This document shows positions 1 through 64,000 of a DNA stretch of 64,000 nt, one piece after another (position 1 is the first letter of the stretch; every line of letters starts with the position of its first letter). The position numbers and the translations under genes are program-made. This stretch comes from Serratia fonticola (GTDB lineage Bacteria > Pseudomonadota > Gammaproteobacteria > Enterobacterales > Enterobacteriaceae), in the NCBI RefSeq assembly GCF_001006005.1, contig NZ_CP011254.1, positions 868,001 through 932,000 on the forward strand, written 5' to 3'. Under the pieces are notes generated by a model. The model ran no database searches. It saw nothing but the letters and a program-made list of their open reading frames with translations, and had not been told where the DNA came from.

Positions 1-904
1 TGTCATTGCCCTTGCCCCCCTCAAAGATCCCGCCGCCGCGCAGCACGTCATTGCCGTCGGTACCGCGAATAGCCGGGGTGAAGTCGGTGCTCTTCCAACG
101 AGCGGTTTCCTGAATATTGCTCCAGGCGGAGCCGTCGGTAAACTCGAAGCGGGTAAAGGTCTGGCTGCTTGTATCCGCAAAGAAGTCGCGGAAGGTCATC
201 TGGTCGCCGCTATCCCCCACCATCACGACCAGGTTGTCCCCGCTGCGGGCAAAGCCGACCATCTCCTGGGTGATCCCCTTACCGAACTGCACGATGTCCT
301 GCACGCCGCTATCTATCAAGTCATAACTGTAGATGGTGTCCTGGCCGTCGCCGAGGTTAAAGCGCAGGGTGTCTTTTGAACCCCATTCATCGGCATAGAG
401 GGTGTCGTTACCCTTTCCGCCCTCAATGATGCCGCTGCCGCGCAGTCTATCATCCGCATCGGTGCCGCGAGTGACCGGGGCAAAGTCGATACTTTTCCAC
501 TGCTCGGTTGCACGGATATTTCTCCAGACGGAACCGTCGGCAAACTCGAAGCGGGTAAAGGTCTGCCTGTCTCTTTCAGCGAAGAAGCCGCGGAAGGTCA
601 TCTGATCGCCGTTATCCCCCACCGTCACGATCAGGTCGTCGACGCTGCGGACAAAGCCGACCATCTCCTGGGTGATCCCCTTGCCGAACTGCACGGTGTC
701 CTGCACCTGATCCCAGTCATCACTGATGATGGTGTCCTGCCCGTCGCCGAGGTTAAAGCGCAGGGTGTCTTCCGACCCGAACTCCTCGGCATAGATAGTG
801 TCGTTGCCTTTCCCGCCCTCAAAGATACCGCTGCCGCGCAGTACATCATCAGCATCGCTGCCGCTGATAACCGAAGTATCGCTCTCCCTACTTATATTAT
901 TCAC
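1..904 (-). CDS. RTX-type calcium-binding repeat protein, N-terminal part (runs off the left edge)
   Basis: An uninterrupted frame of 301 codons runs from a GTG at 904 to the left edge. The GTG has an AAGGAGA ribosome site about 8 bases upstream; the nearby ATG codons run straight into TGA, so GTG is the likely start. The protein opens almost directly with tandem units of 132-134 residues (DNA period 396 and 402 bases). Each unit carries a short glycine/aspartate-rich motif (LRGSGIFEGGKGNDT) and the block DTLRFNLGDGQDT...VQFGKGIT, followed by a QMTFRGFF-like strand. This matches haemolysin-type calcium-binding repeats and the associated HCBP-related domain. No signal peptide is seen, as expected for type I secretion, whose signal would lie at the missing C-terminus. 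The upstream 690 bases hold its promoter. Family assignment is firm. Function (adhesin, toxin or enzyme) cannot be told from this part. Confidence 0.85.
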   Translation of the reverse strand, partial: MNNISRESDTSVISGSDADDVLRGSGIFEGGKGNDTIYAEEFGSEDTLRFNLGDGQDTIISDDWDQVQDTVQFGKGITQEMVGFVRSVDDLIVTVGDNGDQMTFRGFFAERDRQTFTRFEFADGSVWRNIRATEQWKSIDFAPVTRGTDADDRLRGSGIIEGGKGNDTLYADEWGSKDTLRFNLGDGQDTIYSYDLIDSGVQDIVQFGKGITQEMVGFARSGDNLVVMVGDSGDQMTFRDFFADTSSQTFTRFEFTDGSAWSNIQETARWKSTDFTPAIRGTDGNDVLRGGGIFEGGKGND

Positions 905-1595
905 AGCATCATTCTCCTTGTGGCTTACTGTATTAATAGATGTTGAAAATGCTAATCACATCTCGCCACTAGCATGATAATTTCCTCCGCGCATATCGTG
1001 ATATATATAACCATGAATACTGGATGTATATTTTTATATGCTGCACTATGTTTTTTAATAGCTTTTTGCTCTGAGCGATCGGAAGGTGTGAGGAGATGAA
1101 AGCCAGCGGTGTCGCGCTGAGGGGCTGGTCACTCCGGACACAAGGTTAAGAGCATTCCCCCCAAGGATGGCGATCGCGTGAGTTTCACCACAACTCATCG
1201 TCCCATCTACACCAACAACCTCCTTTTTCGAGTGTTTCGATGGCGAAGGTTATATTTATTCCTGGCCCCTACTTCTAATTCAGCCCAGAAACATTAGCAT
1301 AAAAATCTATATATTAAGATAATTTAGAATAAAAACATATATAGCCCATATTTTAAGTTATATGCAGCAAAGTAGTAGCCATGGTAATTACCTTAGTCAT
1401 CGCCAAGTGGTGATCGGATAAATGAGTTTTTATTTTTTCCAATCATCTCATACACAGGCAGTTGCAATGCTAAACACCTAGGGAGAAATAACAGCATCGC
1501 TTCTTTGTTTGTCATCTCTGTAGACAACCAGCGGTATATTTTTTTGTTCTGCCATGGCAGAATTAAAGTGATCATAAAAAATCGATAAAACAACA
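905..1595. promoter_or_regulatory. AT-rich divergent intergenic region between the RTX gene and the orphan adhesin
   Basis: No convincing gene is present; short frames on both strands look random. The stretch must carry the divergent promoters of the RTX gene and the adhesin at 1596. The part from about 1300 to 1480 resembles the region upstream of the winged-helix gene at 14080. Shared blocks include TTAGAATAAAAA, a CCxTATTT block, and ATCTCATAC followed by GTTGCA or ATTGCA in the same order and at similar spacing. I infer a duplicated promoter/control region rather than a gene. Confidence 0.5.
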
Positions 1596-2438
1596 ATGTA
1601 CAATATACACTTGAAGACCAGTAATATCCTGAAAACTTTCTTACTGGTAATATTAACCATAATAAGCCAGACTGTATCATTGTCTTCTAATACCTTCCAA
1701 GTTAACATCACAGCGCAACCCGACCGGGCCAATGGTCTGTTTACTGGTCAGATCGTCGCAGCCAACGAAGATGATCCCTCACCCCACCCTTGCTATAAAA
1801 ACATTAATTGTTATTTCGCCGGATTCGTTGCTAAAAAATTCTGGCAAGGAAATGGAAGATGGGGATATGTAAGCTTGGATACGGATAATGCTTGGCGTCG
1901 GAGAGCTATTGCATCCGGAGTTCCTACCATGGGAGAAGTAGCCCGCCGGCTAAGAGAGCAGGGCTTACTTTTTATTAAACTCACTGACTTTCTCCCGTCA
2001 TACGAAGGAAACGTTCCTACCTTCTGCATAGACCCCGCCATTTACGCCAGCGATAGGGCTGAAATGCAACCCCATACTCGGGCCTCAAACTGTGCTGATA
2101 CCCCGCCCAAGGTGTCGTATTGTCGCTTAACACAAAACGTGATCGAATTCGACTGGGGAGCTGTTCCCGCACAGGGTGACTACGGCACATTGACTCAAGC
2201 GATCCACGTCTCTTGCGATCAACCGACAAGCCTTCGGGTTTATGTCAGCGGGGGATCTATCCCGCTAAACGGTGACATAAAGACACGTGTCGAGTTCGAT
2301 TTTGGCCGCGGATGGGGACAAAAGGCCTTGATCTATAGTGCTGAAGGATCTGATATTTCGATGACTGCCCGGTCGGTGTTGGGGGGCGAGAGGGAGTCTA
2401 TCGGCGGATGCTCTATTCTAATAATGGAAATCGTGTAG
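1596..2438 (+). CDS. Orphan MrpH-like two-domain fimbrial tip adhesin
   Basis: This 280-residue secreted protein has a hydrophobic leader at about residues 10-30. An N-terminal domain with paired cysteines (HPCYKNINCYF) precedes a C-terminal pilin-like domain starting near PPKVSYC and ending in short beta-strand text (SILIMEIV). Organisation, length and the CY...NC pattern resemble the tip adhesin at 42757-43584, which has NPCYGWGQC at the equivalent place. The HxH element found in that paralogue is absent (FAGFVAKKF instead). The gene lies on the plus strand, convergent with fimbrial operon 1, and has no chaperone or usher beside it on its own strand. It could be a spare tip subunit used by operon 1 or a relocated adhesin. 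No good ribosome site precedes the ATG. The adhesin assignment is from architecture, not from a clear lectin motif. Confidence 0.6.
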   Translation: MYNIHLKTSNILKTFLLVILTIISQTVSLSSNTFQVNITAQPDRANGLFTGQIVAANEDDPSPHPCYKNINCYFAGFVAKKFWQGNGRWGYVSLDTDNAWRRRAIASGVPTMGEVARRLREQGLLFIKLTDFLPSYEGNVPTFCIDPAIYASDRAEMQPHTRASNCADTPPKVSYCRLTQNVIEFDWGAVPAQGDYGTLTQAIHVSCDQPTSLRVYVSGGSIPLNGDIKTRVEFDFGRGWGQKALIYSAEGSDISMTARSVLGGERESIGGCSILIMEIV

Positions 2439-2856
2439 GGTAAGGGGAGCGACCAGGTGCAACTACCATGTTCAACCAGACGTTGCATAACAAGTGCTAT
2501 CCCATAATCAAGAACTCAGTGCGCCAGGCGGAGCAAACCTATCTATTAACCACCACATTACAGTGACCCCCAGGGGCTATGCCACGTATCGGGTGCGCTG
2601 GACCGGTGGTCACTACTACGCAGGATGAATGAGTATGACCTATTTGTAGGGTCGCCAGTATTCCCAGCCCCCTACATACGCACCATTCCCGTTACAAGCT
2701 ATAGGACATTTACCGTGTGGCGGAGCGGGTCAGGCAGACTCGACCCTATCCCCACCGTGTCACCCTCACCAACATCAATCCCGCCGAACCCCCGCCCACC
2801 GCCAAATTCCCCTTAGGGCCGTCGGTGTTCCCGCCTATCGGCTTCCAAACCCTATT
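2439..2856. other. Gene-free stretch with decayed coding fragments
   Basis: About 420 bases separate the orphan adhesin from the operon 1 tip adhesin (convergent). Frames on the plus strand show protein-like fragments, for example VTPRGYATYRVRWTGG near 2560-2615 and a proline-rich end near 2740-2855. They are split between frames and interrupted by stops. I could not assign them to a family. They look like the remains of a gene that once lay between the two adhesins. Confidence 0.35.
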
Positions 2857-3735
2857 TCAGTAGGGCCTGACTTGGATAACCACCGCTCCCTGATGTACCC
2901 CAGGTGCCCCATTGATAACGCGCAAGGTCGAGGTCACCTGCACCGTCCGCTCATCCCCCCCGGCACCCAGCGAGATGGTGCTGGTTACCCCTGGGCCCAT
3001 TTGTATCGTCGTCGGACCATTCTTCACATTACCGACCAGGTACTGGGGATAGAACCCGCATCGAACGGTCCCTACCACCGTGGCCGCGCGTTCACCGTTG
3101 ACCCCTATAGTCCCATGATCTATTTCAGCCGGAAGATTGATCTCACACGGGACAGGCGGCTTCGCTACCACGACGCAGCCGTTCGCCCCGGCCGCAACGA
3201 GTTGGTCGGGAGTGACATCACCGCCGGGCGTTCGCACGATACCTGACATATAGGTTTCGATGGTAGCGAACACCAGGCAGACCACTGGCCGCTCAGTTTT
3301 CGGCAGCGCGGGAATGATCCAGTCCCGCGTCTTTAACGTACAGGTGTTGGCGTTTTTGTCGAGATCCCAGACCACGAGCTCGGATCGAAGTGCGCACGTT
3401 TGCCGGACAAGTTGGGGTGCATATCCTTCGCCGACACCGAATTTGCATCGAGCGGGGACGACCTGCCCAGTATCGCCAAGGACATATGAACAGCGGACCC
3501 CGACTATTTCCAGTTGTTTGTAGGAATTGGGCCAGGATGTCTTTGGATACGGTGGGTAGAGCACGGGCACCGGCCGTAACTCCACTCCGTCGATGGCGGC
3601 GTGAATATCACGGGTGCACTCGGGGTCCCCGCAACTAACGATATGTGGATTCACCGCGAAAGGATATAAGACCGTCACGGAGGCTGCCGCCATGCCGCCA
3701 GTTAGGTAAAGACACAAGATAAACACTTTATACAT
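2857..3735 (-). CDS. Fimbrial operon 1 tip adhesin (MrpH position), divergent N-terminal domain
   Basis: The 292-residue protein has an N-terminal signal peptide (MYKVFILCLYLTGGMAAA). ATG at 3735 is preferred over an upstream TTG because AGGA lies 6 bases before it. A cysteine-rich N-terminal domain of roughly 180 residues precedes a C-terminal pilin-type domain starting near PVPCEINLPAEI, with a beta-strand end (GAVVIQVRPY) typical of donor-strand-accepting subunits. It is the last gene of operon 1, the slot held by MrpH in Proteus mirabilis. Its binding domain is not visibly related to that of the operon 2 adhesin and lacks the HxH motif. A broken reverse-transcriptase fragment separates it from the other subunit genes, so it may have arrived by replacement. 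The role as tip adhesin is inferred from position and architecture. Confidence 0.7.
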   Translation of the reverse strand: MYKVFILCLYLTGGMAAASVTVLYPFAVNPHIVSCGDPECTRDIHAAIDGVELRPVPVLYPPYPKTSWPNSYKQLEIVGVRCSYVLGDTGQVVPARCKFGVGEGYAPQLVRQTCALRSELVVWDLDKNANTCTLKTRDWIIPALPKTERPVVCLVFATIETYMSGIVRTPGGDVTPDQLVAAGANGCVVVAKPPVPCEINLPAEIDHGTIGVNGERAATVVGTVRCGFYPQYLVGNVKNGPTTIQMGPGVTSTISLGAGGDERTVQVTSTLRVINGAPGVHQGAVVIQVRPY

Positions 3736-3774
3736 CGACAATCCTGGTTTTTATTTGTTAAAAAAAGCAGGCAA

Positions 3775-4213
3775 TTACCCCACGTTTTGTAGAAGGTGCT
3801 TTGCCCATGTTATCCACCGGGCCTCATATTCCCGCACCCGCAGCTCGGTCTCTGTCTTTGACAGCTTCCGATACCGGGCTTGCTCATAAAGCCGCGCGAT
3901 ACGTTCCCGATGGTTCTCGATTGCCCTCGGCGCTATCCGGGGCCCTTCGGGGGCATATCACACCCCCAGCCAGTCAAAACCCCGCTCAATCCGACCAAGC
4001 TGGGTTTTATCCGGATGTGCCTCAAAACCGCCCAGGTCAAAAAATTCATGCAGACGTTTAATTGCCTTGCGTAAATGCCATCGCGTTTGGGTGAAAATAA
4101 TAAAGTCGTCCCTATAGCGGGCATAAAAGAGGTCCTCCCTGCGGCCAATGAGCGGGCTTAGAGTATTGCCTCGTCCCACGGGATATCCCTGTCGCCCTCG
4201 CGTGAGACAGGCC
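3775..4213 (-). pseudogene. Reverse transcriptase remnant (group II/retroelement-like)
   Basis: The minus strand reads GYPVGRGNTLSPLIG, then YARYRDDFIIFT (the YxDD active-site motif), then HPDKTQLGRIERGFDWLGV, an in-frame TGA at 3958-3960, and YAPEGPRIAPRAIENHRERI through to a TAA at 3775. These are the palm, active-site and C-terminal motifs of a retron/group II-type reverse transcriptase. The TGA sits where related proteins have an aromatic residue. The segment between the SPLIG motif and the YxDD motif is shorter than normal, which suggests an internal loss. The 5' part of the gene is absent: the frame begins directly after the stop codon of the pilin gene at 4216. No intact copy is in the window. 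It is a dead insertion inside the fimbrial operon. Confidence 0.8.
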
Positions 4214-4215
4214 CC

Positions 4216-4764
4216 TTATTCATATTCCAGGTTGAACGTCGCCGTGGCGGTAAACGGCCCACGCCCTATCGTTTTATTGCCAAGCGCCTGGGGCTCGCCC
4301 TGCACATAGGCCTTAAGAGCAATAAGGTTATCGCCTGCCCGCAGCGGGTAGGCTCCGCTCGCCTTATTCACCGGCAGCAATTTCGCTCCCGCCGTCTCCA
4401 GCCCTATCGCAATGCCTTTAGCCTGACTGCCCGCATCCAGCGCCAGCAACCCCGGCAACGCCAGGTTCTCTGACCCCAAAAACGTCACCTTCACCGTTTT
4501 CCCAAGGCTCAGGTCGCACTCTGCCAGGTGAATACGAAAGCTCTGTCCCAACGTTCGGGTGTTCAGATACAGGTATTTGTCTATAACCGTCCCAAAATCC
4601 AACGGAATGTTTTCTTCTCCCGGCGGGATAACACAAGGTTCTGCCACCAGAGCGCCATACAGGTGAACGTTTTGCTGTGCCGCCGCCGGGCCCCCAACCA
4701 GTAGCGCCAGCAACATTGCGCCAGCGAATGCCTCACCCTTGGGCGGCTGTCTCATCATGCACAT
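4216..4764 (-). CDS. Minor fimbrial subunit, MrpG-like (operon 1)
   Basis: The 182-residue protein has a signal peptide ending near PAAAQQ. It carries the pilin pattern: a first strand with a cysteine (YGALVAEPCVI), the block LDFGTVIDKYLYLNTRTLG, a second cysteine in AECDLSLGK, and the C-terminal strand TATATFNLEYE with the penultimate tyrosine. It is closely similar along its length to 43664-44194 of operon 2, which shares the KYLYLNTRTLG and CDLSLG blocks. That homology places it in the MrpG slot. The gene follows its neighbour by 11 bases and has AAGGA ahead of the ATG. It is exported and assembled by the chaperone and usher encoded upstream in the same operon. It appears intact. Confidence 0.85.
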   Translation of the reverse strand: MCMMRQPPKGEAFAGAMLLALLVGGPAAAQQNVHLYGALVAEPCVIPPGEENIPLDFGTVIDKYLYLNTRTLGQSFRIHLAECDLSLGKTVKVTFLGSENLALPGLLALDAGSQAKGIAIGLETAGAKLLPVNKASGAYPLRAGDNLIALKAYVQGEPQALGNKTIGRGPFTATATFNLEYE

Positions 4765-4775
4765 CTTTTCATTCC

Positions 4776-5276
4776 TTACTGGTAGTCCGCCTGCAGCGTT
4801 GCCCAGGCCTCGAACGTGCCTTCCGTCAGCGTCGCCCCGGCTCGTTTCACCGGTACCGCTTCTAATCGTGGTTTGTTGTCCAGGCTGATTGCAAGGCTGC
4901 TTCCTGGCATAAACGGCTCGTCGTTCTGGTAAACCCGGATCCCCAGGTCTGACTGGTTCGTCTGCAGGGCATTCTTATCAAAACCTGTCGCAGTGCCGAT
5001 CAGGCTCAGGCTGAGGAGCCAGTTTCCGCCGCTGCCCTTTTCACAACTAATCTGGTAGTTCATGGGCTGGCGGTAGTGAGTACCATCCACCTTGTTTATG
5101 CCTACCCGCTCGCCAAAGTCCACGTCAACGCGATTATTGTCGTTGATGGTGCACGGTGGCGGCGTTATTAACGTTCCGGAGAACACCATATCTGCCTCGT
5201 TATCCTTGGCTTGTACCGCCATGACAACCCACAGCAAACTGGTCAGCAATACCTTCAACGCACTGGTTCGATTCAT
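4776..5276 (-). CDS. Minor fimbrial subunit, MrpF-like (operon 1)
   Basis: The 166-residue pilin has a signal peptide (KVLLTSLLWVVMAVQA). The mature part opens with FSGTLITPPPCTINDNN, then VDVDFGERVGINKVDGTHY, and ends in ATLQADYQ. The ATG at 5276 is preferred because GGGAG precedes it; a longer frame would start at a GTG at 5294 overlapping the gene before. It is clearly paralogous to 44210-44698 of operon 2, sharing the PPPCxINxxN, KVDG and ATLQADYQ elements. The two pilin cysteines and the C-terminal tyrosine expected for chaperone binding are present. It is predicted to be an adaptor or minor subunit in the fimbrial tip. Confidence 0.85.
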   Translation of the reverse strand: MNRTSALKVLLTSLLWVVMAVQAKDNEADMVFSGTLITPPPCTINDNNRVDVDFGERVGINKVDGTHYRQPMNYQISCEKGSGGNWLLSLSLIGTATGFDKNALQTNQSDLGIRVYQNDEPFMPGSSLAISLDNKPRLEAVPVKRAGATLTEGTFEAWATLQADYQ

Positions 5277-5290
5277 ACTTCGCTCCCTTG

Positions 5291-5806
5291 TCACTGGTAA
5301 TCGACCTTCATCGTCGCGCCCGCCCTGAATTGGCCCCCAGTGAGTGTGACTCCAGGTTGTTTAACTGGCACTGCCCACAAATCAGGCTTGTACGGGTAAG
5401 TGAAGGTCAGCCAGCTGTTGATGGCCCGCTTGGTATTCCCCTGTTGCAGTTCAATGCCCAGGCCGTCCTTACTGGTCTGTAGCAGCGTGCTGTCAAAACT
5501 CGCACCATTGCCCTGCACCTGGAGTTTCATGGCATTCGGCGCTCCTTCGGGACATGACAGCGTGTAGTTCACCGGTACCCGATAGCTGGTGCCATCCACA
5601 TGTGTGGTCATCACGTTACCGAACGGTACCTCTATCACACTATTGTTGTTGACGGTGCACGGCGGCGGTGCCAGCACCGTCACTTTCACGGTGATCGTGG
5701 CCGTATTGGCCGCCCCCGCCATCAGCGGCAGCGTGACCAGCACCCCACACAGCAGGCAGGAAACCTTCCGGTATCGCAATGTTCCGTTCATGGCTGCCTC
5801 AGTCAT
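5291..5806 (-). CDS. Minor fimbrial subunit, MrpE-like (operon 1)
   Basis: The 171-residue pilin has a signal peptide ending near PLMAGAAN. The mature protein begins VTVLAPPPCTVNNN, followed by EVPFGNVMTTHVDGTSYRVP, and ends in ATMKVDYQ. It matches 44712-45248 of operon 2 (PPPCTINNNQ, MTTRIDGVNYKQ, ATLLIDYQ). The start codon overlaps the stop of the truncated pilin upstream by 8 bases, so the two are translationally coupled. It lies in the slot after the chaperone held by MrpE in the Proteus mrp operon. A second in-frame ATG at residue 6 is a possible alternative start. No defect is seen. Confidence 0.85.
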   Translation of the reverse strand: MTEAAMNGTLRYRKVSCLLCGVLVTLPLMAGAANTATITVKVTVLAPPPCTVNNNSVIEVPFGNVMTTHVDGTSYRVPVNYTLSCPEGAPNAMKLQVQGNGASFDSTLLQTSKDGLGIELQQGNTKRAINSWLTFTYPYKPDLWAVPVKQPGVTLTGGQFRAGATMKVDYQ

Positions 5807-6080
5807 AACTCAGATGAAAATCCATCACGGCCCGATAGCGGCCCGCGATCAGTTCGGCCAGCCGACAGGCACTCTCGGTCAGCGCTCCGTGCACATACAA
5901 CGAACCATTGGCCCCTTCCACGTCCGCGTTGTCCGCCGCCGCCTGGGCCGCTGGCAGCAACCATAGCATCATGCCCAGCGTCAGTGGTGCCATCAGGGCT
6001 AGTCCGCATAGTGTGCCGTAGTATTTCAAGTCACCCGCTCCCCACCCGCGTGGCATATGCTTGCCTGCTTTGTTCGTCAT
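5799..6080 (-). pseudogene. Fimbrial pilin with the middle of the domain deleted
   Basis: The 93-codon frame keeps a good ribosome site (GGGAG), a leader ending near PAAQAAADN, the first pilin strand with its cysteine (GSLYVHGALTESACRLA) and the last strand (GRYRAVMDFHLSYD). The two ends of the domain are joined directly. A normal pilin of this kind has about 170-190 residues, so some 80-100 residues covering most of the Ig-like fold, including the second cysteine, are missing while the frame is kept. Operon 2 has no counterpart between chaperone and MrpE. The product cannot fold as a pilin. It may persist only because its stop codon feeds translation into the next gene. I call it a pseudogene by in-frame deletion. 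Confidence 0.75.
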
Positions 6081-6112
6081 ATTTTCATCTCCCTTGCCGC
6101 TCCGCCGGTTTA

Positions 6113-6895
6113 TTACGCTTGCTTCTCCGGCACCACCGTGCAGGTGCTGCCGTTACAGCGGAAGCTGAGCTGCGGCCGACCACCGTAATCGTTGACGTAA
6201 GTCAGCACCGGGCTATTACCTACCGCCTCAGCGCTCACCGTTAGCGACAGGCTGCCCTTCGGCGGTACCATCATCGGCTCGAAACCCTTCACGCCGGCGC
6301 TTTTGTTATTGCCCGCATCCACTATCGTGACGTAGTAGGCGGTCGGGTTGTTGACTACGTATTGGTTCCCCTGCTTCGTAAGCGTCAGTTGCTCCTGCGG
6401 TGGCGTGTTATTCTTGTCCATCGCGATCGCCGCCGGACGGTAGAACAGCTTGATGCGCGTCTGGAGCGCAATTTGCAGCGTGTTCGGTTTGCTGCTCTTA
6501 GGCGGAATTTCCCGCAGATTGAAGTAGTACAGCGTTTCCCGGTCCTGCTTGAGCAACTTCGCCGTCGGCAACGCCTGGATTTTCACCTGGCTCTGCTTGC
6601 CTGGCTCAATACGCTGTACCGGTGGCAGCACGGTCAGCGGGCTCTGAATTTTGTTGCCCTGTTCGTCCTCAATCCAACCCTGCGCCAGGTACGGCAGTTG
6701 CTTGTTCTGGTTGCTGACATTCAGGCTCACCGAGTTCTGGCCACCGTCAAAAACTACCCGAGTACGGTCCAGTGCTATCGCCGCCTGTACCGAAGGTGTA
6801 GCCACCGCGCCTAACAGCACCATGCTCAGTACCCGCGCGGTCAGGCTGGGAGTTCGTTGAAGGTTTGATACATTCATTTGGTCGTTCATTTTCAT
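6113..6895 (-). CDS. Periplasmic pilus chaperone, PapD/MrpD-like (operon 1)
   Basis: The 260-residue protein has a somewhat long leader (hydrophobic stretch VLSMVLLGAVATPSVQA) followed by the chaperone pattern: AIALDRTRVVFDGG at the start of the first Ig domain, the block LPYLAQGWIEDEQGNK, and the family signature region YYFNLREIPPKS, then IALQTRIKLFYRP linking to domain 2. It binds subunits in the periplasm by donor-strand complementation and delivers them to the usher encoded upstream. It is strongly paralogous to 45313-46074 of operon 2. It looks functional, although part of the subunit set around it is broken. Confidence 0.92.
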   Translation of the reverse strand: MKMNDQMNVSNLQRTPSLTARVLSMVLLGAVATPSVQAAIALDRTRVVFDGGQNSVSLNVSNQNKQLPYLAQGWIEDEQGNKIQSPLTVLPPVQRIEPGKQSQVKIQALPTAKLLKQDRETLYYFNLREIPPKSSKPNTLQIALQTRIKLFYRPAAIAMDKNNTPPQEQLTLTKQGNQYVVNNPTAYYVTIVDAGNNKSAGVKGFEPMMVPPKGSLSLTVSAEAVGNSPVLTYVNDYGGRPQLSFRCNGSTCTVVPEKQA

Positions 6896-6966
6896 TTCTC
6901 TCTGTCGTATTCGTTTCTTTCAGAGGAAGGGCGCTCACCGTCTCCGGTTAAGCCAGCATCCCCTCT

Positions 6967-9537
6967 TTATTTGTTGATCGGTGATACCGACGCTGACGAT
7001 TTATCGTCTCCCTCGGCCCGGCCGTTTACCGGGTGGCATGGCAGCAACAACGTGTTCATCAACATGTCCGCCGGCAACGGCGTCGGCATCTGCACCTCGC
7101 ACTGCGCTGCTCCGTTCCAGTTCACCGTCATGGCTTCACCAGCGTTGATGCCGCTCAGGTAAACGCTGCCGCCATCGTTGACCAGACCTGTCTCCTGTTT
7201 GCGCGCGTTCAGCACCGTCGCACCAAACGGCGGCTCGCTGCCGTCGGCCAGTTTGATAACCGCCATCGCCTTCTCGCCAGCAATGACCTCAAACGTACGG
7301 TAACCTATCGCCCCTTCGGTCAGTGTCGCCTGCACCACTGATGTCGTGGCCTCGGCGTTGTCACCCAGTTGGTTCAAATCGATGCTTGCCCGGTTGCGGT
7401 AATAACTGTTTACGTCACCGATCACCGCCTTACCCCATGCATTGGTCTTACTGACCCGTCCATAGCCGCGTACCGGCACGCCAGCTACCCCCTCGGTGTC
7501 AATCAGCATCCGCGTACCGCCCGCCACCCCGATGCGGTGCAACGCGCCGCCTTCAGTAGTCAACGTTATTCCACCCTGGCTACTCAATCCCACCGCACTG
7601 TAACGTCCGTCCTGATAGCTGGCGTTGGCGCTGATCCGGGCTGCGTCCCCTTCCCTGTTGTAATACCCGCTGGCGCTGCTACCACTGCGGGAGGCACCGG
7701 CGCTCAGTGAATAGTTACTGCGATCGTCAATTCGGTCGTAGTAGCTCATCCCTTGCGTGGTGTCGCTGCGGTTTACCGTAGCGTTGTAACTTATCGAGCC
7801 GTTGTCACCCCACGGCATCGACAGCGACAGATACCCCCCGTCGTCATTGGTGCCGTTATAGGTGTTACGGTACGCCGATAGCGACACGCTCAGGTTACGG
7901 AGCCGACCGAGGTCAAAATAGCGCGACAACGTCAGGCTGTACCTGTCGTTGGCTGGCCGATCCCAGTAGGTTTGGTGGCTGTAGTTGATGTAGCTGCTCA
8001 GGCCCCAATCGCGGAACTGCTTATTAAAAGTGATGGTATACATCTCCTTGCCGTTCCCGGTACGGGTACCGTAGTTCCTTGCGTCCAGATACTCACTCAT
8101 ACTCATGAAGTTCTGCTCCGAGAAGCGATAACCGGCAAAGGTCACCTGGCTGTCGTACTCGTCGAAGCTCTTTGAATAGCTCAACCGGTACGACCCGCCA
8201 CTGAGCGTGCTCGCTTCCTGTGGCAGGCGCGCGCGCGATTGAGTCGCGTCGAACGACAGGGCACCGAACACCATAAGGTCACGACCAAGCCCCATCGAGA
8301 GTGCGTTGTAATCGCCGCCTGCTAGTACACCGCCATACAGTGACCAACCGTTGCTCACCCCCCAAGAGAACTCACCGGTGCCAAACAGTGGCCCCTGTGA
8401 ATGATGTTGCGAGTCCGACGGCCTGCCCGCCGCCAGCTTGAAACGTACCAAACCCGGCCGGGTCAGATACGGAATGCTGGCGGTGTTCACGGTGAACTCC
8501 TGCACGGAACCATCTTGCTCTTCTACCCTCACGTTCAATTCACCCGACACCGCATCGTTGAGGTCCTGAATACGAAACGGCCCCGCCGCCACCGAACTCT
8601 CATAGAGCACCCGCCCCTGTTGACGGATAATCACTTTGGCGTTGGTCTTCGCCACTCCCGTGACTTCCGGGGCGTAGCCGCGCAGGTTCGGCGGCAGCAT
8701 GTTGTCGTCCGATACCAGGCTCATCCCGGTAAAACTGAAGCTGTCGAACATGCCGGAATCCAGTGAGCTCTCCCCCAGCGTCAACTTAGACTGCAGCGTT
8801 GGTACGGCACGGTAGGCGTAATAGCGGCTCCATTCCAGCCGGTTCTCGCTGTAACCTCCAGACCCGGTTTGGTGATTGGAGTTGCCCTGCCAGTCTGCCC
8901 GCAGGCGCCATGATCCCAGGTTAGCGCCGGCCGTACCGTTGCCGCTGACGTTGTACGAGTTAGTGCCCTCGTGCTGCTGATGCTGTGAGCGGGCGTTGAC
9001 GTTGTAATCTAACAACAGCCCCGGGATCCCCTCTTCCCAGCGCGACGGCGGATCCCAGTTCTCGTCGGTGTACTCCAGAAAGGCCTGGGGAATATTCAGG
9101 TACAGCGACGACGTCGACAGATCCCCCCGCGCCTCCATGCCTTGCACAGTGCTCTCATCCAGGCACTCACCATGGTGCCACCAAGTCAGATCCTTGAGTA
9201 CGCTGTCCTTGAACCCCAACTCGGTAGCGAGTGCAGGACTGATGCAGGCACGGCTGCCATTCGGGTCATTCTCCGGCGCATAAAACGGCACCTGCCGCTC
9301 CGGCAAATCGTTCTTGTTGACGTGCACCACCATGTCGTAGATCCCAGGCATGATGTAGCCGCCCCGGGAAAACTGACTCAGATCGATATTCTTGCGATCG
9401 TTAATATCCAACACATCGGTGTTGAATTCGATATCACCGGCGGCGTGGACCACCGTCATCAGGCTTCCCAAAGCCAAAGACACACAAAACGTCAGCACGT
9501 GAAGACGGGCTATTTTCCCAGCCGGGGAGAATTCCAT
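6967..9537 (-). CDS. Outer-membrane fimbrial usher, PapC/MrpC-like (operon 1)
   Basis: The 856-residue protein has the expected usher length. After a leader (hydrophobic FCVSLALGSLMTVVHA) comes the N-terminal domain (IEFNTDVLDINDRKNIDLS), then the barrel with the usher signature around LPPNLRGYAPEVTGVAKTNA and the plug-domain text GPFRIQDLNDAVSGELNV, and C-terminal domains rich in the GYGRVSKTNAWGKAV pattern. It forms the secretion pore for chaperone-subunit complexes. The operon 2 usher (46071-48647, 858 residues) is collinear with it throughout. No stop or frameshift is seen. The ribosome site (AAGGA) is unusually close to the ATG. Confidence 0.95.
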   Translation of the reverse strand: MEFSPAGKIARLHVLTFCVSLALGSLMTVVHAAGDIEFNTDVLDINDRKNIDLSQFSRGGYIMPGIYDMVVHVNKNDLPERQVPFYAPENDPNGSRACISPALATELGFKDSVLKDLTWWHHGECLDESTVQGMEARGDLSTSSLYLNIPQAFLEYTDENWDPPSRWEEGIPGLLLDYNVNARSQHQQHEGTNSYNVSGNGTAGANLGSWRLRADWQGNSNHQTGSGGYSENRLEWSRYYAYRAVPTLQSKLTLGESSLDSGMFDSFSFTGMSLVSDDNMLPPNLRGYAPEVTGVAKTNAKVIIRQQGRVLYESSVAAGPFRIQDLNDAVSGELNVRVEEQDGSVQEFTVNTASIPYLTRPGLVRFKLAAGRPSDSQHHSQGPLFGTGEFSWGVSNGWSLYGGVLAGGDYNALSMGLGRDLMVFGALSFDATQSRARLPQEASTLSGGSYRLSYSKSFDEYDSQVTFAGYRFSEQNFMSMSEYLDARNYGTRTGNGKEMYTITFNKQFRDWGLSSYINYSHQTYWDRPANDRYSLTLSRYFDLGRLRNLSVSLSAYRNTYNGTNDDGGYLSLSMPWGDNGSISYNATVNRSDTTQGMSYYDRIDDRSNYSLSAGASRSGSSASGYYNREGDAARISANASYQDGRYSAVGLSSQGGITLTTEGGALHRIGVAGGTRMLIDTEGVAGVPVRGYGRVSKTNAWGKAVIGDVNSYYRNRASIDLNQLGDNAEATTSVVQATLTEGAIGYRTFEVIAGEKAMAVIKLADGSEPPFGATVLNARKQETGLVNDGGSVYLSGINAGEAMTVNWNGAAQCEVQMPTPLPADMLMNTLLLPCHPVNGRAEGDDKSSASVSPINK

Positions 9538-9594
9538 ATCCTTGCCCTGTTAATATGATTTTTATATTTCAACGGCGGTCTACCGTATCCAACA

Positions 9595-9960
9595 TCAGAA
9601 ATAATCCAGCTTGAACCGGATAGCGGAAAAATAATCTCCCGACTTGAGTGCGTGACGATTGGCAATCAGCCGCAGGGTGCAATTTAATTGCCACTCACCA
9701 GGAGTAATTGCCATGATCAGTAATGCCTTGCTTGGAAGTGCGATATTTCCCACGGTGTCGATAATCTGCAGCGCCACGCTGGCGACTGCAATGGTTCAGT
9801 CGCTAACGATAATGGCTCCTTGCATGTTGACCCGTCCCCAGTCGATGAGGGCATCCACCGTCTGGGCAGACACGAGAAATGAGGACAACAGGCAGGGAAA
9901 CACTAAAAATTTCGCATTTTTAATACTCTTCGAGATATGCCCTTCATTGCACCGGCGCCT
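9595..9960 (-). pseudogene. MrpB-like pilin pseudogene (in-frame stop and internal deletion)
   Basis: The frame reads a leader-like segment (LVFPCLLSSFLVSAQT), then DWGRVNMQGAIIVSD, a TGA at 9796-9798 where the pilin cysteine is expected, then TIAVAS joined to VALQIIDTVGNIALPSK and the final strand FSAIRFKLDYF. The end aligns with operon 2's MrpB-like protein from its ARGVALVLTDALGNEAVPGK segment onward. About 55 residues between the first cysteine and that point are missing. So the gene has both lost its middle and gained a stop. In Proteus, MrpB is the PapH-like subunit thought to end and anchor the fibre; loss here could affect fibre length. The original start codon is not clear. Confidence 0.8.
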
Positions 9961-9990
9961 GAAAAATGCATGCGGGGAACCCGCATGCAT
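9961..9990 (-). terminator. Intrinsic terminator after the major pilin gene (operon 1)
   Basis: An 11-base perfect inverted repeat (9966-9976 with 9980-9990, loop of three) is followed on the minus strand by a run of five T. It lies 33 bases beyond the major pilin stop codon. It should stop most transcripts after the pilin and so give much more major subunit than usher and minor subunits. An equivalent element sits in operon 2 at 49333-49360. Confidence 0.8.
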
Positions 9991-10023
9991 GTGCACAAAT
10001 ATCGGAGAAATTAAAAAATGGGC

Positions 10024-10560
10024 TTAGTTATAAGCGAGGGTAAAATCAGCTGAGGCCTGGAAACTACCTTCAGTAATCGTAGCAGCAGTGCCGTCACCTT
10101 GTACATAAGCTGCGAATTTCAGGCTATTTGACCCGTTCTGCAATACCTGTTCTTTGGTTGCCGTACCCAATTTAATCAATTCGCCATTACCCTGGGCGAT
10201 AGCCACGCTGGCGCCTTTTGCAGTCCCAGAGATAGCCAACAGACCCTGTTGCGCGGTAGATTCTGCGCCAGAGAAGGTGATCACTACTTTGTTTTTGGCC
10301 TCAGGAGTAGTACCTAAATCGCAGCTCTCCAGATCGATAGAGAAATGATGCGGTTCTGTTTTGCCACCATCTTTCAGAGCAACATTTGAAATCTGGCCTA
10401 ACTCAACGGTCTGGTCGATGGACTTGGCTGAAATTGAGCATGGCGCATCAATAATAGAGCCGTTGAAGGTGACTTTACCATGACCCAGTTCACCGGCTTG
10501 CGCCACAGAGACAGAGCCCAAAGCAATAACGGCAGCCAGCAGCGTTTTCTTCATAAACAT
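10024..10560 (-). CDS. Major fimbrial subunit, MrpA-like (operon 1)
   Basis: The 179-residue pilin starts at MFMKKTLLAAVIALG (ATG at 10560, with AAGGAAA upstream; a second ATG lies six bases later). The leader ends in VAQA. The mature chain shows GKVTFNGSIIDAPCSI, the second cysteine in DLESCDLG, LLAISGTAKGASVAI, and the C-terminal strand SADFTLAYN. It is paralogous to 49373-49909 in operon 2. A much longer frame exists upstream but has no pilin character. The gene stands first in the operon and is followed by a terminator, as expected for the main shaft subunit. It appears intact. Confidence 0.92.
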   Translation of the reverse strand: MFMKKTLLAAVIALGSVSVAQAGELGHGKVTFNGSIIDAPCSISAKSIDQTVELGQISNVALKDGGKTEPHHFSIDLESCDLGTTPEAKNKVVITFSGAESTAQQGLLAISGTAKGASVAIAQGNGELIKLGTATKEQVLQNGSNSLKFAAYVQGDGTAATITEGSFQASADFTLAYN

Positions 10561-11335
10561 GTGATCTATTTCCTTGTTTTGAGTGTATTGAAAATACATT
10601 ACTACGCGATGAGACGTATCGTCGGTTAATAGCATACAAATGATTAACAAGACAATATTAAAAAGAAAAACCCACTTCAATCCTATTAGTGAGTATTCCA
10701 ACCTCTTCTTCGTCGCAATAATCATTACAAAAAAAACGCACGCAGAAAACCCCTGAAATATAGATTGATTAAAAAACGCAATAACCCTTCGCTGCTATTA
10801 TTTTTTTTAAACACCCAAAAGTACAATAAACCACAACATTAAAATAAAAAGGATAATTACTCTGAATTTATTGATTTTGCGATATTAAACTTCTAAAAAT
10901 CAGAAAAATCCGTATGATAACCAGAGGCATGAGAGGTTGCCTCTGTGCAAGCATTAAAGAATAAGACATACACAGGCAGCTAAAGGATGCACCAGACTAT
11001 TATGGGATACCCCTCTATTATTAAGGGCATTCTTATGAAGTACCGGTAGTTGTTGGCCAGAAAGTTGGAGCAATAGAGAAATGTCTCTTCATTCCTTTTT
11101 AATGCCAATCGCTCTGCGCGATAGGCAGCGAAACCTTTTGAATTTACTGTTCAAATTACCTCATCCGCCAAACGGGTCCCCCTTGGTATTTTCTTTATCC
11201 GTGGGGTGGCTAAACCCACGGAAAACAACTGTTCGGCATGGCATCAGTATTTATAAGGCCCGCTGTTTATTACTCGAACTGGTGGAATCTTCTATGTTCT
11301 TCGACTCCCCTTTCACACACCAATGGAAGTAAGCA
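10561..11335. promoter_or_regulatory. Divergent control region between operon 1 and the LuxR-type regulator
   Basis: The 775 bases are AT-rich and have no supported gene; an 83-codon plus-strand frame at 11081-11332 has no family signature and I do not call it. Features seen: an imperfect inverted repeat AGAGGCA...TGCCTCT near 10923-10945 and CCGTGGG...CCCACGG at 11199-11221. The stretch ATACACAGGCAG near 10970 also occurs upstream of the orphan adhesin near 1450. No recombinase gene of the MrpI type lies here, so phase inversion as in Proteus is not supported from this window. The region must hold the promoters of both flanking genes. Confidence 0.45.
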
Positions 11336-11941
11336 ATGATCCCTACTCTGACCATCATGATATCTGATACCAACCATTATTTTGCCAAAGGTCTGGAAGC
11401 GGTGTTGCGCCAATACTTCACCAACCAAGGACTGACGCCTCGGTTTTTTATCAACGATCATCGCGGCTATAGTGCCGACCTCATTTTTCAGAACGTCGAC
11501 ACACAACACGGCGTACAATTTTGTCAGTATCACCAAACACTTACAAAATCGAAAGTGATCGCCATACAAGACTCAGCCAACACCTATCACCGTATGCAAC
11601 CAGCATGCCTATACGTACAAGGTTTGATCCACCGAGATATTGATTGTGAGGAAATGCTGCTAGAAGTGGAGCGAGTGTGGGAGTTTGGCGCTCAGACATC
11701 CGATCGCCCCGACTGTCCGTGTTGTGGCAAAGCCCTAACTCTGCGGGAAAAGCAGGTTTTGTCGACCATTCAGCATGGTATGTGCCTCAGCCAGGTCGCA
11801 CGCTTTCTCTCCTTGAGCCCCAAAACCATCAGTGCACACAAACGTAATGCCATGGGTAAGCTGGGGCTTCAACGTAATTCTGAACTGTTCTATTGGCTGC
11901 GCAATGGCGGCCTAAATAACCAAGAAGAGACATTTTCATGA
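11336..11941 (+). CDS. LuxR-type transcriptional regulator, first copy
   Basis: The 201-residue protein has an N-terminal segment beginning IMISDTNHYFAKGLEAVL and a C-terminal LuxR/GerE helix-turn-helix (about residues 133-195: LTLREKQVL, ARFLSLSPKTISAHKRNAM). The N-terminal segment resembles a receiver fold start but lacks an obvious full phosphorylation site. A CPCCGK motif just before the DNA-binding domain is unusual. Two similar proteins occur in this window (51108-51887 and 60215-60814), sharing the D-x-NxYFxxGL opening and the HTH. The gene is divergent from operon 1, so regulation of the fimbriae is the natural inference. Ligand or phosphorylation input is unknown. Confidence 0.85.
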   Translation: MIPTLTIMISDTNHYFAKGLEAVLRQYFTNQGLTPRFFINDHRGYSADLIFQNVDTQHGVQFCQYHQTLTKSKVIAIQDSANTYHRMQPACLYVQGLIHRDIDCEEMLLEVERVWEFGAQTSDRPDCPCCGKALTLREKQVLSTIQHGMCLSQVARFLSLSPKTISAHKRNAMGKLGLQRNSELFYWLRNGGLNNQEETFS

Positions 11942-12513
11942 ACCAATGCGAATTGCCAGCCGATCCCCCTGCTGATGGAATGCACCTGTAGCATAATGAT
12001 GGCCGTTGCCTGCGGGCGTCGCTCCTGAACCGTGGCTGCGATGGGTCATTAACCACATCCGCTACTTGACGGTAAACCGAGTACATTAGTCGCTGCAGAG
12101 GTAGGCTGTACTCCCCTACATTATCGCCAATACGGCTCAGAAAAGCGCCCTATCGGTTACTCCGTTGAAGGTAACCCGTTACGTCTAACTGCTTAGGATA
12201 ATTTAGATTTTTTTAGCAATGTGCTCGCTATGGGATTTTTCTTACTATACTTCTCCGTTATCAGGAGAACATAAGTTCATTTCACCACTACCATTTTCAT
12301 TTTAAAAAACATCATCCTATAACCAAAATGAGAGAGCAAGGGGGCAACCACTAAACCGTCTTTCCTTCAACAATAACCGCACTACTATCATTGATAAAAC
12401 CTAATGAGTTGAATGTTTTAAAAACTCAAATACAATAATATTCCTATTCCTTTGAATGGAAGTTAAAGTGTTACCGATCCAAAAGACCAAAATCCTGCGA
12501 AAGTGAGAGCCCG
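11942..12513. other. Intergenic stretch without recognisable gene
   Basis: About 570 bases separate the LuxR-type gene from the MarT-like gene. I see no coherent reading frame or hairpin terminator of note. The part from 12200 onward is strongly AT-rich and probably contains the promoter of the MarT-like gene. Confidence 0.4.
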
Positions 12514-13299
12514 ATGATCTACGTAATCAATGAACATTTAAAGTATGACCCGCTATCGGCCACTCTCTATTCGCCAGAGCACCACTCAGATACCCTCACT
12601 TTAACTAGGGTTAATAACAGCATTTTACTTCAATTTGTTAATAACAATAACCAGTTGCTCACCAGACATCATCTGCTAAAGGAAGTGTGGGAAAACCAAG
12701 GGCTAGACTCCTCTAATAACAACTTGAATAACCACATTTCAATTTTAAGAAAATCACTGGCCAAATGCGGTTGTGACGACATTATTAAAACCATACCCAA
12801 AAAAGGATTGATGTTCACTGCAAACTCTGTCACCTCGCTCGCCCGAGCTGGGGAAACAAGTTCATCGCAGAATGAGTTAATATCAATAAAGCCAAAATCT
12901 TTAACGCCATCATCACCCCGAAATGATTCTCAACCCATTCCCTTTTTTACAATAACAGCATTTCTTGTTTTAATCTTAATCATTATCGGATTCCCAAATT
13001 TTTATGAACACATGAAGCTTTCCTCTTTTCGTGAAGAGGTCCTTAGTGTCGAACAATGTCGATTTTATGTGACCGATAACGATACAAAATCCTTGAGCAA
13101 AGAGTATATTAAAACCCGTCTTGAAGATTTTTTGAAAAAGAAAAAAATCAGTTGTCATCAATTAAAATCTAATGTCTATTTTTTCTATAGCGAGATTAAG
13201 GATGCCATGGGTCGCGACACTATTAATCAGATAATAACTTATTGCCCTTTCAATAGCTCGGCGCAATGTATTAACTATAAAGAGCACAGTTTTAAATGA
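12514..13299 (+). CDS. MarT/ToxR-like membrane-anchored winged-helix regulator
   Basis: The 261-residue protein has an OmpR/ToxR-type winged helix at about residues 1-105 (LLKEVWENQGLDSSNNNLNN then ISILRKSLAKCG and IIKTIPKKGL), a serine/proline-rich linker, one transmembrane segment at about 143-161, and a periplasmic domain of about 95 residues with four cysteines. The cysteine and aromatic pattern (VEQCRFY, KISCHQL, ITYCPF, QCINYK) is shared with the protein at 61584-62399. It overlaps the next gene (ATGA), which encodes a FidL-like partner, the same pairing as MarT-FidL in Salmonella SPI-3. It should sense a periplasmic condition and act on DNA from the membrane. Target genes are probably the adjacent fimbriae (inference). 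Confidence 0.85.
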   Translation: MIYVINEHLKYDPLSATLYSPEHHSDTLTLTRVNNSILLQFVNNNNQLLTRHHLLKEVWENQGLDSSNNNLNNHISILRKSLAKCGCDDIIKTIPKKGLMFTANSVTSLARAGETSSSQNELISIKPKSLTPSSPRNDSQPIPFFTITAFLVLILIIIGFPNFYEHMKLSSFREEVLSVEQCRFYVTDNDTKSLSKEYIKTRLEDFLKKKKISCHQLKSNVYFFYSEIKDAMGRDTINQIITYCPFNSSAQCINYKEHSFK

Positions 13300-13766
13300 A
13301 AAAACGTACCTATCTCGTTATCATGGCAACAGCCCTGGTGATTGCCTTGATATCATCAGTAATTAGACTCTATAGTTATGAAACAATCCCCATGAGTTTT
13401 AATTGCAGGGCACAGGTGTATGTTTGGGATGAAGCCGATTTCTTGCCATGCACGAGAAGAAGCTCCTCTAATTTTTTCTTTGCAATGAAGGAAGATGGCA
13501 CAGGATACATTATTATATCCGGATCCTCAACCTGCGAAGATGAAAAACAACTTGTTACTCAAAGTGAAACCATCAACTTTACCTATACTGAAGAAGGTGA
13601 TTTTTACTCACTCACCCTTGGCCCTAGAGATGTAAGTGAGTCCCGAATTGCCAAAGTACTCACCGACGAGGTGATAAAAATAAAAATCTCCAAGACCAAC
13701 AGTAACGATTATATTATCACCACGCCGCTAAGGCCCATCCTGATGTGCACAACAGAAAATAATTAA
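13296..13766 (+). CDS. FidL-like membrane protein, partner of the MarT-like regulator
   Basis: The 156-residue protein has an N-terminal transmembrane anchor (YLVIMATALVIALISSVI) and a periplasmic domain starting SFNCRAQV and ending RPILMCTTENN. The length, the anchor, the early cysteine and the cysteine near the C-terminus match the protein at 62404-62880 and the FidL family known beside marT. Its start overlaps the stop of the regulator gene by 4 bases, so the two are co-translated. By analogy with ToxS it may stabilise or modulate the periplasmic domain of its partner; that role is inference. A GC-rich hairpin follows 13 bases after the stop. Confidence 0.75.
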   Translation: MKKRTYLVIMATALVIALISSVIRLYSYETIPMSFNCRAQVYVWDEADFLPCTRRSSSNFFFAMKEDGTGYIIISGSSTCEDEKQLVTQSETINFTYTEEGDFYSLTLGPRDVSESRIAKVLTDEVIKIKISKTNSNDYIITTPLRPILMCTTENN

Positions 13767-13778
13767 ACCAAGCCTCTT

Positions 13779-13801
13779 CCCCCCCTCCAATAGAGGGGGG
13801 G
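13779..13801 (+). terminator. Hairpin after the MarT/FidL-like pair
   Basis: A 9-base perfect stem of C-rich and G-rich arms (13779-13787 with 13793-13801) with a 5-base loop lies just downstream of the FidL-like gene. The following bases (TCTATTACT) are only mildly T-rich, so termination is likely but not certain. Confidence 0.55.
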
Positions 13802-13870
13802 TCTATTACTGAATGCAGATATTAATCCTTCCCCCCATAACGCCTCCTACCCACGCCCTACCAAATCAGA

Positions 13871-14050
13871 ATAAAAACCTATCAAACAACGAAATTTTAG
13901 AATAAAAAAATATAAAACCCGTATTTATTCTTATAGATAGCTAACTGCACCAAGCAAGAATTATCCTAATTATCGTTGAGTGGTGGTTGGGTAGCGGCTT
14001 CCTTTTTATATTCAACAAACCATCTCATACGCCGGGAATTGCATATAGGT
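13871..14050 (+). repeat. Control region resembling the one upstream of the orphan adhesin
   Basis: This AT-rich stretch lies ahead of the winged-helix gene at 14080 and matches 1300-1480 in order of blocks: TTAGAATAAAAA, then CCCGTATTT, then a GTGGTGGTTGG-like block, then CATCTCATAC followed by AATTGCAT. The similarity is visible by eye at perhaps 60-65 percent and suggests the same regulator binds both places, or that one is a duplicated promoter. Confidence 0.5.
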
Positions 14051-14079
14051 AAATTTTAAAATATAAGATTAAGAGTTCC

Positions 14080-14484
14080 ATGAACACTTTAATTAAAAAT
14101 TATAGCAAGTTCGAAAATGACAATATAATGTTGAATGATGATCTTTTTTGTTTAAAATCGACAAACAAAAAGATTAGGTTGACAACCAAGCAAAGAAACT
14201 TGCTTTTATGTTTAATTGGCAATGTCAATTATAAAAATGACATAATGAGATACTTGTGGGGGGATAATAATTCGACCCATGAAAACAAATACAACCAACT
14301 GGTCTTTAAACTACGAGAGACCCTTCAGGCAGTAGGTTGTCCAAACGATGCAATAATCACCATGTATCGATATGGCCTCTGTCTAAATAACAACTTACTC
14401 AAAGCTGACGTGGAAGCAGAACGACAGAAAATGATGTTTCTATTTAATGCTCCAACACGAAAAGCCATGATAACACTGGCGTAG
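14080..14484 (+). CDS. Soluble winged-helix protein related to the MarT/ToxR DNA-binding domain
   Basis: The 134-residue protein corresponds only to the DNA-binding part of the MarT-like regulators. After a strand-rich start come LTTKQRNLLLCLIGNVNYKN, then DIMRYLWGDN, NKYNQLVFKLRETLQAVG and IITMYRYGLCL, which follow the OmpR-type winged-helix order. There is no transmembrane segment or periplasmic domain, and the chain stops about 25 residues after the wing. It could be a cytoplasmic regulator in its own right or a shortened paralogue of the regulator at 12514. The coding sequence is AT-rich like its neighbours. Function is inferred only from fold. Confidence 0.65.
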   Translation: MNTLIKNYSKFENDNIMLNDDLFCLKSTNKKIRLTTKQRNLLLCLIGNVNYKNDIMRYLWGDNNSTHENKYNQLVFKLRETLQAVGCPNDAIITMYRYGLCLNNNLLKADVEAERQKMMFLFNAPTRKAMITLA

Positions 14485-14772
14485 CTACTTTACTCAACCA
14501 TATTGAAGTGGCGAGTGGCAGGGTTGATTTTTAGATTTAGTAATTTTTATTTAATGTGAAAACGACATCGTTAATGACTAACGAGACTACACTATTCCCT
14601 TGGCATTAGGAATGCTTACAAAGATGGTTGGCGTAACCTTGCCAAGGGCATCCCTTCATCTATGCTTTTACTATTCAACACCGTATAATGAGTGTCATGA
14701 TACACTCACAGTGAAATAGTATTAAAAGTATGATTGAATGGTATTTCATGTTAAGCGTGGAGGTTATAAGTT

Positions 14773-15240
14773 GTGAAAATCCGCCCCTTTAAAAAATCCG
14801 ATGCCACCGCACTTGCCACAATTTTTCATACGTCAGTGCATAAAGCTGCTATCAAAGACTATAGCCATGAACAAGTTATGGTTTGGAGCCCAGCAAAACC
14901 AGCGCCAGAGACGTATTTACAAAAGGCTCAAGATCGCATCATTTTTGTTGCCGAAGATGATTCAGGCCAGATAATCGGATACGGTGACCTGGAATTAAAC
15001 GGACACATCGATCATCTCTACACCCATCCAGACTGGGTGGGTACCGGAGTGGGCACTGCCGTTTACCAAGCTTTAGAGGCTGCGGCCCGAAAAAAGGGGA
15101 TGGTGCTATTGTTTGTCGAAGCAAGCGAATCGGCGCGTTATCTATTTGAACGTCAAGGTTTTCACATTGATAACCGTAACGACTTCAGTATAAACAATGT
15201 CCCTATTCACAATTATCGCATGTCAAAGCAGCTCGCCTAG
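14773..15240 (+). CDS. GNAT-family N-acetyltransferase
   Basis: The 155-residue protein starts at a GTG with GGAGG nine bases upstream. It has the GNAT order: MKIRPFKKSDATALATIF at the start, a central strand FVAEDDSGQIIGYGDLELNG, then the acetyl-CoA loop region HPDWVGTGVGTAVYQALEAAA and a final FVEASESARYLFERQGFH segment typical of the family. It transfers an acetyl group from acetyl-CoA to an unknown amine acceptor. It is flanked by unrelated genes and appears to be transcribed alone. Confidence 0.9.
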   Translation: MKIRPFKKSDATALATIFHTSVHKAAIKDYSHEQVMVWSPAKPAPETYLQKAQDRIIFVAEDDSGQIIGYGDLELNGHIDHLYTHPDWVGTGVGTAVYQALEAAARKKGMVLLFVEASESARYLFERQGFHIDNRNDFSINNVPIHNYRMSKQLA

Positions 15241-15540
15241 AATTGAGTAGGGGAAAGATTAACGATTTTTAGTTCCACACCCACAACCTAAACGATTCTA
15301 ACCGCATTTTACGCTCCCAATCCCAACCCACTTATCAACTTCCTATGGACCCACCCAGTCTTTTTTTGCACGGGCCAACATGATGGAACGGCCCCCCTGA
15401 TATTCAGGCCATCCGTTCCTGCATCGCCGCTATTGCTTGACAGTGCTGATGGGAACATCCTAGAAAATCGTTGTCCACAAACAGCCACTCGAAGCCAAGG
15501 CCTACCCAGAAGCTTATATTTCCTTTAGCTCACCGCCCAA

Positions 15541-16311
15541 TCAGAGCTTTGTACCTTTTTCTACATAGCTCATATCGCCCAGTTTACCCACGGTAAATTC
15601 ACCGTTTTTATAAGTAATCCGCGTAACGCTAGCATTAGACAGTGGCGCGACAATGGGCGTAGAGGCCATATCTGCTACCATGGCCAGAATAGCTGCTCCA
15701 TGTGAAACCAGAAGTATGTTACCGCCACCTTGAACTGCCGTTTCCTCAGCAATAGTTTTTAGCTCTGATTGCATACGTGCTTTGACGGTGGCAAACGTTT
15801 CAGCTTCACCGCTGGTATCAACCAGAGCTACACCGCCGAACATCTTGTCAAATGGCAATTTCCCTTTGGCAAAATCACCGAATAGCGCTTTTTCCGACTC
15901 ATAGCCAAGCTTGGTGGCGATTGCTCCCCACATATTGGCATCGAGATCGCCTTCATAAATGCCGAAGCAGAACTCACGCAGTTTCTCGCTTTCAACGATG
16001 TTCAACTGCTGCCCTTTTGCGGCTAATATGATACGCGCAGTTTGACGCGCTCGCCCCAGATCGCTGGCATATACCTTTTTAAATTCAATATCTTTTAGGC
16101 CCTTGCCAAGTTGTTCAGCAACCGTAACACCTGCGGTAGTCAACGGGGTATCTGCCCAACCCTGAACCCGATGTACGGTATTAAACATGGTTTTCCCATG
16201 GCGGGTGACATAAATGGTGACTGTATTATCACCTGCTGTTTCAGCGTAAGCCAAAAGCGGACTTAAAATAAGTGAAGACAACAAAGTAAGTAATAGCGTA
16301 AACCGTTTCAT
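15541..16311 (-). CDS. Exported histidine phosphatase (phosphoglycerate-mutase fold)
   Basis: The 256-residue protein has a signal peptide (MKRFTLLLTLLSSLILSPLLAYA). ATG at 16311, with GAGGAAA upstream, is the best start; a longer frame to 16377 lacks support. The catalytic motif TRHGKTMFNTVHRVQGWADTP contains the RHG nucleophile histidine, and the second histidine is in ILLVSHGAAI. A conserved glutamate lies in REFCFGIYEG. It should hydrolyse phosphate esters in the periplasm; the substrate is unknown. It stands alone, divergent from the M24-fold gene. Confidence 0.88.
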   Translation of the reverse strand: MKRFTLLLTLLSSLILSPLLAYAETAGDNTVTIYVTRHGKTMFNTVHRVQGWADTPLTTAGVTVAEQLGKGLKDIEFKKVYASDLGRARQTARIILAAKGQQLNIVESEKLREFCFGIYEGDLDANMWGAIATKLGYESEKALFGDFAKGKLPFDKMFGGVALVDTSGEAETFATVKARMQSELKTIAEETAVQGGGNILLVSHGAAILAMVADMASTPIVAPLSNASVTRITYKNGEFTVGKLGDMSYVEKGTKL

Positions 16312-16475
16312 GGTTATTTCCTCAATGGTTTTAGTTTGTATCATTATTGGCCTTCCGTAGATGGCCCCTATCTCCATCCATAACTCTTTCGCTAGTTATT
16401 CATATTTTCATCGTTGCCTTCTTTATCCGTTACCGGAATGCCCTCTGTTACCTGCTTGTTGTATCAACTGATTTT

Positions 16476-16551
16476 CAGGCAAAAAAAAACCTAAACCTCT
16501 GGCGGCGTGCTAGCTAATAGCCAACACCACCAGAGGTTTAGGTTTTGCCTG
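16476..16551. repeat. Long inverted repeat in the divergent region before the M24-fold gene
   Basis: Arms CAGGCAAAA...CCTAAACCTCTGG and CCAGAGGTTTAGGTTTTGCCTG face each other around a loop of about 25 bases, with extra A residues on the left arm. The left arm gives a T-run on the minus strand, and the right arm ends in TTTT on the plus strand. It looks like a two-way terminator, but it stands upstream of two divergent genes, so it could also insulate them or act as an attenuator. Its exact role is unclear. Confidence 0.6.
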
Positions 16552-16765
16552 TTAAACAGTAACAATCCTAATTTACAGTCCAATACGCTATCAGTTTGAT
16601 AAATGAATGCAAGAAATCAAATCTATAAAAGTAGAAACTGTGATCAAATTAACGTTAAGCTGATTTTTAGCTGTTTAACACTGCGAGATAAGTCTCAACT
16701 ATATTTACGATGTTATGGCCTGATCAACAGGCTGTACGAACTCCCACTTAGCAAAAGAGGGTCAG

Positions 16766-18157
16766 ATGAAAAACCAGCAAGTAAGCTTAAAAACCATCCC
16801 AGAGCCACAAAAGGACTGCACTGGCGTGCCCGTTGCACTAACGGACGAAACCATCCAACAAAGAAAAACCAACATCCTCAGCAGGATGAAGCAGCGTGGG
16901 CTTGATCAACTGGTGATTTACTGTGATGTCGAGCACGGTGGCAATTTTGAATATCTGGTCGGCTTTTTCACCCGCTTTGAAGAAGCCTTGTTGGTGATCA
17001 ACGCCGATGGCGAAATGACGCTGGTGCTAGGGAACGAGAATCTCAATAAGGTCAGCAAAGCCCGGATCCAGACCAAGGCGGTACATTTATCTCAATTTTC
17101 ATTGCCAAATCAACCCGGTAGAAGCGATAAGTCGATTAAGGAACTGCTGGTTGAAGCCGGCATTCGGGAAAATGCCCGCACCGGCCTGGTTGGCTGGAAG
17201 ATGTTTACCAACGGGCCAGAGATCGACAAGAAAATCTACGACCTCCCGTCATTTATTGTCGATACCCTCCGCAACATTGTCGGTGATGAAGCCTGCTTAT
17301 CCAATGAGACCGACTTGTTTATCGGCGAGCACGGGGTCAGAACGGTCAATAATGCCAACGAGGTTGCCCACTACGAATATGGTGCCGCATTAGCCTCCGA
17401 TTGCATTCTGGATGCGATGAATAAGCTGGCCCCAGGCGTCACAGAGCAGCAGTTAGGGGATTGCCTGGTACGCTTTGGCCAACACCCGAGTATCGTCACC
17501 ATTGCTGCCAGCGGCCCACGCTTTATCAAGGGTAACCTGTTCCCAACCGACAACACCGTGAAGTACGGTGATACGATCTCGTTAACCGTAGGCTATCGCG
17601 GCGGTGCCTCCAGCCGGGCGGGTTATGCGGTAAATGCTAATGGTGAGTTATCAACAGAGGCAAAAAACTATCTGGATGCGGTCGCCAAGCCCTACTTCTC
17701 TGCTTATGCGCACTGGCTTGAAGTGATTAGCGTTGGCATGCGTGGCGGCGAGCTGTTTGATCACGTGGAAGCGGTCTTACCACGCTCAAAGTACGGTTGG
17801 TCACTGTGCCCAGGGCACCTGACCGCTGAAGAAGAGTGGATGTCTTCGCCTATTTATCAAGGCTCTCAGCAAAAGCTGTTGAGCGGCATGATCCTGCAGA
17901 TTGATATCATTCCTTCAGTGCCCAACTTTGGTGGCGTTTCTGCCGAGAGCACCGTGCTACTGGCGGATGAACAGCTGAAGTTGGAGATCCAACGGCAGTA
18001 TCCACAGCTATGGCAGCGGATGCAGCAGCGTAGAAAATACCTGGTCGAAACGTTGGGGATAACGCTGTCAGCAGATATCTTGCCGATGTGCAGCACGGTT
18101 GCCTATTTGCGCCCTTATTTGTTGGACAAGGACAGCGCCTTTGTCTGCCAGAGCTGA
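16766..18157 (+). CDS. M24-fold protein (Xaa-Pro peptidase/creatinase family) with altered metal site
   Basis: The 463-residue protein has an N-terminal creatinase-type domain (about 30-190) and a C-terminal pita-bread domain. The histidine of M24 enzymes is visible in LCPGHLTAEEEW and the last glutamate in GGVSAESTVLL. The two aspartates normally found in the DFG...D positions are replaced in ISLTVGYRGGASSRAG, and the first glutamate is aspartate (LQIDIIPS). A classical two-metal aminopeptidase is therefore unlikely; creatinase, a known metal-free member, shows that this fold can catalyse other reactions. The gene has GAGGGTCAG before the ATG and is convergent with the NRPS cluster. A link with the peptide product is possible but unproven. 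Confidence 0.75.
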   Translation: MKNQQVSLKTIPEPQKDCTGVPVALTDETIQQRKTNILSRMKQRGLDQLVIYCDVEHGGNFEYLVGFFTRFEEALLVINADGEMTLVLGNENLNKVSKARIQTKAVHLSQFSLPNQPGRSDKSIKELLVEAGIRENARTGLVGWKMFTNGPEIDKKIYDLPSFIVDTLRNIVGDEACLSNETDLFIGEHGVRTVNNANEVAHYEYGAALASDCILDAMNKLAPGVTEQQLGDCLVRFGQHPSIVTIAASGPRFIKGNLFPTDNTVKYGDTISLTVGYRGGASSRAGYAVNANGELSTEAKNYLDAVAKPYFSAYAHWLEVISVGMRGGELFDHVEAVLPRSKYGWSLCPGHLTAEEEWMSSPIYQGSQQKLLSGMILQIDIIPSVPNFGGVSAESTVLLADEQLKLEIQRQYPQLWQRMQQRRKYLVETLGITLSADILPMCSTVAYLRPYLLDKDSAFVCQS

Positions 18158-18207
18158 GCGACCAGCCATATCGCGTATGGCTTTGGCAGAGAACGGCAGC
18201 AATTAAA

Positions 18208-18867
18208 TCAGGCCAACAAAGTGTCAAAGGCTAACGAAAACAGTGCGGTTTCATAGGATGTTGAGGCGCTGGATAATACGTATTCCTCCCCAATGTCCTG
18301 TGAGTACAAGTACCAACGTTTTTCAGCCACGTCGACGGTTAAGCCATTGGCAAAAGGGTGAGGTAAGGTAAACGTGGTCGGAGATAAAGCAAAACCCCGG
18401 CCATCCGCTTTTATGATGGCTTCTTTCAATGACCACAGACGAAAGAAATCAACGTTTCCCCCCTGAACAAGTTGTGTAAACTCCTCAGGGGTGAGCACTT
18501 CCTGGTAGTCATGTATGTCAATGGGGACTCTTTTTTCCACATCAACGCCGATATCCCCCTGCGTGGTATAGGCACACACGGCCCAGTCCCCCGCATGGGA
18601 AAGATTAAAAGCCCCTTTCATCCCCATCACCGCAGGTTTGCCATAGCGGTTATAGTGCAGCTTGGGAAAATGACTTCCCTGATACCCAACATGTTTTTTT
18701 AATGCATAACGTAGCAGCATTCTCCCTAATAATGACCGACGTTTGTCGTCATCAAATCTAAACCGATCGAAGAGGATCCGTTGGTCTTTATCAAGATAAT
18801 CCCGCTGCGAATAAAGCAGTTCGCTGCTTAGCTCGTCAATACGAGAGCAGTAGATATAATTGGTCAT
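18208..18867 (-). CDS. 4'-Phosphopantetheinyl transferase, Sfp type
   Basis: The 219-residue protein carries the Sfp signatures GDIGVDVEKRVPID and FFRLWSLKEAIIKADGRGF, with FNLSHAGDWAVCA before them. It attaches the phosphopantetheine arm of coenzyme A to the serine of each carrier domain of the NRPS, converting it to the active form. It lies 69 bases downstream of the NRPS on the same strand, separated by a hairpin, so it is almost certainly the dedicated activating enzyme. Length is normal for the family, and no defect is visible. Confidence 0.95.
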   Translation of the reverse strand: MTNYIYCSRIDELSSELLYSQRDYLDKDQRILFDRFRFDDDKRRSLLGRMLLRYALKKHVGYQGSHFPKLHYNRYGKPAVMGMKGAFNLSHAGDWAVCAYTTQGDIGVDVEKRVPIDIHDYQEVLTPEEFTQLVQGGNVDFFRLWSLKEAIIKADGRGFALSPTTFTLPHPFANGLTVDVAEKRWYLYSQDIGEEYVLSSASTSYETALFSLAFDTLLA

Positions 18868-18894
18868 GTTGTTTAGCCCTTCATCGACAGCATG

Positions 18895-18922
18895 CTGGGC
18901 AGGTAATAGAACCCCTGCCCAG
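18895..18922 (-). promoter_or_regulatory. Intercistronic hairpin between NRPS and PPTase genes
   Basis: Arms CTGGGCAGG (18895-18903) and CCTGCCCAG (18914-18922) form a 9-base perfect stem. No T-run follows on the minus strand, so it is more likely to protect or partition the long transcript than to terminate it. Confidence 0.45.
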
Positions 18923-18936
18923 CGCCAAAAAATAAA

Positions 18937-21900
18937 TTAGCGGATGTGGCTAATCAACTCATCCTCCTTTTCTAGCAAGGTAAAGTGACTGGCTGCTATT
19001 TCAAACAGCTGTAGTTGGGCAATGTTTTCAACACCAGCATCAATGTTGTTAAACCGGTATTGTTGATACTCCTCATAACCGATCTCCTCCATCGCCTTAA
19101 ACAACACGATCTGAGTCTGTTTTAATACGGCAGATAGTGGCTGTATATTCAACACCTTATCGCTTACGACAACCGATTCGACATTATGTCTTAAATAATG
19201 TGGGATTTGTAACCGCTCCATCATAGAGTCCAGGTTAAAGGATGACTCATTGCGCTGATAATGATCTTCACTTAACAACCAGGTATCCAGCAGATAGACC
19301 GTGATCTCCTTAACCCCACGCGCTTCTAAATAGGCCGCGATCTCCAGTGCAATCTTCCCGCCCAACGACCAGCCTAATAAGGTGACCGGTTGGCTGACAT
19401 CAAGAATGCGATCGATATGCTCCAGATAATAACGCGCCAACTCATCAAGCCGCTCGATCTTCTGCTCATGATAGAAGTTATATGAATCAACCCCATAACA
19501 GCAGTAACGCTCACTCAGCCTATTGGCCAAGGATTGGTAGACCGAACAGTTCCCCATCCCAGGGTGAACCATAAACATCTGTGGTTTTTGCGTTACCGTA
19601 TTAAATGGCACGATCACCTCAAATGACTTCCCTTGAGCCTGTGCAATGGCTTGCGATAACTCGCTGAGGGTGCGCGCATTGATAATATCAAGCAGACGTA
19701 TTTTAACCCTCAGCACCTGGTTAATCCGGTTGTTCAACCTCATCGCCAGGATGCTGTTGCCGCCCAGCGCAAAGAAGTTATCCTCCATGCTGATTGCCTC
19801 AAAGGAAACTTGCAGCGTATCGGCGAGTAACTCACACAGCGTTTTTTCAACCTTGTTTTCCGGTGCCACATAGGTCACGGAATGGGTTATTTGCGGCTCA
19901 GGTAACAACCTTCTGTTCAACTTACCGTTGGAGGTCACCGGCAGCGCCGTCAAATGAACAAATACGCTAGGCACCATATAATCTGGCAGGGTTTCCCGCA
20001 GATGAGCGCATAGCTTTTCGGTGGAAATTTCCTGCGCGGCAACATAATAAGCCACCAGATATTTATCGTTGCTGCCACGCTCACTGGCGATCACCACCGC
20101 ATGATTAACGTCCGGATAACTGGCCAGGCGCGTTTCGATTTCGCCCAGCTCAATACGGTAACCACGCACTTTAACCTGGAAGTCATTGCGGCCCAGATAT
20201 TGGATATTGCCATCGGCTAAATAGCGAACCACATCGCCGGTTTTATACATCCGGCCATTGTAACCCCGTCCCTTCTCCTCACTGCTCTGGAATGGATTGT
20301 TTAGGAAAGCCTTATCCGTCAATAGCTTATTATTCATGTAACCTCTAGCGACACCGACGCCACCAATGAATAACTCGCCAATTGCCCCCGGTGGAATGGG
20401 TTGCAGTTGTGCATTCAGCACGTAGGCGGAAGTATTGTCGATCGGCTTACCGATTAACACATCCTTGATGGAGCGTGCGTTACAGTCGTAGAACAGCACA
20501 TCCACCGTCGCTTCCGTTGGGCCATACAGATTGTGGATCTGGCAATGCGGCAGTAAGCGCTGGCATTTTCTGACTTCCCCCACGTTTAACGCCTCTCCGC
20601 TGCAAAACAGGTAGTTAAGGCTGCCCAGTTTGGCCTGCAACGCACTCTGCCCTTCCAGGGTTTCAAGGAATGCCGACAGCATTGAAGGGACGAAATGGAG
20701 CGTCGTTACCTGTTGCTGTTCAATCAGTTCTGCCAGATAGACATTATCTTTATAGGCCTCCTGCGAGGCAAAAACGATACAGGCCCCGTACCAGTTAGCC
20801 CAGAACAGCTCCCACACTGAAACATCGAAGGTGTAGTTGGTCTTTTGCAAGATACGATCCTGCGCCGTGATCGGATATTGCTTGTGCATCCAGACAATAC
20901 GGTTGATCACGCTGTGATGCTCTAGCATGACGCCTTTAGGATTGCCCGTGGTGCCGCTGGTATAGATGATGTAAGCCAAATCGCTAGACCGCACCGATGA
21001 AGGCTGGTTTTCACCTGGGTAGCGGGCAATATCGGATGACGTTTCCCGATCGGCGACATCGATAACGGTTCTGCCGGTTGCTGCTAGCGCTGCGGCTTTC
21101 TCGTCGCCAGGATGTGCCGTCAAGATGATATCGATACCGGCGTTGTCCAACATGTAACTGACCCGGTCATCCGGTGCCAGCGGATCCAGTGGAACGTAAG
21201 CGCCCCCCGCCTTGAGAATGGCCAGTATCGCGACCTGCATATGCTCAGAGCGGTTTAAACACAGCGCCACCAGATCGCCAGTGCGGACAGCAAAGCGTTC
21301 TCTCAAGTAAACCGACAAGCGGTTAGCCCGTTCATTCAGCTGCCGATAGGTCAGGCTCACGCCCTCAAACACCAGAGCGATATTCTCTGGAGTCCTTGCT
21401 ACCTGCGCCTCGAACATCCCGTGGATCGTCATCTCCCGTGGGTAGTCGCATTCGGTGCGGTTCCCTTGGAAAATGATTTGCTCGTATTGCGCCGAATCCA
21501 GGTACTGAAGCTCAGCGAGGGAACGCCCCTGGCTGCACAGCGTACCCAGTTGGCGCAGGATATGCTGGTAGGTCGCAATGTAGTTCTGCATCGTTTGCCC
21601 GTTGAACAGGGCCGTCGCATAGTTGAAGACGCCACCGATCGCCTCTTCACTGTCATCCAGCATCACGGTCAAATCGAACTTCGCCGCCCGATACGCCCCT
21701 TCTTGCGCGTCATACTGCTCAAACAGGCTTTCTCCTTCGGTGCGTCCCGCTGCGCCAAACGATTGGAGACTGAACATCACCTGGAATATCGGGTGCCTTG
21801 AACTGTCTTTCTCCGTTTTCAGCACTTCAACCAGCTTCTCGAAAGGCAGATCCTGGTGGGTATGCGCTTCACTGACCTGCTGCCCCGTTTCGCCAATAAA

Positions 21901-24900
21901 TTCTCTGACCGTTTGGCTGACGTCTATCTGCCTTCTCAGGACCAGCGTATTGACGAACAGCCCCATGGTGTCTTCCACCCCCGGGTAATGCCTGCCCGCT
22001 ATCGGCGTCCCCAACACGATATCCTGCTGGTTACTGTAAACGCCCAGCAGCAGGTAATAACCGCTCAGCAGTACCGTGTACAGGCTGACGTTCAACGAGG
22101 CGGCCAATGCCCGCAGTTCGGCACTGGTCGCCGCATCCAGTTGGAAGGTGATATCGTCGCCGCGGTAATCCAATTGCAGTGGGCGCACATGGTCCGTCGG
22201 CAGGTTGAGCGGTTCATGGTCCGCCAGTTGCCCATGCCAGTAGGCCAGTTGCTTGTCCAGCGTGGCCCCTTGCAGGTGTTGGCGCTGCCACAGCGCAAAT
22301 TCCCGGTACTGCACCGCCGGTGCCGGGGGTTCATTGCTGGCCTCTCCGGTGAACACGCGGTAATAGTGCAGTAACTCTTTTAACAGCAGATCTACCGACC
22401 AGCCGTCAAACGCGATGTGGTGAATGACGATGCTGAAGTAGTCTGCTCCCGCCAGCGTATAGCACTGGGCCACAATCGGGCATTCCTGCGCCAGGTCAAA
22501 CACCCGGTGCTGATGCTCGTGCAGCCGTGTATGCAACGCTTGTACGCTGTCACATGTTTCGTGCGATATGCTCAGTGAGAATGTCTCTGCTGGCAGAATA
22601 TGTTGATACCCCTGCCCGTCGTCGTCACACAGGATCAGGGTGCGCAGCACTTCGTGCCGGTCAACCACCTTAATCAGCGCCTGGGCCACTTTCTGCGGAT
22701 CGGTACCGGCCTGCAGCTTGAGCGTAAGTGGGATGTTGTAGGCGTTGCTGCCTTCTTCATAACGGTCGATAAACCACAGGCGCTCCTGGGCAAACGACAG
22801 CCGCTGCTCCTCAGGCCGGGCGATCGACGGTGCCTGGATGACCTGGCAGCCTTGCGCTTCGCCGTCAATAAATGCCGCCAGCGCCCGGATGGATCTCAGG
22901 CGGAACAGGTCAGAGACGTGCACGCTTTTTTCTAACGCGCGGGTCAAACGGCCCACCAGCTTGATCGCCAGAATGCTGTTGCCCCCCAGGCGATAGAAGT
23001 CGTCCAGCACGCTGAGACTGTCCTGCGGGATGGCGAGCAGTTCGGCGAAGACCCCAGCCAGTTGCTGCTCGGTCGCCGTCTCCGGTGCTACCCGATCTGC
23101 CTGCGCCTCAAACGTCGGGACCGGCAAGGCGGCACGATCGACCTTGCCGTTGACGGTCATCGGAAGCGATAGCAGGTGAACCAGGGCCGACGGTACCATG
23201 TAGTCCGGCAGAACCTGTTGCAGATGGTCGCGCAACATCTCCTGTTCCAAGGGCTCCTGTGCGACGTAGTACGCCGTCAGATGGGTATGCCCCGCCGGGT
23301 TCGTGCTCGCCAGGACCAGTGCCTGCTGGATGGCAGGATGGTCGTTCAACCGGGCTTCGATCTCCCCCGGTTCAATACGGAAGCCACGGATTTTAACCTG
23401 GAAGTCATTGCGGCCCAGGTATTCGATGTTACCGTCCGGCAGGTAACGGCCCCGGTCCCCGGTTTTGTAAAGGCGGGCGTTTTCACCACGGCTACGTTCG
23501 GCATCACTGCGGAACGGATTGGCAATAAACGCGTCCGCTGTCGCCTGCGGGTTATTCAGATAGCCGCGCCCAACGCCAGCGCCACCGATATACAGCTCAC
23601 CAATCGCCCCTTGTGGGACGGGGCGCAGATGGCGATCCAGCAGATAAACACAAACGTTGTTGATCGCCTTGCCGATATTGGTATTGGCATCGCCAGGTTG
23701 ATAGATCCGCGCCGTCGCCCAAACGGTGGTTTCGCTAGGCCCGTAACCGTTGATCAACCGGACTCCGGCCTCACAGTAGCGGTCAATCATCGCCGCATCG
23801 AGACACTCCCCACCAACAACCAGCGTGGACAGCTCCAGGAGTTCATTCTGCGCCAGTAACGCCGGAGGAATAAAGGCAAACTCGATGGCGTGATCCCTGA
23901 TATAGGCAGAGAGCGCGATAAAGTCGAGACGTTGGTGTTCTGCCAGAATATGCAGGCAATGGCCATTCAACAAGGCACAGAAGACATCCAGCGCATGGGC
24001 ATCGAAAACATATTCCGAATACCACAGCGTGTTTAGCCTGGCAGCCTGCTCATAGCCCGTAGGCATACCTAGCAGGTCTGACTGCCCTTGCGCCAGGTTG
24101 ATTAACGAGTGATGTTCAATCATCACCCCTTTTGGCCGGCCAGTGGTGCCGCTGGTATAGATGATATAAGCCAAATCGTCTGGCTGGGTGCGTGACTGCA
24201 CGTTGCTGTCATCGATCTGCGCCAGCCTGTTGGCCAGTTGCGGGTTATCAATATCCAGCACAGGGAAACCACAGCCAGCGATGCGTGCACCATAATGCTG
24301 CTGCGTCAGGATCAGCACCGGTTTAACGTCGTCAACCAGCAGGCTCAAGCGCTCCAACGGTGCCTGAGGGCTAATCGGGACATAGGCCGCCCCGGCCTTG
24401 AGCACGGCCAGCATGGCAATGACCATATGGGTCGACTTATCAAAATAGAGGGCAATCGCGCTGTCTGGCTGTATCGCAAAGTTCGCCTGCAGGTAAGCCG
24501 CCAACTGGTTCACCCGCTGATTTAACTCGCGATACGTCAACCGCGTATCCTGATACACCAACGCCAAAGCATCCGGCGTTCTGGCTGCCTGCTCTTCAAA
24601 CATCTGACCGACCCGTTTATGTCGCTCCACGGCAACCTGAACCCGCGGCTGGTTTGCTACCAGCTGCGTATAGTCGTCCTGCGTCAGCAGCGATAACTTC
24701 TGGGGAGCAATGGCCGGGTCCGCGATCAACTGCTGTACGGTGAGCCGTATTCCTTGCAGCACGCCCTCAATGGCCGAGCGGCTGAACAGCTCGCCCGCAT
24801 AGTTGATCTTGAACTCAATCCGCCCATCCTGTTCATACACCATGATGCCCAACGGGTAGTCCAGTTTTTCATCACTGTCCTCAAACTCAAGTTTGAATGG

Positions 24901-27900
24901 GCTCTCGGCGTTCTCGGCAGGCACCGGATAGTTTTCAAACACGAATAGCGAGTTGAACAGACGTACCCCCGCCTTTTGCAGCGTGATCAGGCTGATATTG
25001 CTGTAGCTATTGATGTCATTAATATGAGCCTGCAGGCGTTTGACGTTATCGATGATCGCCTCATCGGTGTGCGCCAGAACCACAGGCAACGTATTGATAT
25101 ATAACCCTACAGATCGCTCTATCTCATCTACCGGCAGATTACGGCCAGACACCGTCATGCCCACAATCGTCACGTCCGCATGGCTATAAAGACTGAGCTG
25201 CTGGTGCCAGCAATACTGCATCAGCGCATTCAACGTCACGCCATGCTGCCGCGAGAGCGCCTTCAGCCCGTGGTAAAGCTCACCAGCCAATGCGGTCGAT
25301 ACCGTCTGGGGATCTTGCAGGTGTTTATATTCACTTAAATTGACGTGTTTCATCTCCGGCTTTAGCAGGCCAGTGAGATTCTCTTGCACCTCCAGGCCAC
25401 TCAGATAGTTTTGCCAGAACTGCTCGGTTTCCTGGCTAACCGTCTGTAGCAATGCCTGTGCCTCCAGATAGCTTTGATCTGCGGCTTGCTCCGGCGCGCT
25501 TCCCTGTTGCAGGGCCAGATAATTTTGGTGCACGTCATTGAGCAAGATCGGCAGGCTCCAGCCGTCCAGAATCGCGTGATGGTTATTAAACAGACAAATA
25601 TAGTGATCGTCCGCGCACTTAACGATATACAGCCGGAATAACCCGCTAGCAGACAAATCGAAATGGGTCTGCTGATCCTGCTCGATGAGTTCAGCCACGG
25701 TGCTTGCTCGTGCACGTTCGTCCTGCTCACTGATATCGATAAACTGCCAACCAAAGGTGCCTTGCTTATCGACAATCTGCACAAACTCTTCCTGCCAGCA
25801 GAATCTTAGCCGCAGCGCCGGATATTTCGCCTGGCTGCATTGCCACGCCCGTTTTAACAGCTCGACATCCAACGCATTGCGATAGTGCCAGACCATTTGC
25901 GTACGGTAGGCGTTGTCGATATCGCCTTGCAGGACGTAATGATAAATAAATCCTTGTTGCAGGCTGTTAGCCGGATAAATCGCCGCAACCTCTTCATCCT
26001 GCTGGAGGCGCGCTAACAATTCACCGGAGACCACACCCTTAACATCAGACTCGGTGAGATAAGAGCGAGATGACCGCTTAAGCTCGTCGATCAACTGGAT
26101 TAACCGCTGGCGATAAGTCGTGGCAAACAGTTCGAGCTGTTCCGGGCTGAGATCCCCTTCGACCAGGAATTGTAATTGGCCATTGAGCACACCGCCGTTC
26201 AGCGCTAAGAAGTCCGTTGTGCGGTTATTCGCTGATAATGCCGACCCCGTAGATTCCTGAACAAACGCCCACTCGCCATCTCGTTCATCGCCATCGAACT
26301 GGCCAAGGTAGTTGAAGGTCACGGCGGGCAATGCCTGCGCATCATAGCCAACCAGCACGCCATAGCCCAAGCCATGGTGAGGAGGGGTTCGTAGCCTGTC
26401 TTTAATCAGCGGTAAATTGCGTACAAGGTCACGCTGCTCAATACGCAGATTGACCGGATACATGCAGGTAAACCAACCGACGGTATTGTTGATATCCACA
26501 TCGTCAAACATCGCCTCTCGGCCATGCCCTTCCAGCAGGACATACTGGCTGTCACCGCCAACCACCTGCGACAACGCATCCGCCAGTACGGTCAGCAGAA
26601 TATCGTTCACCTCGGTGTGATAAACATGATGAAGGTCTCGCAACAGGCAACCGGTGTGCTCTGGCGACAAGCTTATCATCGTACGATTGAGCGTCCCCAC
26701 GCGATGGGCGTCCAAACGCTGGTGCCAGCCGTCCAACTCCGTGGTCAGGTTATCCCAGTAATGCCTCTCATCCCTATGGTTGTTCACGGCAACGGCTGGG
26801 TAGTTTTGCAGTGAGTTGACCCATTGGCGGTAACTCGTGCCTTTCTGGCCCAGGATAGTTTGCGCATCAACCGTCGCATCCAGGTTATCGCCTTGTGCAG
26901 CAAAGAACTGGTAAAGCGTGCGTAAGTCTTGGTTAATAATACGCCAGCTGACCGCATCAATATTGAGATGGTGTACCGCCACATGGATACGCGCAGTCTC
27001 GTCAGCGTAGCCTGCAATATAACCGATATGGAACAGTGGCCCTTCTGCCAGGCAAAAACGGTTCTGCCAGGCCGTCAACTGCGCATCGAGCTGAACGGCT
27101 GTGAAGTCCTGTTGATTGATCGCATCAAATGGCAACGTCGCTATCGTTTGACGGTAGTGGCCGGCAGCGGCATCTTTCGGGTAAACGGCCCGCAAAATAT
27201 CATGGTATTCAACCAGTTTCGCCACGCTCAAACGCAGTAGCTCAACGTTTAACGTGGGCACTTTAACCATAAATGCCTGGTTCCAATGCCCAGCATCAGG
27301 CAATTTCCCTGACTCTACGGCCTGGAAGAACCAGCGCTGGATCGGCGCCAAGGGGAGGTCATCCGCCAGCATGCCCGCCTCTGACTGGATAACCGGCAAA
27401 TTGTCACCCTGACGTTGCAGCAGGTAAGTGCTCAATGCCTTGGCCGTTCTGTGGGCAAAGATGTCTTTCACCGTGAGATGGTGGCCAGATAACTTTTTGA
27501 GTTTGTTCGCCAGTTGGATACTGCTGATACTGTCCCCGCCTAAACGGAAGAAGTCATCGGTGACCCCCACCGCATAATCCTTAAGCTGTAATACCTCCGC
27601 AAATACGCGGCAGATCAGCATTTCACTCTCGTTGGCTGGGGCCACGTAGTTCGCCTCATCCGTTAATATCGGCAGAGGTAAGGCTTTACGATCCAACTTA
27701 TTGTTCATGTTCATCGGCAATGCCGTTAAATGAACAAACGCCGTAGGGATCATATAGGCAGGTAAACGCTGTTGCAGATGCTCAGACAGCACATCTGCTG
27801 GCAATGCGTCTGGCGCAACATAATAGGCCACCAGGTACTTTTGCCCCGAGTCATGCTCCAGTGCCAGTACCACAACCTGTTCAATCTGTGGATATTGGGT

Positions 27901-30900
27901 CAGACAACTTTCGATTTCGGCCAATTCGATCCTGAAGCCACGGATCTTCACCTGGGCATCATTACGCCCAATATAGTCAATCTTACCGTCGTTCAGGTAA
28001 CGGACTAAATCGCCCGTTTTATACAGCCGATCGTGACGTCCTCGAGCTTTATCTTCATCACTTTGCAATGGATTGACGATAAACGCCTGATGAGTCGCCT
28101 CAGGATTATTTAAATAGCCACGACCTACACAGTCACCACTAATATAGAGTTCACCCACGGCACCCGCAGGGAGCGGCCGTAGACAACCGTCCAGAATATA
28201 AGCGTCAGCATTGCCTATTGGCCGGCCAATGATGGTATTGCTATCGCCCGTTTGGTAAACGTTCCTGGTGACAAAGACCGTGGTTTCCGTTGGGCCATAA
28301 CAGTTAACTACTTTTACCCCCTGAGCGCTATAGCGCTCCATCACGCTGCTACTGGCCACCTCCCCTCCCAGGATTAGCGTGGAAAGCCCCAGTGTTTCAT
28401 TGTTATTGAGCAGCGCAGGAGGCACAAAGCCGATATCAATGGCATGTTGTTTAATGTAGGCAGCCAGCGCCGCGAAATTCAAACGTATCTCTTTAGACAA
28501 GACATGTAAGCAATGGCCGGTCAGCAACGGGCTGAACACATCCAGGACATGCGCGTCAAAGGTATAATTTGAATAGAAGAGGTAACTTTTTGTCGTCTCT
28601 CCGGCCTGGCAGATCTCAGTGCCAAAGATACTCCGCTGCGCCTCCACAAGATTGGCGACAGAATGATGCTCAATCATCACCCCTTTAGGGGTTCCCGTCG
28701 TCCCGCTGGTATAGATGACATAAATCAGATTGTCAGGTTTGGTTTGGGTTGCCACATTAACCACCTGGTGGCTGGCAGCCCGCGCTATCAACTCAGGATC
28801 GTCCACGCACAGCAGCGCCGTCTTCTGTGGATCAATCAGCTTGGCCAGCGCCTCTTGCGTGCCCAACTCCGTCAGAATAACGCGGGAATGAATATTTTCT
28901 ATCGTCCAGAGCATTCTCTCCGCGGGCATATCGGGGCTAAGCGGTACATAGGCCGCACCGGCTTTCAATACCGCCAGGATACTCACGATCATGCGCTCCG
29001 ATCTTTCCAGGCAAAGCCCGATCAGATCGTCCGGTTGTAAAACAAACTGCGCTCTCAAATAAGCCGCCAACCGGTTGGCACGTTCATTCAACTGCCGATA
29101 GGTCAGGCTCACCCCCTCAAACACCAGAGCGATATTCTCTGGGGTCCTTGCTACCTGCGCCTCGAACATTTCGTGGATCGTCATCTCCCGTGGGTAGTCG
29201 CATTCGGTGCGGTTCCCCTGGCAGATGATTTGCTCGTATTGCGCCGTATCCAGGTACTGGAGCTCCGCAAGGGAACGCCCCTGACTGCACAGCGTACCCA
29301 GTTGGCGCAGGATATGCCGATAGGTCGCAATGTAGTTCTGCATCGTTTGCCCGTTGAACAGCGCCGTCGCATAGTTGAAGACGCCACCGATCGCCTCTTC
29401 GCTGTCGTCCAGCATCACGGTCAAATCGAACTTCGCTGCCCGATATGCCCCTTCTTGCGCGTCATACTGCTCAAACAGGCTTTCTCCTTCCGTACGTCCT
29501 GTGGCACCAAACGATTGGAGACTGAACATCACCTGGAATATCGGGTGCCTTGAACTGTCTTTCTCCGTCTTCAGGGCTTCAACCAGCTTTTCGAAAGGCA
29601 GATCCTGATGGGTATGCGCTTCACTGACCTGTTGGCCCGTTTCGCCAATAAATTCTCTGACCGTTTGGCTGACGTCTATCTGCCTTCTCAGGACCAGCGT
29701 ATTGACAAACAGGCCCATGGTGTCTTCCACCCCCGGGTAATGCCTGCCCGCTATCGGCGTCCCCAACACGATATCCTGCTGGTTACTGTAAACGCCCAGC
29801 AGCAGGTAATAACCGCTCAGCAGTACCGTGTACAGGCTGACGTTCAACGAGGCGGCCAACGCCCGCAGCTCGGCACTGGTCTCCGCATCCAGCTGGAAGG
29901 TGATATCGTCGCCGCGGTAATCCAATTGCAGTGGACGTACATGGTCCGTCGGCAGGTTGAGCGGTTCATGGTCCGCCAGTTGCCCGTGCCAGTAGGCCAG
30001 TTGCTTGTCCAGCGTGGCCCCCTGCAGGTGTTGGCGCTGCCACAGCGCAAATTCCCGGTACTGCACCGGCGGTGCCGGGAGTTCATTGCTGGCCTCTCCG
30101 GTGAACACGCGGTAATAGTGCAGCAACTCTTTTAGCAGCAGATCTACCGACCAGCCATCAAACGCAATGTGGTGAATAACGATGCTGAAGTAGTGGGCTC
30201 CCGCCAGCGTATAACTGCTGGCTGCAATTGGGCACTCCTGCGCCAGGTCAAATACCCGGTGCTGATGCTCGTGCAGCCGCGCATGCAGCGCTTGCACGCT
30301 GTCGCATATTTCGTGCGGTACGGTCAGTGAGAAGGTCTCTGCTGGCAGGATATATTGATACCCCTGCCCGTCGTCGTCACACAGGATCAGGGTGCGCAGC
30401 GCTTCATGACGCGCGATCACCTTCATCAGGGCCTGGGCCACTTTCTGCGGATCGGTACCGGCCTGCAGCTTGAGCGTAAGTGGGACGTTGTAGGCGTTGC
30501 TGCCTTCTTCATAACGGTCGATAAACCACAGGCGCTCCTGGGCAAACGACAGTCGCTGTTCCTCAGGCCGGGCGATCGACGGTGCCTGGATGACCTGGCA
30601 GCCTTGCGCTTCGCCGTCAATAAATGCCGCCAGCGCCCGGATGGATCTCAGGCGGAACAGGTCAGAGACGTGCACGCTTTTTTCTAACGCGCGGGTCAAA
30701 CGGCCCACCAGCTTGATCGCCAGGATACTGTTGCCCCCCAGGCGATAGAAATCGTCCAGCACGCTGAGGCTGTCCTGCGGGATGGCGAGCAGTTCGGCGA
30801 AGATCTCGGCCAGTTGCTGCTCGGTCGCCGTCTCTGGTGCTACCCGGTCTGCCTGCGCTTCAAACGTGGGGACCGGCAAGGCCGCGCGATCGACCTTGCC

Positions 30901-33900
30901 GTTGACGGTCATCGGTAGCGATAGCAGGTGAACCAGGGCAGACGGCACCATGTAGTCCGGCAGAACCTGTTGCAGATGGGCGCGCAACACATCTTGCTCC
31001 AAGGGGTCCTGCGCGACGTAGTACGCCGTCAGATGGGTATGCCCCGCCGGGTTAGTGCTCGCCAGGACCAGTGCCTGCTGGATGGCAGGATGGTCGATCA
31101 GCCGAGCTTCGATTTCCCCCAGCTCAATACGGAAGCCACGGATTTTAACCTGGAAGTCATTGCGGCCCAGGTATTCGATGTTACCGTCCGGCAGATAACG
31201 GCCTTGATCCCCGGTTTTATAAAGGCGGGCGTTTTCACCACGGCTGCGTTCGGCGTCACTGCGGAACGGATTGGCAATAAACGCGTCCGCTGTCGCCTGC
31301 GGATTATTCAGATAGCCGCGCCCAACGCCAGCGCCACCGATATACAGCTCACCGATGGCCCCCTGTGGGACGGGGCGCAGCTGTTCGTCGAGTATATACA
31401 GCTGGGTATTACTGATTGGCTGACCGATGGGAACAGTGTAATCAAACGCCTGCGTCGCCGTGTTGGTCAAATAGGCCGTAGCGTAGGTTGTCGTTTCCGT
31501 CGGCCCGTAAACATGTACCAACTTGACCTGAGGGTAAAGCGTTCTAAAACGATTAACGTGGTTAACGGACACCTGCTCACCGCCGAACAGCAGGTAGTTC
31601 AACCGCTGCAACCCAGGCAGTTCAGCATCCACCAGCGTATTAAAGAAGGCGGTCGTGGCAAAGAAATTGCTGATCTGACGATCGACAATCAGCTGAGAGA
31701 GACGGTCTAAATCCAGGATATTTGGCTTATCGGCAATCACCAACGCGGCGCCATTTAACAACGCGCCAAAGATGTCATAAATGGAGGCATCAAACTGATA
31801 GCCTGAAATACCAAGAATGCGATCCTGTTCACCGATCTCAACATAGTTGGGATTAATCACCAGCCGGTTCACACAGCGTTGCTCTATCAACGTCCCTTTA
31901 GGGTATCCCGTCGTGCCACTGGTATAAATGACATACGCCAGATCTTCGGGGCCGGTATTGCTGCATGGGTTATCTGTTGCACAGCGCGCCAAACGCGCAG
32001 TGGTATCTGGTGCGTCAAGAGGGATAAGCATGGCGCCGGGTGCCATCAGGTCTACCCTTTGCAAAGCCTGCCGTTGGCAAAGCACCGCTTTTACCTTGGC
32101 ATCCGCGATAATATAGCCATTGCGCTCATCGGGGGAATCCGGATCCATCGGCACATAGGCCGCGCCCGCTTTCAGTATGGCCAGAATAGCAATGACCAAC
32201 TGCTCACTGCGCTCAAGATAGAGACCCACGAGATCGTTGGCGCGCAGCTGGCAACATTGCTGCAAATAATGCGCTAGCTGGTTCGCCTGTTGATTTAACT
32301 GTGCGTACGTTAACACCACGTCGTTAAATTCTACGGCGACGCTGTCTGGTGAAGCGGCCACGCGAGCTTCAAACAGCGCGGCGAGGGTTTTATCCTGCTC
32401 GTAGGGCCTGCGGGTATCATTCCACTGGTGGATCATCGTTTGATACTGCGCTGCCTGTAGATAAGGCAACTCGGTTTGAGACTGAGAGGCACCCTGAACA
32501 ATATTTTCTACCAACGTTCTCATCGTGTTCAGCAGCTGTTCGATCAGCACGTCGTCAAACAGTTCACCGGCATAGTGCAGGCTCAATGCCAGGTGCTGCT
32601 GTTCCAGCACGGTCACTACCAACGGATAATCTTGTTTCTCGTTAGCGCTGGCAAAACGTAGCCGTAAATCGCTATCGATATCCCCACTGGGCATCGGGTA
32701 GTTTTCATAGACAAACAAAGAGTTAAACAGGCGTTTTCCTGCCGGTTGTAGCTGAGCCAGATTGACATGGCTGCGGGTATTCGCCTCGTTGATCGCGTCC
32801 TGCAGGTTTTGAATAGCCGTGAGGACCGACACAGAAGCCTGATGATCGACGATCAGCGGCAGTGTGTTGATCAATAATCCTACCGTTTGATCAATGCCAT
32901 CCACGGGCAGGTTACGGCCTGAAACCACCGTGCCAACGATGCTGGCCGCATTGCCAGAATAAATACTGAGCACTTTATGCCAGCAATATTGCAATAGCGC
33001 ATTAAGGGTTATCGCGTTCTCGGCGGTGAACGATTTCAGCTGTTGGTAACACGGCTCATCAAACATCAACTGCTGTGTTTTCGACGTTTTAATGTGCTTA
33101 TATTCATTTAACTGAACGTGCTTCGCCTGCCCGCACAGCAAGATATTTAAATCTTCGGGTTCATCCTGTGCTGCCAGATAGTCTCGCCAGTAGGGTAAAT
33201 GCTCGCTTTTGTGCGACTGTATATAGCGCTGAACCTGGTGGAAACCGTGGTCACATGCCTGCGGCAATGTGTCACCACGCAACAACGCCAGATAGAATTT
33301 ATGCACCGCTTCAATCAGCAGCGGGTTACTCCAGCCATCCATGATGGCGTGGTGGCAGCTGAAAATGCAGCGGTAACGTTCATCTGCATTTTTGACCACA
33401 TAGACACGGAAGATCCCGCTGATCGACAAGTCATAAGGCCTTGCTCGATCCTGGGCAGATAAATCAGAGAAGAAGGCTTGCTGTTGCTGCTCGCTTTTTC
33501 CGCTGAGATCAAAGAAATGCCAGTTCAGAGCGGCATGGGCATCAACAATCTGTACCAACTCTTCATCCCAATCAAACCGCAGACGGAGCGTTGGATAATG
33601 CTGTTGCGCCTGCAACCACGCCTGCTTCAGACAGTCGATATCCAGCGCATTGTCATAGTCCCAGAACATCTGGGTATGGTAGGCATCGTCGACTTCACCC
33701 TGCGATAACGCGTGGTAAATAAAGCCTTCCTGCAAACTATTGGCCAGATAAACCGACTCCAGCTCGGTATCACGCTGCAGAGCGTCAAGTGTTGCTTGCG
33801 GTATTACCCCGTCAATGTCTCGCGCGGTCAGATAGGTGCGGCTTTCCGCCAGCAAGCGCTCAATAACGCCGGCAATCGCCCCCTGGTAACGGCTCGCCAG

Positions 33901-36900
33901 GTGTTGCAATACGTCATCCGTCAGGTAACCGGAGAGGCGTATTCTCAGTTCCCCGCCAACGACACCACAGTTGACGCTGAGCAGATGCGCTTCGCCATTC
34001 TCATGCGCAACGGTTTGCCCGCTGTTTGTCGGGCTGAAGCACCATCCCTCCTGCTGCACCTCATCAAAGCGCCCTAAATAGTTAAAGCTAACCGGTGGCA
34101 GTTGGTCGGCGTCATACCCCATCAACGGCGCAAATCCAACGCCCCGGCGCGGGATCCCGCCAACGGTCTCTTTGACGGTCACGATCCGTTGACGCCAGTC
34201 CCCCTCGCTGCTCAAGCGGACCGGGTACATAGTGGTCAACCAACCTACCGTACGGTTGATATCGACGCTGATATCGAGCGCTTCTCGGCCATGGCCTTCC
34301 AGCGTCAGGTACTGGGTATGCAGCCCGGTAAACTCATTGAGGATCTCAACAAAGCTGGCTAACAGAAGATCGTTAACCTGGGTATTGAACACATGATGTA
34401 CCCCACCCAACAGATGCTGCGTTAAGGTTTTGTTTAACGATAACTCGCGTTGGCTCAACGATGGCGAGGTGAAAAGCGGCGCTATCCGTTGGCGATAGTC
34501 ACCCAGGCCGCCAATAACAGTACGCCAATAAAGCGTTTCCTCATTGGCTCCCTGATGGTTGGCATAATCCTGTACCTGGGCAGCCCACTGACGATAACTG
34601 GTGGGTTTATCACCTAAAATCTCAACGGGATCGCTAATGCTCGCCGCATTTGCTTCCAGCGCGCGATAAATCCTTTCCAGATCCTGTTTGATGATATGCC
34701 AACTTACCGCATCCATAATCAGGTGATGGAAAGCAAAGTGCAGCTTGGCCCGCGGCGCATTTTCGCTTGTTATATAGCCAATATGGCACAGCTTGCCGCC
34801 AAAGATATCAAACTCACTTTGCCACCGATCAAAGAGCGCGATTTGTTGCTCGGCATCCACGGGGTCATCAATAACCGACAGCGGTATTTCGCCGACGTCT
34901 GATTGGTAGTGCTGGCTGTAACCCCCATTACCGTCACGCGTAAAGACCAGTCTCAGGGCATCATGATAGGCAAATAACAGCGCCAGGCTCTTGTTGAGTA
35001 TGCCAATATCCAACGGGGGAACATCCAGCACAAAGGATTGGTTCCAGTGCTGATAAGCGGCAAAAGTCCCCTGATCGACACGATCGAAGAACCACTGCTG
35101 GATCGGCAGCAACTGTGCAGGGCCGCTCAACATCCCTGACTCGGAGAGATGTTTGATGTAATGTTCATCGCTATCCAGCACGATATTCCGGGCCAGTAAA
35201 CGAACGGTTTTGCAGTCGAAAATCTCTTTGACGCTGGCCGTCCCCTTTAGCCTTTGACGGATCATTCTCACCATCTGAATGGCGCTGATACTGTCGCCGC
35301 CCAGCTTAAAGAAATCGTCATTAACACCGACCTGACCCGGCGCCTGGCCTAATATCTCACCATAGATCTGGCATAGTGCCCTTTCCATCTCATCGGCAGG
35401 AGCGACATAGTCATCCTGCCCGCTCAGATCGGGCAGCGGTAATGCCTTACGGTTTAATTTACCGTTAACCGTCATCGGGAACGCCGTTAAATGAACATAG
35501 GCCAGCGGGATCATATAGTCAGGCAAAGCATCCGCCAGGTGCCCAATGATCTGCTCTTTGTCCACGGCAACATCCGCAACATAGTAGGCAACTAACGACA
35601 GCGCTCCCGTCGGGAGCTTATGTGCAATGACCGCCGATTGGATAATCTGCGGAATTTGCACCAGCTGCATTTCAATTTCGCTTAATTCAATTCTGAAACC
35701 GCGGATCTTCAGCTGGGAGTCTCGCCTGCCGACATACTCAATGTGACCGTCGGCCAAGCGGCGGACAAGATCGCCGGTTTTATACAGCCGTGCCGCTTCA
35801 TTACGCTGCTTTTGCTCGTCGCTCTGGAAGGGGTTGGCGATAAAGGCGCGCTCGGTCTGCTGCGGATCATTCAGATAACCCCGGGCCAGGCCAACGCCAC
35901 TGATATAAAGCTCACCGATCACACCGACGGGGACAGGTGCCAGGTGTTCATCTAAAACATGCACATCAAGATTCAGCAGCGGCAGGCCGATATTGAGGTT
36001 GCTATCGCCATTTTCGTAATAGTGCAACGTCGCACAGACGCTGCTTTCCGTCGGGCCATAGGCATTGATGACCGTGGTTCCCTGCGCACGATAACGTTGC
36101 ATAATCTCACGATTACAAGGTTCACCGGCAACAACCAAAGTAGAGAGCGCTAACAGGGAGTTTTTATCCAATAACGCCGGGGGAATGGTGGCAATATCAA
36201 TGCTGGCATCGGCAATATATGCCGCTAACGCGTCAAAATCCTTGCGCTTATCTTCCAGCAAAATATGTATCACATGGCCATTGGCAATCGCCGTAAAGAG
36301 CTCAGAGACATGAGCATCAAAAACATAGGCGGCATACCAAAGACATTGCTTTACCGACGCCTCGCTAGGTGCCAGGCCAAACGCTTCGCCCTGAACCCGA
36401 GCCAGATTGATTAAGCCCGCGTGTTCGATCATGACGCCTTTTGGCTTACCTGTCGTGCCGCTGGTATAAATAATATAGGCTAACTGCTTCAGATCTATAG
36501 CGATATCAAGGTTCTCTGACTGCTGCTGAGCAACCAGATCGCGCTGAAACTGTAGGTTATCAACGGCAATAATCGGCACCTGCGGCAGCTCTGCAATCTC
36601 ATTCAAATAGCTCACGCTGGCGCTATCGCCCAAGATGGCTTTAGCTTGTGTGTCCTGCAGAATAAAACTTAACCTGTTCCCGGCCTCGCCAGGGTTAAGC
36701 GGAACATAGGCGGCACCAGTTTTGAGTACGGCAAGAATACATACGGGCATTGCTGCCGACTTTTCAAGACACAGGGCGACGAAATCGCCACTCTTAATCC
36801 GCAGTTCACACCTTAGGTAATCAGCCAGACGGTTGGCCTGCTGATTAAGCTGTTGATAGGAAAGTGTTTGATTGCCACAAACAACGGCGTTGCGGGCTGG

Positions 36901-38301
36901 GTAAGTCGCGGCCATACGCTCAAACTGTTCGACAATCGAATGTTGAGGGACTTTAGCGCCAGCGCATACATGCTGGGTGTGGTGTGGCAGCTGCGCAATC
37001 AGCGTGATGGAATTTATTGGCGTGTCTACTTCACCCGCCAGCAGCTTATCGAGCGTATTAATAAACAGATCTTTATAGAGCTCAATAAAATTCTCAACCA
37101 ATGCGGCATCAAGGACGTTGCTATCAAACCTGACGCGATAGTTGATACCACTCGCTAACACCTCCTGTTCAAACAGCAGTTCATTCACCAGGTCGATATG
37201 AAAGTCGTGATTGGCCGACTCATCCACGACGCCGCTAAAATGGGTCTGATGATCGCGCAGGAAAGTTTGGGCAAAAGCGACATCCAGTACGCCGGTGGCC
37301 TCGCCACAAGCCAGGATCTCATGGACAGGTAAATATTTGGCTTTTGTCTGTTTTAATGATTTGTAATAACGATGAACACTGGCAATAACGCTACGGATCG
37401 TCGCATCATCCGCAAAGCGATAATCGATGGCCAAGGTATTGATATGCGCGCCATACAACAGATCCTTACCTTCAGAGATCGCCACCGGGTAAGCGAGCGC
37501 AACGGATTTTTGCCCTGACATTTTGTGTAACAGCAGGGCCATGACCATTTGCCCGAACAGGTAAGTGGTCAACTTATACTTACGCAGTAACAGCTTTACA
37601 CGTCGGCTGATATCTTCATCAAAACCAAACAGTAACTCGCCGATCTGACGCCGGGTTGCAGCGGTTGTAAGCTGGCGGCCCGTTTGTAAAAAGCGTAAAT
37701 CAACGCCTTCAAGATCGCCCAGACGCTCGCGCCAAAACTCACGCATTTGTTCGCCTTTTTCTTGCAGAAGCGTGGCGAAATTATGGCAAAGCTGCTGGTG
37801 CATAACCCCCTGTTCCTGCAGCGATGGCACCTGATAGTCGATGCCATTATAGCGTTTACGCCATTTGTCCCAGATCTCTTCGGTACTGATGCCATCGACA
37901 ACAATATGGTGAAAAATAAACAATGTACGGTATCGCTCTGCCCCAAGAGAAATCAAATGTATCCGTACCAGTGGACCATTTCTTAAGTCAAAGGGGGCAG
38001 AAACTAACGCATAAATTTCTTCATCGGTTAACGGGGTGTCGTGATAGGTGACTAAATTGAAAACGGGCTCTCTCGGTACCCAAAAGGCTCCCTCAGGTCC
38101 GTCATCAATGTTATGACGGGTAATAAAATGCTCGTTAAGCATTTGTTCAAAACTATCGTTATACTTTTTTTTGTCTATTTCGCCAACAATAGTATTGTCG
38201 ATCACAATATTGTAATCACTGCGATCGGGGTCCTGTAGCCACTCATAATAAAAAATTGTCTGGTAGGGGGTGAGCGTTATTCTTTCCATATTATTCGCCA
38301 T
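18937..38301 (-). CDS. Five-module non-ribosomal peptide synthetase with terminal thioesterase
   Basis: A single 6454-residue protein. Domain order with approximate residues: C1 1-437, A1 450-945, T1 965-1040, E1 1055-1500; C2 1505-1960, A2 1965-2470, T2 2485-2560; C3 2580-3030, A3 3045-3545, T3 3555-3625, E3 3645-4085; C4 4100-4550, A4 4565-5065, T4 5075-5140; C5 5165-5620, A5 5630-6130, T5 6150-6215; TE 6225-6454 (GWSLGG). All carrier serines (LGGDS or LGGNS) and the HHxxxDG motifs of C domains are present; E domains show HHxxxDxxSW. C2 and C4, which follow E domains, should be the D-accepting type. Reading the specificity residues by eye gives DASTVAAVCK for A1 (the published Tyr code), DVWHFSLVDK for A5 (the Ser code of EntF), DAYFLGVTYK for A2 (aliphatic, perhaps Ile-like), and unmatched hydrophobic codes for A3 and A4. 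A condensation domain at the very start suggests N-acylation. Predicted product: acyl-D-Tyr-X-D-X-X-Ser, released or cyclised by TE. AAGGAGT precedes the ATG. Confidence 0.93.
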   Translation of the reverse strand: MANNMERITLTPYQTIFYYEWLQDPDRSDYNIVIDNTIVGEIDKKKYNDSFEQMLNEHFITRHNIDDGPEGAFWVPREPVFNLVTYHDTPLTDEEIYALVSAPFDLRNGPLVRIHLISLGAERYRTLFIFHHIVVDGISTEEIWDKWRKRYNGIDYQVPSLQEQGVMHQQLCHNFATLLQEKGEQMREFWRERLGDLEGVDLRFLQTGRQLTTAATRRQIGELLFGFDEDISRRVKLLLRKYKLTTYLFGQMVMALLLHKMSGQKSVALAYPVAISEGKDLLYGAHINTLAIDYRFADDATIRSVIASVHRYYKSLKQTKAKYLPVHEILACGEATGVLDVAFAQTFLRDHQTHFSGVVDESANHDFHIDLVNELLFEQEVLASGINYRVRFDSNVLDAALVENFIELYKDLFINTLDKLLAGEVDTPINSITLIAQLPHHTQHVCAGAKVPQHSIVEQFERMAATYPARNAVVCGNQTLSYQQLNQQANRLADYLRCELRIKSGDFVALCLEKSAAMPVCILAVLKTGAAYVPLNPGEAGNRLSFILQDTQAKAILGDSASVSYLNEIAELPQVPIIAVDNLQFQRDLVAQQQSENLDIAIDLKQLAYIIYTSGTTGKPKGVMIEHAGLINLARVQGEAFGLAPSEASVKQCLWYAAYVFDAHVSELFTAIANGHVIHILLEDKRKDFDALAAYIADASIDIATIPPALLDKNSLLALSTLVVAGEPCNREIMQRYRAQGTTVINAYGPTESSVCATLHYYENGDSNLNIGLPLLNLDVHVLDEHLAPVPVGVIGELYISGVGLARGYLNDPQQTERAFIANPFQSDEQKQRNEAARLYKTGDLVRRLADGHIEYVGRRDSQLKIRGFRIELSEIEMQLVQIPQIIQSAVIAHKLPTGALSLVAYYVADVAVDKEQIIGHLADALPDYMIPLAYVHLTAFPMTVNGKLNRKALPLPDLSGQDDYVAPADEMERALCQIYGEILGQAPGQVGVNDDFFKLGGDSISAIQMVRMIRQRLKGTASVKEIFDCKTVRLLARNIVLDSDEHYIKHLSESGMLSGPAQLLPIQQWFFDRVDQGTFAAYQHWNQSFVLDVPPLDIGILNKSLALLFAYHDALRLVFTRDGNGGYSQHYQSDVGEIPLSVIDDPVDAEQQIALFDRWQSEFDIFGGKLCHIGYITSENAPRAKLHFAFHHLIMDAVSWHIIKQDLERIYRALEANAASISDPVEILGDKPTSYRQWAAQVQDYANHQGANEETLYWRTVIGGLGDYRQRIAPLFTSPSLSQRELSLNKTLTQHLLGGVHHVFNTQVNDLLLASFVEILNEFTGLHTQYLTLEGHGREALDISVDINRTVGWLTTMYPVRLSSEGDWRQRIVTVKETVGGIPRRGVGFAPLMGYDADQLPPVSFNYLGRFDEVQQEGWCFSPTNSGQTVAHENGEAHLLSVNCGVVGGELRIRLSGYLTDDVLQHLASRYQGAIAGVIERLLAESRTYLTARDIDGVIPQATLDALQRDTELESVYLANSLQEGFIYHALSQGEVDDAYHTQMFWDYDNALDIDCLKQAWLQAQQHYPTLRLRFDWDEELVQIVDAHAALNWHFFDLSGKSEQQQQAFFSDLSAQDRARPYDLSISGIFRVYVVKNADERYRCIFSCHHAIMDGWSNPLLIEAVHKFYLALLRGDTLPQACDHGFHQVQRYIQSHKSEHLPYWRDYLAAQDEPEDLNILLCGQAKHVQLNEYKHIKTSKTQQLMFDEPCYQQLKSFTAENAITLNALLQYCWHKVLSIYSGNAASIVGTVVSGRNLPVDGIDQTVGLLINTLPLIVDHQASVSVLTAIQNLQDAINEANTRSHVNLAQLQPAGKRLFNSLFVYENYPMPSGDIDSDLRLRFASANEKQDYPLVVTVLEQQHLALSLHYAGELFDDVLIEQLLNTMRTLVENIVQGASQSQTELPYLQAAQYQTMIHQWNDTRRPYEQDKTLAALFEARVAASPDSVAVEFNDVVLTYAQLNQQANQLAHYLQQCCQLRANDLVGLYLERSEQLVIAILAILKAGAAYVPMDPDSPDERNGYIIADAKVKAVLCQRQALQRVDLMAPGAMLIPLDAPDTTARLARCATDNPCSNTGPEDLAYVIYTSGTTGYPKGTLIEQRCVNRLVINPNYVEIGEQDRILGISGYQFDASIYDIFGALLNGAALVIADKPNILDLDRLSQLIVDRQISNFFATTAFFNTLVDAELPGLQRLNYLLFGGEQVSVNHVNRFRTLYPQVKLVHVYGPTETTTYATAYLTNTATQAFDYTVPIGQPISNTQLYILDEQLRPVPQGAIGELYIGGAGVGRGYLNNPQATADAFIANPFRSDAERSRGENARLYKTGDQGRYLPDGNIEYLGRNDFQVKIRGFRIELGEIEARLIDHPAIQQALVLASTNPAGHTHLTAYYVAQDPLEQDVLRAHLQQVLPDYMVPSALVHLLSLPMTVNGKVDRAALPVPTFEAQADRVAPETATEQQLAEIFAELLAIPQDSLSVLDDFYRLGGNSILAIKLVGRLTRALEKSVHVSDLFRLRSIRALAAFIDGEAQGCQVIQAPSIARPEEQRLSFAQERLWFIDRYEEGSNAYNVPLTLKLQAGTDPQKVAQALMKVIARHEALRTLILCDDDGQGYQYILPAETFSLTVPHEICDSVQALHARLHEHQHRVFDLAQECPIAASSYTLAGAHYFSIVIHHIAFDGWSVDLLLKELLHYYRVFTGEASNELPAPPVQYREFALWQRQHLQGATLDKQLAYWHGQLADHEPLNLPTDHVRPLQLDYRGDDITFQLDAETSAELRALAASLNVSLYTVLLSGYYLLLGVYSNQQDIVLGTPIAGRHYPGVEDTMGLFVNTLVLRRQIDVSQTVREFIGETGQQVSEAHTHQDLPFEKLVEALKTEKDSSRHPIFQVMFSLQSFGATGRTEGESLFEQYDAQEGAYRAAKFDLTVMLDDSEEAIGGVFNYATALFNGQTMQNYIATYRHILRQLGTLCSQGRSLAELQYLDTAQYEQIICQGNRTECDYPREMTIHEMFEAQVARTPENIALVFEGVSLTYRQLNERANRLAAYLRAQFVLQPDDLIGLCLERSERMIVSILAVLKAGAAYVPLSPDMPAERMLWTIENIHSRVILTELGTQEALAKLIDPQKTALLCVDDPELIARAASHQVVNVATQTKPDNLIYVIYTSGTTGTPKGVMIEHHSVANLVEAQRSIFGTEICQAGETTKSYLFYSNYTFDAHVLDVFSPLLTGHCLHVLSKEIRLNFAALAAYIKQHAIDIGFVPPALLNNNETLGLSTLILGGEVASSSVMERYSAQGVKVVNCYGPTETTVFVTRNVYQTGDSNTIIGRPIGNADAYILDGCLRPLPAGAVGELYISGDCVGRGYLNNPEATHQAFIVNPLQSDEDKARGRHDRLYKTGDLVRYLNDGKIDYIGRNDAQVKIRGFRIELAEIESCLTQYPQIEQVVVLALEHDSGQKYLVAYYVAPDALPADVLSEHLQQRLPAYMIPTAFVHLTALPMNMNNKLDRKALPLPILTDEANYVAPANESEMLICRVFAEVLQLKDYAVGVTDDFFRLGGDSISSIQLANKLKKLSGHHLTVKDIFAHRTAKALSTYLLQRQGDNLPVIQSEAGMLADDLPLAPIQRWFFQAVESGKLPDAGHWNQAFMVKVPTLNVELLRLSVAKLVEYHDILRAVYPKDAAAGHYRQTIATLPFDAINQQDFTAVQLDAQLTAWQNRFCLAEGPLFHIGYIAGYADETARIHVAVHHLNIDAVSWRIINQDLRTLYQFFAAQGDNLDATVDAQTILGQKGTSYRQWVNSLQNYPAVAVNNHRDERHYWDNLTTELDGWHQRLDAHRVGTLNRTMISLSPEHTGCLLRDLHHVYHTEVNDILLTVLADALSQVVGGDSQYVLLEGHGREAMFDDVDINNTVGWFTCMYPVNLRIEQRDLVRNLPLIKDRLRTPPHHGLGYGVLVGYDAQALPAVTFNYLGQFDGDERDGEWAFVQESTGSALSANNRTTDFLALNGGVLNGQLQFLVEGDLSPEQLELFATTYRQRLIQLIDELKRSSRSYLTESDVKGVVSGELLARLQQDEEVAAIYPANSLQQGFIYHYVLQGDIDNAYRTQMVWHYRNALDVELLKRAWQCSQAKYPALRLRFCWQEEFVQIVDKQGTFGWQFIDISEQDERARASTVAELIEQDQQTHFDLSASGLFRLYIVKCADDHYICLFNNHHAILDGWSLPILLNDVHQNYLALQQGSAPEQAADQSYLEAQALLQTVSQETEQFWQNYLSGLEVQENLTGLLKPEMKHVNLSEYKHLQDPQTVSTALAGELYHGLKALSRQHGVTLNALMQYCWHQQLSLYSHADVTIVGMTVSGRNLPVDEIERSVGLYINTLPVVLAHTDEAIIDNVKRLQAHINDINSYSNISLITLQKAGVRLFNSLFVFENYPVPAENAESPFKLEFEDSDEKLDYPLGIMVYEQDGRIEFKINYAGELFSRSAIEGVLQGIRLTVQQLIADPAIAPQKLSLLTQDDYTQLVANQPRVQVAVERHKRVGQMFEEQAARTPDALALVYQDTRLTYRELNQRVNQLAAYLQANFAIQPDSAIALYFDKSTHMVIAMLAVLKAGAAYVPISPQAPLERLSLLVDDVKPVLILTQQHYGARIAGCGFPVLDIDNPQLANRLAQIDDSNVQSRTQPDDLAYIIYTSGTTGRPKGVMIEHHSLINLAQGQSDLLGMPTGYEQAARLNTLWYSEYVFDAHALDVFCALLNGHCLHILAEHQRLDFIALSAYIRDHAIEFAFIPPALLAQNELLELSTLVVGGECLDAAMIDRYCEAGVRLINGYGPSETTVWATARIYQPGDANTNIGKAINNVCVYLLDRHLRPVPQGAIGELYIGGAGVGRGYLNNPQATADAFIANPFRSDAERSRGENARLYKTGDRGRYLPDGNIEYLGRNDFQVKIRGFRIEPGEIEARLNDHPAIQQALVLASTNPAGHTHLTAYYVAQEPLEQEMLRDHLQQVLPDYMVPSALVHLLSLPMTVNGKVDRAALPVPTFEAQADRVAPETATEQQLAGVFAELLAIPQDSLSVLDDFYRLGGNSILAIKLVGRLTRALEKSVHVSDLFRLRSIRALAAFIDGEAQGCQVIQAPSIARPEEQRLSFAQERLWFIDRYEEGSNAYNIPLTLKLQAGTDPQKVAQALIKVVDRHEVLRTLILCDDDGQGYQHILPAETFSLSISHETCDSVQALHTRLHEHQHRVFDLAQECPIVAQCYTLAGADYFSIVIHHIAFDGWSVDLLLKELLHYYRVFTGEASNEPPAPAVQYREFALWQRQHLQGATLDKQLAYWHGQLADHEPLNLPTDHVRPLQLDYRGDDITFQLDAATSAELRALAASLNVSLYTVLLSGYYLLLGVYSNQQDIVLGTPIAGRHYPGVEDTMGLFVNTLVLRRQIDVSQTVREFIGETGQQVSEAHTHQDLPFEKLVEVLKTEKDSSRHPIFQVMFSLQSFGAAGRTEGESLFEQYDAQEGAYRAAKFDLTVMLDDSEEAIGGVFNYATALFNGQTMQNYIATYQHILRQLGTLCSQGRSLAELQYLDSAQYEQIIFQGNRTECDYPREMTIHGMFEAQVARTPENIALVFEGVSLTYRQLNERANRLSVYLRERFAVRTGDLVALCLNRSEHMQVAILAILKAGGAYVPLDPLAPDDRVSYMLDNAGIDIILTAHPGDEKAAALAATGRTVIDVADRETSSDIARYPGENQPSSVRSSDLAYIIYTSGTTGNPKGVMLEHHSVINRIVWMHKQYPITAQDRILQKTNYTFDVSVWELFWANWYGACIVFASQEAYKDNVYLAELIEQQQVTTLHFVPSMLSAFLETLEGQSALQAKLGSLNYLFCSGEALNVGEVRKCQRLLPHCQIHNLYGPTEATVDVLFYDCNARSIKDVLIGKPIDNTSAYVLNAQLQPIPPGAIGELFIGGVGVARGYMNNKLLTDKAFLNNPFQSSEEKGRGYNGRMYKTGDVVRYLADGNIQYLGRNDFQVKVRGYRIELGEIETRLASYPDVNHAVVIASERGSNDKYLVAYYVAAQEISTEKLCAHLRETLPDYMVPSVFVHLTALPVTSNGKLNRRLLPEPQITHSVTYVAPENKVEKTLCELLADTLQVSFEAISMEDNFFALGGNSILAMRLNNRINQVLRVKIRLLDIINARTLSELSQAIAQAQGKSFEVIVPFNTVTQKPQMFMVHPGMGNCSVYQSLANRLSERYCCYGVDSYNFYHEQKIERLDELARYYLEHIDRILDVSQPVTLLGWSLGGKIALEIAAYLEARGVKEITVYLLDTWLLSEDHYQRNESSFNLDSMMERLQIPHYLRHNVESVVVSDKVLNIQPLSAVLKQTQIVLFKAMEEIGYEEYQQYRFNNIDAGVENIAQLQLFEIAASHFTLLEKEDELISHIR
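21320..23628 (-). repeat. NRPS internal long repeat, unit in modules 4-5
   Basis: This stretch encodes the end of A4, T4, C5 and the start of A5. It matches 29072-31380 with a constant offset of 7752 bases and no visible insertions or deletions; differences are scattered single bases. Similarity falls off sharply on both sides, inside A domains, leaving the substrate-binding parts of A2/A4 and A3/A5 different. It is best explained by recent duplication or gene conversion between modules. Confidence 0.85.
29072..31380 (-). repeat. NRPS internal long repeat, unit in modules 2-3
   Basis: Partner of 21320-23628. It encodes the end of A2, T2, C3 and the start of A3. The shared protein text runs from LRPVPQGAIGELYIGG through to LNERANRL. 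Both copies serve the same step type, an L-accepting condensation after a module without epimerisation. Confidence 0.85.
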
Positions 38302-38470
38302 AATTATTTTACTCCTTGAGATATTTTATTTATAAATATTTGGGCTGGCTTGAGCCATAGCACGGCCAACACCGTGAGCATCGACTCACAGCAATAGGTA
38401 TCACCTGAACGTTATTGTGCCGAGGGTTCAGCAGTACTCGCGGATCAGGGTGAAATTAGGGTTTGGCTGA

Positions 38471-40417
38471 TTATTCCCGTGCCAATGCGTCAATCGGATC
38501 CAACCTCGCAGCGCTGCGCGCAGGCAGATAACCAAACACGACACCAATACCGGTAGAACACAGGAACGCACTCAGCAGAGCCACCGGCGGGAAGTTGATC
38601 TGCCAGCCCGGCATTGCCAACTGCACCAGTAAGCCGATGGTGAACGACAGCACGATCCCTAAAATCCCTCCCACCAGGCAGACCAGCACCGCCTCTATCA
38701 GGAACTGTTGCAGAACGTCGCCGGAACGAGCGCCTACGGCCATGCGGATGCCGATTTCTCGCGTTCTTTCTGTTACCGATACCAGCATAATATTCATCAC
38801 CCCAATACCCCCCACCACCAACGAAATCACCGCCACCAGGATCAGGAACAGTTGCAGCGTACGGGTGGTTTTCTCCGCCGTTTGCACCAGGCTATCCATG
38901 TTGTAGGTAAAGAAGTCTTTCTTGCCGTGGCGCAGCGTCAACAGCCGCGTCAGTTGCTGTTCTGCCTCTTGGCTGTTATAGCCATCGCGGATACGCACGG
39001 TGATCGAATCGAAGTAGTCGTTGCCCATCAGGCGATTGGCCATCGTGGTATAAGGCACCCAGACGCTGAGCATCTTGCTGCTGCCAAACATGGTTTGCTT
39101 TTCCTTCGCCACCCCCACCACGGTCGCAGGCATATTGCCAATCAGGATCACCTCACCCAGCACGTTTTTTTGTTGCGGGAACAGACGGCGCTGGGTGTTG
39201 GTATCGATCACCACCGTCTGCGTCTGGGACTCTACCTGCCTGACATCAATAGCCGTTCCCTGGGAAAACTCCATGCCGTACACCCGGAAAAACTGCTCGC
39301 TGACGCCCGCCACATTAGCCGCCACATCGATATTGCCAAAGCGCAGACGCATGCTGCTGCGAGTCATGGGAGAAAGCGCGCTGATATAAGGTTGTGCATC
39401 CAATGCGCTCAGATCGTCATATTTCAACGCCTGGCGGAGGGTTGGGTCATCGTCACCAAAATCCTTACCGGGATAGACGTCCACGGTGTTGGTGCCGATG
39501 GATTTGATCTCGGCCAACACCTGCTGTTGGACTGCATCCCCTATCACCAGGATCGAGATCACCGAGGCAATGCCGATGACGATCCCCAGCATGGTCAATA
39601 AGGTGCGCATCTTGTTGGCCGCCATCGCCCACCAGGCCATCGACAGCGCCTCCCGGAAACGGTCGGCCATCTGCTGCCAGGACGGGGCTGGCGTGGCCAG
39701 TTCCAACGATTTGGCCTGTGGCTTGCCCTGCGCCTGTGGCCGAGAGTCGCCAATGATTTCGCCATCGTGGATTTCGATAATCCGCTCGGCCTGCTGCGCT
39801 ACCGCCGGATCGTGGGTAACGATGATCACGGTGTGTCCCTGCTCGCACAGCTGCTTGAGGATCGTCATCACCTCTTTACCTGAGTGGCTATCGAGCGCAC
39901 CGGTTGGTTCATCCGCCAGGATCACCTGGCCACCGTTCATCAATGCCCGCGCAATGCTGACACGCTGCTGCTGCCCACCGGACAGCTGGCTTGGCCGATA
40001 GGCGATACGTTCCCCTAACCCCAGGCGTTGCAGCAAGGCCGCCGCCCTGGCATGCCGGGCCGAGTTATTCATCCCAGCGTAAACGGCAGGCACCTCCACG
40101 TTATGCGCCGCACTCAAATGTGGCAGCAAATGATAACGCTGGAAGATAAAGCCGAAATGTTCGCGCCGCAGCTGAGCCAATGCATCGCCATTGAGCGTGG
40201 CCACGTCCTGCCCGGCCACGCGGTAAATGCCGCTGTTGGGTTTGTCCAGACAGCCGAGAATGTTCATCAGCGTCGATTTACCGGAGCCGGAAGCCCCGAT
40301 AATCGCCACCATCTCACCGGCATCTATCCGCAGGCTGACGCTTTTCAATACCTCCAGGGTTTGATCGCCGGATTGATAACTACGCCGGATATTACTCAGT
40401 TCCAACAGTGCGGCCAT
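38471..40417 (-). CDS. macB: MacB-type ABC transporter, fused ATPase-permease
   Basis: The 648-residue protein has an N-terminal ATPase domain with Walker A GASGSGKST at 41-49, signature LSGGQQQR near 143 and Walker B ILADEPTGALDS, followed by the MacB permease: one membrane segment near 270-295, a large periplasmic domain, and three C-terminal segments ending in a GYLPARSAARLDPIDALARE motif. It works with MacA and a TolC-type channel to push substrates from the periplasm across the outer membrane. Its start overlaps the macA stop (ATGA). Standing directly upstream of the NRPS on the same strand (169-base gap), it is probably the exporter of the peptide, as for MacAB-like exporters in lipopeptide clusters of Pseudomonas. 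Confidence 0.93.
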   Translation of the reverse strand: MAALLELSNIRRSYQSGDQTLEVLKSVSLRIDAGEMVAIIGASGSGKSTLMNILGCLDKPNSGIYRVAGQDVATLNGDALAQLRREHFGFIFQRYHLLPHLSAAHNVEVPAVYAGMNNSARHARAAALLQRLGLGERIAYRPSQLSGGQQQRVSIARALMNGGQVILADEPTGALDSHSGKEVMTILKQLCEQGHTVIIVTHDPAVAQQAERIIEIHDGEIIGDSRPQAQGKPQAKSLELATPAPSWQQMADRFREALSMAWWAMAANKMRTLLTMLGIVIGIASVISILVIGDAVQQQVLAEIKSIGTNTVDVYPGKDFGDDDPTLRQALKYDDLSALDAQPYISALSPMTRSSMRLRFGNIDVAANVAGVSEQFFRVYGMEFSQGTAIDVRQVESQTQTVVIDTNTQRRLFPQQKNVLGEVILIGNMPATVVGVAKEKQTMFGSSKMLSVWVPYTTMANRLMGNDYFDSITVRIRDGYNSQEAEQQLTRLLTLRHGKKDFFTYNMDSLVQTAEKTTRTLQLFLILVAVISLVVGGIGVMNIMLVSVTERTREIGIRMAVGARSGDVLQQFLIEAVLVCLVGGILGIVLSFTIGLLVQLAMPGWQINFPPVALLSAFLCSTGIGVVFGYLPARSAARLDPIDALARE

Positions 40418-41526
40418 CAGCTGTCCTCCACGCCGCCGCGGCTGACAATCACCTCTTCACCGGCTGTCAATCCACTGACAATTTGCACATCCAGGTTGTT
40501 ACGCATGCCGATCGTCACCTCCCGCAGCTGTTTCTGGCCATGTTGCAGCACCGCAACGTGGTAACGGTTATCGGCGATCTGCTCCCCTAACGCTACCAGC
40601 GGAATAACCAGCGCATCGCTGGCGCCAGCCAGCTGAATATGCACCTGCGCGGTCATTTGCAGGCGCAGCAATCCCTGCGGATTGGGCACTTCGAAACGCG
40701 CGTAATAAAAGATGGCGTTATTGACCTTCTCTGGGGTGGGTTGGATGTCTTTCAGCACGCCCTCAAAGCGTGTGTTCGGATCGCCCAGCACGGTAAACCA
40801 GGCTTTCAACCCCGGCTTGAGGTGGATCACGTCCGCCTCGGAAACCTGAGCCTTCACCAGCATGGTACTCATGTCTGCCAACGTCAGAATGTTGGGTGCC
40901 TGCTGTGCGGCGATCACCGTTTGGCCCTGAAAGGTGGTGATCTGCACCACATCACCGTCCATCGGCGCTTCGATACGGGTATAGGCCAGATTGATCTTGG
41001 CGGTATCCAGGCTGGCCTGATTTTTGGCGATCTGCGCCCGGGTGTTTGCCACCTGCGCCTTTTTCACCGCCAGATCGGTGGTTAATTTATCCAGATCCTG
41101 GCGCGATAACGCCTGCACCTTGGCCAGCTCGCGGTTACGCTGCAAGGTGACCTCTGCCAGTTGCTGCTCCGCCTGCGCCTGTTGCAGCTGGGCTTGCAGC
41201 TGCTGTAGCGTGGCCTCGCCTTCGCGAATGCTGTTTCGTGCCTGTTGGGGATCGATCACGCCGAGCAGTTGGCCTTTTTGCACCTTATCGCCAATCTCGA
41301 CCTTCAGGCTCTCTAGCTGTCCGCTGACCTGAGCTCCCACATCAACCTTACGTACCGCATCCAGTTGGCCGGTCGCCAAAACGTTCTGTTGAAAGTCACG
41401 CTGGGTAACCTTAACCGTTTTAAACTCCGCAGGTAGCGGCTGGCTGAAATGCCAATAGGCCAGCATGGCAATCGCCACTAAAGCGCCTCCTCCTAGCAGC
41501 CTACGTTTTGTTCGTCCTTTTAACAT
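40417..41526 (-). CDS. macA: MacA-type periplasmic adaptor of the ABC exporter
   Basis: The 369-residue protein has an N-terminal membrane anchor ([18 protein letters not shown]), a lipoyl/barrel-sandwich part ([28 protein letters not shown]), a long alpha-helical hairpin rich in Q, A and L (about 100-175), the second lipoyl half ([12 protein letters not shown]) and a beta-barrel. This is the membrane-fusion-protein plan. It bridges MacB to an outer-membrane TolC channel, which is not encoded in the window. It is the first gene of the transcription unit macA-macB-NRPS-PPTase. The 700 bases upstream hold its promoter. Confidence 0.93.
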
Positions 41527-42224
41527 ATGGATATTTTTCCCTAGCTATTTCGTCTATTCCTGCCAATTCCCAGCCGCAAAGCCGCCATCGAATTAAACCA
41601 TCACGTGAATCCATAATACCCCCCACCAAGGCCAATATGTGCAGAGAGCTTATTATTGATATCACTTATAACTACCATCCCTTTCATAACGCTTAAGTTA
41701 TAAATAAAACCATTTATCCCTAATTAATGAATGGCTTTTATCAAGGTACAATGGCGCAGGCAGGATAGCAAAGCCGCCGCCCCTAATCGTGTGCCGAACC
41801 TGTAGTGGACAAATACGTTTAAATTGACATGAGTGATAATAAAACTGATTGAAATTTTGAATGACAACTATTATTGATTAATTTACCTGATAGTTCAAAT
41901 GGAATCTTCCCTTAAATATGCAAATAATCCTACATTTATTGTCTTGAATTCCTAACATCTAAGTTATTACTTAATATAAAACAAGATACATCCTAGTTAA
42001 ATATAAGACTCCATGATTAAATATCAATTTATTTATTCAGAGAGATTATTAATAGCGTCATCTATTGGCACCATTGATGCCAGCACGATGCAGACCCCAA
42101 CCAAGCATTTGAGTTTAGGCGGAAGCCCCTTTAGAGGGGAATAAGAGTGAGCTGAATCCCGTTTTTCAAATTATCTGGCATCCGCCCTTGCTTGAGAGAC
42201 AAAAAAGGAGGTTTGGTAGAGGGG
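41527..42224. promoter_or_regulatory. AT-rich region upstream of macA and of a small hypothetical gene
   Basis: About 700 bases with no supported gene. The base composition is markedly AT-rich, especially 41690-42060. It should carry the promoter of the exporter-NRPS operon on the minus strand and that of the hypothetical gene at 42225 on the plus strand. I see no clear operator palindrome. Confidence 0.45.
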
Positions 42225-42686
42225 ATGTTCAGTGAGAGCAAACTAACGCTCATGCGGCAACTCCAGACAAAGGCTGATCCGATGACAGACTTATCCTCTT
42301 CGCCTAATACTCTCGCGATGCCAGAGATCACCGGCGTCACCGTACCTCATGACGGCCTGCATTACCTCAAACCAGAGCTATTACTGGATTTTATCAGCGT
42401 GACACCGCGGCCGCTGGTATCCATAACGCCGGTGGCGGTGCTGTATGCTTCGATTGGCGTTTTGCAACGAATTGACCTGCGGAAGATCCCGGTTGCTATC
42501 AAAGGGCGGGTCATTTACCCCATTTGCCCCCAGTCTCTACCCAACCTGCGGGCCAAATTGGTGATCAATGGACCGCTGAAGAAGGTTAAGTTTCAGGGAA
42601 GCCTCATCCCGGTCACCGAGGCTCAGTCGGTAAAAAACATGACGCTCATTGGCGTGGCGCTGGAGTTTACGGTGCGAAAAACCTGA
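42225..42686 (+). CDS. Hypothetical protein
   Basis: The 153-residue frame starts at ATG 42225, with GAGGGG touching the start and AGGAGG 13 bases upstream; longer frames would need TTG starts. The protein has no signal peptide or clear membrane segment. It has alternating hydrophobic strands (LLLDFISVTPRPLVSITPVA, IPVAIKGRVIYPICPQ, VKFQGSLIPV, MTLIGVALEFTVRKT), which suggests an all-beta protein. I do not recognise the family. It lies between the macA control region and a terminator shared with fimbrial operon 2. Codon use looks ordinary, so it is probably a real gene. Confidence 0.6.
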   Translation: MFSESKLTLMRQLQTKADPMTDLSSSPNTLAMPEITGVTVPHDGLHYLKPELLLDFISVTPRPLVSITPVAVLYASIGVLQRIDLRKIPVAIKGRVIYPICPQSLPNLRAKLVINGPLKKVKFQGSLIPVTEAQSVKNMTLIGVALEFTVRKT

Positions 42687-42700
42687 TGATTGGATTAAAC

Positions 42701-42745
42701 GGGCGCAGCATGCGGTTAAAGCAACCTCAGCCGCAGGCTGCGCCC
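42701..42745. terminator. Bidirectional terminator-like hairpin
   Basis: Arms 42701-42715 and 42731-42745 pair over 15 bases with one mismatch. It sits between two convergent stop codons (42686 and 42757). Its core GGGCGCAGCATGC also appears in the short palindromic repeats at 53074 and 56778, so this may be a degenerate or extended copy of that repeat used as a terminator. Confidence 0.65.
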
Positions 42746-42756
42746 GATATCAGTAA

Positions 42757-43584
42757 CTAAGGCATAGTCAGTATTGCGGTAGCCGAACCAAAGAAATCAC
42801 CGGCTTCAACGGTCCCCACTTTAGTCAGCGTAGACATAAACTCCAGCGGCATCTTGGTCGCTGCTAAAGCATGGATCCTGACCCCGGTAGAGCCACTCAC
42901 CCCACCAATGGTCAAGCGGGTTTGCAGGCTACCGTCGCTTCTCAGGTTAACCATCCCGTTACCAGCCGACCCTGCAAGGTAAACCATAACGTCCATTGTT
43001 TGCGTGCAACGGATATAACCTGTCTGCCGCGCCTGATGCCCTTCAATATCCCTAAGTTGAACCTGACCATGGGTCAGTTCAATGCTGGTTTCGGTAAATT
43101 CACATTTACCCACCGGCGGTGGTACGATCCCGCATAAGCTACTGGGCATCATTCTGCTGCCACCTGCATCTGTGGTCCCGGTGGTCGTTTTAAAGTACAT
43201 CCCAACGCATTCCTGCGTCACTGCTGGGCCAACGTGATCCTGGGTTCCACTGCGCGGTAGCGAATACTTACGCTGAAAAGCCGCGCCCACATCGCCTACC
43301 GTGCGCAAAGTCTGGATGCCATCCAGATATTCCATACCATCAGAAACACCAGGGCCTGCTTCTCCCCCATCACTGTGCCGGTGGCCAATAAATACCGTAC
43401 ATTGCCCCCACCCGTAACACGGATTTGGTGTCGCATCAACGGTGTCCCAGTATTCAATAGTCCACCAATATCTGGCGTTCTCAGGTGTCCCCTCACTGCG
43501 GGTAATATAAGAGTAAATCGCGCTATTGGCGCTATACGCTGTCAGCAACGTGACAGCCAAAAGTATCGCTTTAATGGCTTTCAT
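42757..43584 (-). CDS. MrpH-like tip adhesin with candidate zinc site (operon 2)
   Basis: The 275-residue protein has a signal peptide (KAILLAVTLLTAYSANSA) and starts at ATG 43584, with AGGGG seven bases before it. The N-terminal domain contains NPCYGWGQCTVFIGHRHSDGG; histidines at 68 and 70 and another at 117 (QDHVGP) match the spacing and nature of the zinc ligands known for P. mirabilis MrpH (an HxH pair plus a later histidine). A C-terminal pilin domain begins near VGKCEFTETSIEL and ends TAILTMP. It is the last gene of operon 2, as MrpH is. The adhesin role is well supported by homology and position; metal binding is inferred from residues. Confidence 0.85.
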   Translation of the reverse strand: MKAIKAILLAVTLLTAYSANSAIYSYITRSEGTPENARYWWTIEYWDTVDATPNPCYGWGQCTVFIGHRHSDGGEAGPGVSDGMEYLDGIQTLRTVGDVGAAFQRKYSLPRSGTQDHVGPAVTQECVGMYFKTTTGTTDAGGSRMMPSSLCGIVPPPVGKCEFTETSIELTHGQVQLRDIEGHQARQTGYIRCTQTMDVMVYLAGSAGNGMVNLRSDGSLQTRLTIGGVSGSTGVRIHALAATKMPLEFMSTLTKVGTVEAGDFFGSATAILTMP

Positions 43585-43663
43585 AACTGCCCCTGTGATC
43601 ATCCCTTATCTACCGCGGACTCATTAGTCACGCCGTCGATTTCAGGGTAAGCCGTATTACGGG

Positions 43664-44194
43664 CTACTCGTATTCCAATAAAAACGTCGCGCTGGCGGTA
43701 AAGTCGCCAGGGTTAATGGTTTTTTGGCTAATCGCATCGGGTTCACCCTGCACATAGGTCCGCAGGCTGATGGTATTATTGCCCGAGATCAGCCCTTGGT
43801 TATAACTGCCGGTATTGATCGCGACCTTATTTCCCTGTTGCGTTTCAATACCGATGCCAATACCGCTGGTTTGGCTCGCCCCAGATATCGCCAGTAAACC
43901 GTTCAACCTGCTATTTTCCGTGCCGGAAAAGGTCAACTTCACCATATTTCCCAGGCTAAGGTCGCAATCATCGAGGTGTAATACCAATGGCACCCCTAGC
44001 GTACGGGTGTTGAGATAAAGATATTTCTCAACGATCGAGCCAAAATCGATATTGATATTTTCATCCGTGACTCGCAATGTGCAAGGGTCAGCCACCAGAG
44101 CGCCTCTAAAGCGTACATTATCAACCGCCTGGGATACGTTGGATAAACTGCCAAGCCCTATAGTCAGGGATATTAACAGTGCCGAAAATCGCAT
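43664..44194 (-). CDS. Minor fimbrial subunit, MrpG-like (operon 2)
   Basis: The 176-residue pilin has a leader ending NVSQA. It shows FRGALVADPCTLRV, DFGSIVEKYLYLNTRTLG, DDCDLSLGN and the final ATFLLEYE strand. It pairs with the operon 1 subunit at 4216-4764. GGGAG precedes the ATG. It follows the MrpF-like gene by 15 bases and is intact. Confidence 0.88.
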   Translation of the reverse strand: MRFSALLISLTIGLGSLSNVSQAVDNVRFRGALVADPCTLRVTDENINIDFGSIVEKYLYLNTRTLGVPLVLHLDDCDLSLGNMVKLTFSGTENSRLNGLLAISGASQTSGIGIGIETQQGNKVAINTGSYNQGLISGNNTISLRTYVQGEPDAISQKTINPGDFTASATFLLEYE

Positions 44195-44209
44195 GATGGT
44201 TTCTCCCTG

Positions 44210-44698
44210 TTATTGATAATCAGCCTGCAGCGTTGCCGTTGCTTCAAACGCGCCTTCCGTTAAAACTATGCCCACCTGCTGTACTGGCACGGCTTTAAGA
44301 TGGGGTTTACTGGTGGGCGTGATGGTTATTTCACTTCCAAGAACAAAGGGTTGACCGTCACGCAGAATTTTAATCCCCAGCCCGTTAATATTGGTTTGCA
44401 CCGCGGCGTTATCAAAAGAGATAGGGTTACCTGTAAGCTTCAATTTCAACGCCCAGCTATGGGTATTTGGCTCACAAACCAGATCATAATTAATGTCCTG
44501 CATATAGTTAACGCCATCCACTTTTTTGACACCGACCTTAAGGCCAAAATCAACGGTGATATTATTACCGCTGTTAATGCTACAAGGCGGTGGCTCGAGC
44601 AGCGTTCCTCGAAACTCCATATCGCCCCCTGCGGCAAATGCAGTAGAGACAAGGCCACTTATACCCGCAGCCAGTAGGGATAACAGTAGAATTCGCAT
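44210..44698 (-). CDS. Minor fimbrial subunit, MrpF-like (operon 2)
   Basis: The 162-residue pilin has a leader (MRILLLSLLAAGISGLVSTAFA). The mature part has FRGTLLEPPPCSINSGNN, VDFGLKVGVKKVDGVNY and a C-terminal ATLQADYQ. It pairs with 4776-5276 in operon 1. The first cysteine lies in the PPPCSIN strand and the second in YDLVCEPN, as in other pilins. It is 13 bases downstream of the MrpE-like gene and looks intact. Confidence 0.88.
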   Translation of the reverse strand: MRILLLSLLAAGISGLVSTAFAAGGDMEFRGTLLEPPPCSINSGNNITVDFGLKVGVKKVDGVNYMQDINYDLVCEPNTHSWALKLKLTGNPISFDNAAVQTNINGLGIKILRDGQPFVLGSEITITPTSKPHLKAVPVQQVGIVLTEGAFEATATLQADYQ

Positions 44699-44711
44699 GT
44701 CTTATGCTCCC

Positions 44712-45248
44712 TTACTGGTAATCAATTAATAACGTGGCGGAGGCGGTAAACTCGCCCCCCGTCAAGGTGGCCCCGCTACGCTTCACCGGCACCGCATACA
44801 GCACCGGCTGATTGGGATAGGTGTAGTTAAACCAGGTATTGATATTTAACCGTTGTGTCCCATAGTACAAAGCGATACCCAAATCGCTTTTATTGGTGCT
44901 CAAATATCCGGTCCCAAAGCCCGCCGTGCCGCCCTGAATGCTCATTTTCAGATCGTTGGATTTCTGGATGTCACAATTCAGGCTATAGGCAATGGTCTGC
45001 TTATAGTTGACGCCATCAATCCGGGTAGTCATCACCTCATCGCCAAAGTCCACCCGAATAGTTTGATTATTATTAATCGTACAGGGCGGTGGCAGTATAA
45101 CGGTTCCCCTGATATTCACCGGCATCGCGCTGACCGGAACGCTGGTCAGCAAGACACCGAATAGCGCCCCGGCAAGACAACAGCCTGAGGCCCTCGATCT
45201 CATGCTCCCCCGGCGATGCTTACCAGGAACAGGATAATATTGTTGCAT
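44712..45248 (-). CDS. Minor fimbrial subunit, MrpE-like (operon 2)
   Basis: The 178-residue pilin starts at ATG 45248, with AAGGAGAG upstream. It has a leader with hydrophobic core CCLAGALFGVLLTSVPVSA, then IRGTVILPPPCTINNNQ, VDFGDEVMTTRIDGVNY and a final ATLLIDYQ. It pairs with 5291-5806 in operon 1. In operon 1 an extra, broken pilin lies between chaperone and this subunit; here the MrpE-like gene follows the chaperone directly, which is the standard Mrp order. Confidence 0.88.
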   Translation of the reverse strand: MQQYYPVPGKHRRGSMRSRASGCCLAGALFGVLLTSVPVSAMPVNIRGTVILPPPCTINNNQTIRVDFGDEVMTTRIDGVNYKQTIAYSLNCDIQKSNDLKMSIQGGTAGFGTGYLSTNKSDLGIALYYGTQRLNINTWFNYTYPNQPVLYAVPVKRSGATLTGGEFTASATLLIDYQ

Positions 45249-45312
45249 ACGTTCTCTCCTTGCAGACCTGACCCCGCGCCCTCTCCCTGTAACCTGGCAC
45301 GACCGGTTTCAA

Positions 45313-46074
45313 TTAACTTTTCTTCGCCGGTTCCACCTGGCAGTCCGATCCGCCGCAACGGAACGTCAGCACTGGGCGGCCGCCATAATCGTTGACGTAG
45401 GTCAGCACTGGCGATCCCCCTAATACCGACGCGCTGATACCTAAAGGAGCACTGCTTTTCGGCTCCAGCATCAGCGGTTCAAAACCCGTTGCGCTGACGC
45501 CCTTTCTGCTGCCCGCATCCACCAGCGTCACGTAGTACGGTGTCGGGTTGTTCACCACATACTTATCGCCCTGCTTGGTCAACGTCAGTTGGTCTTGCCA
45601 CGGCGTCGCCATCTCGGTGACCGTTTTCACCAACGCTTTTGGCCGATAGAACAGTTTGATGCGCGTCTGCAACGCCAGTTGCAAGGTGTTAGCCTTGTCA
45701 CTCTTCGGCGGGATTTCACGCAGGTTGAAGTAGAACAACGTTTCCCGATCCTGTGGCAGTTGGCTCAACACCGGTAACGCCTGTACCTTCACCTGGCTCT
45801 TGGCACCCGGTTCGATACGCTGTACCGGCGGCAGTACCGTTAACGGACTGGTCACCTTGTTGCCTTTGGTATCCTCTATCCAGCCCTGCGCCAGATACGG
45901 CAATTGCGGGTTGTCATTGTTGACGCTCAGGCTGACCGACTTATCGCCGCCAGGAAAGATGATCCGGGTACGATCCAGCGCGATCGCCGCCTGGGCCTGC
46001 GTGGTCAGCGCGCACAGTAAGGTTGCGGCGACCAGCGCCATCCCCGTATTGGTTTTCGTCATTTCGTATCTCAT
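45313..46074 (-). CDS. Periplasmic pilus chaperone, MrpD-like (operon 2)
   Basis: The 253-residue protein has a leader (MALVAATLLCALTTQAQA), the chaperone opening AIALDRTRIIFPGG, LPYLAQGWIEDTKGNK, and the domain-1 signature FYFNLREIPPKSDK followed by LALQTRIKLFYRP. It is closely similar to the operon 1 chaperone, so the two might serve each other's subunits. The start codon overlaps the usher stop (ATG at 46074; a second ATG in frame lies 12 bases on). Confidence 0.92.
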   Translation of the reverse strand: MRYEMTKTNTGMALVAATLLCALTTQAQAAIALDRTRIIFPGGDKSVSLSVNNDNPQLPYLAQGWIEDTKGNKVTSPLTVLPPVQRIEPGAKSQVKVQALPVLSQLPQDRETLFYFNLREIPPKSDKANTLQLALQTRIKLFYRPKALVKTVTEMATPWQDQLTLTKQGDKYVVNNPTPYYVTLVDAGSRKGVSATGFEPLMLEPKSSAPLGISASVLGGSPVLTYVNDYGGRPVLTFRCGGSDCQVEPAKKS

Positions 46075-48647
46075 TGTATTGTCTCAGCCTTTTTCTGTAT
46101 TGCAGCCAGGTCTGTGGTGTCTTTTTTCGCGGTTATCGCCCGGCAAGGCAGCAAGAGTTCAGCCATGCCGTTCGCTGGCAATACCGCCGGTAATGTCAGT
46201 TCACACTGCGCCTGTTCATCCCAGTGAACCGTCATCGTTTCACCGCGCTCAATACCACTCAGGTACACGCTGCCGGCGTCGCTGACGATCCCCACATCGC
46301 GTTTTTTCAGGTTCTGCACCGTCGCCCCGAACGGCGGCATCGTGCCGTCTGCCAGACGGATCACCGCCATGGCCTTCTCACCCGCTATCACGTCAAACCG
46401 GCGATAACCTATCGCGCCTTCCGTCAGCGTGGCCTGCACCACCGACTTCATCGCTTCGGCGTTATCCGGCAACTTATCCAGATCGATATTCACCCGGTTG
46501 CGGTAATAGCTGTTCATGTCAGCCACCACGGCTTTGCCGTAGCGGTTGGTGCGCACTGGGGCACCGTAGTTACGGATCGGGATATTGGCTACACCATCGG
46601 TGTCGACCAGCAAACGGGTGCCTCCCGGGATAGAGACCCGGTGCATTGCTGCACCTTCCGCAGTCGCCGTTACCCCACCCTGCAATGCCAACCCCACCGT
46701 GCTGTAGCTCCCGGATTGAGCACTGGCTGTAGCGTTAATCTTTGCCCAATCCGCCTCGTGGCTATAGAAACCACTGGCCAATGGCCCTTTGCGGTTCCAG
46801 CCGCTGCTCACCTGATAGCTGCCGCGATCGCCGACCCGGTCTGAGTAGCTGACCCGGTGGGTATTGTCATTACGATCCAGCGTACCGCTGTAGCTCACCG
46901 AACCGCTGTTGCCCCACGGCAGCGACAGTGACAGGAACACCCCGTCGTCATTCTGCCCGTTGTACTGATTGCGGTAGCCGGTCATCGACAGGCTGAGGTT
47001 CTTGAAGCGGCCAATATCCATGTAGCGCATCAGCGACAGGCTGTAGCGATCGTTGGCGTCCCGATCCCAATAGGTCTGGTGGTCATAGTTCAGGTTGGCC
47101 GTCAGCCCTATCTCGCGGAATTGCTGGCTGTAGGACACCGTGTACATCTCTTTGCTGCTCTGGCTGCGGGTTCCGAGGTTACGTACCTCCAGGAATTCCC
47201 CCATGGTCATAAAGCTGCGTTCAGAGAAGCGGTAACCGGCAAAGGTCACCTGACCACCAATCTGGTCAAAGTTCTTCGAATAGCGCAGGCGATAAGAGCC
47301 ACCGCTCAGGGTGTCCCCCTGAGGCAAATTGGCCCGCGACTGCGTCACGTCAAACGACAGTGCGCCAAACGCCATCAGGTCACGGCCAATCCCCACCGCC
47401 AACGCGTTGTACTCGTCACCGGCCACCACGCCACCGCCGAACAGTGACCAACCATTGCTGACGCCCCAAGAGAATTCACCGCTACCGAATAGCGGCCCTT
47501 GCGTACGGTGCCGCCAGTCTGTTGGCCGCCCACTCGCCAGCTTGTAGCGCACCATTCCCGGGCGGGTCAGGTAAGGAATGCTCGCCGTACTGATAGTGAA
47601 CGCCTGGACGCTGCCGTCCTGCTCTTCGATCCGCACGTCCATCAGCCCCGATACCGCGTTGCTCAGATCCTGAATACGGAACGGGCCAGCGGGCACCAGG
47701 GATTCATACAACACTCGCCCCTGCTGGCTGACCACCACACGGGCGTTGGTACGTGCCACGCCACTCACCTCTGGCGCATAACCACGTAGGTTCGGTGGCA
47801 GCATTGCGTCGTCGCTTACCAGGCTTAGCCCGGTGTAGCGGAAGCTGTCGAAAATGTCGGAGTTGAGGAAGTCTTCACCCACAGTCAATTTGGCACGGAG
47901 CCGCGCGATCGCCCGGTAGGCGGTATACTGTGTCCACTCAAAGTTGCGCTGGCTGGACTGCCCTGAGCCGGTTTGATGATCAATCTGTGTCTGCCAACTG
48001 GCACGCAGCCGCCAGCTTCCCGCATTGGCGCCCACCACCCCGTTGCCGCTCAGGTTATAGCCTTTCTCGACACCGTCGTTTTGATCCTGACGTTGGCTCT
48101 GAGCATTGAGGTTGTAATCCAGCAGCAGCCCGGGAATACCGTTATCCCAGCGTGCAGGAGGATCCCAATCGGGAGAGCTGTATTCCAGGTAAGCCTGCGG
48201 AACGCTGAGATAGAGGGTGTTGCTGCCCAGCTCGGGGCGCGCCGTCATCCCCTCGAGGCTACCGATCACCAGGCATTGCCCGTTGTGCCACCAGGCCAGA
48301 TCTCGGGTAAATTCCTCTTTCAGCCCCATTTGTTCCACCAGAGCGGCAGACAAACAGGCTTCGGTCACGTTTGGATCGTTGTCCGTGGGATAAAATGGGA
48401 TCGTCTGTTCAGGCAGTTCTTGCTGGTTGACGTTAATCAGCAGGCTGTATTCACCCGGCATCACGTAACCACTGCGGGAAAAACGTCCCAAATCGATATT
48501 GCCGCGCTCCTGAACATCGAGCACGTCGGTATTGAATTCGATGGGTTTTGCGGCAGAAACCTGGCCATTCACCAGTGCCAGCGCAATCAACAGCGGCAAC
48601 AAGCGGGTGCGCGGAACCTGTACTCCTACAAGTGGGGTGCTCATCAT
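46071..48647 (-). CDS. Outer-membrane fimbrial usher, MrpC-like (operon 2)
   Basis: The 858-residue usher has a leader (LLPLLIALALVNGQVSA), the N-terminal domain IEFNTDVLDVQERGNIDLG, the conserved LPPNLRGYAPEVSGVARTNA and GPFRIQDLSNAVSGLMDV blocks, and C-terminal domains ending near a cysteine pair (AQCELTLP...LLPCRAI). It is collinear with the operon 1 usher. No disruption is seen. The stop codon overlaps the chaperone start, so the pair is translationally coupled. Confidence 0.95.
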   Translation of the reverse strand: MMSTPLVGVQVPRTRLLPLLIALALVNGQVSAAKPIEFNTDVLDVQERGNIDLGRFSRSGYVMPGEYSLLINVNQQELPEQTIPFYPTDNDPNVTEACLSAALVEQMGLKEEFTRDLAWWHNGQCLVIGSLEGMTARPELGSNTLYLSVPQAYLEYSSPDWDPPARWDNGIPGLLLDYNLNAQSQRQDQNDGVEKGYNLSGNGVVGANAGSWRLRASWQTQIDHQTGSGQSSQRNFEWTQYTAYRAIARLRAKLTVGEDFLNSDIFDSFRYTGLSLVSDDAMLPPNLRGYAPEVSGVARTNARVVVSQQGRVLYESLVPAGPFRIQDLSNAVSGLMDVRIEEQDGSVQAFTISTASIPYLTRPGMVRYKLASGRPTDWRHRTQGPLFGSGEFSWGVSNGWSLFGGGVVAGDEYNALAVGIGRDLMAFGALSFDVTQSRANLPQGDTLSGGSYRLRYSKNFDQIGGQVTFAGYRFSERSFMTMGEFLEVRNLGTRSQSSKEMYTVSYSQQFREIGLTANLNYDHQTYWDRDANDRYSLSLMRYMDIGRFKNLSLSMTGYRNQYNGQNDDGVFLSLSLPWGNSGSVSYSGTLDRNDNTHRVSYSDRVGDRGSYQVSSGWNRKGPLASGFYSHEADWAKINATASAQSGSYSTVGLALQGGVTATAEGAAMHRVSIPGGTRLLVDTDGVANIPIRNYGAPVRTNRYGKAVVADMNSYYRNRVNIDLDKLPDNAEAMKSVVQATLTEGAIGYRRFDVIAGEKAMAVIRLADGTMPPFGATVQNLKKRDVGIVSDAGSVYLSGIERGETMTVHWDEQAQCELTLPAVLPANGMAELLLPCRAITAKKDTTDLAAIQKKAETIQ

Positions 48648-48769
48648 CCATTGACCTTTATGCGTTAAAACTTTCCCGGGCGTTATGGTTGTTATTAAAG
48701 GGAATACCCTGCCGGGGAAGTCAATCTGTCTAGGCGTGCTGACTATCCGTTATCATGTCAGCCTGCAGC

Positions 48770-49303
48770 TCAGTGATATTCCAGTTGGTAGCGCACCTGT
48801 GCGCTATAGGTGCCCGTCTGCAACGGCTGGTTGTTGGCGACCATGCGTGCGCTGTAATTCAGCAGCATTTCTTTGCCCTGCAACACCGGCGTCTGCGGCG
48901 GCAACTCCTTACCTGGAACGGCCTCATTCCCCAACGCATCGGTCAGCACCAGCGCTACGCCGCGTGCCTCCCCCTCAACACCGAAGTGCCCATCCTCATT
49001 GCGGCCGTCAAACGTGACGCGAAAGTGCTGCTTGCCCAGAATGTTATTGTTGCTGTGCTTAAGCGTGCAGTTCACCAGCCGGATACTGAATGGCCGCGAC
49101 AACGCCTGACTGTCATTAACAATCCGATCAAAGGGCAGCGTGCCCATATCAACGGTCTGGTCTCGGCTGGTGGTGTCAATATCACAGGCGGTGGCGACTA
49201 TCGCCCCGTTCATGCTGAGCTGGCTGCCCCCCCAAACCGGCAGTGCAGTCATCGCACCCACCAGTAAAAACAACGAGGTAGCCGTAAAACTATTCACCGA
49301 CAT
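48770..49303 (-). CDS. MrpB-like (PapH-like) fimbrial subunit (operon 2)
   Basis: The 177-residue pilin has a leader (FLLVGAMTALPVWG), then LSMNGAIVATACDIDTTSRD, DMGTLPFDRIV, LVNCTLKHSNN and the end VRYQLEYH. In Proteus this slot is the PapH-like subunit thought to stop and anchor fibre growth. Its intact sequence shows exactly what is missing from the broken operon 1 copy at 9595-9960. It lies 123 bases upstream of the usher and 69 bases downstream of the major pilin, behind a terminator. Confidence 0.88.
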   Translation of the reverse strand: MSVNSFTATSLFLLVGAMTALPVWGGSQLSMNGAIVATACDIDTTSRDQTVDMGTLPFDRIVNDSQALSRPFSIRLVNCTLKHSNNNILGKQHFRVTFDGRNEDGHFGVEGEARGVALVLTDALGNEAVPGKELPPQTPVLQGKEMLLNYSARMVANNQPLQTGTYSAQVRYQLEYH

Positions 49304-49332
49304 CCCTGGCTCCCGTAATCCACAAGAACAGC

Positions 49333-49360
49333 AAAAACTGCATGCGGAAACCGCATGCAG
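49333..49360 (-). terminator. Intrinsic terminator after the major pilin gene (operon 2)
   Basis: A perfect 10-base stem (49338-49347 with 49351-49360, AAA loop) is followed on the minus strand by TTTTT. It lies 12 bases after the stop of the major pilin gene and before the MrpB-like gene. It should reduce expression of usher and minor subunits relative to the shaft protein. The same element, with related bases (GCATGCGG core), is present in operon 1. Confidence 0.85.
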
Positions 49361-49372
49361 TCACACCGACTA

Positions 49373-49909
49373 TTAGTTGTAAGCCAGGGTAAAGTTAGTG
49401 GTCGAGGTGAAGTCACCTTCCTCGATATCCGCCAACGTGGTACCGGCATGCCCTTGCAGATAGGCAGAGAAGCTCAGAGTGTTGTTACCAGCGATCAGGT
49501 TCTGGACGGTAGTCGCAGTACCCAGGGTGATCGGTTGGTTAGAACCATCAAACATCGCGATGCTTGCACCTTTTGCCACGCCAGTGATGGCCAGCAGGGT
49601 GTTGGTGGTGCCAGTTGCGCCGCCATTTGGACCAGCGAAGGTGACCTGTACCTTGTTCTTGCTAGAGATATCGCAACCTTGCAGTTTGATATCAAAGTTC
49701 AGAACGCTGGATTTACCGCCGTTCACCAGAGCCACATTCGCCACCTGGCCAAAGCTCTTGGTCTGATCAAGGCTTTCTGGAGCGATAGAGCAAGGTGCAT
49801 CAATGATTTTACCTTCGAAATTTACCTTGCCCGAACCCGCATCAGCATTTGCCAGAGAGACCATACCCAGAGACAGAACCGTAGCCAGCGCAATGTTAGT
49901 CAGTTTCAT
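49373..49909 (-). CDS. Major fimbrial subunit, MrpA-like (operon 2)
   Basis: The 178-residue pilin has the leader MKLTNIALATVLSLGMVSLANA, then GKVNFEGKIIDAPCSIAPES, the second cysteine in KLQGCDISS, LLAITGVAKGASIAMFDG, LSFSAYLQG and a final TTNFTLAYN. It has AAGGATAAAG upstream of the ATG. It is the first gene of the complete eight-gene operon and is followed by a terminator, so it is the shaft subunit. Its promoter faces a PapI-like gene. Confidence 0.93.
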   Translation of the reverse strand: MKLTNIALATVLSLGMVSLANADAGSGKVNFEGKIIDAPCSIAPESLDQTKSFGQVANVALVNGGKSSVLNFDIKLQGCDISSKNKVQVTFAGPNGGATGTTNTLLAITGVAKGASIAMFDGSNQPITLGTATTVQNLIAGNNTLSFSAYLQGHAGTTLADIEEGDFTSTTNFTLAYN

Positions 49910-50670
49910 GTTTTCTTTATCCTTAAAACGTTAATTTAACGAGAAATCCAGACATACCTAGCCCGACACAATTAAAACGGTGCCTATCAGAACAACGCTG
50001 TTTTATTTGACGGTCATTGATATACCCGGCAGCATCCTTTCATTTGGTATAAAAGAAGGCATCCCTTTCCTTCCCCTTTATTTGCGAAGGGGCAGCTCAC
50101 CAGAAAAGACAAGACTCTTCCGGCGCTTCATCCGATGAATAAAGCGAATTATTAAAATACAACTTTATACGACAGCCCTGAATAGATAGAATTTCAACCA
50201 TAAAGCAGCCACACACCAATTTTTTCATTGACCCGGGTATTTATGATAAGATAATTCTCAGACCCTTCCATCGGACAACCTCATCTCCTGTCGCCAAAAA
50301 ATTATTGCAAATACCTATAATTTTTGAAAGTGTTGTTTTCCAAACAGAGCAATTTCGCCATAAAAACCTTATTTATATGCAAGAATATTCTTATTGCGAC
50401 GACTACGGTCGCAAAAACGAATTACTTAGTATTTTATGCTGCGAAACGCGATATTTGCGAACTCATTGATCGTAAATTTGGTTTTCACGAAACAATAGTC
50501 CATGATAGCTTAGAATGGTAAACTGACGCCTCATAAGGAAGAAATGGGGGTTATGATTCTGACAGTATTCCCCTGTGATCACCTAGAAAAGTTAGCAACA
50601 AAAGCCAGCAGCATAGGATTATTCCATTTCGAATAGCACCCATCAAGACGCATTAAAAGGAGGTAGTGAC
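49910..50670. promoter_or_regulatory. Divergent fimbrial control region with two GATC sites (pap-like layout)
   Basis: The 761 bases separate the major pilin gene from a PapI/FaeA-like gene on the opposite strand, the layout of the pap switch. Only two GATC sites occur, at 50468 and 50577, 109 bases apart; in pap the two Dam sites are about 102 bases apart. The flanking bases do not clearly match the pap Lrp/PapI boxes, and two GATC sites in this length is near chance. A 65-codon plus-strand frame (50324-50521) has a weak TTG start and no family signature, so I leave it out. Confidence 0.4.
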
Positions 50671-50991
50671 ATGTCTTATCGCACCAATAAAGAAAGGGAA
50701 AAGCAGCTAAATAATGTTTTTATTGCTCTACAAACCCTTTGCAAGCGCGACATTCATCACACAGGCGTTCCCCCGCAAGTTCAATGGCCCAAGACAAGGG
50801 AAATCGCAGAATACTCCGAGACGACAATATACCTTGCTCGTTACTATCTGCTGCGATTAGTTGAAAACAAAAAAGCTTATGTTACCTCTGGCGCTCTCAA
50901 TAACAGTTTACGCTGGTATATTGCTGAGCCATCGCCATCACCTAAACATCATGAAAAAAGGGAAGCGCAGCCCGTTGCGGCGGAAGGCTAA
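50671..50991 (+). CDS. PapI/FaeA-like fimbrial regulator (small winged helix)
   Basis: The 106-residue protein has a strong ribosome site (AGGAGG, seven bases before ATG). Its core TREIAEYSETTIYLARYYLLRLVENKKAYV and the following wing (SLRWYI) match the PapI/FaeA/PefI family, short winged-helix proteins that act with Lrp on GATC-containing sites to switch fimbrial operons between on and off states. It is divergent from operon 2, exactly where PapI stands relative to papBA. Slightly longer than PapI (77 residues) at both ends. Role inferred from family and position. Confidence 0.78.
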   Translation: MSYRTNKEREKQLNNVFIALQTLCKRDIHHTGVPPQVQWPKTREIAEYSETTIYLARYYLLRLVENKKAYVTSGALNNSLRWYIAEPSPSPKHHEKREAQPVAAEG

Positions 50992-51107
50992 ATACGCCTT
51001 CCCCCTTCTGACTTGTGTTTGATTTTTTTCTACTGACATTTATCTATCCCGTGTCTGCCACGGTGTTCCACGTAAGGCAGACACGCAGGTTGAAAGGAAC
51101 TCATGCC

Positions 51108-51887
51108 ATGAAACAACCTCTGTCCATCATGATAATCGATGCTGACCGTTATTTTACCTATGGTCTGGGCTTGGGGCTGCAAGCCTATTTTCAGGCCCGT
51201 CAGCAGGACATCCGTCTGCTTGAGGAAACACAGGTTGGCAGCGATATCGACATCATTTTCCTGGGCGATCTGGTCACTAGCTACCCATGGCATTACCGCT
51301 TGCATCAACGGAAAAATCACCCGATGGTGTTCTTTATCACTGAGCAGGGGCGCAACAAAAACCAGCTCAAGCCAAGGGTGCATTGCGAACAATGCCATAC
51401 CAGGGCGCTGTACCGCCACCAGCCGTTATCCTCATTATACGAGCGGTTGGATAGTGTGCTGTTTTCGCCCTTCGCATCGCTAATAGCATCAAGCCACGAT
51501 TGCACATGTATGTCTCCGTTGACGTCGCGGGAAGAGGAGGTGTTGCGCTGTATACACATGGGAATGAATGGGCAGGATACCGGCAACTATTTGCAAATCA
51601 GCAATAAAACCGCCAATGCCCATAAGCAGAACGCCATGCGCAAGCTCAATTTCAGATGCAATCAGGAGCTGTATCAGTGGCTGCTGCAGGGGGGAGGAAA
51701 CTATCTGAACGAACGGTCGTCAATCAGTCAACCGCGCTTGCCGCAGCCACCAACGTTGCTGGCAGAAACCAACCTCATCTCTCCGGCACAATTAGTGGGA
51801 CGGCAGAGAAAAGACCGCCCTTACGCTGCCTTGTCCACGCACAAGCAGGCAGACCCCCTCGGCCAGAGGGAGCCGGTCTCCACGTGA
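51108..51887 (+). CDS. LuxR-type transcriptional regulator, second copy, with C-terminal extension
   Basis: The 259-residue protein starts at ATG 51108, with AAAGGA about 10 bases upstream. It opens SIMIIDADRYFTYGLGLGL and carries a LuxR HTH at about residues 140-205 (LTSREEEVLRCIHMGM, YLQISNKTANAHKQNAM), both shared with the regulators at 11336 and 60215. A C-terminal tail of some 60 residues after the HTH is absent from the other two, lacks any domain signature, and runs through a hairpin-forming sequence (51851-51879). The tail may be read-through into former non-coding DNA after loss of an earlier stop. The gene follows the PapI-like gene and probably acts on operon 2. Confidence 0.82.
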   Translation: MKQPLSIMIIDADRYFTYGLGLGLQAYFQARQQDIRLLEETQVGSDIDIIFLGDLVTSYPWHYRLHQRKNHPMVFFITEQGRNKNQLKPRVHCEQCHTRALYRHQPLSSLYERLDSVLFSPFASLIASSHDCTCMSPLTSREEEVLRCIHMGMNGQDTGNYLQISNKTANAHKQNAMRKLNFRCNQELYQWLLQGGGNYLNERSSISQPRLPQPPTLLAETNLISPAQLVGRQRKDRPYAALSTHKQADPLGQREPVST

Positions 51888-51919
51888 GGTGGCCCTCGGA
51901 GGCAAATTATAATCGTGGT

Positions 51920-52492
51920 TTAGCCTGGCTTGCGGTGCTCCGCAGCATGCATCGTAAGGTAGGCATTGAGGTTTTCATCCCCCAGACCCAACGTGCTCAG
52001 GATGGCGGCCATAAAGCTGACCGGCGCGGTACCCGGTGCCGTGATAACGCGCCGATCGGCGATGGCATAAGGCACATCCTGATAGTATTGCGCACCACCA
52101 TAGTTCAGGCTCAACAGGTTTTCTGCCGAATTAGAAGTATGGCGGACCGCATCAAGCACGCCCGCCTGCGCTAAAGCGCGAGTACCATCGCAAATCCCCG
52201 CGACGATAGCGTTACTTTGATAAGCCGCGGCAACCAAGGCGGTGATATCCGGTGCCTGTGCGGTTTGCCAGATAGTGCCCCCGCAGACAATCAGCAGATC
52301 GACTTCATCAGGCTGAATGGCTTCTATTGCCAGATGAGGGGAAACCAGCATGCCACCTGAAGAGGTGACCTGGGCTGCGCCAGGAGTAGCAAAACGGCAG
52401 TCAAAACCGTAGTACCCACGCCCCGTCGAGTTGATCAGAGCGGTTTCCCAATCGGAAAAGTTTTCAGTCAGGAGAGTAATAGCACGTATCAT
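51920..52492 (-). CDS. DJ-1/PfpI-family protein
   Basis: The 190-residue protein starts at ATG 52492, with AAGGA upstream; a longer frame lacks support. The family core VDLLIVCGGTIWQT and the nucleophile elbow IVAGICDGTRALAQAG (cysteine in GIC) are visible. Members act as glyoxalase, deglycase or amidotransferase-like proteins. As the last gene of the sugar-related operon it might detoxify or modify an intermediate; this is inference. It ends 32 bases from the convergent LuxR-type gene. Confidence 0.85.
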   Translation of the reverse strand: MIRAITLLTENFSDWETALINSTGRGYYGFDCRFATPGAAQVTSSGGMLVSPHLAIEAIQPDEVDLLIVCGGTIWQTAQAPDITALVAAAYQSNAIVAGICDGTRALAQAGVLDAVRHTSNSAENLLSLNYGGAQYYQDVPYAIADRRVITAPGTAPVSFMAAILSTLGLGDENLNAYLTMHAAEHRKPG

Positions 52493-52623
52493 CGGAGTGT
52501 CCTTGTCAGTTATGGGGGCAATTTTCAGGATTTTCCTACCCGCAAAAACCAAGAGTAACCTGCACTGTTGACAGTTTCTGTCAGTAGCCAACAGAGGCCC
52601 CCTCCCGCAAAGATAACCCGCAT

Positions 52624-53049
52624 TCAATCAGCCAGCGAAACCGGTGCCACGGTCAGCAGCAGGTTGGCAAAGCGCCGCATCTCACCGCTGGCGATCACCA
52701 GTAATGTCTCCTGTGATTTTGCCGCATGATAGAAAGCCTCGCGGTTAAGGTAATTGATGGGGCAACCGTCAGGCAGCAGTTGCTGATATTCGGTAGCGAT
52801 GGTGTTGGTGAAGTCCTGCGGCCAGGCCATCATTGAGGCGTGTTCCACGTTAATGTGCTTGAGCACTTTATCTAATATCACGCTGCTGGCGATCATTCCT
52901 GGGGCCAGGTTCAGATAGACAATGGTGGCCTCTTTCGACGAGTTGGTGACGAACGAATAGTTACCATCGGCGATGAGGATCTGGGTTTTATGCCCGCACA
53001 GCGCCAGGGCGCCCAACAGTTGCGGATGAATAATATCGGCTTTGATCAT
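52624..53049 (-). CDS. RbsD/FucU-family sugar mutarotase
   Basis: The 141-residue protein begins MIKADIIHPQLLGALALCGHKTQILIADGNY, with the family's catalytic histidine region (LCGHKTQILIADGN), and ends FANLLLTVAPV. RbsD and FucU interconvert anomers of ribose or fucose. FucU-type length (about 140) fits. Its place with an SDR dehydrogenase and an MFS carrier suggests it prepares an anomeric sugar for oxidation. The exact sugar is unknown. Confidence 0.88.
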   Translation of the reverse strand: MIKADIIHPQLLGALALCGHKTQILIADGNYSFVTNSSKEATIVYLNLAPGMIASSVILDKVLKHINVEHASMMAWPQDFTNTIATEYQQLLPDGCPINYLNREAFYHAAKSQETLLVIASGEMRRFANLLLTVAPVSLAD

Positions 53050-53073
53050 AGTTTTCCCGTAGTGAAGGCAAGT

Positions 53074-53097
53074 GGGCGCAGCATGCAGCGCCCCTAC
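53074..53097. repeat. Palindromic intergenic repeat, copy 1
   Basis: The palindrome GGGCGCAGCATGCAGCGCCC followed by CTA. An identical 23-base copy is at 56778 and a related arm occurs at 42701. It lies between the SDR and mutarotase genes of one operon. It looks like a dispersed REP-like element. Confidence 0.7.
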
Positions 53098-53188
53098 GTT
53101 TGAGCCCGGTTGTGGGTGTTACAGATTGCTTCCCATACCTGGCCACAGCTTCGTACCAGCTCCCTCTCCTTTTTGGGGTTGGGTAGGA

Positions 53189-53953
53189 TCACATACGGTA
53201 AATACCGCCGTTAATGTCGATGGTGGCACCAGAGACGAAGCCGTCATATTCCGAGGCGAGGAATTTAATCACCCGAGCAACGTCTTCCGGGCTCCCCGCG
53301 CGGCCAAGGGGGATGCCGTGGATGGTTTCATCGGCAGATTCTTTGCTGGTATGCAGGTTATGGAAGCGAGTGCCAAGAATAAGCCCCGGCGCTACGGCGT
53401 TGACCCTGATGCCATATTCACCCAGTTCCGCAGCCAGGGAACGAGTCCAGGTTAATACCGCCCCTTTGGCCATGGAGTAAACCAGTGAACCAGAATGCCC
53501 GCCGGCACGGCCAGCCAGTGAGGCCAGATTGACGACGCTGGCTCCGTCCTTGGCGCTTTTTAAGTAAGGTAGCGCGCTTTGCGTGACGTTCAGCATGGTC
53601 GTCATATTGACATCAATCACCGTCTGCCAGAATTGGCGGTCGATCTCACCGAGCCATTTACGGGCGATAATGCCGCCCACGTTATTGATCAGTATGTCTA
53701 TCCCCCCCAAAAACTCGGCGGCGGCAGCGACACATCGCTGAGTATCTGCGGTATCGGTTAAATCAGCATAACCATAGGCGGCGCGTTGACCGCGTGAATG
53801 GGCTAGCTCAGCCAGTTCCTTTGGCCCCTCTTCGCCGCTGAAATAGTGGATGTAGATGTCACACCCGGCGTTAATCAACTGTTCTGCGGTAGCTTTGCCA
53901 ATCCCCTGCTCGGCTCCGGTGATAAACACTTTCTTACCCGTTAGATTTCCCAT
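53189..53953 (-). CDS. Short-chain dehydrogenase/reductase
   Basis: The 254-residue protein has the cofactor motif VFITGAEQGIGKATA (TGxxxGIG), the NNVG stretch (LINNVGGIIA), the catalytic serine and YSMAK motif (SLVYSMAKGAVL), and the tail DGFVSGATIDINGG typical of classical SDRs. It should oxidise or reduce a sugar or sugar acid with NAD(P). It follows the MFS carrier by 35 bases, and the mutarotase gene follows after a 139-base gap that contains the palindromic repeat. Confidence 0.92.
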   Translation of the reverse strand: MGNLTGKKVFITGAEQGIGKATAEQLINAGCDIYIHYFSGEEGPKELAELAHSRGQRAAYGYADLTDTADTQRCVAAAAEFLGGIDILINNVGGIIARKWLGEIDRQFWQTVIDVNMTTMLNVTQSALPYLKSAKDGASVVNLASLAGRAGGHSGSLVYSMAKGAVLTWTRSLAAELGEYGIRVNAVAPGLILGTRFHNLHTSKESADETIHGIPLGRAGSPEDVARVIKFLASEYDGFVSGATIDINGGIYRM

Positions 53954-53988
53954 TTTATTGCCTCTCGATTATTTGTAGATAACACCAG

Positions 53989-55296
53989 TTATGAGCGAAT
54001 AACGCCTTCACGCTGTTTGGCGCAGTAAAAAATGCAGATCAATCCGGTAACCAATAAACACAGTGACAGGAAAATCAGCCCCGAAGTATTACTGTTAGTA
54101 ACGTCCTTTAATAACCCGACCACATAAGGCGCGACAAAGCCCCCGATATTACCGATACAGCTCACCACCGCCAGTCCGGCCGCTGCCGCCGCCCCGGTAG
54201 AAATATTGGCGGGCATGGAAAGGAATGAAGGAACCGAGGTATAGATACCTATCGCAGCAACGCTCAGGAACATCAACGCAATAAATACGTTGTAGTTAAA
54301 AAACACCACGGCACCTATCAGGCCAAAGGCGGCGACAATCATGCTGATACCGGCAAACACGCCGATTTTTTTGCTTTTACTGGCCCATAGGCTCCACGGA
54401 TAAACCAGCAGAGCGGCCAAGCCATAGGGAATAAAAGCAATCAGGCTTACGTGGAAAATATCATCACCAGAGATAGCTGTGATAATGGAAGGCAGCCACA
54501 TCCCGAAACCGTAGATCCCGCACACCATGCCAAAATTCAACATGGCGTATAACAGATACTTTTTATTTTTTATGCCCTGCATAAAATCAGACAGCTTGAC
54601 CTTGGAACCCGATTTGCTACGCGTGGCGTTGTCCATCAGCCAGGCTTTCTCTTCCACATCGAGATAGCCCACATCTTTCGGTGAGTTCTTGATAATAAAA
54701 GGGATAAACAGGCCAATAATCACCGGTGGAATGCCTTCGAGGATAAACAGCCACTGCCAGGGCTCCAGGCCAAACCAGCCATGTTCGATGTTAAGGATCA
54801 GCCCAGAAATCGGTGAACCGATAGCGTTCGACAACGGCTGTACGATGATAAACATGCCGAGGATTTTGGTGCGGTACTTCTCCGGGAAAAACACCGTGAA
54901 GTAATAGACAACCGAGGGGAAAAAACCCGCCTCACAGACTCCCAGCATAAATCTACAGATATACAACTCCATCGGCGTGCGGACAAAACCCATCAACACG
55001 GCAAATATTCCCCAGGTGATAAGGATCCTGGCAAACCAGATACGCGGCCCAAACTTGATGGTTCCCGCATTACTGGGGATTTCAAACATAAAATAGCCGA
55101 TAAAGAATATCCCAGAGGCAAAGCCAAAGGCCGAGGCGGTTAACCCCAGGCTATCTTCCAGAGCAATTGCCGCATAGGCCATATTATTACGATCCAAAAA
55201 AGCCAGAAAGTATAATAAGATCATTAACGGGACAATATTCAGCGTCATTTTCCTAATGGCACTGCGTTCAATTTCCTGAGGCGTTCTTTTTTGCAT
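53989..55296 (-). CDS. MFS transporter, anion:cation symporter (hexuronate/sugar-acid type)
   Basis: The 435-residue protein shows twelve hydrophobic segments. The opening MTLNIVPLMILLYFLAFLDRNNMAYA and the segment GVCEAGFFPSVVYYFTVFFPEKYR are typical of the ACS branch, which takes up glucarate, galactonate, phthalate and related acids. As first structural gene after the LacI-type regulator it probably imports the substrate of the operon. The substrate cannot be named from sequence alone. Confidence 0.9.
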   Translation of the reverse strand: MQKRTPQEIERSAIRKMTLNIVPLMILLYFLAFLDRNNMAYAAIALEDSLGLTASAFGFASGIFFIGYFMFEIPSNAGTIKFGPRIWFARILITWGIFAVLMGFVRTPMELYICRFMLGVCEAGFFPSVVYYFTVFFPEKYRTKILGMFIIVQPLSNAIGSPISGLILNIEHGWFGLEPWQWLFILEGIPPVIIGLFIPFIIKNSPKDVGYLDVEEKAWLMDNATRSKSGSKVKLSDFMQGIKNKKYLLYAMLNFGMVCGIYGFGMWLPSIITAISGDDIFHVSLIAFIPYGLAALLVYPWSLWASKSKKIGVFAGISMIVAAFGLIGAVVFFNYNVFIALMFLSVAAIGIYTSVPSFLSMPANISTGAAAAAGLAVVSCIGNIGGFVAPYVVGLLKDVTNSNTSGLIFLSLCLLVTGLICIFYCAKQREGVIRS

Positions 55297-55419
55297 AATA
55301 GAATACTTCCAACGTTGTTAATCGGAATAATAATCTGCTACAGGCATGCCTGATGGATACAGGTATATTTACCTGATAATAAATAATGCTATTTAATCGT
55401 TCTCGTTACGCTATTCGAG

Positions 55420-56466
55420 TTATGGCGTAATAGTTATTACCGACTGGCGGCTGACTAACGTCGGCGGGAAAATAAACTCTTCAGGGATTAATGTAGGATC
55501 CCCCACGCGTTGCAATAAGCGCTCCACCATCACCTGGGCCATCTCGGCAAGCGGTGGCATGACGGAGGTCAGTGCGGGCCACACCAGCCCCGAGAGCGGA
55601 ATATTGTCGATGCCCACCACCGATATCTCACCAGGCACCGCCACTCCAGCTTCCCGCAGCCCCGCCAACAGGCCGATACCCAGAGCATCGTTGATAGCCA
55701 CCACGCCATCCGGGCGCGGAGAAAGAGCAAGTACCTGAGCGGCGAGGGTAAAGCCTAGTTCGGCCATCTCGGTATCGCCATACTCTCCGCTGGCTTTGCC
55801 TTCTATCACCCGCTGCTGAGCGGGCAGGCGATGATTACGCACCACGGTGAGAAACCCTTCAATCTTATGGCTGCGGCTCATGGTCAGACTGGACTCGGTG
55901 GCAAAGACGATATTGCGACAACCGCGCTCGATCAGGTGTTGAGCCGCCAGCCGACCGGCCTCTACGTTGTCCATTGAGACGCTGTCGAATAACCGGACAT
56001 CAGCGGTGAAGCTCCCCGCCATCCGGTTATCGTAGTTGACGATCATCATTCCCATTTCGGCAGCCTGTGCAAAATGGGTCTTACGGATATCACTCGCCGC
56101 AACGATAATGCCGCGCACCCCATGGGCGAACATATCTTCGATAAAGGTGCGCTCTTCATCTTCTTGCCGATAGGTGTTGCCCAACAGCACCCGGTAGCGG
56201 TGTTCTTTAGCCGCCAGGTCAACCTCGCGAGCCAGGGCAGAAAAGCTGGGGTTGACGATCGAGGGAACCAGCAGACCGATCATCCGGGCATGCCCGGTTT
56301 TCAACTGCTGCGCCACTCTGTTGGGCTGATAGTTCAATTCGCGCATCACCTGTTCGATACGCAGCCGGGTTTCCGGGCGCATTTGATTGCTGCGCCCATT
56401 TAACACGTTGGAAACGCTGCTCACGGAAACACCGGCGAGATGCGCGACATCACGAATATTGGCCAT
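55420..56466 (-). CDS. LacI-family transcriptional repressor
   Basis: The 348-residue protein starts at ATG 56466, with GGGGGAG upstream. The HTH and hinge are clear (MANIRDVAHLAGVSVSSVSN and VLNG, then QLKTGHARMIGLLVPS), followed by a periplasmic-binding-protein-like effector domain. It lies upstream of the MFS gene on the same strand, 123 bases apart. A palindromic operator candidate (56576-56594) lies 110 bases before its start, so it is likely to control itself and the operon in response to the imported compound. Confidence 0.92.
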   Translation of the reverse strand: MANIRDVAHLAGVSVSSVSNVLNGRSNQMRPETRLRIEQVMRELNYQPNRVAQQLKTGHARMIGLLVPSIVNPSFSALAREVDLAAKEHRYRVLLGNTYRQEDEERTFIEDMFAHGVRGIIVAASDIRKTHFAQAAEMGMMIVNYDNRMAGSFTADVRLFDSVSMDNVEAGRLAAQHLIERGCRNIVFATESSLTMSRSHKIEGFLTVVRNHRLPAQQRVIEGKASGEYGDTEMAELGFTLAAQVLALSPRPDGVVAINDALGIGLLAGLREAGVAVPGEISVVGIDNIPLSGLVWPALTSVMPPLAEMAQVMVERLLQRVGDPTLIPEEFIFPPTLVSRQSVITITP

Positions 56467-56575
56467 GTTTTCGCTCCCCCCTCCGGTGCTGACGTTAATC
56501 GGTGACGTTATGGACGACAATCCGTTAAATCACCGCACAATCAATACGTTAAATAGAACCTTTGACATAATCTGT

Positions 56576-56594
56576 ATCGTTTTAGTGAAACGAT
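56576..56594. promoter_or_regulatory. LacI-type operator
   Basis: ATCGTTT-N5-AAACGAT is a perfect 7+7 palindrome with a 5-base centre; one further base on each side nearly pairs. Its place before the lacI-type gene and its shape fit a LacI/GalR-family site. Confidence 0.7.
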
Positions 56595-56777
56595 GCAGAT
56601 CAATTTATAGCGGAGATATGACTCAATCAAGCGACTTTACCGGCCGCGCCGTGGTTGCGTGATGCTTTTGTGAAAGCTATCAAGCCCAGCGCCATGGCAT
56701 TACTAAACACGGGTAAAATCCCCGGCTGTTTAGTCAGTGTTTAGTGGTGGAGTTAAAGGCTGGAACGGGGTTTGGTC

Positions 56778-56801
56778 GGGCGCAGCATGCAGCGCCCCTA
56801 C
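56778..56801. repeat. Palindromic intergenic repeat, copy 2
   Basis: Identical over 23 bases to the element at 53074-53096 (GGGCGCAGCATGCAGCGCCC plus CTA). It lies in the gap between the LacI-type gene and the antitoxin gene. Confidence 0.7.
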
Positions 56802-56835
56802 ATATAATGGTCGGTTGGAGTAGGCTACTAACCCA

Positions 56836-57090
56836 TCATATATCGTTTATCAGTTCGTCAAATACCCACTCTCCCTCATGTAACTTTCCTAGCTTGGCTT
56901 GATTTATAGAGTGCTCAAGCTTGGCGCGCAGGTTTTGTAACTTAAACTCTGCAAACGCATTATAGTCCTCAACAGGCATGACCACTACGGAGGGTTGACC
57001 GTTTTGAGTGATACAAATTGGTTCACGCTGGGCTGTAGCCATCATTTGTTTAAACTGGGTTTTGGCCTGACTGAACGTAAAGTTAACCAT
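56836..57090 (-). CDS. Solitary Phd/YefM-type antitoxin
   Basis: The 84-residue protein begins MVNFTFSQAKTQFKQMM and contains EPICITQNGQPSVVVMPVEDYNAF, the Phd/YefM DNA-binding pattern. AGGAG precedes the ATG. No RelE- or Doc-like toxin frame follows: the next 340 bases on the minus strand are non-coding. It overlaps the DUF3142-like gene by 8 bases, so it is expressed with that unit. It may be the relic of a toxin-antitoxin pair or act as a local repressor. Confidence 0.8.
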   Translation of the reverse strand: MVNFTFSQAKTQFKQMMATAQREPICITQNGQPSVVVMPVEDYNAFAEFKLQNLRAKLEHSINQAKLGKLHEGEWVFDELINDI

Positions 57091-57829
57091 TGTTATCTCC
57101 TAAGGATGTTTTCCTAGTGGTATTCAACAAAAAAACCACCTCACCGCGATAATAAGGCGATGTGGCCAGCCGCCGTTGCCACTCGGAGTTCCAGTCGCCC
57201 TGCTGCACCAGACCGATTTTGAAGGGGATTTGTAGCTTAAGCAGCGCGGGGAGATAGCGTTCATACTCCGTGACCGTGCGCCGCCCCTGATAGGTTTGGA
57301 TCACCAACTCATCGATTGGCAACGCATTTAACTGGCTGACGTTACCGGTCTTTGCCCAATCGAGCAGGCCGGTCACGCCCAAAGCATATTCTTTGGGTAA
57401 TCGACCGCGCAGCTTGTCGAGAAACTCCGCGTACTTATCCAGTTGATAGGTTGCCGCGTCAAAGTCGATCTGTAGCCCTACCACCCGATTGCCTGCCGCT
57501 GCCCAACGGGCAGGCAGACGCACCGCCGAAGCCAATACCTCGTCAGACATGTCCAGAGTTGCAACACGTACGGTGATCCAGACGGCGGGCGCCTGAAGCT
57601 TGCTCAACGGCAGCCCTAACTTCAGAAAACGAGCACCCTGGCGGCCGTTCACGATTTCACCCTGATGGAGATAGAGCAGATCGGCCTGCTGCAACGCAGG
57701 CTGCGGCCAAACGCCGGACCAAAGCCAGAATGCGCGGTAATTATGCGCATTTACATACCGGCCAGCTGCATTATCCGCCGCTGCGGCGGTTGCAAAGACC
57801 GGCAACCACAGCAGCAGCAATAACCGCAT
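57083..57829 (-). CDS. Exported DUF3142-like protein
   Basis: The 248-residue protein starts at ATG 57829, overlapping the previous stop (TGATG). This start gives a clean signal peptide (MRLLLLLWLPVFATAAAADN); a start 30 bases earlier does not. The body has TIM-barrel-like strands (VVGLQIDFDAATYQLDKYAEFL, YALGVTGLLDWA, IDELVIQTYQG) as seen in DUF3142 proteins, which look like glycoside-hydrolase folds without known activity. It is coupled to the 725-residue exported protein upstream and probably acts with it in the periplasm or outer membrane. Confidence 0.7.
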   Translation of the reverse strand: MRLLLLLWLPVFATAAAADNAAGRYVNAHNYRAFWLWSGVWPQPALQQADLLYLHQGEIVNGRQGARFLKLGLPLSKLQAPAVWITVRVATLDMSDEVLASAVRLPARWAAAGNRVVGLQIDFDAATYQLDKYAEFLDKLRGRLPKEYALGVTGLLDWAKTGNVSQLNALPIDELVIQTYQGRRTVTEYERYLPALLKLQIPFKIGLVQQGDWNSEWQRRLATSPYYRGEVVFLLNTTRKTSLGDNNG

Positions 57830-60006
57830 CACCAATAGTATTTGAGCTTTTGTTCCCATTGGTTACCTTTATACTGGCTCTTCAACAGGTTAAACCAACG
57901 TTGGCGAGTTTTTTGCGAGATCTCCTGCCGATCGCAGCTGTTGTAGCCGGAAGGTGAGAAGCACATCACCGCCCGGTACAGCGCATAAGTTTTATCTTCA
58001 GGTTCGGCCCTGGGATCGGCGATCACTTGCTGATAATATTTCAATCTGCCGTGCGCTTTATCTTTACCCAGTTCGGCCCCAGCCAGGTCATCCAGCTGTT
58101 CATTACCCCCCATTTCCGCTTCGGTGCTGATATCGGCAAAGGTGGTACGCAAGAACTCTGCCACACAGTTCATGGCGTGCGCATCGGTCTTGTTCTTCGC
58201 CAATACGGCAACGTTAGCGTCTAAAGAAGCACAGAAATAGCCAGGCTCGGTCCGACTGCCATCCCAATCGAAAACGCTGAGTGCGACATCGCCAAATACC
58301 TGTGGGTCAGGCGTCTGCTTGATATTTTTTTTCAGTTGGCTGTCGTCAATAAACCCCTGGTAGTCGCCTACCATCAAATCCTTAAACAGCAGCGTATGCA
58401 GAGCGATGGTCTTTTCTTCGTCATTGGGTGCGCCAGCGGCTTGCTGTTGCAGCAACGCTTTGTTGGCCAGGCTTTTGAGCACCACGGAGCGATAACGCAG
58501 GCTATTGATTGGGCTGTCAGGGGCAAAAATAGCGGCAGTTTTATTTTCCTGCACCAGGGCGGTGGTCAACATCTGCTGCAGATACTGTTGCTGATAAGGG
58601 GCAAGCTTCATGCCAAGCAGATGACGCCAATGGGCTTCGGCACCCTGCCAATTTTCCTGCATCACCAGAGCATCGCCGTAGAGGATCTGTTGGCTGAACG
58701 CGATGAGATCGTTCGCTGCCAGCTGTGCCGCAGGCTGGATCGCCTTGGTGACCGCGGCATAATCCTTTTGCTGATAGAACAGCCAGGCATTATGCATATA
58801 TTCCCAGAGCGGCAACTGATTGGCGGCAGCAAACATCGGTTTGTACCCCTGCAGCATCTCATCGCTCACTTTCGGCATCGACTGGTTATCGAGATTGTAT
58901 TTACGCAGCCACTTCATGGTTTGGGTAAAGGTCAACAACGGGGCATCGGCACTGCTGACGAAAGGCTGTTCTGCGCTGTCATAAGGAATGTTGCGGCTCA
59001 GCAGAATTTGGTCCCCTTCATCAATCATCGCGCCAAGCGTATTGATATCGGTGGCAGAGGTTATCTCGCTTTCATACAGCTGTGCCAATCGTGGCCAGTC
59101 GGACAGATACCAATTCACCCGGCGCTGTAATCCCTGCACGGAAGCCACATATTCACCTTTGGGGTAAGCGGCCAGATAGTCCTGCGCACGTTGCAATGCC
59201 TGAGCGCCTGCGTCTTTATTAGCCCGCTGCGGATCGAACATACCGTACTGATCCGTGGCATTTTCAGTGATCTGGTTCAGGGCCACGCGGAACAGCATAT
59301 AAGCGGCCGTTTCAGCCACCCATGGTTGATCCGACTCTTTTAACCGTTGGAACCCGGTATCCGCATCGGCAAATTGCCCCTGATAAAACTGTTCCGCACT
59401 GGTGAGGTAATCTCTGAACGCCGCCGCATGAGACCCTGCGGCATAGTTGGCCATCAGCGGTAAAAATTGCTCCGGCTGCGCTTCACCCCGGTAAATTTTG
59501 GCCCGGCGCAACGCCAGTAAATCGCGTTCGGCCTGATCTAACTGCTGGTCGTCCAACAGGGTCTGGAAAAATTGGCTGAGTGACAGCGGATTATTAGAGA
59601 TCCAGCGGCCTTCATATTCGGCTGAAAAGCCGGTTAACCCCGAAGGTTTAATGCCCAGGCTTAATGCTAGCGCATCGAGTGGGTCTTCCTGCGGCACGGC
59701 TGTCTGGCCTGGTGTGGTGGTCTGATCGGTTACAGGCGCTGCTTCACCAGGGAATACGCCAAACTGGTAGCCTCTACTGCGGCTGATATCCTGCGGCAAT
59801 GACGACAACGCCACGGGTAAATTACGCATCCCCGCTGCCAGCATCAGTAGATTGACGCGGGTATCATTATCAGCGGCCAGGTAAGGCACACCGCCCATTG
59901 CGCAATAGTCGCTCCAGCGGCAGCCAGTTTCATCGGAAGAGGCCAGTGAGAACTGGCTGGTACCAGCGAGGGTTGAGACCACCGCGGCTACTATGAGTTT
60001 TTTCAT
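57829..60006 (-). CDS. Large exported helical-repeat protein (YfiO/TPR-like), partner of the DUF3142 protein
   Basis: The 725-residue protein has a signal peptide (MKKLIVAAVVSTLAGTSQFSLA) and AAGGATATCG before the ATG. Long helical stretches with spaced alanine/tyrosine/leucine positions (AERDLLALRRAKIY, SAEQFYQGQFADADTGF, AQDYLAAYPKGEYVASVQG) suggest tetratricopeptide-type repeats, like outer-membrane assembly proteins. It has no lipobox. It is translationally coupled to the DUF3142-like gene. I recognise the pair as a recurrent arrangement but know no function. Confidence 0.7.
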   Translation of the reverse strand: MKKLIVAAVVSTLAGTSQFSLASSDETGCRWSDYCAMGGVPYLAADNDTRVNLLMLAAGMRNLPVALSSLPQDISRSRGYQFGVFPGEAAPVTDQTTTPGQTAVPQEDPLDALALSLGIKPSGLTGFSAEYEGRWISNNPLSLSQFFQTLLDDQQLDQAERDLLALRRAKIYRGEAQPEQFLPLMANYAAGSHAAAFRDYLTSAEQFYQGQFADADTGFQRLKESDQPWVAETAAYMLFRVALNQITENATDQYGMFDPQRANKDAGAQALQRAQDYLAAYPKGEYVASVQGLQRRVNWYLSDWPRLAQLYESEITSATDINTLGAMIDEGDQILLSRNIPYDSAEQPFVSSADAPLLTFTQTMKWLRKYNLDNQSMPKVSDEMLQGYKPMFAAANQLPLWEYMHNAWLFYQQKDYAAVTKAIQPAAQLAANDLIAFSQQILYGDALVMQENWQGAEAHWRHLLGMKLAPYQQQYLQQMLTTALVQENKTAAIFAPDSPINSLRYRSVVLKSLANKALLQQQAAGAPNDEEKTIALHTLLFKDLMVGDYQGFIDDSQLKKNIKQTPDPQVFGDVALSVFDWDGSRTEPGYFCASLDANVAVLAKNKTDAHAMNCVAEFLRTTFADISTEAEMGGNEQLDDLAGAELGKDKAHGRLKYYQQVIADPRAEPEDKTYALYRAVMCFSPSGYNSCDRQEISQKTRQRWFNLLKSQYKGNQWEQKLKYYW

Positions 60007-60214
60007 CGATATCCTTACTTATCTCCAGTGCTCACTCTCATCCCGAGTGAATTTTGCCTGAGATAGTGTCGTAAGCATTGAGAAAAAACAATACGGCAAA
60101 AACCAACCGGCATAATTAGGAATTATGCGAGCCCAATCCTCACCTAAACGGCCACAGGGCTCAACAAAAGGCTTTGATCTCCCAGCGCTTGCGCCGCTGG
60201 CAGCTGTATTTGGT

Positions 60215-60814
60215 TTATCGCGTGCTATTTCCCAACCACAGGCCACCTTGCAGCAGCCAGTAATATAACTCGCCATTACGCTTGAAGCCCAGCTTGCGCA
60301 TCGCCGTAAGTTTATGGGTGCTGACTGTCTTGACGTTAAGCGAAAGTTTGCTCGCGATCTCGTCAGGTCTTAATTCCTGTGAGATCCCTTGCAGAACGTC
60401 ACGCTCACGCGGGGTCAGATGCAAATGCCGACACACACTTACCGTATCGTCTGTCAAAGACGACTGACTTGCCTGCTCAAACATCTCCTCAACCAGACGC
60501 ACCACGGCATCAGGCCGTTCCTTGCGACCTAATAGCGCCAGTTCATGCTGACGTATTTTATTCGCAGCAGCCGTATCATTTATGATAATCGTCCCAAGCC
60601 GCCGGTTCTGCGAATTTTCCCGGCGAGAATTGAACCGTGACGACCAGCCAAAGGGGTTGACACAAATCATCAGGTCGATCGCTATTCCAGGCGCAACCGG
60701 CACAAAACTCCATGTACAGCCTTTAGCCAGAAAATAGTCCTGCAAAATATGTTGAATGCCCAGAGCAAAATAACGGTTGCTATCCTGAATAGTGATAACA
60801 ATATGTGGTGTCAT
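60215..60814 (-). CDS. LuxR-type transcriptional regulator, third copy
   Basis: The 199-residue protein has AAGGAACTAAA before the ATG. It opens VITIQDSNRYFALGIQHIL and carries a LuxR HTH at about residues 132-195 (LTPRERDVLQGISQEL, ASKLSLNVKTVSTHKLTAM), ending GELYYWLLQGG as in the second copy. It stands beside a pilin remnant, so it probably once controlled a fimbrial operon here. It is intact and may now act on other loci. Confidence 0.85.
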   Translation of the reverse strand: MTPHIVITIQDSNRYFALGIQHILQDYFLAKGCTWSFVPVAPGIAIDLMICVNPFGWSSRFNSRRENSQNRRLGTIIINDTAAANKIRQHELALLGRKERPDAVVRLVEEMFEQASQSSLTDDTVSVCRHLHLTPRERDVLQGISQELRPDEIASKLSLNVKTVSTHKLTAMRKLGFKRNGELYYWLLQGGLWLGNSTR

Positions 60815-60957
60815 TTTAGTTCCTTATAAATCGGCAAAAAACACGGCGATAATATGGGTTTCATTTATAGGGCAAATCATCCTTGACGCTATCGCCCCCA
60901 AACATGGGATGCGAATACCCAATATAGGTTATGCCTATAATGACGTAGCCGATGACT

Positions 60958-61248
60958 GGCCAGCTAAAGTGAAGCCCGCAACCGCTTTGAGTTTTACCTT
61001 TGGTAACAGTGGCAAACGCACCATCACCCTGCAGATAGGCACTGAAGCTCAGGGTCTTATGCCTTTTGCAGCTTTTGGATGGTGGTTGGCTCAATCAGCT
61101 TAATAGGAGCGCTAGCATGCTCAATGACGAGACTAGCCTCCAATATCCAAGGGTCTGCGACGGCAGCGACGTTCCCATTGAAGGGCACAGTCACTTTGTT
61201 CTTGGCATTTGGCTCGTTACCGATTTCACCGTGACGCACACTCTTTAA
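60958..61248 (-). pseudogene. Frameshifted major-pilin remnant
   Basis: Reading the minus strand gives EPNAKNKVTVPFNGNVA...PTTIQKLQKA, then a stop. In the next frame the text resumes as KTLSFSAYLQGDGAFATVTKG. These are consecutive segments of an MrpA-like pilin: compare KNKVQVTFAG, TTVQNLIAGN and NTLSFSAYLQG in 49373-49909. The signal peptide, first cysteine and final strand are gone. It is a decayed subunit gene between a LuxR-type regulator and a MarT/FidL-type pair. Confidence 0.75.
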
Positions 61249-61583
61249 ACGCTTTCGCCAGTTGGTTTGGCGTTGCGATAAATCTTAATGGCTAGATAAT
61301 GAACAAGCAAAATAACCTACTTAATAGACAAAAATTAGAATTAATGACTAAAAATTATCGCTTTTAATATATTTAATGTTGATTTGGGTAAAAAAAAACC
61401 GATAAGCGAGTAGGTAATACTGTCTTGAATTCAACTAGTTATTATTGCTGAAAAAATAGTTCAAATCAGGGTTGACTACGGTAGCGGGTTACAACTAAAT
61501 TCCTACGCACAGTCAAGCCATTAAGACTATTCTTATCACTGGACGCAGTTCAACACTAACACCAAGGATGCTCGGTTATCGCC
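61249..61583. other. AT-rich intergenic stretch
   Basis: About 335 bases with no frame of note. It should hold the promoter of the MarT-like gene at 61584. It includes a run of nine A near 61391. Confidence 0.4.
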
Positions 61584-62399
61584 ATGAAATATATAATAAA
61601 CCTTAATATTATCTTTGATCCTGACAATAGAGTATTGACGGTTAAAAACGACATTCAGCAATCTGTTGAATTATCAAAGCCAGCAACCCGGTTACTCAGT
61701 GAGTTGATCAACAACAATAGAGTTAACCTTGCTCGCGATGACCTGCTAAAAAATGTCTGGGCGGACTATGGCTTTTCACCGTCTAATGCCAGCCTGAATA
61801 ACCATATTAGTGAGCTACGCAAAGCCTTCACTAATCTCGGCGTGAGTAAGGATATAATTTCCACCGTTCCCCGCGTCGGTTTTAGAATGGATGCGGAAAT
61901 CCATCCGATACAAAAATCGGAGCAGGGGATCACAGAAGAAGCACCGGTCTCCAGGGTTCCTGTCACTGAAGAGTCTCACACCTCATCAGAAACCCTACCG
62001 CCGACAATGACCGAGCAAGGAGAACATCAATCTATCTATTTATCGTTAAAAAAACACAAGATGATGATCTACATACTTGCTCTTTTACTGTTACTGACCA
62101 CGGTAACCGGCACGACAATGCTGAGACACAACCAAAAAGAGAGCGTGAACTTCGTGGTGACGCATGAAAAATGCAGTATCTATAACTTAAACGACGACAA
62201 GCCAAATAATGATTTGGCGGCTAAAATCGTCAAGGAGATAGCAGCGGAAGGCATAGACTGTTCACGGGAGGAGCTGGATGTTTTTTATGCAGAGGCACAC
62301 CCTAATAACGACCGCCTCAGAGTGCGGCTGCTCGCTGCCTGCAGTAAAATTGATGCCACCAGCTATAAAAATTGTTTAAATTACAAAACAATAGAGTAA
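61584..62399 (+). CDS. MarT/ToxR-like membrane-anchored winged-helix regulator, second copy
   Basis: The 271-residue protein has an N-terminal winged helix (about 1-105: LLKNVWADYGFSPSNASLNN, ISELRKAFTNLG, IISTVPRVGF), a linker rich in E, S, T and P, one transmembrane segment at about 159-179, and a periplasmic domain with four cysteines (EKCSIY, IDCSRE, AACSKI, NCLNYK). The pattern is shared with 12514-13299. It is followed 4 bases later by a FidL-like gene. It presumably senses periplasmic conditions, perhaps through disulphides; its targets are unknown now that the neighbouring pilin gene is broken. Confidence 0.87.
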   Translation: MKYIINLNIIFDPDNRVLTVKNDIQQSVELSKPATRLLSELINNNRVNLARDDLLKNVWADYGFSPSNASLNNHISELRKAFTNLGVSKDIISTVPRVGFRMDAEIHPIQKSEQGITEEAPVSRVPVTEESHTSSETLPPTMTEQGEHQSIYLSLKKHKMMIYILALLLLLTTVTGTTMLRHNQKESVNFVVTHEKCSIYNLNDDKPNNDLAAKIVKEIAAEGIDCSREELDVFYAEAHPNNDRLRVRLLAACSKIDATSYKNCLNYKTIE

Positions 62400-62403
62400 T
62401 AAC

Positions 62404-62880
62404 ATGAAAAAGATCGTCGTAGCCCTGCTGTTGATTATTATTTTATGTGCAACCCTTTTTTATATTTATCAGGTGCAGTCCCGTAAACCGTTTCATTGTA
62501 ATGCTCAGTTGTTCGCGCAACTCAAACTCTATGAAACTGATAAAGTTGAAGTCAACACCCATGTTGACGTCATATTTAGGTCGACCCATGATGGGATCAT
62601 GAAATTTTCCGGCTCAATCAAGAATAAGGGCAATAACTATATCCTGAGAAGGACGGTCTACTTTACCATCAACCCGTCGGAGCTGGAAAACGTGAACGAA
62701 GTCGTCTTTACCCGTACAGAAAGCCACCCCGTGGATAATACGCCAGAAGACCTTTGGCAGAACAGAGTGTTACCGCAAACTCCGGGCATCGGGTTTTACT
62801 CAAAGATCAAGGGGTTAGAAAAAAACGCCATTATTATCAAAGGGTTTACTAATCCCCTGATCGTCTGTATTCGCAGCTAA
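62404..62880 (+). CDS. FidL-like membrane protein, second copy
   Basis: The 158-residue protein has an N-terminal anchor (IVVALLLIIILCATLFYIY) and a periplasmic part starting FHCNAQLF and ending NPLIVCIRS. These two conserved cysteine positions and the overall size match 13296-13766. It lies directly behind the MarT-like gene and probably forms a regulator-partner pair with it. Confidence 0.78.
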   Translation: MKKIVVALLLIIILCATLFYIYQVQSRKPFHCNAQLFAQLKLYETDKVEVNTHVDVIFRSTHDGIMKFSGSIKNKGNNYILRRTVYFTINPSELENVNEVVFTRTESHPVDNTPEDLWQNRVLPQTPGIGFYSKIKGLEKNAIIIKGFTNPLIVCIRS

Positions 62881-62899
62881 CGGCACCACGGATAGACTG

Positions 62900-63796
62900 C
62901 TACCGGCAATGCTGCCTGAACAGGCGGGCCAGGTAGGCGCCCATCGGCGTGAGCGTCGTATCCTTGCGTTGGATCAGGTAGAAGGTAGCTTGTGGTAATG
63001 CTTCGTCCAATTCCAACGCGACCAGATGGCGGCCAAGGATAGGATCGGAAATCACATCAACCGACAGAATGCTGACAAAGTCACTCTGCGCCACCAGGCT
63101 GGTGCAGGCCATAAAGGTTTCGCAGGTGACGCTGATCGCCGGTGCCATCCCCATATCACCAAACAGTTCATGTAGCAGACGGTAGTAGCTGCCATTGGGG
63201 GTTGGCATAGTCCAATCGCAATGTTGCAGCTCCTTGAGCGTGCGGGCGTTCTCACAAGGGTGTCCTTTGCGTACCACCACCTTGTATTCTCTTTCCATCA
63301 GCCGCTCAAAGCTCAACTCATTGTCCATGCTGCTGGGGTAGTAGGTATTAATGGTAAAATCCAGCTCCCCCTGGCGTAACTCCGGGATCATCGAGACCAG
63401 TTGTCCCTCCACGATGCGCACCTTCACATTGGGATATTCGCGGTGAAACTGGGTAATCACTTTCGGCATTACAGTGCGGGCAACGCTGCCACCGACACCG
63501 ATATTGACCGAGCCGCCCGCTAGCCCCAACCGCTGCTGAATATCCTCCTGCGCCACCCGCAGTTCCTCGAGGATCAGGCTGGCATGCTGAAAAAAGTTAT
63601 CACCGCAGTCGGTTAAGACCACCCCTTTGCTGCGGCGGACAAACAGCTTGGCGCCGAGCACCTCCTCCAGTTCTTGAATTGACTTGGTCAACGCAGGCTG
63701 GGAAAGGTTACAGGTACGGCTGGCGGCGCGGATACTGCCCTGGCGGCTGACTTCCACAAAGGCGCGTAACTGGTGCAATTTTATCGAGGCTGGCAT
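62900..63796 (-). CDS. LysR-family transcriptional regulator
   Basis: The 298-residue protein starts best at ATG 63796 (MPASIKLHQLRAFVEV); a longer frame uses a TTG. The HTH is AFVEVSRQGSIRAASRTCNLS then QPALTKSIQELEEVLGAKLF, followed by the two-lobed effector domain. The target is not visible: it ends convergently with the FidL-like gene, and its likely divergent partner would lie beyond the right edge. The 200 bases upstream are AT-rich and probably contain its promoter. Confidence 0.9.
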   Translation of the reverse strand: MPASIKLHQLRAFVEVSRQGSIRAASRTCNLSQPALTKSIQELEEVLGAKLFVRRSKGVVLTDCGDNFFQHASLILEELRVAQEDIQQRLGLAGGSVNIGVGGSVARTVMPKVITQFHREYPNVKVRIVEGQLVSMIPELRQGELDFTINTYYPSSMDNELSFERLMEREYKVVVRKGHPCENARTLKELQHCDWTMPTPNGSYYRLLHELFGDMGMAPAISVTCETFMACTSLVAQSDFVSILSVDVISDPILGRHLVALELDEALPQATFYLIQRKDTTLTPMGAYLARLFRQHCR

Positions 63797-64000
63797 AGGC
63801 GATTGGCGATAACCGTTGTTTATCAGTAGCAAGATATTGGCATCTTATTTAACCCGATACCATTGTGTACATTCGAAAAAAACATAATAAATAACCCAAT
63901 CATCATTTCGCTTATTTAAACGCAGTATCGCGCTCAATAAGCGCCATTCACGGCTTTTTAGTAACTAATTACGTAAATATTCAATTTTAATTTAATTGCC

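Follow-up and report, generated by a model that had tools for sequence, protein, structure and literature searches.

We found that four adjoining genes of the window (the whole 64,000-nucleotide stretch of DNA that was analysed) probably form a lipopeptide assembly line, with acyl-D-Tyr-Ile-D-Leu-Val-Ser as the predicted product. The core of the cluster is a single open frame on the minus strand (38301-18937, 6454 aa) that encodes a five-module nonribosomal peptide synthetase (NRPS) with the layout C-A-T-E / C-A-T / C-A-T-E / C-A-T / C-A-T-TE. The C, A, T and TE domains were detected by Pfam search, and an HMM scan with profiles built from the protein's own domains, in which E and C domains were told apart by position and motif, gave the order C1-A1-T1-E1-C2-A2-T2-C3-A3-T3-E3-C4-A4-T4-C5-A5-T5-TE. 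The HHxxxDG motif was intact in all five C domains, TSG and GRxDxQ were present in all five A domains, the LGGxS serine in all five carrier domains and EGHGRE in both E domains, while the TE contained GWSLG together with a candidate Asp and His. Ordered C-A-T modules, intact catalytic motifs and a terminal TE identify the enzyme as a multimodular NRPS, and the original prediction of five intact modules in an unambiguous order was borne out by the Pfam search, the HMM scan and the motifs.

All domains are given here by their positions on the minus strand. The N-terminal condensation domain C1, a putative acyl starter, spans 36982..38271 (aa 11-440; HHIVVDG) and is followed by A1 (35422..36945) and the epimerisation domain E1 (33802..35106; EGHGRE, NRTVGW). 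C2 (32428..33729) and C4 (24658..25959) are DCL domains by position after E and were placed in a 34-row clade consisting of after-E domains, with a support of only 0.387. C3 (29224..30543) and C5 (21472..22791) are LCL domains by position and grouped with other internal C domains in a clade of 30 rows (support 1.0). The other domains are A2 (30862..32403), A3 (27652..29196), E3 (26029..27348; own-domain HMM scan and motif), A4 (23092..24630), A5 (19882..21444) and the TE (18940..19551; GWSLG at aa 6310), whose PF00975 match scored 70.7 bits (cut-off 26.4) over profile positions 2-114 of 226. E1 and E3 agree with the D residues earlier proposed for positions 1 and 3. Against the orthologue of another genome of the genus (G002), dN/dS ranged from 0.087 to 0.207 in all 14 segments compared (T2 to T5 left out; dS near saturation). 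The 90% cluster of the protein comprised 278 sequences, which makes the gene a common one in some sampled lineage.

The neighbouring genes, all on the minus strand as well, were macA (40417..41526; NF008606, 613 bits vs a cut-off of 342), macB (38471..40417; NF007826, 1211 bits vs 966) and a 4'-phosphopantetheinyl transferase (PPTase) gene (18208..18867; PF01648, 46.8 bits vs 25), as had been proposed from the sequence. With MacB above its curated equivalog cut-off and MacA adjoining, the pair was assigned to the MacAB-type exporters. The two mac genes overlap by one base (40417), 169 bp separate macB from the NRPS gene and 69 bp the NRPS from the PPTase gene; promoter-like sites in 38200-42800 were about as frequent as expected (4 vs a shuffle mean of 4.4), with none within the macB-NRPS gap. 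From this arrangement, macA-macB-NRPS-PPTase are likely transcribed as one unit. Among the neighbouring open reading frames scanned we met no PKS, acyl-activating or tailoring gene. The four genes likewise include no MbtH gene; the single MbtH match of this one-contig, 6.0-Mb genome is found at 5963894, next to a C domain (5962443). MbtH is often needed by Tyr A domains. The earlier view of the cluster as self-contained was overstated, given that it has neither an acyl-activating gene nor an MbtH gene. An MrpH-type adhesin gene (42760-43602) borders the cluster, fimbrial ushers are found on either side of it (6970-9537 and 46074-48647), and no tRNA gene was detected within the 64,000 nt.

We re-read the pocket codes from the A-domain alignment, with pocket positions chosen by what we take to be the GrsA numbering. 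The A1 code, DASTVAAVCK, is DAWTVAAVCK with Trp239 replaced by Ser, and the best single-A-domain match of A1 among solved structures was GrsA (335.6 bits). The code DAWTVAAVCK is predicted to select Phe (PMC9866976), the W239S change in GrsA brings an about threefold preference for Tyr over Phe (PMC11355689), and the A5 code DVWHFSLVDK is named as a Ser code (PMC3795760); thus, the A1 and A5 codes support the initial assignment of Tyr to the first and Ser to the last residue. The A2 code, DAYFLGVTYK, is one letter from DAFFLGVTYK, a code predicted as Ile in PMC9866976 and PMC2866473. By whole-chain score, A2 matched LgrA, 8xjz and surfactin synthetase 3 best, the strongest LgrA stretch lying in the second A domain of that protein. 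Searched as strings in open full text, DVWHFSLVDK was found in one paper and DAFFLGVTYK in two, and DASTVAAVCK, DAYFLGVTYK, DALFIGCVFK and DALFVGGVWK in none. The A1, A3 and A5 codes were identical to those of the window in both G002 and Serratia sp. H1w, and those of A2 and A4 were each one letter off.

The alignment also confirmed the codes first read by eye for A3 (DALFIGCVFK) and A4 (DALFVGGVWK), which had been taken as a sign of unusual residues at positions 3 and 4. That neither code was found in open full text speaks for such residues, but we consider them very unlikely: the variable pocket positions are hydrophobic or small, and the four-gene cluster contains no tailoring or precursor gene. 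In addition, the best single stretch among solved A domains was for both the first A domain of LgrA (single-A LgrA constructs 339-340 bits; GrsA 301 and 286), which we take to accept Val. A 2022 survey predicts Ile-Leu-Val as residues 2-4 for a cluster that is very probably this one (PMC9581180). From the near-match code of A2 and the LgrA likeness of A3 and A4, position 2 is most simply Ile, position 3 Leu or Val (A3, Leu/Val-like) and position 4 Val (A4, Val-like), and the peptide is best read as D-Tyr-Ile-D-Leu-Val-Ser, with the middle residues less sure than Tyr and Ser.

The acyl group depends on the reading of C1. In a tree of 771 C and E domains from 123 proteins (the best 120 of 850 homologues, the G002 protein and two H1w pieces), C1 was placed in a clade of 28 domains, all of them N-terminal (support 1.0), and the next domain to join was an internal C domain of protein P0045 (0.684; 0.939 after adding PDB 7c1h, which we take to be the acyl-CoA-using starter domain RzmA-Cs). 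In the tree with 7c1h, this single reference starter joined 12 other N-terminal C domains (0.998) outside the C1 clade, and the C1 clade plus the internal P0045 domain was sister to a large, mainly internal set (0.922). A 60-row maximum-likelihood tree also kept the C1 clade together (100), its branch of 2.83 exceeding every other inner branch printed. In AU tests, the union of the C1 clade with the starters was not rejected (p-AU 0.38), that with LCL domains was rejected (0.033) and that with DCL domains was borderline (0.058). These values come from a quick 60-row tree with long branches, in which 14 of the 28 members of the C1 clade and 11 of the 12 N-terminal domains that accompany 7c1h were represented, and the groups were named once a tree had been seen. 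Chains of PvdL, Txo1, 4zxh and TycC were the best solved-structure matches of C1, and the reference starter 7c1h matched at only E 4e-4 to 5e-4; the structure predicted from five sequences was poor (mean pLDDT 58.4). In the window, C1 keeps the first His of HHxxxDG, a residue that some members of the clade have exchanged, in most cases for Pro. The assignment of C1 to the starter class therefore stood in part: it groups with 27 other N-terminal C domains apart from 7c1h, yet its union with the starters was not rejected. We regard C1 as probably, not provenly, an acyl-loading domain of a separate N-terminal class.

The position of C1 outside the reference starter clade and the lack of an acyl-activating gene in the cluster count against a lipopeptide. 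C1 could instead accept a peptidyl or aryl group in trans from a different NRPS or carrier, or be idle with the peptide starting at free D-Tyr, and the long branch of its clade and the other C-domain genes of the genome, at 3.02-3.03 Mb and 5.96 Mb, would suit a peptide of this kind. We find the absence of a fatty tail unlikely, however, as the C1 match starts at aa 11 and leaves little space for an N-terminal docking part, its HHxxxDG is intact and its dN/dS (vs the G002 orthologue) was 0.137. Moreover, the strictly N-terminal position of the clade, from Serratia and Orbus to Chryseobacterium and Chitinophaga, fits a donor present in all cells.

In the lipopeptide pathway that we favour, the PPTase would arm the five carrier domains, C1 would join an acyl group (acyl-CoA or acyl-ACP from primary metabolism) to Tyr on T1, E1 would turn the Tyr into its D form and C2 would add Ile. 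C3 and A3 would then add an aliphatic residue, probably Leu, to be converted to the D form by E3, C4 a second aliphatic residue, probably Val, and C5 the Ser, after which the TE would release acyl-D-Tyr-Ile-D-Leu-Val-Ser, either as the free acid or, with ring closure by a 3-hydroxyl of its acyl chain, as a lactone, and export would be by MacAB (with TolC). By analogy with known Serratia lipopeptides, the product may act as a surfactant or antimicrobial. A linear product of tauramamide-like form, released by a hydrolytic TE, is a variant of the same pathway that we consider possible, if somewhat doubtful. Against it, stephensiolides are cyclic. Serrawettin W2, a five-residue Serratia lipopeptide, is cyclic too (PMC9581180). 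The variant draws its strength from the tauramamide synthetase of Brevibacillus laterosporus, (C-A-PCP-E)1-(C-A-PCP)2-(C-A-PCP-E)3-(C-A-PCP)4-5-TE, which has the same domain layout and the same acyl-Tyr start and makes a linear acyl-Tyr-Ser-Leu-Trp-Arg peptide, different in residues 2-5; the two were likened by published layout (PMC9581180). The survey, for its part, argued for linearity in the S. fonticola cluster from a missing TE, whereas a TE is present here.

That survey predicts a five-residue cluster of S. fonticola (strain R28; six strains) with Tyr first and Ser last, describes it as a PKS-NRPS hybrid without TE and reports that one S. bockelmannii strain has the same gene but no PKS (PMC9581180). 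Likened by description (five residues, Tyr first, Ser last and most likely the same species), the cluster of the window is very probably the same, and hence very probably already in print as a prediction, contrary to the novelty that the original prediction implied. The window differs from the survey's account in having a TE over the Pfam cut-off and no PKS in the open reading frames scanned, which we read as a difference of annotation; the partial TE match may be why the survey missed the TE. The synthetases of serrawettin W2 (swrA) and stephensiolide (sphA) are likewise single five-module genes with a terminal TE for a lipopentapeptide, but by published layout neither has E domains, swrA being (C-A-PCP)1-5-TE for Leu-Ser-Thr-Phe-X and sphA selecting Thr-Ser-Ser-Val-Ile/Val (PMC9581180). 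Identity with either synthetase was ruled out by the pocket codes together with E1 and E3, in line with the distinction from serrawettin W2 drawn at the outset. Given its known layout and the prior prediction, the cluster belongs to a known kind. A close match to a cluster of known product, which would have spoken against the prediction, was looked for, and among the literature matches listed (Serratia, S. fonticola, Orbus and Entomomonas; mostly title-level) we found no known product and only PMC9581180 naming such a cluster. NRPS clusters are reported in Gilliamella, with no product given in the text available (PMC9598484), and the term macA does not occur in the available main text of PMC5094094.

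We also found a 2.3-kb block that is present twice within the NRPS gene (gene bases 6919-9250 and 14671-17002), with 94.3% identity between the copies. Copy 1 (29053..31383, minus strand) comprises the end of A2, T2, C3 and the start of A3, and copy 2 (21301..23631, minus strand) the end of A4, T4, C5 and the start of A5, while their flanks were only 25-68% alike (40-aa windows). The G002 copies were 97.3% identical to each other, but the window and G002 copies only 82.3-82.6%. In the block tree, the two copies of each genome paired with each other rather than with their positional counterparts (window 1.0, G002 1.0, H1w 0.968), H1w being a weaker case (92.6% within the gene vs 92.5% to the module-4 copy of G002). 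The block edges agree within about ten bases between the window and G002 and enclose the stretch from just behind the A2/A4 pocket up to where the following A domain begins, which leaves the pockets of A2 to A5 outside. In 12 relatives, which are of unknown origin or belong to other genera, the corresponding C domains of one protein were 56.6-71.7% alike, and recent homogenisation was thus seen in this genus only. Judging from these alignments, the block is a case of recent intragenic homogenisation of modules 2-3 with modules 4-5; NRPS domains are known to evolve in concert (PMC4256081). In four Orbus-type proteins, these C domains were closer to each other (63.5-68.0%) than to those of the window (53.0-58.2%), and an older homogenisation is therefore possible.

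The order macA-macB-NRPS-PPTase was kept in G002 and also, across a contig break and with the PPTase match cut by the contig end, in Serratia sp. H1w (G005). At E <= 1e-250, we found one macB match in four of seven genus genomes and two in the other three; the second macB was present in all three genomes with the NRPS and in none of the four without. The cluster macAB had about 88-89% protein identity to the core macAB of the same genome (88.7% for the macB of the window), and the three cluster macB copies formed one clade (0.993) in the genus macB tree, as expected if the core gene was copied into the cluster once. Between G002 and H1w, the cluster macB was 96.1% identical and the core macB only 81.6% (NRPS pieces, 91.7-92.7%); the cluster thus seems to have passed from one species to another. 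In the window, it is flanked by the MrpH side (42757) and by an M24-peptidase-like gene (16766-18157, 463 aa), and in H1w this gene (90%) lies upstream of macA, i.e. on the other side of the cluster. The only other M24-peptidase-like match (E <= 1e-100) in the seven genus genomes was in G003 (49%). For G002, no flank common at DNA level was found in the stretches compared, and an open reading frame upstream of its cluster (L025:1-615) presumably resembles part of an IS3-type transposase, as judged by eye. DNA-level synteny with G001, G003 and G006 extends as far as the end of the MrpH gene.

The distribution of the synthetase is patchy. Close NRPS orthologues (78-100% over C1) were present in three of the seven genus genomes. 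The C1 type (E <= 1e-40) was detected in 7 of 394 genomes drawn from the order, namely the genome under study and six from two genera of one other family, taken to be Orbaceae, one of the six being, by matching position, Orbus hercynius; within the own family, matches came from 2 of the 295 genomes drawn (the own genome and another with 32% identity; the draw evidently missed G002 and G005). Members of the C1 clade include Orbus wheelerorum, O. sturtevantii, Orbus hercynius and Entomomonas asaccharolytica, and Orbus and Entomomonas are gut bacteria. By hand count among the matches listed, 16 of the 28 C1-clade proteins carry DAST[VI]AAVCK in module 1, all 16 with an E domain directly after that module, and 17 of the 28 end in a Ser code and TE in the same frame (for H1w this end lies on a separate contig; six proteins finish with a C domain and some are partial). 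The uncharacterised Orbus NRPSs (P0006, P0008, P0009) and the likewise uncharacterised Entomomonas protein (P0029) share the N-terminal C clade with the window, and the five-module Orbus enzymes also have Tyr-E as their first module and finish with Ser-TE. Across the first 1000 aa, identity was 55-57% for Orbus and 45% for Entomomonas; the Orbus enzymes lack E3, and that of Entomomonas has four modules and no Tyr code. No macAB was found within 10 kb upstream of the gene in Orbus hercynius. We also observed, in one genome (Orbus hercynius by position), two open frames of the family (L062, L068) that measure about 6006 and 4975 aa and are separated by some 50 kb, and a four-module relative of 4960 aa (P0036) that stands for 171 sequences (ena source).

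A wider reading, which we put forward tentatively and still regard as rather doubtful, is that C1 represents a separate acyl-loading C class and defines a lipopeptide family (core acyl-D-Tyr...Ser, or a four-residue form) common to Serratia and to bacteria of the gut (Orbus and another genus of the same family, and Entomomonas). The family would spread horizontally, and its synthetase would have been remade in this genus by recombination that copied T-C units between modules and stopped at the edges of the substrate pockets. The cluster itself is an ordinary, intact and uncharacterised pathway, probably for a lipopeptide, the product of which can be sought directly by mass (acyl plus Tyr, Ile, Leu, Val and Ser). 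The divergent N-terminal C clade common to Orbus and its kin makes the donor specificity of this group of C domains testable, and the homogenised block, as a clear natural example of recombination between modules with edges that exclude the substrate pockets, bears on the choice of cut sites by NRPS engineers.
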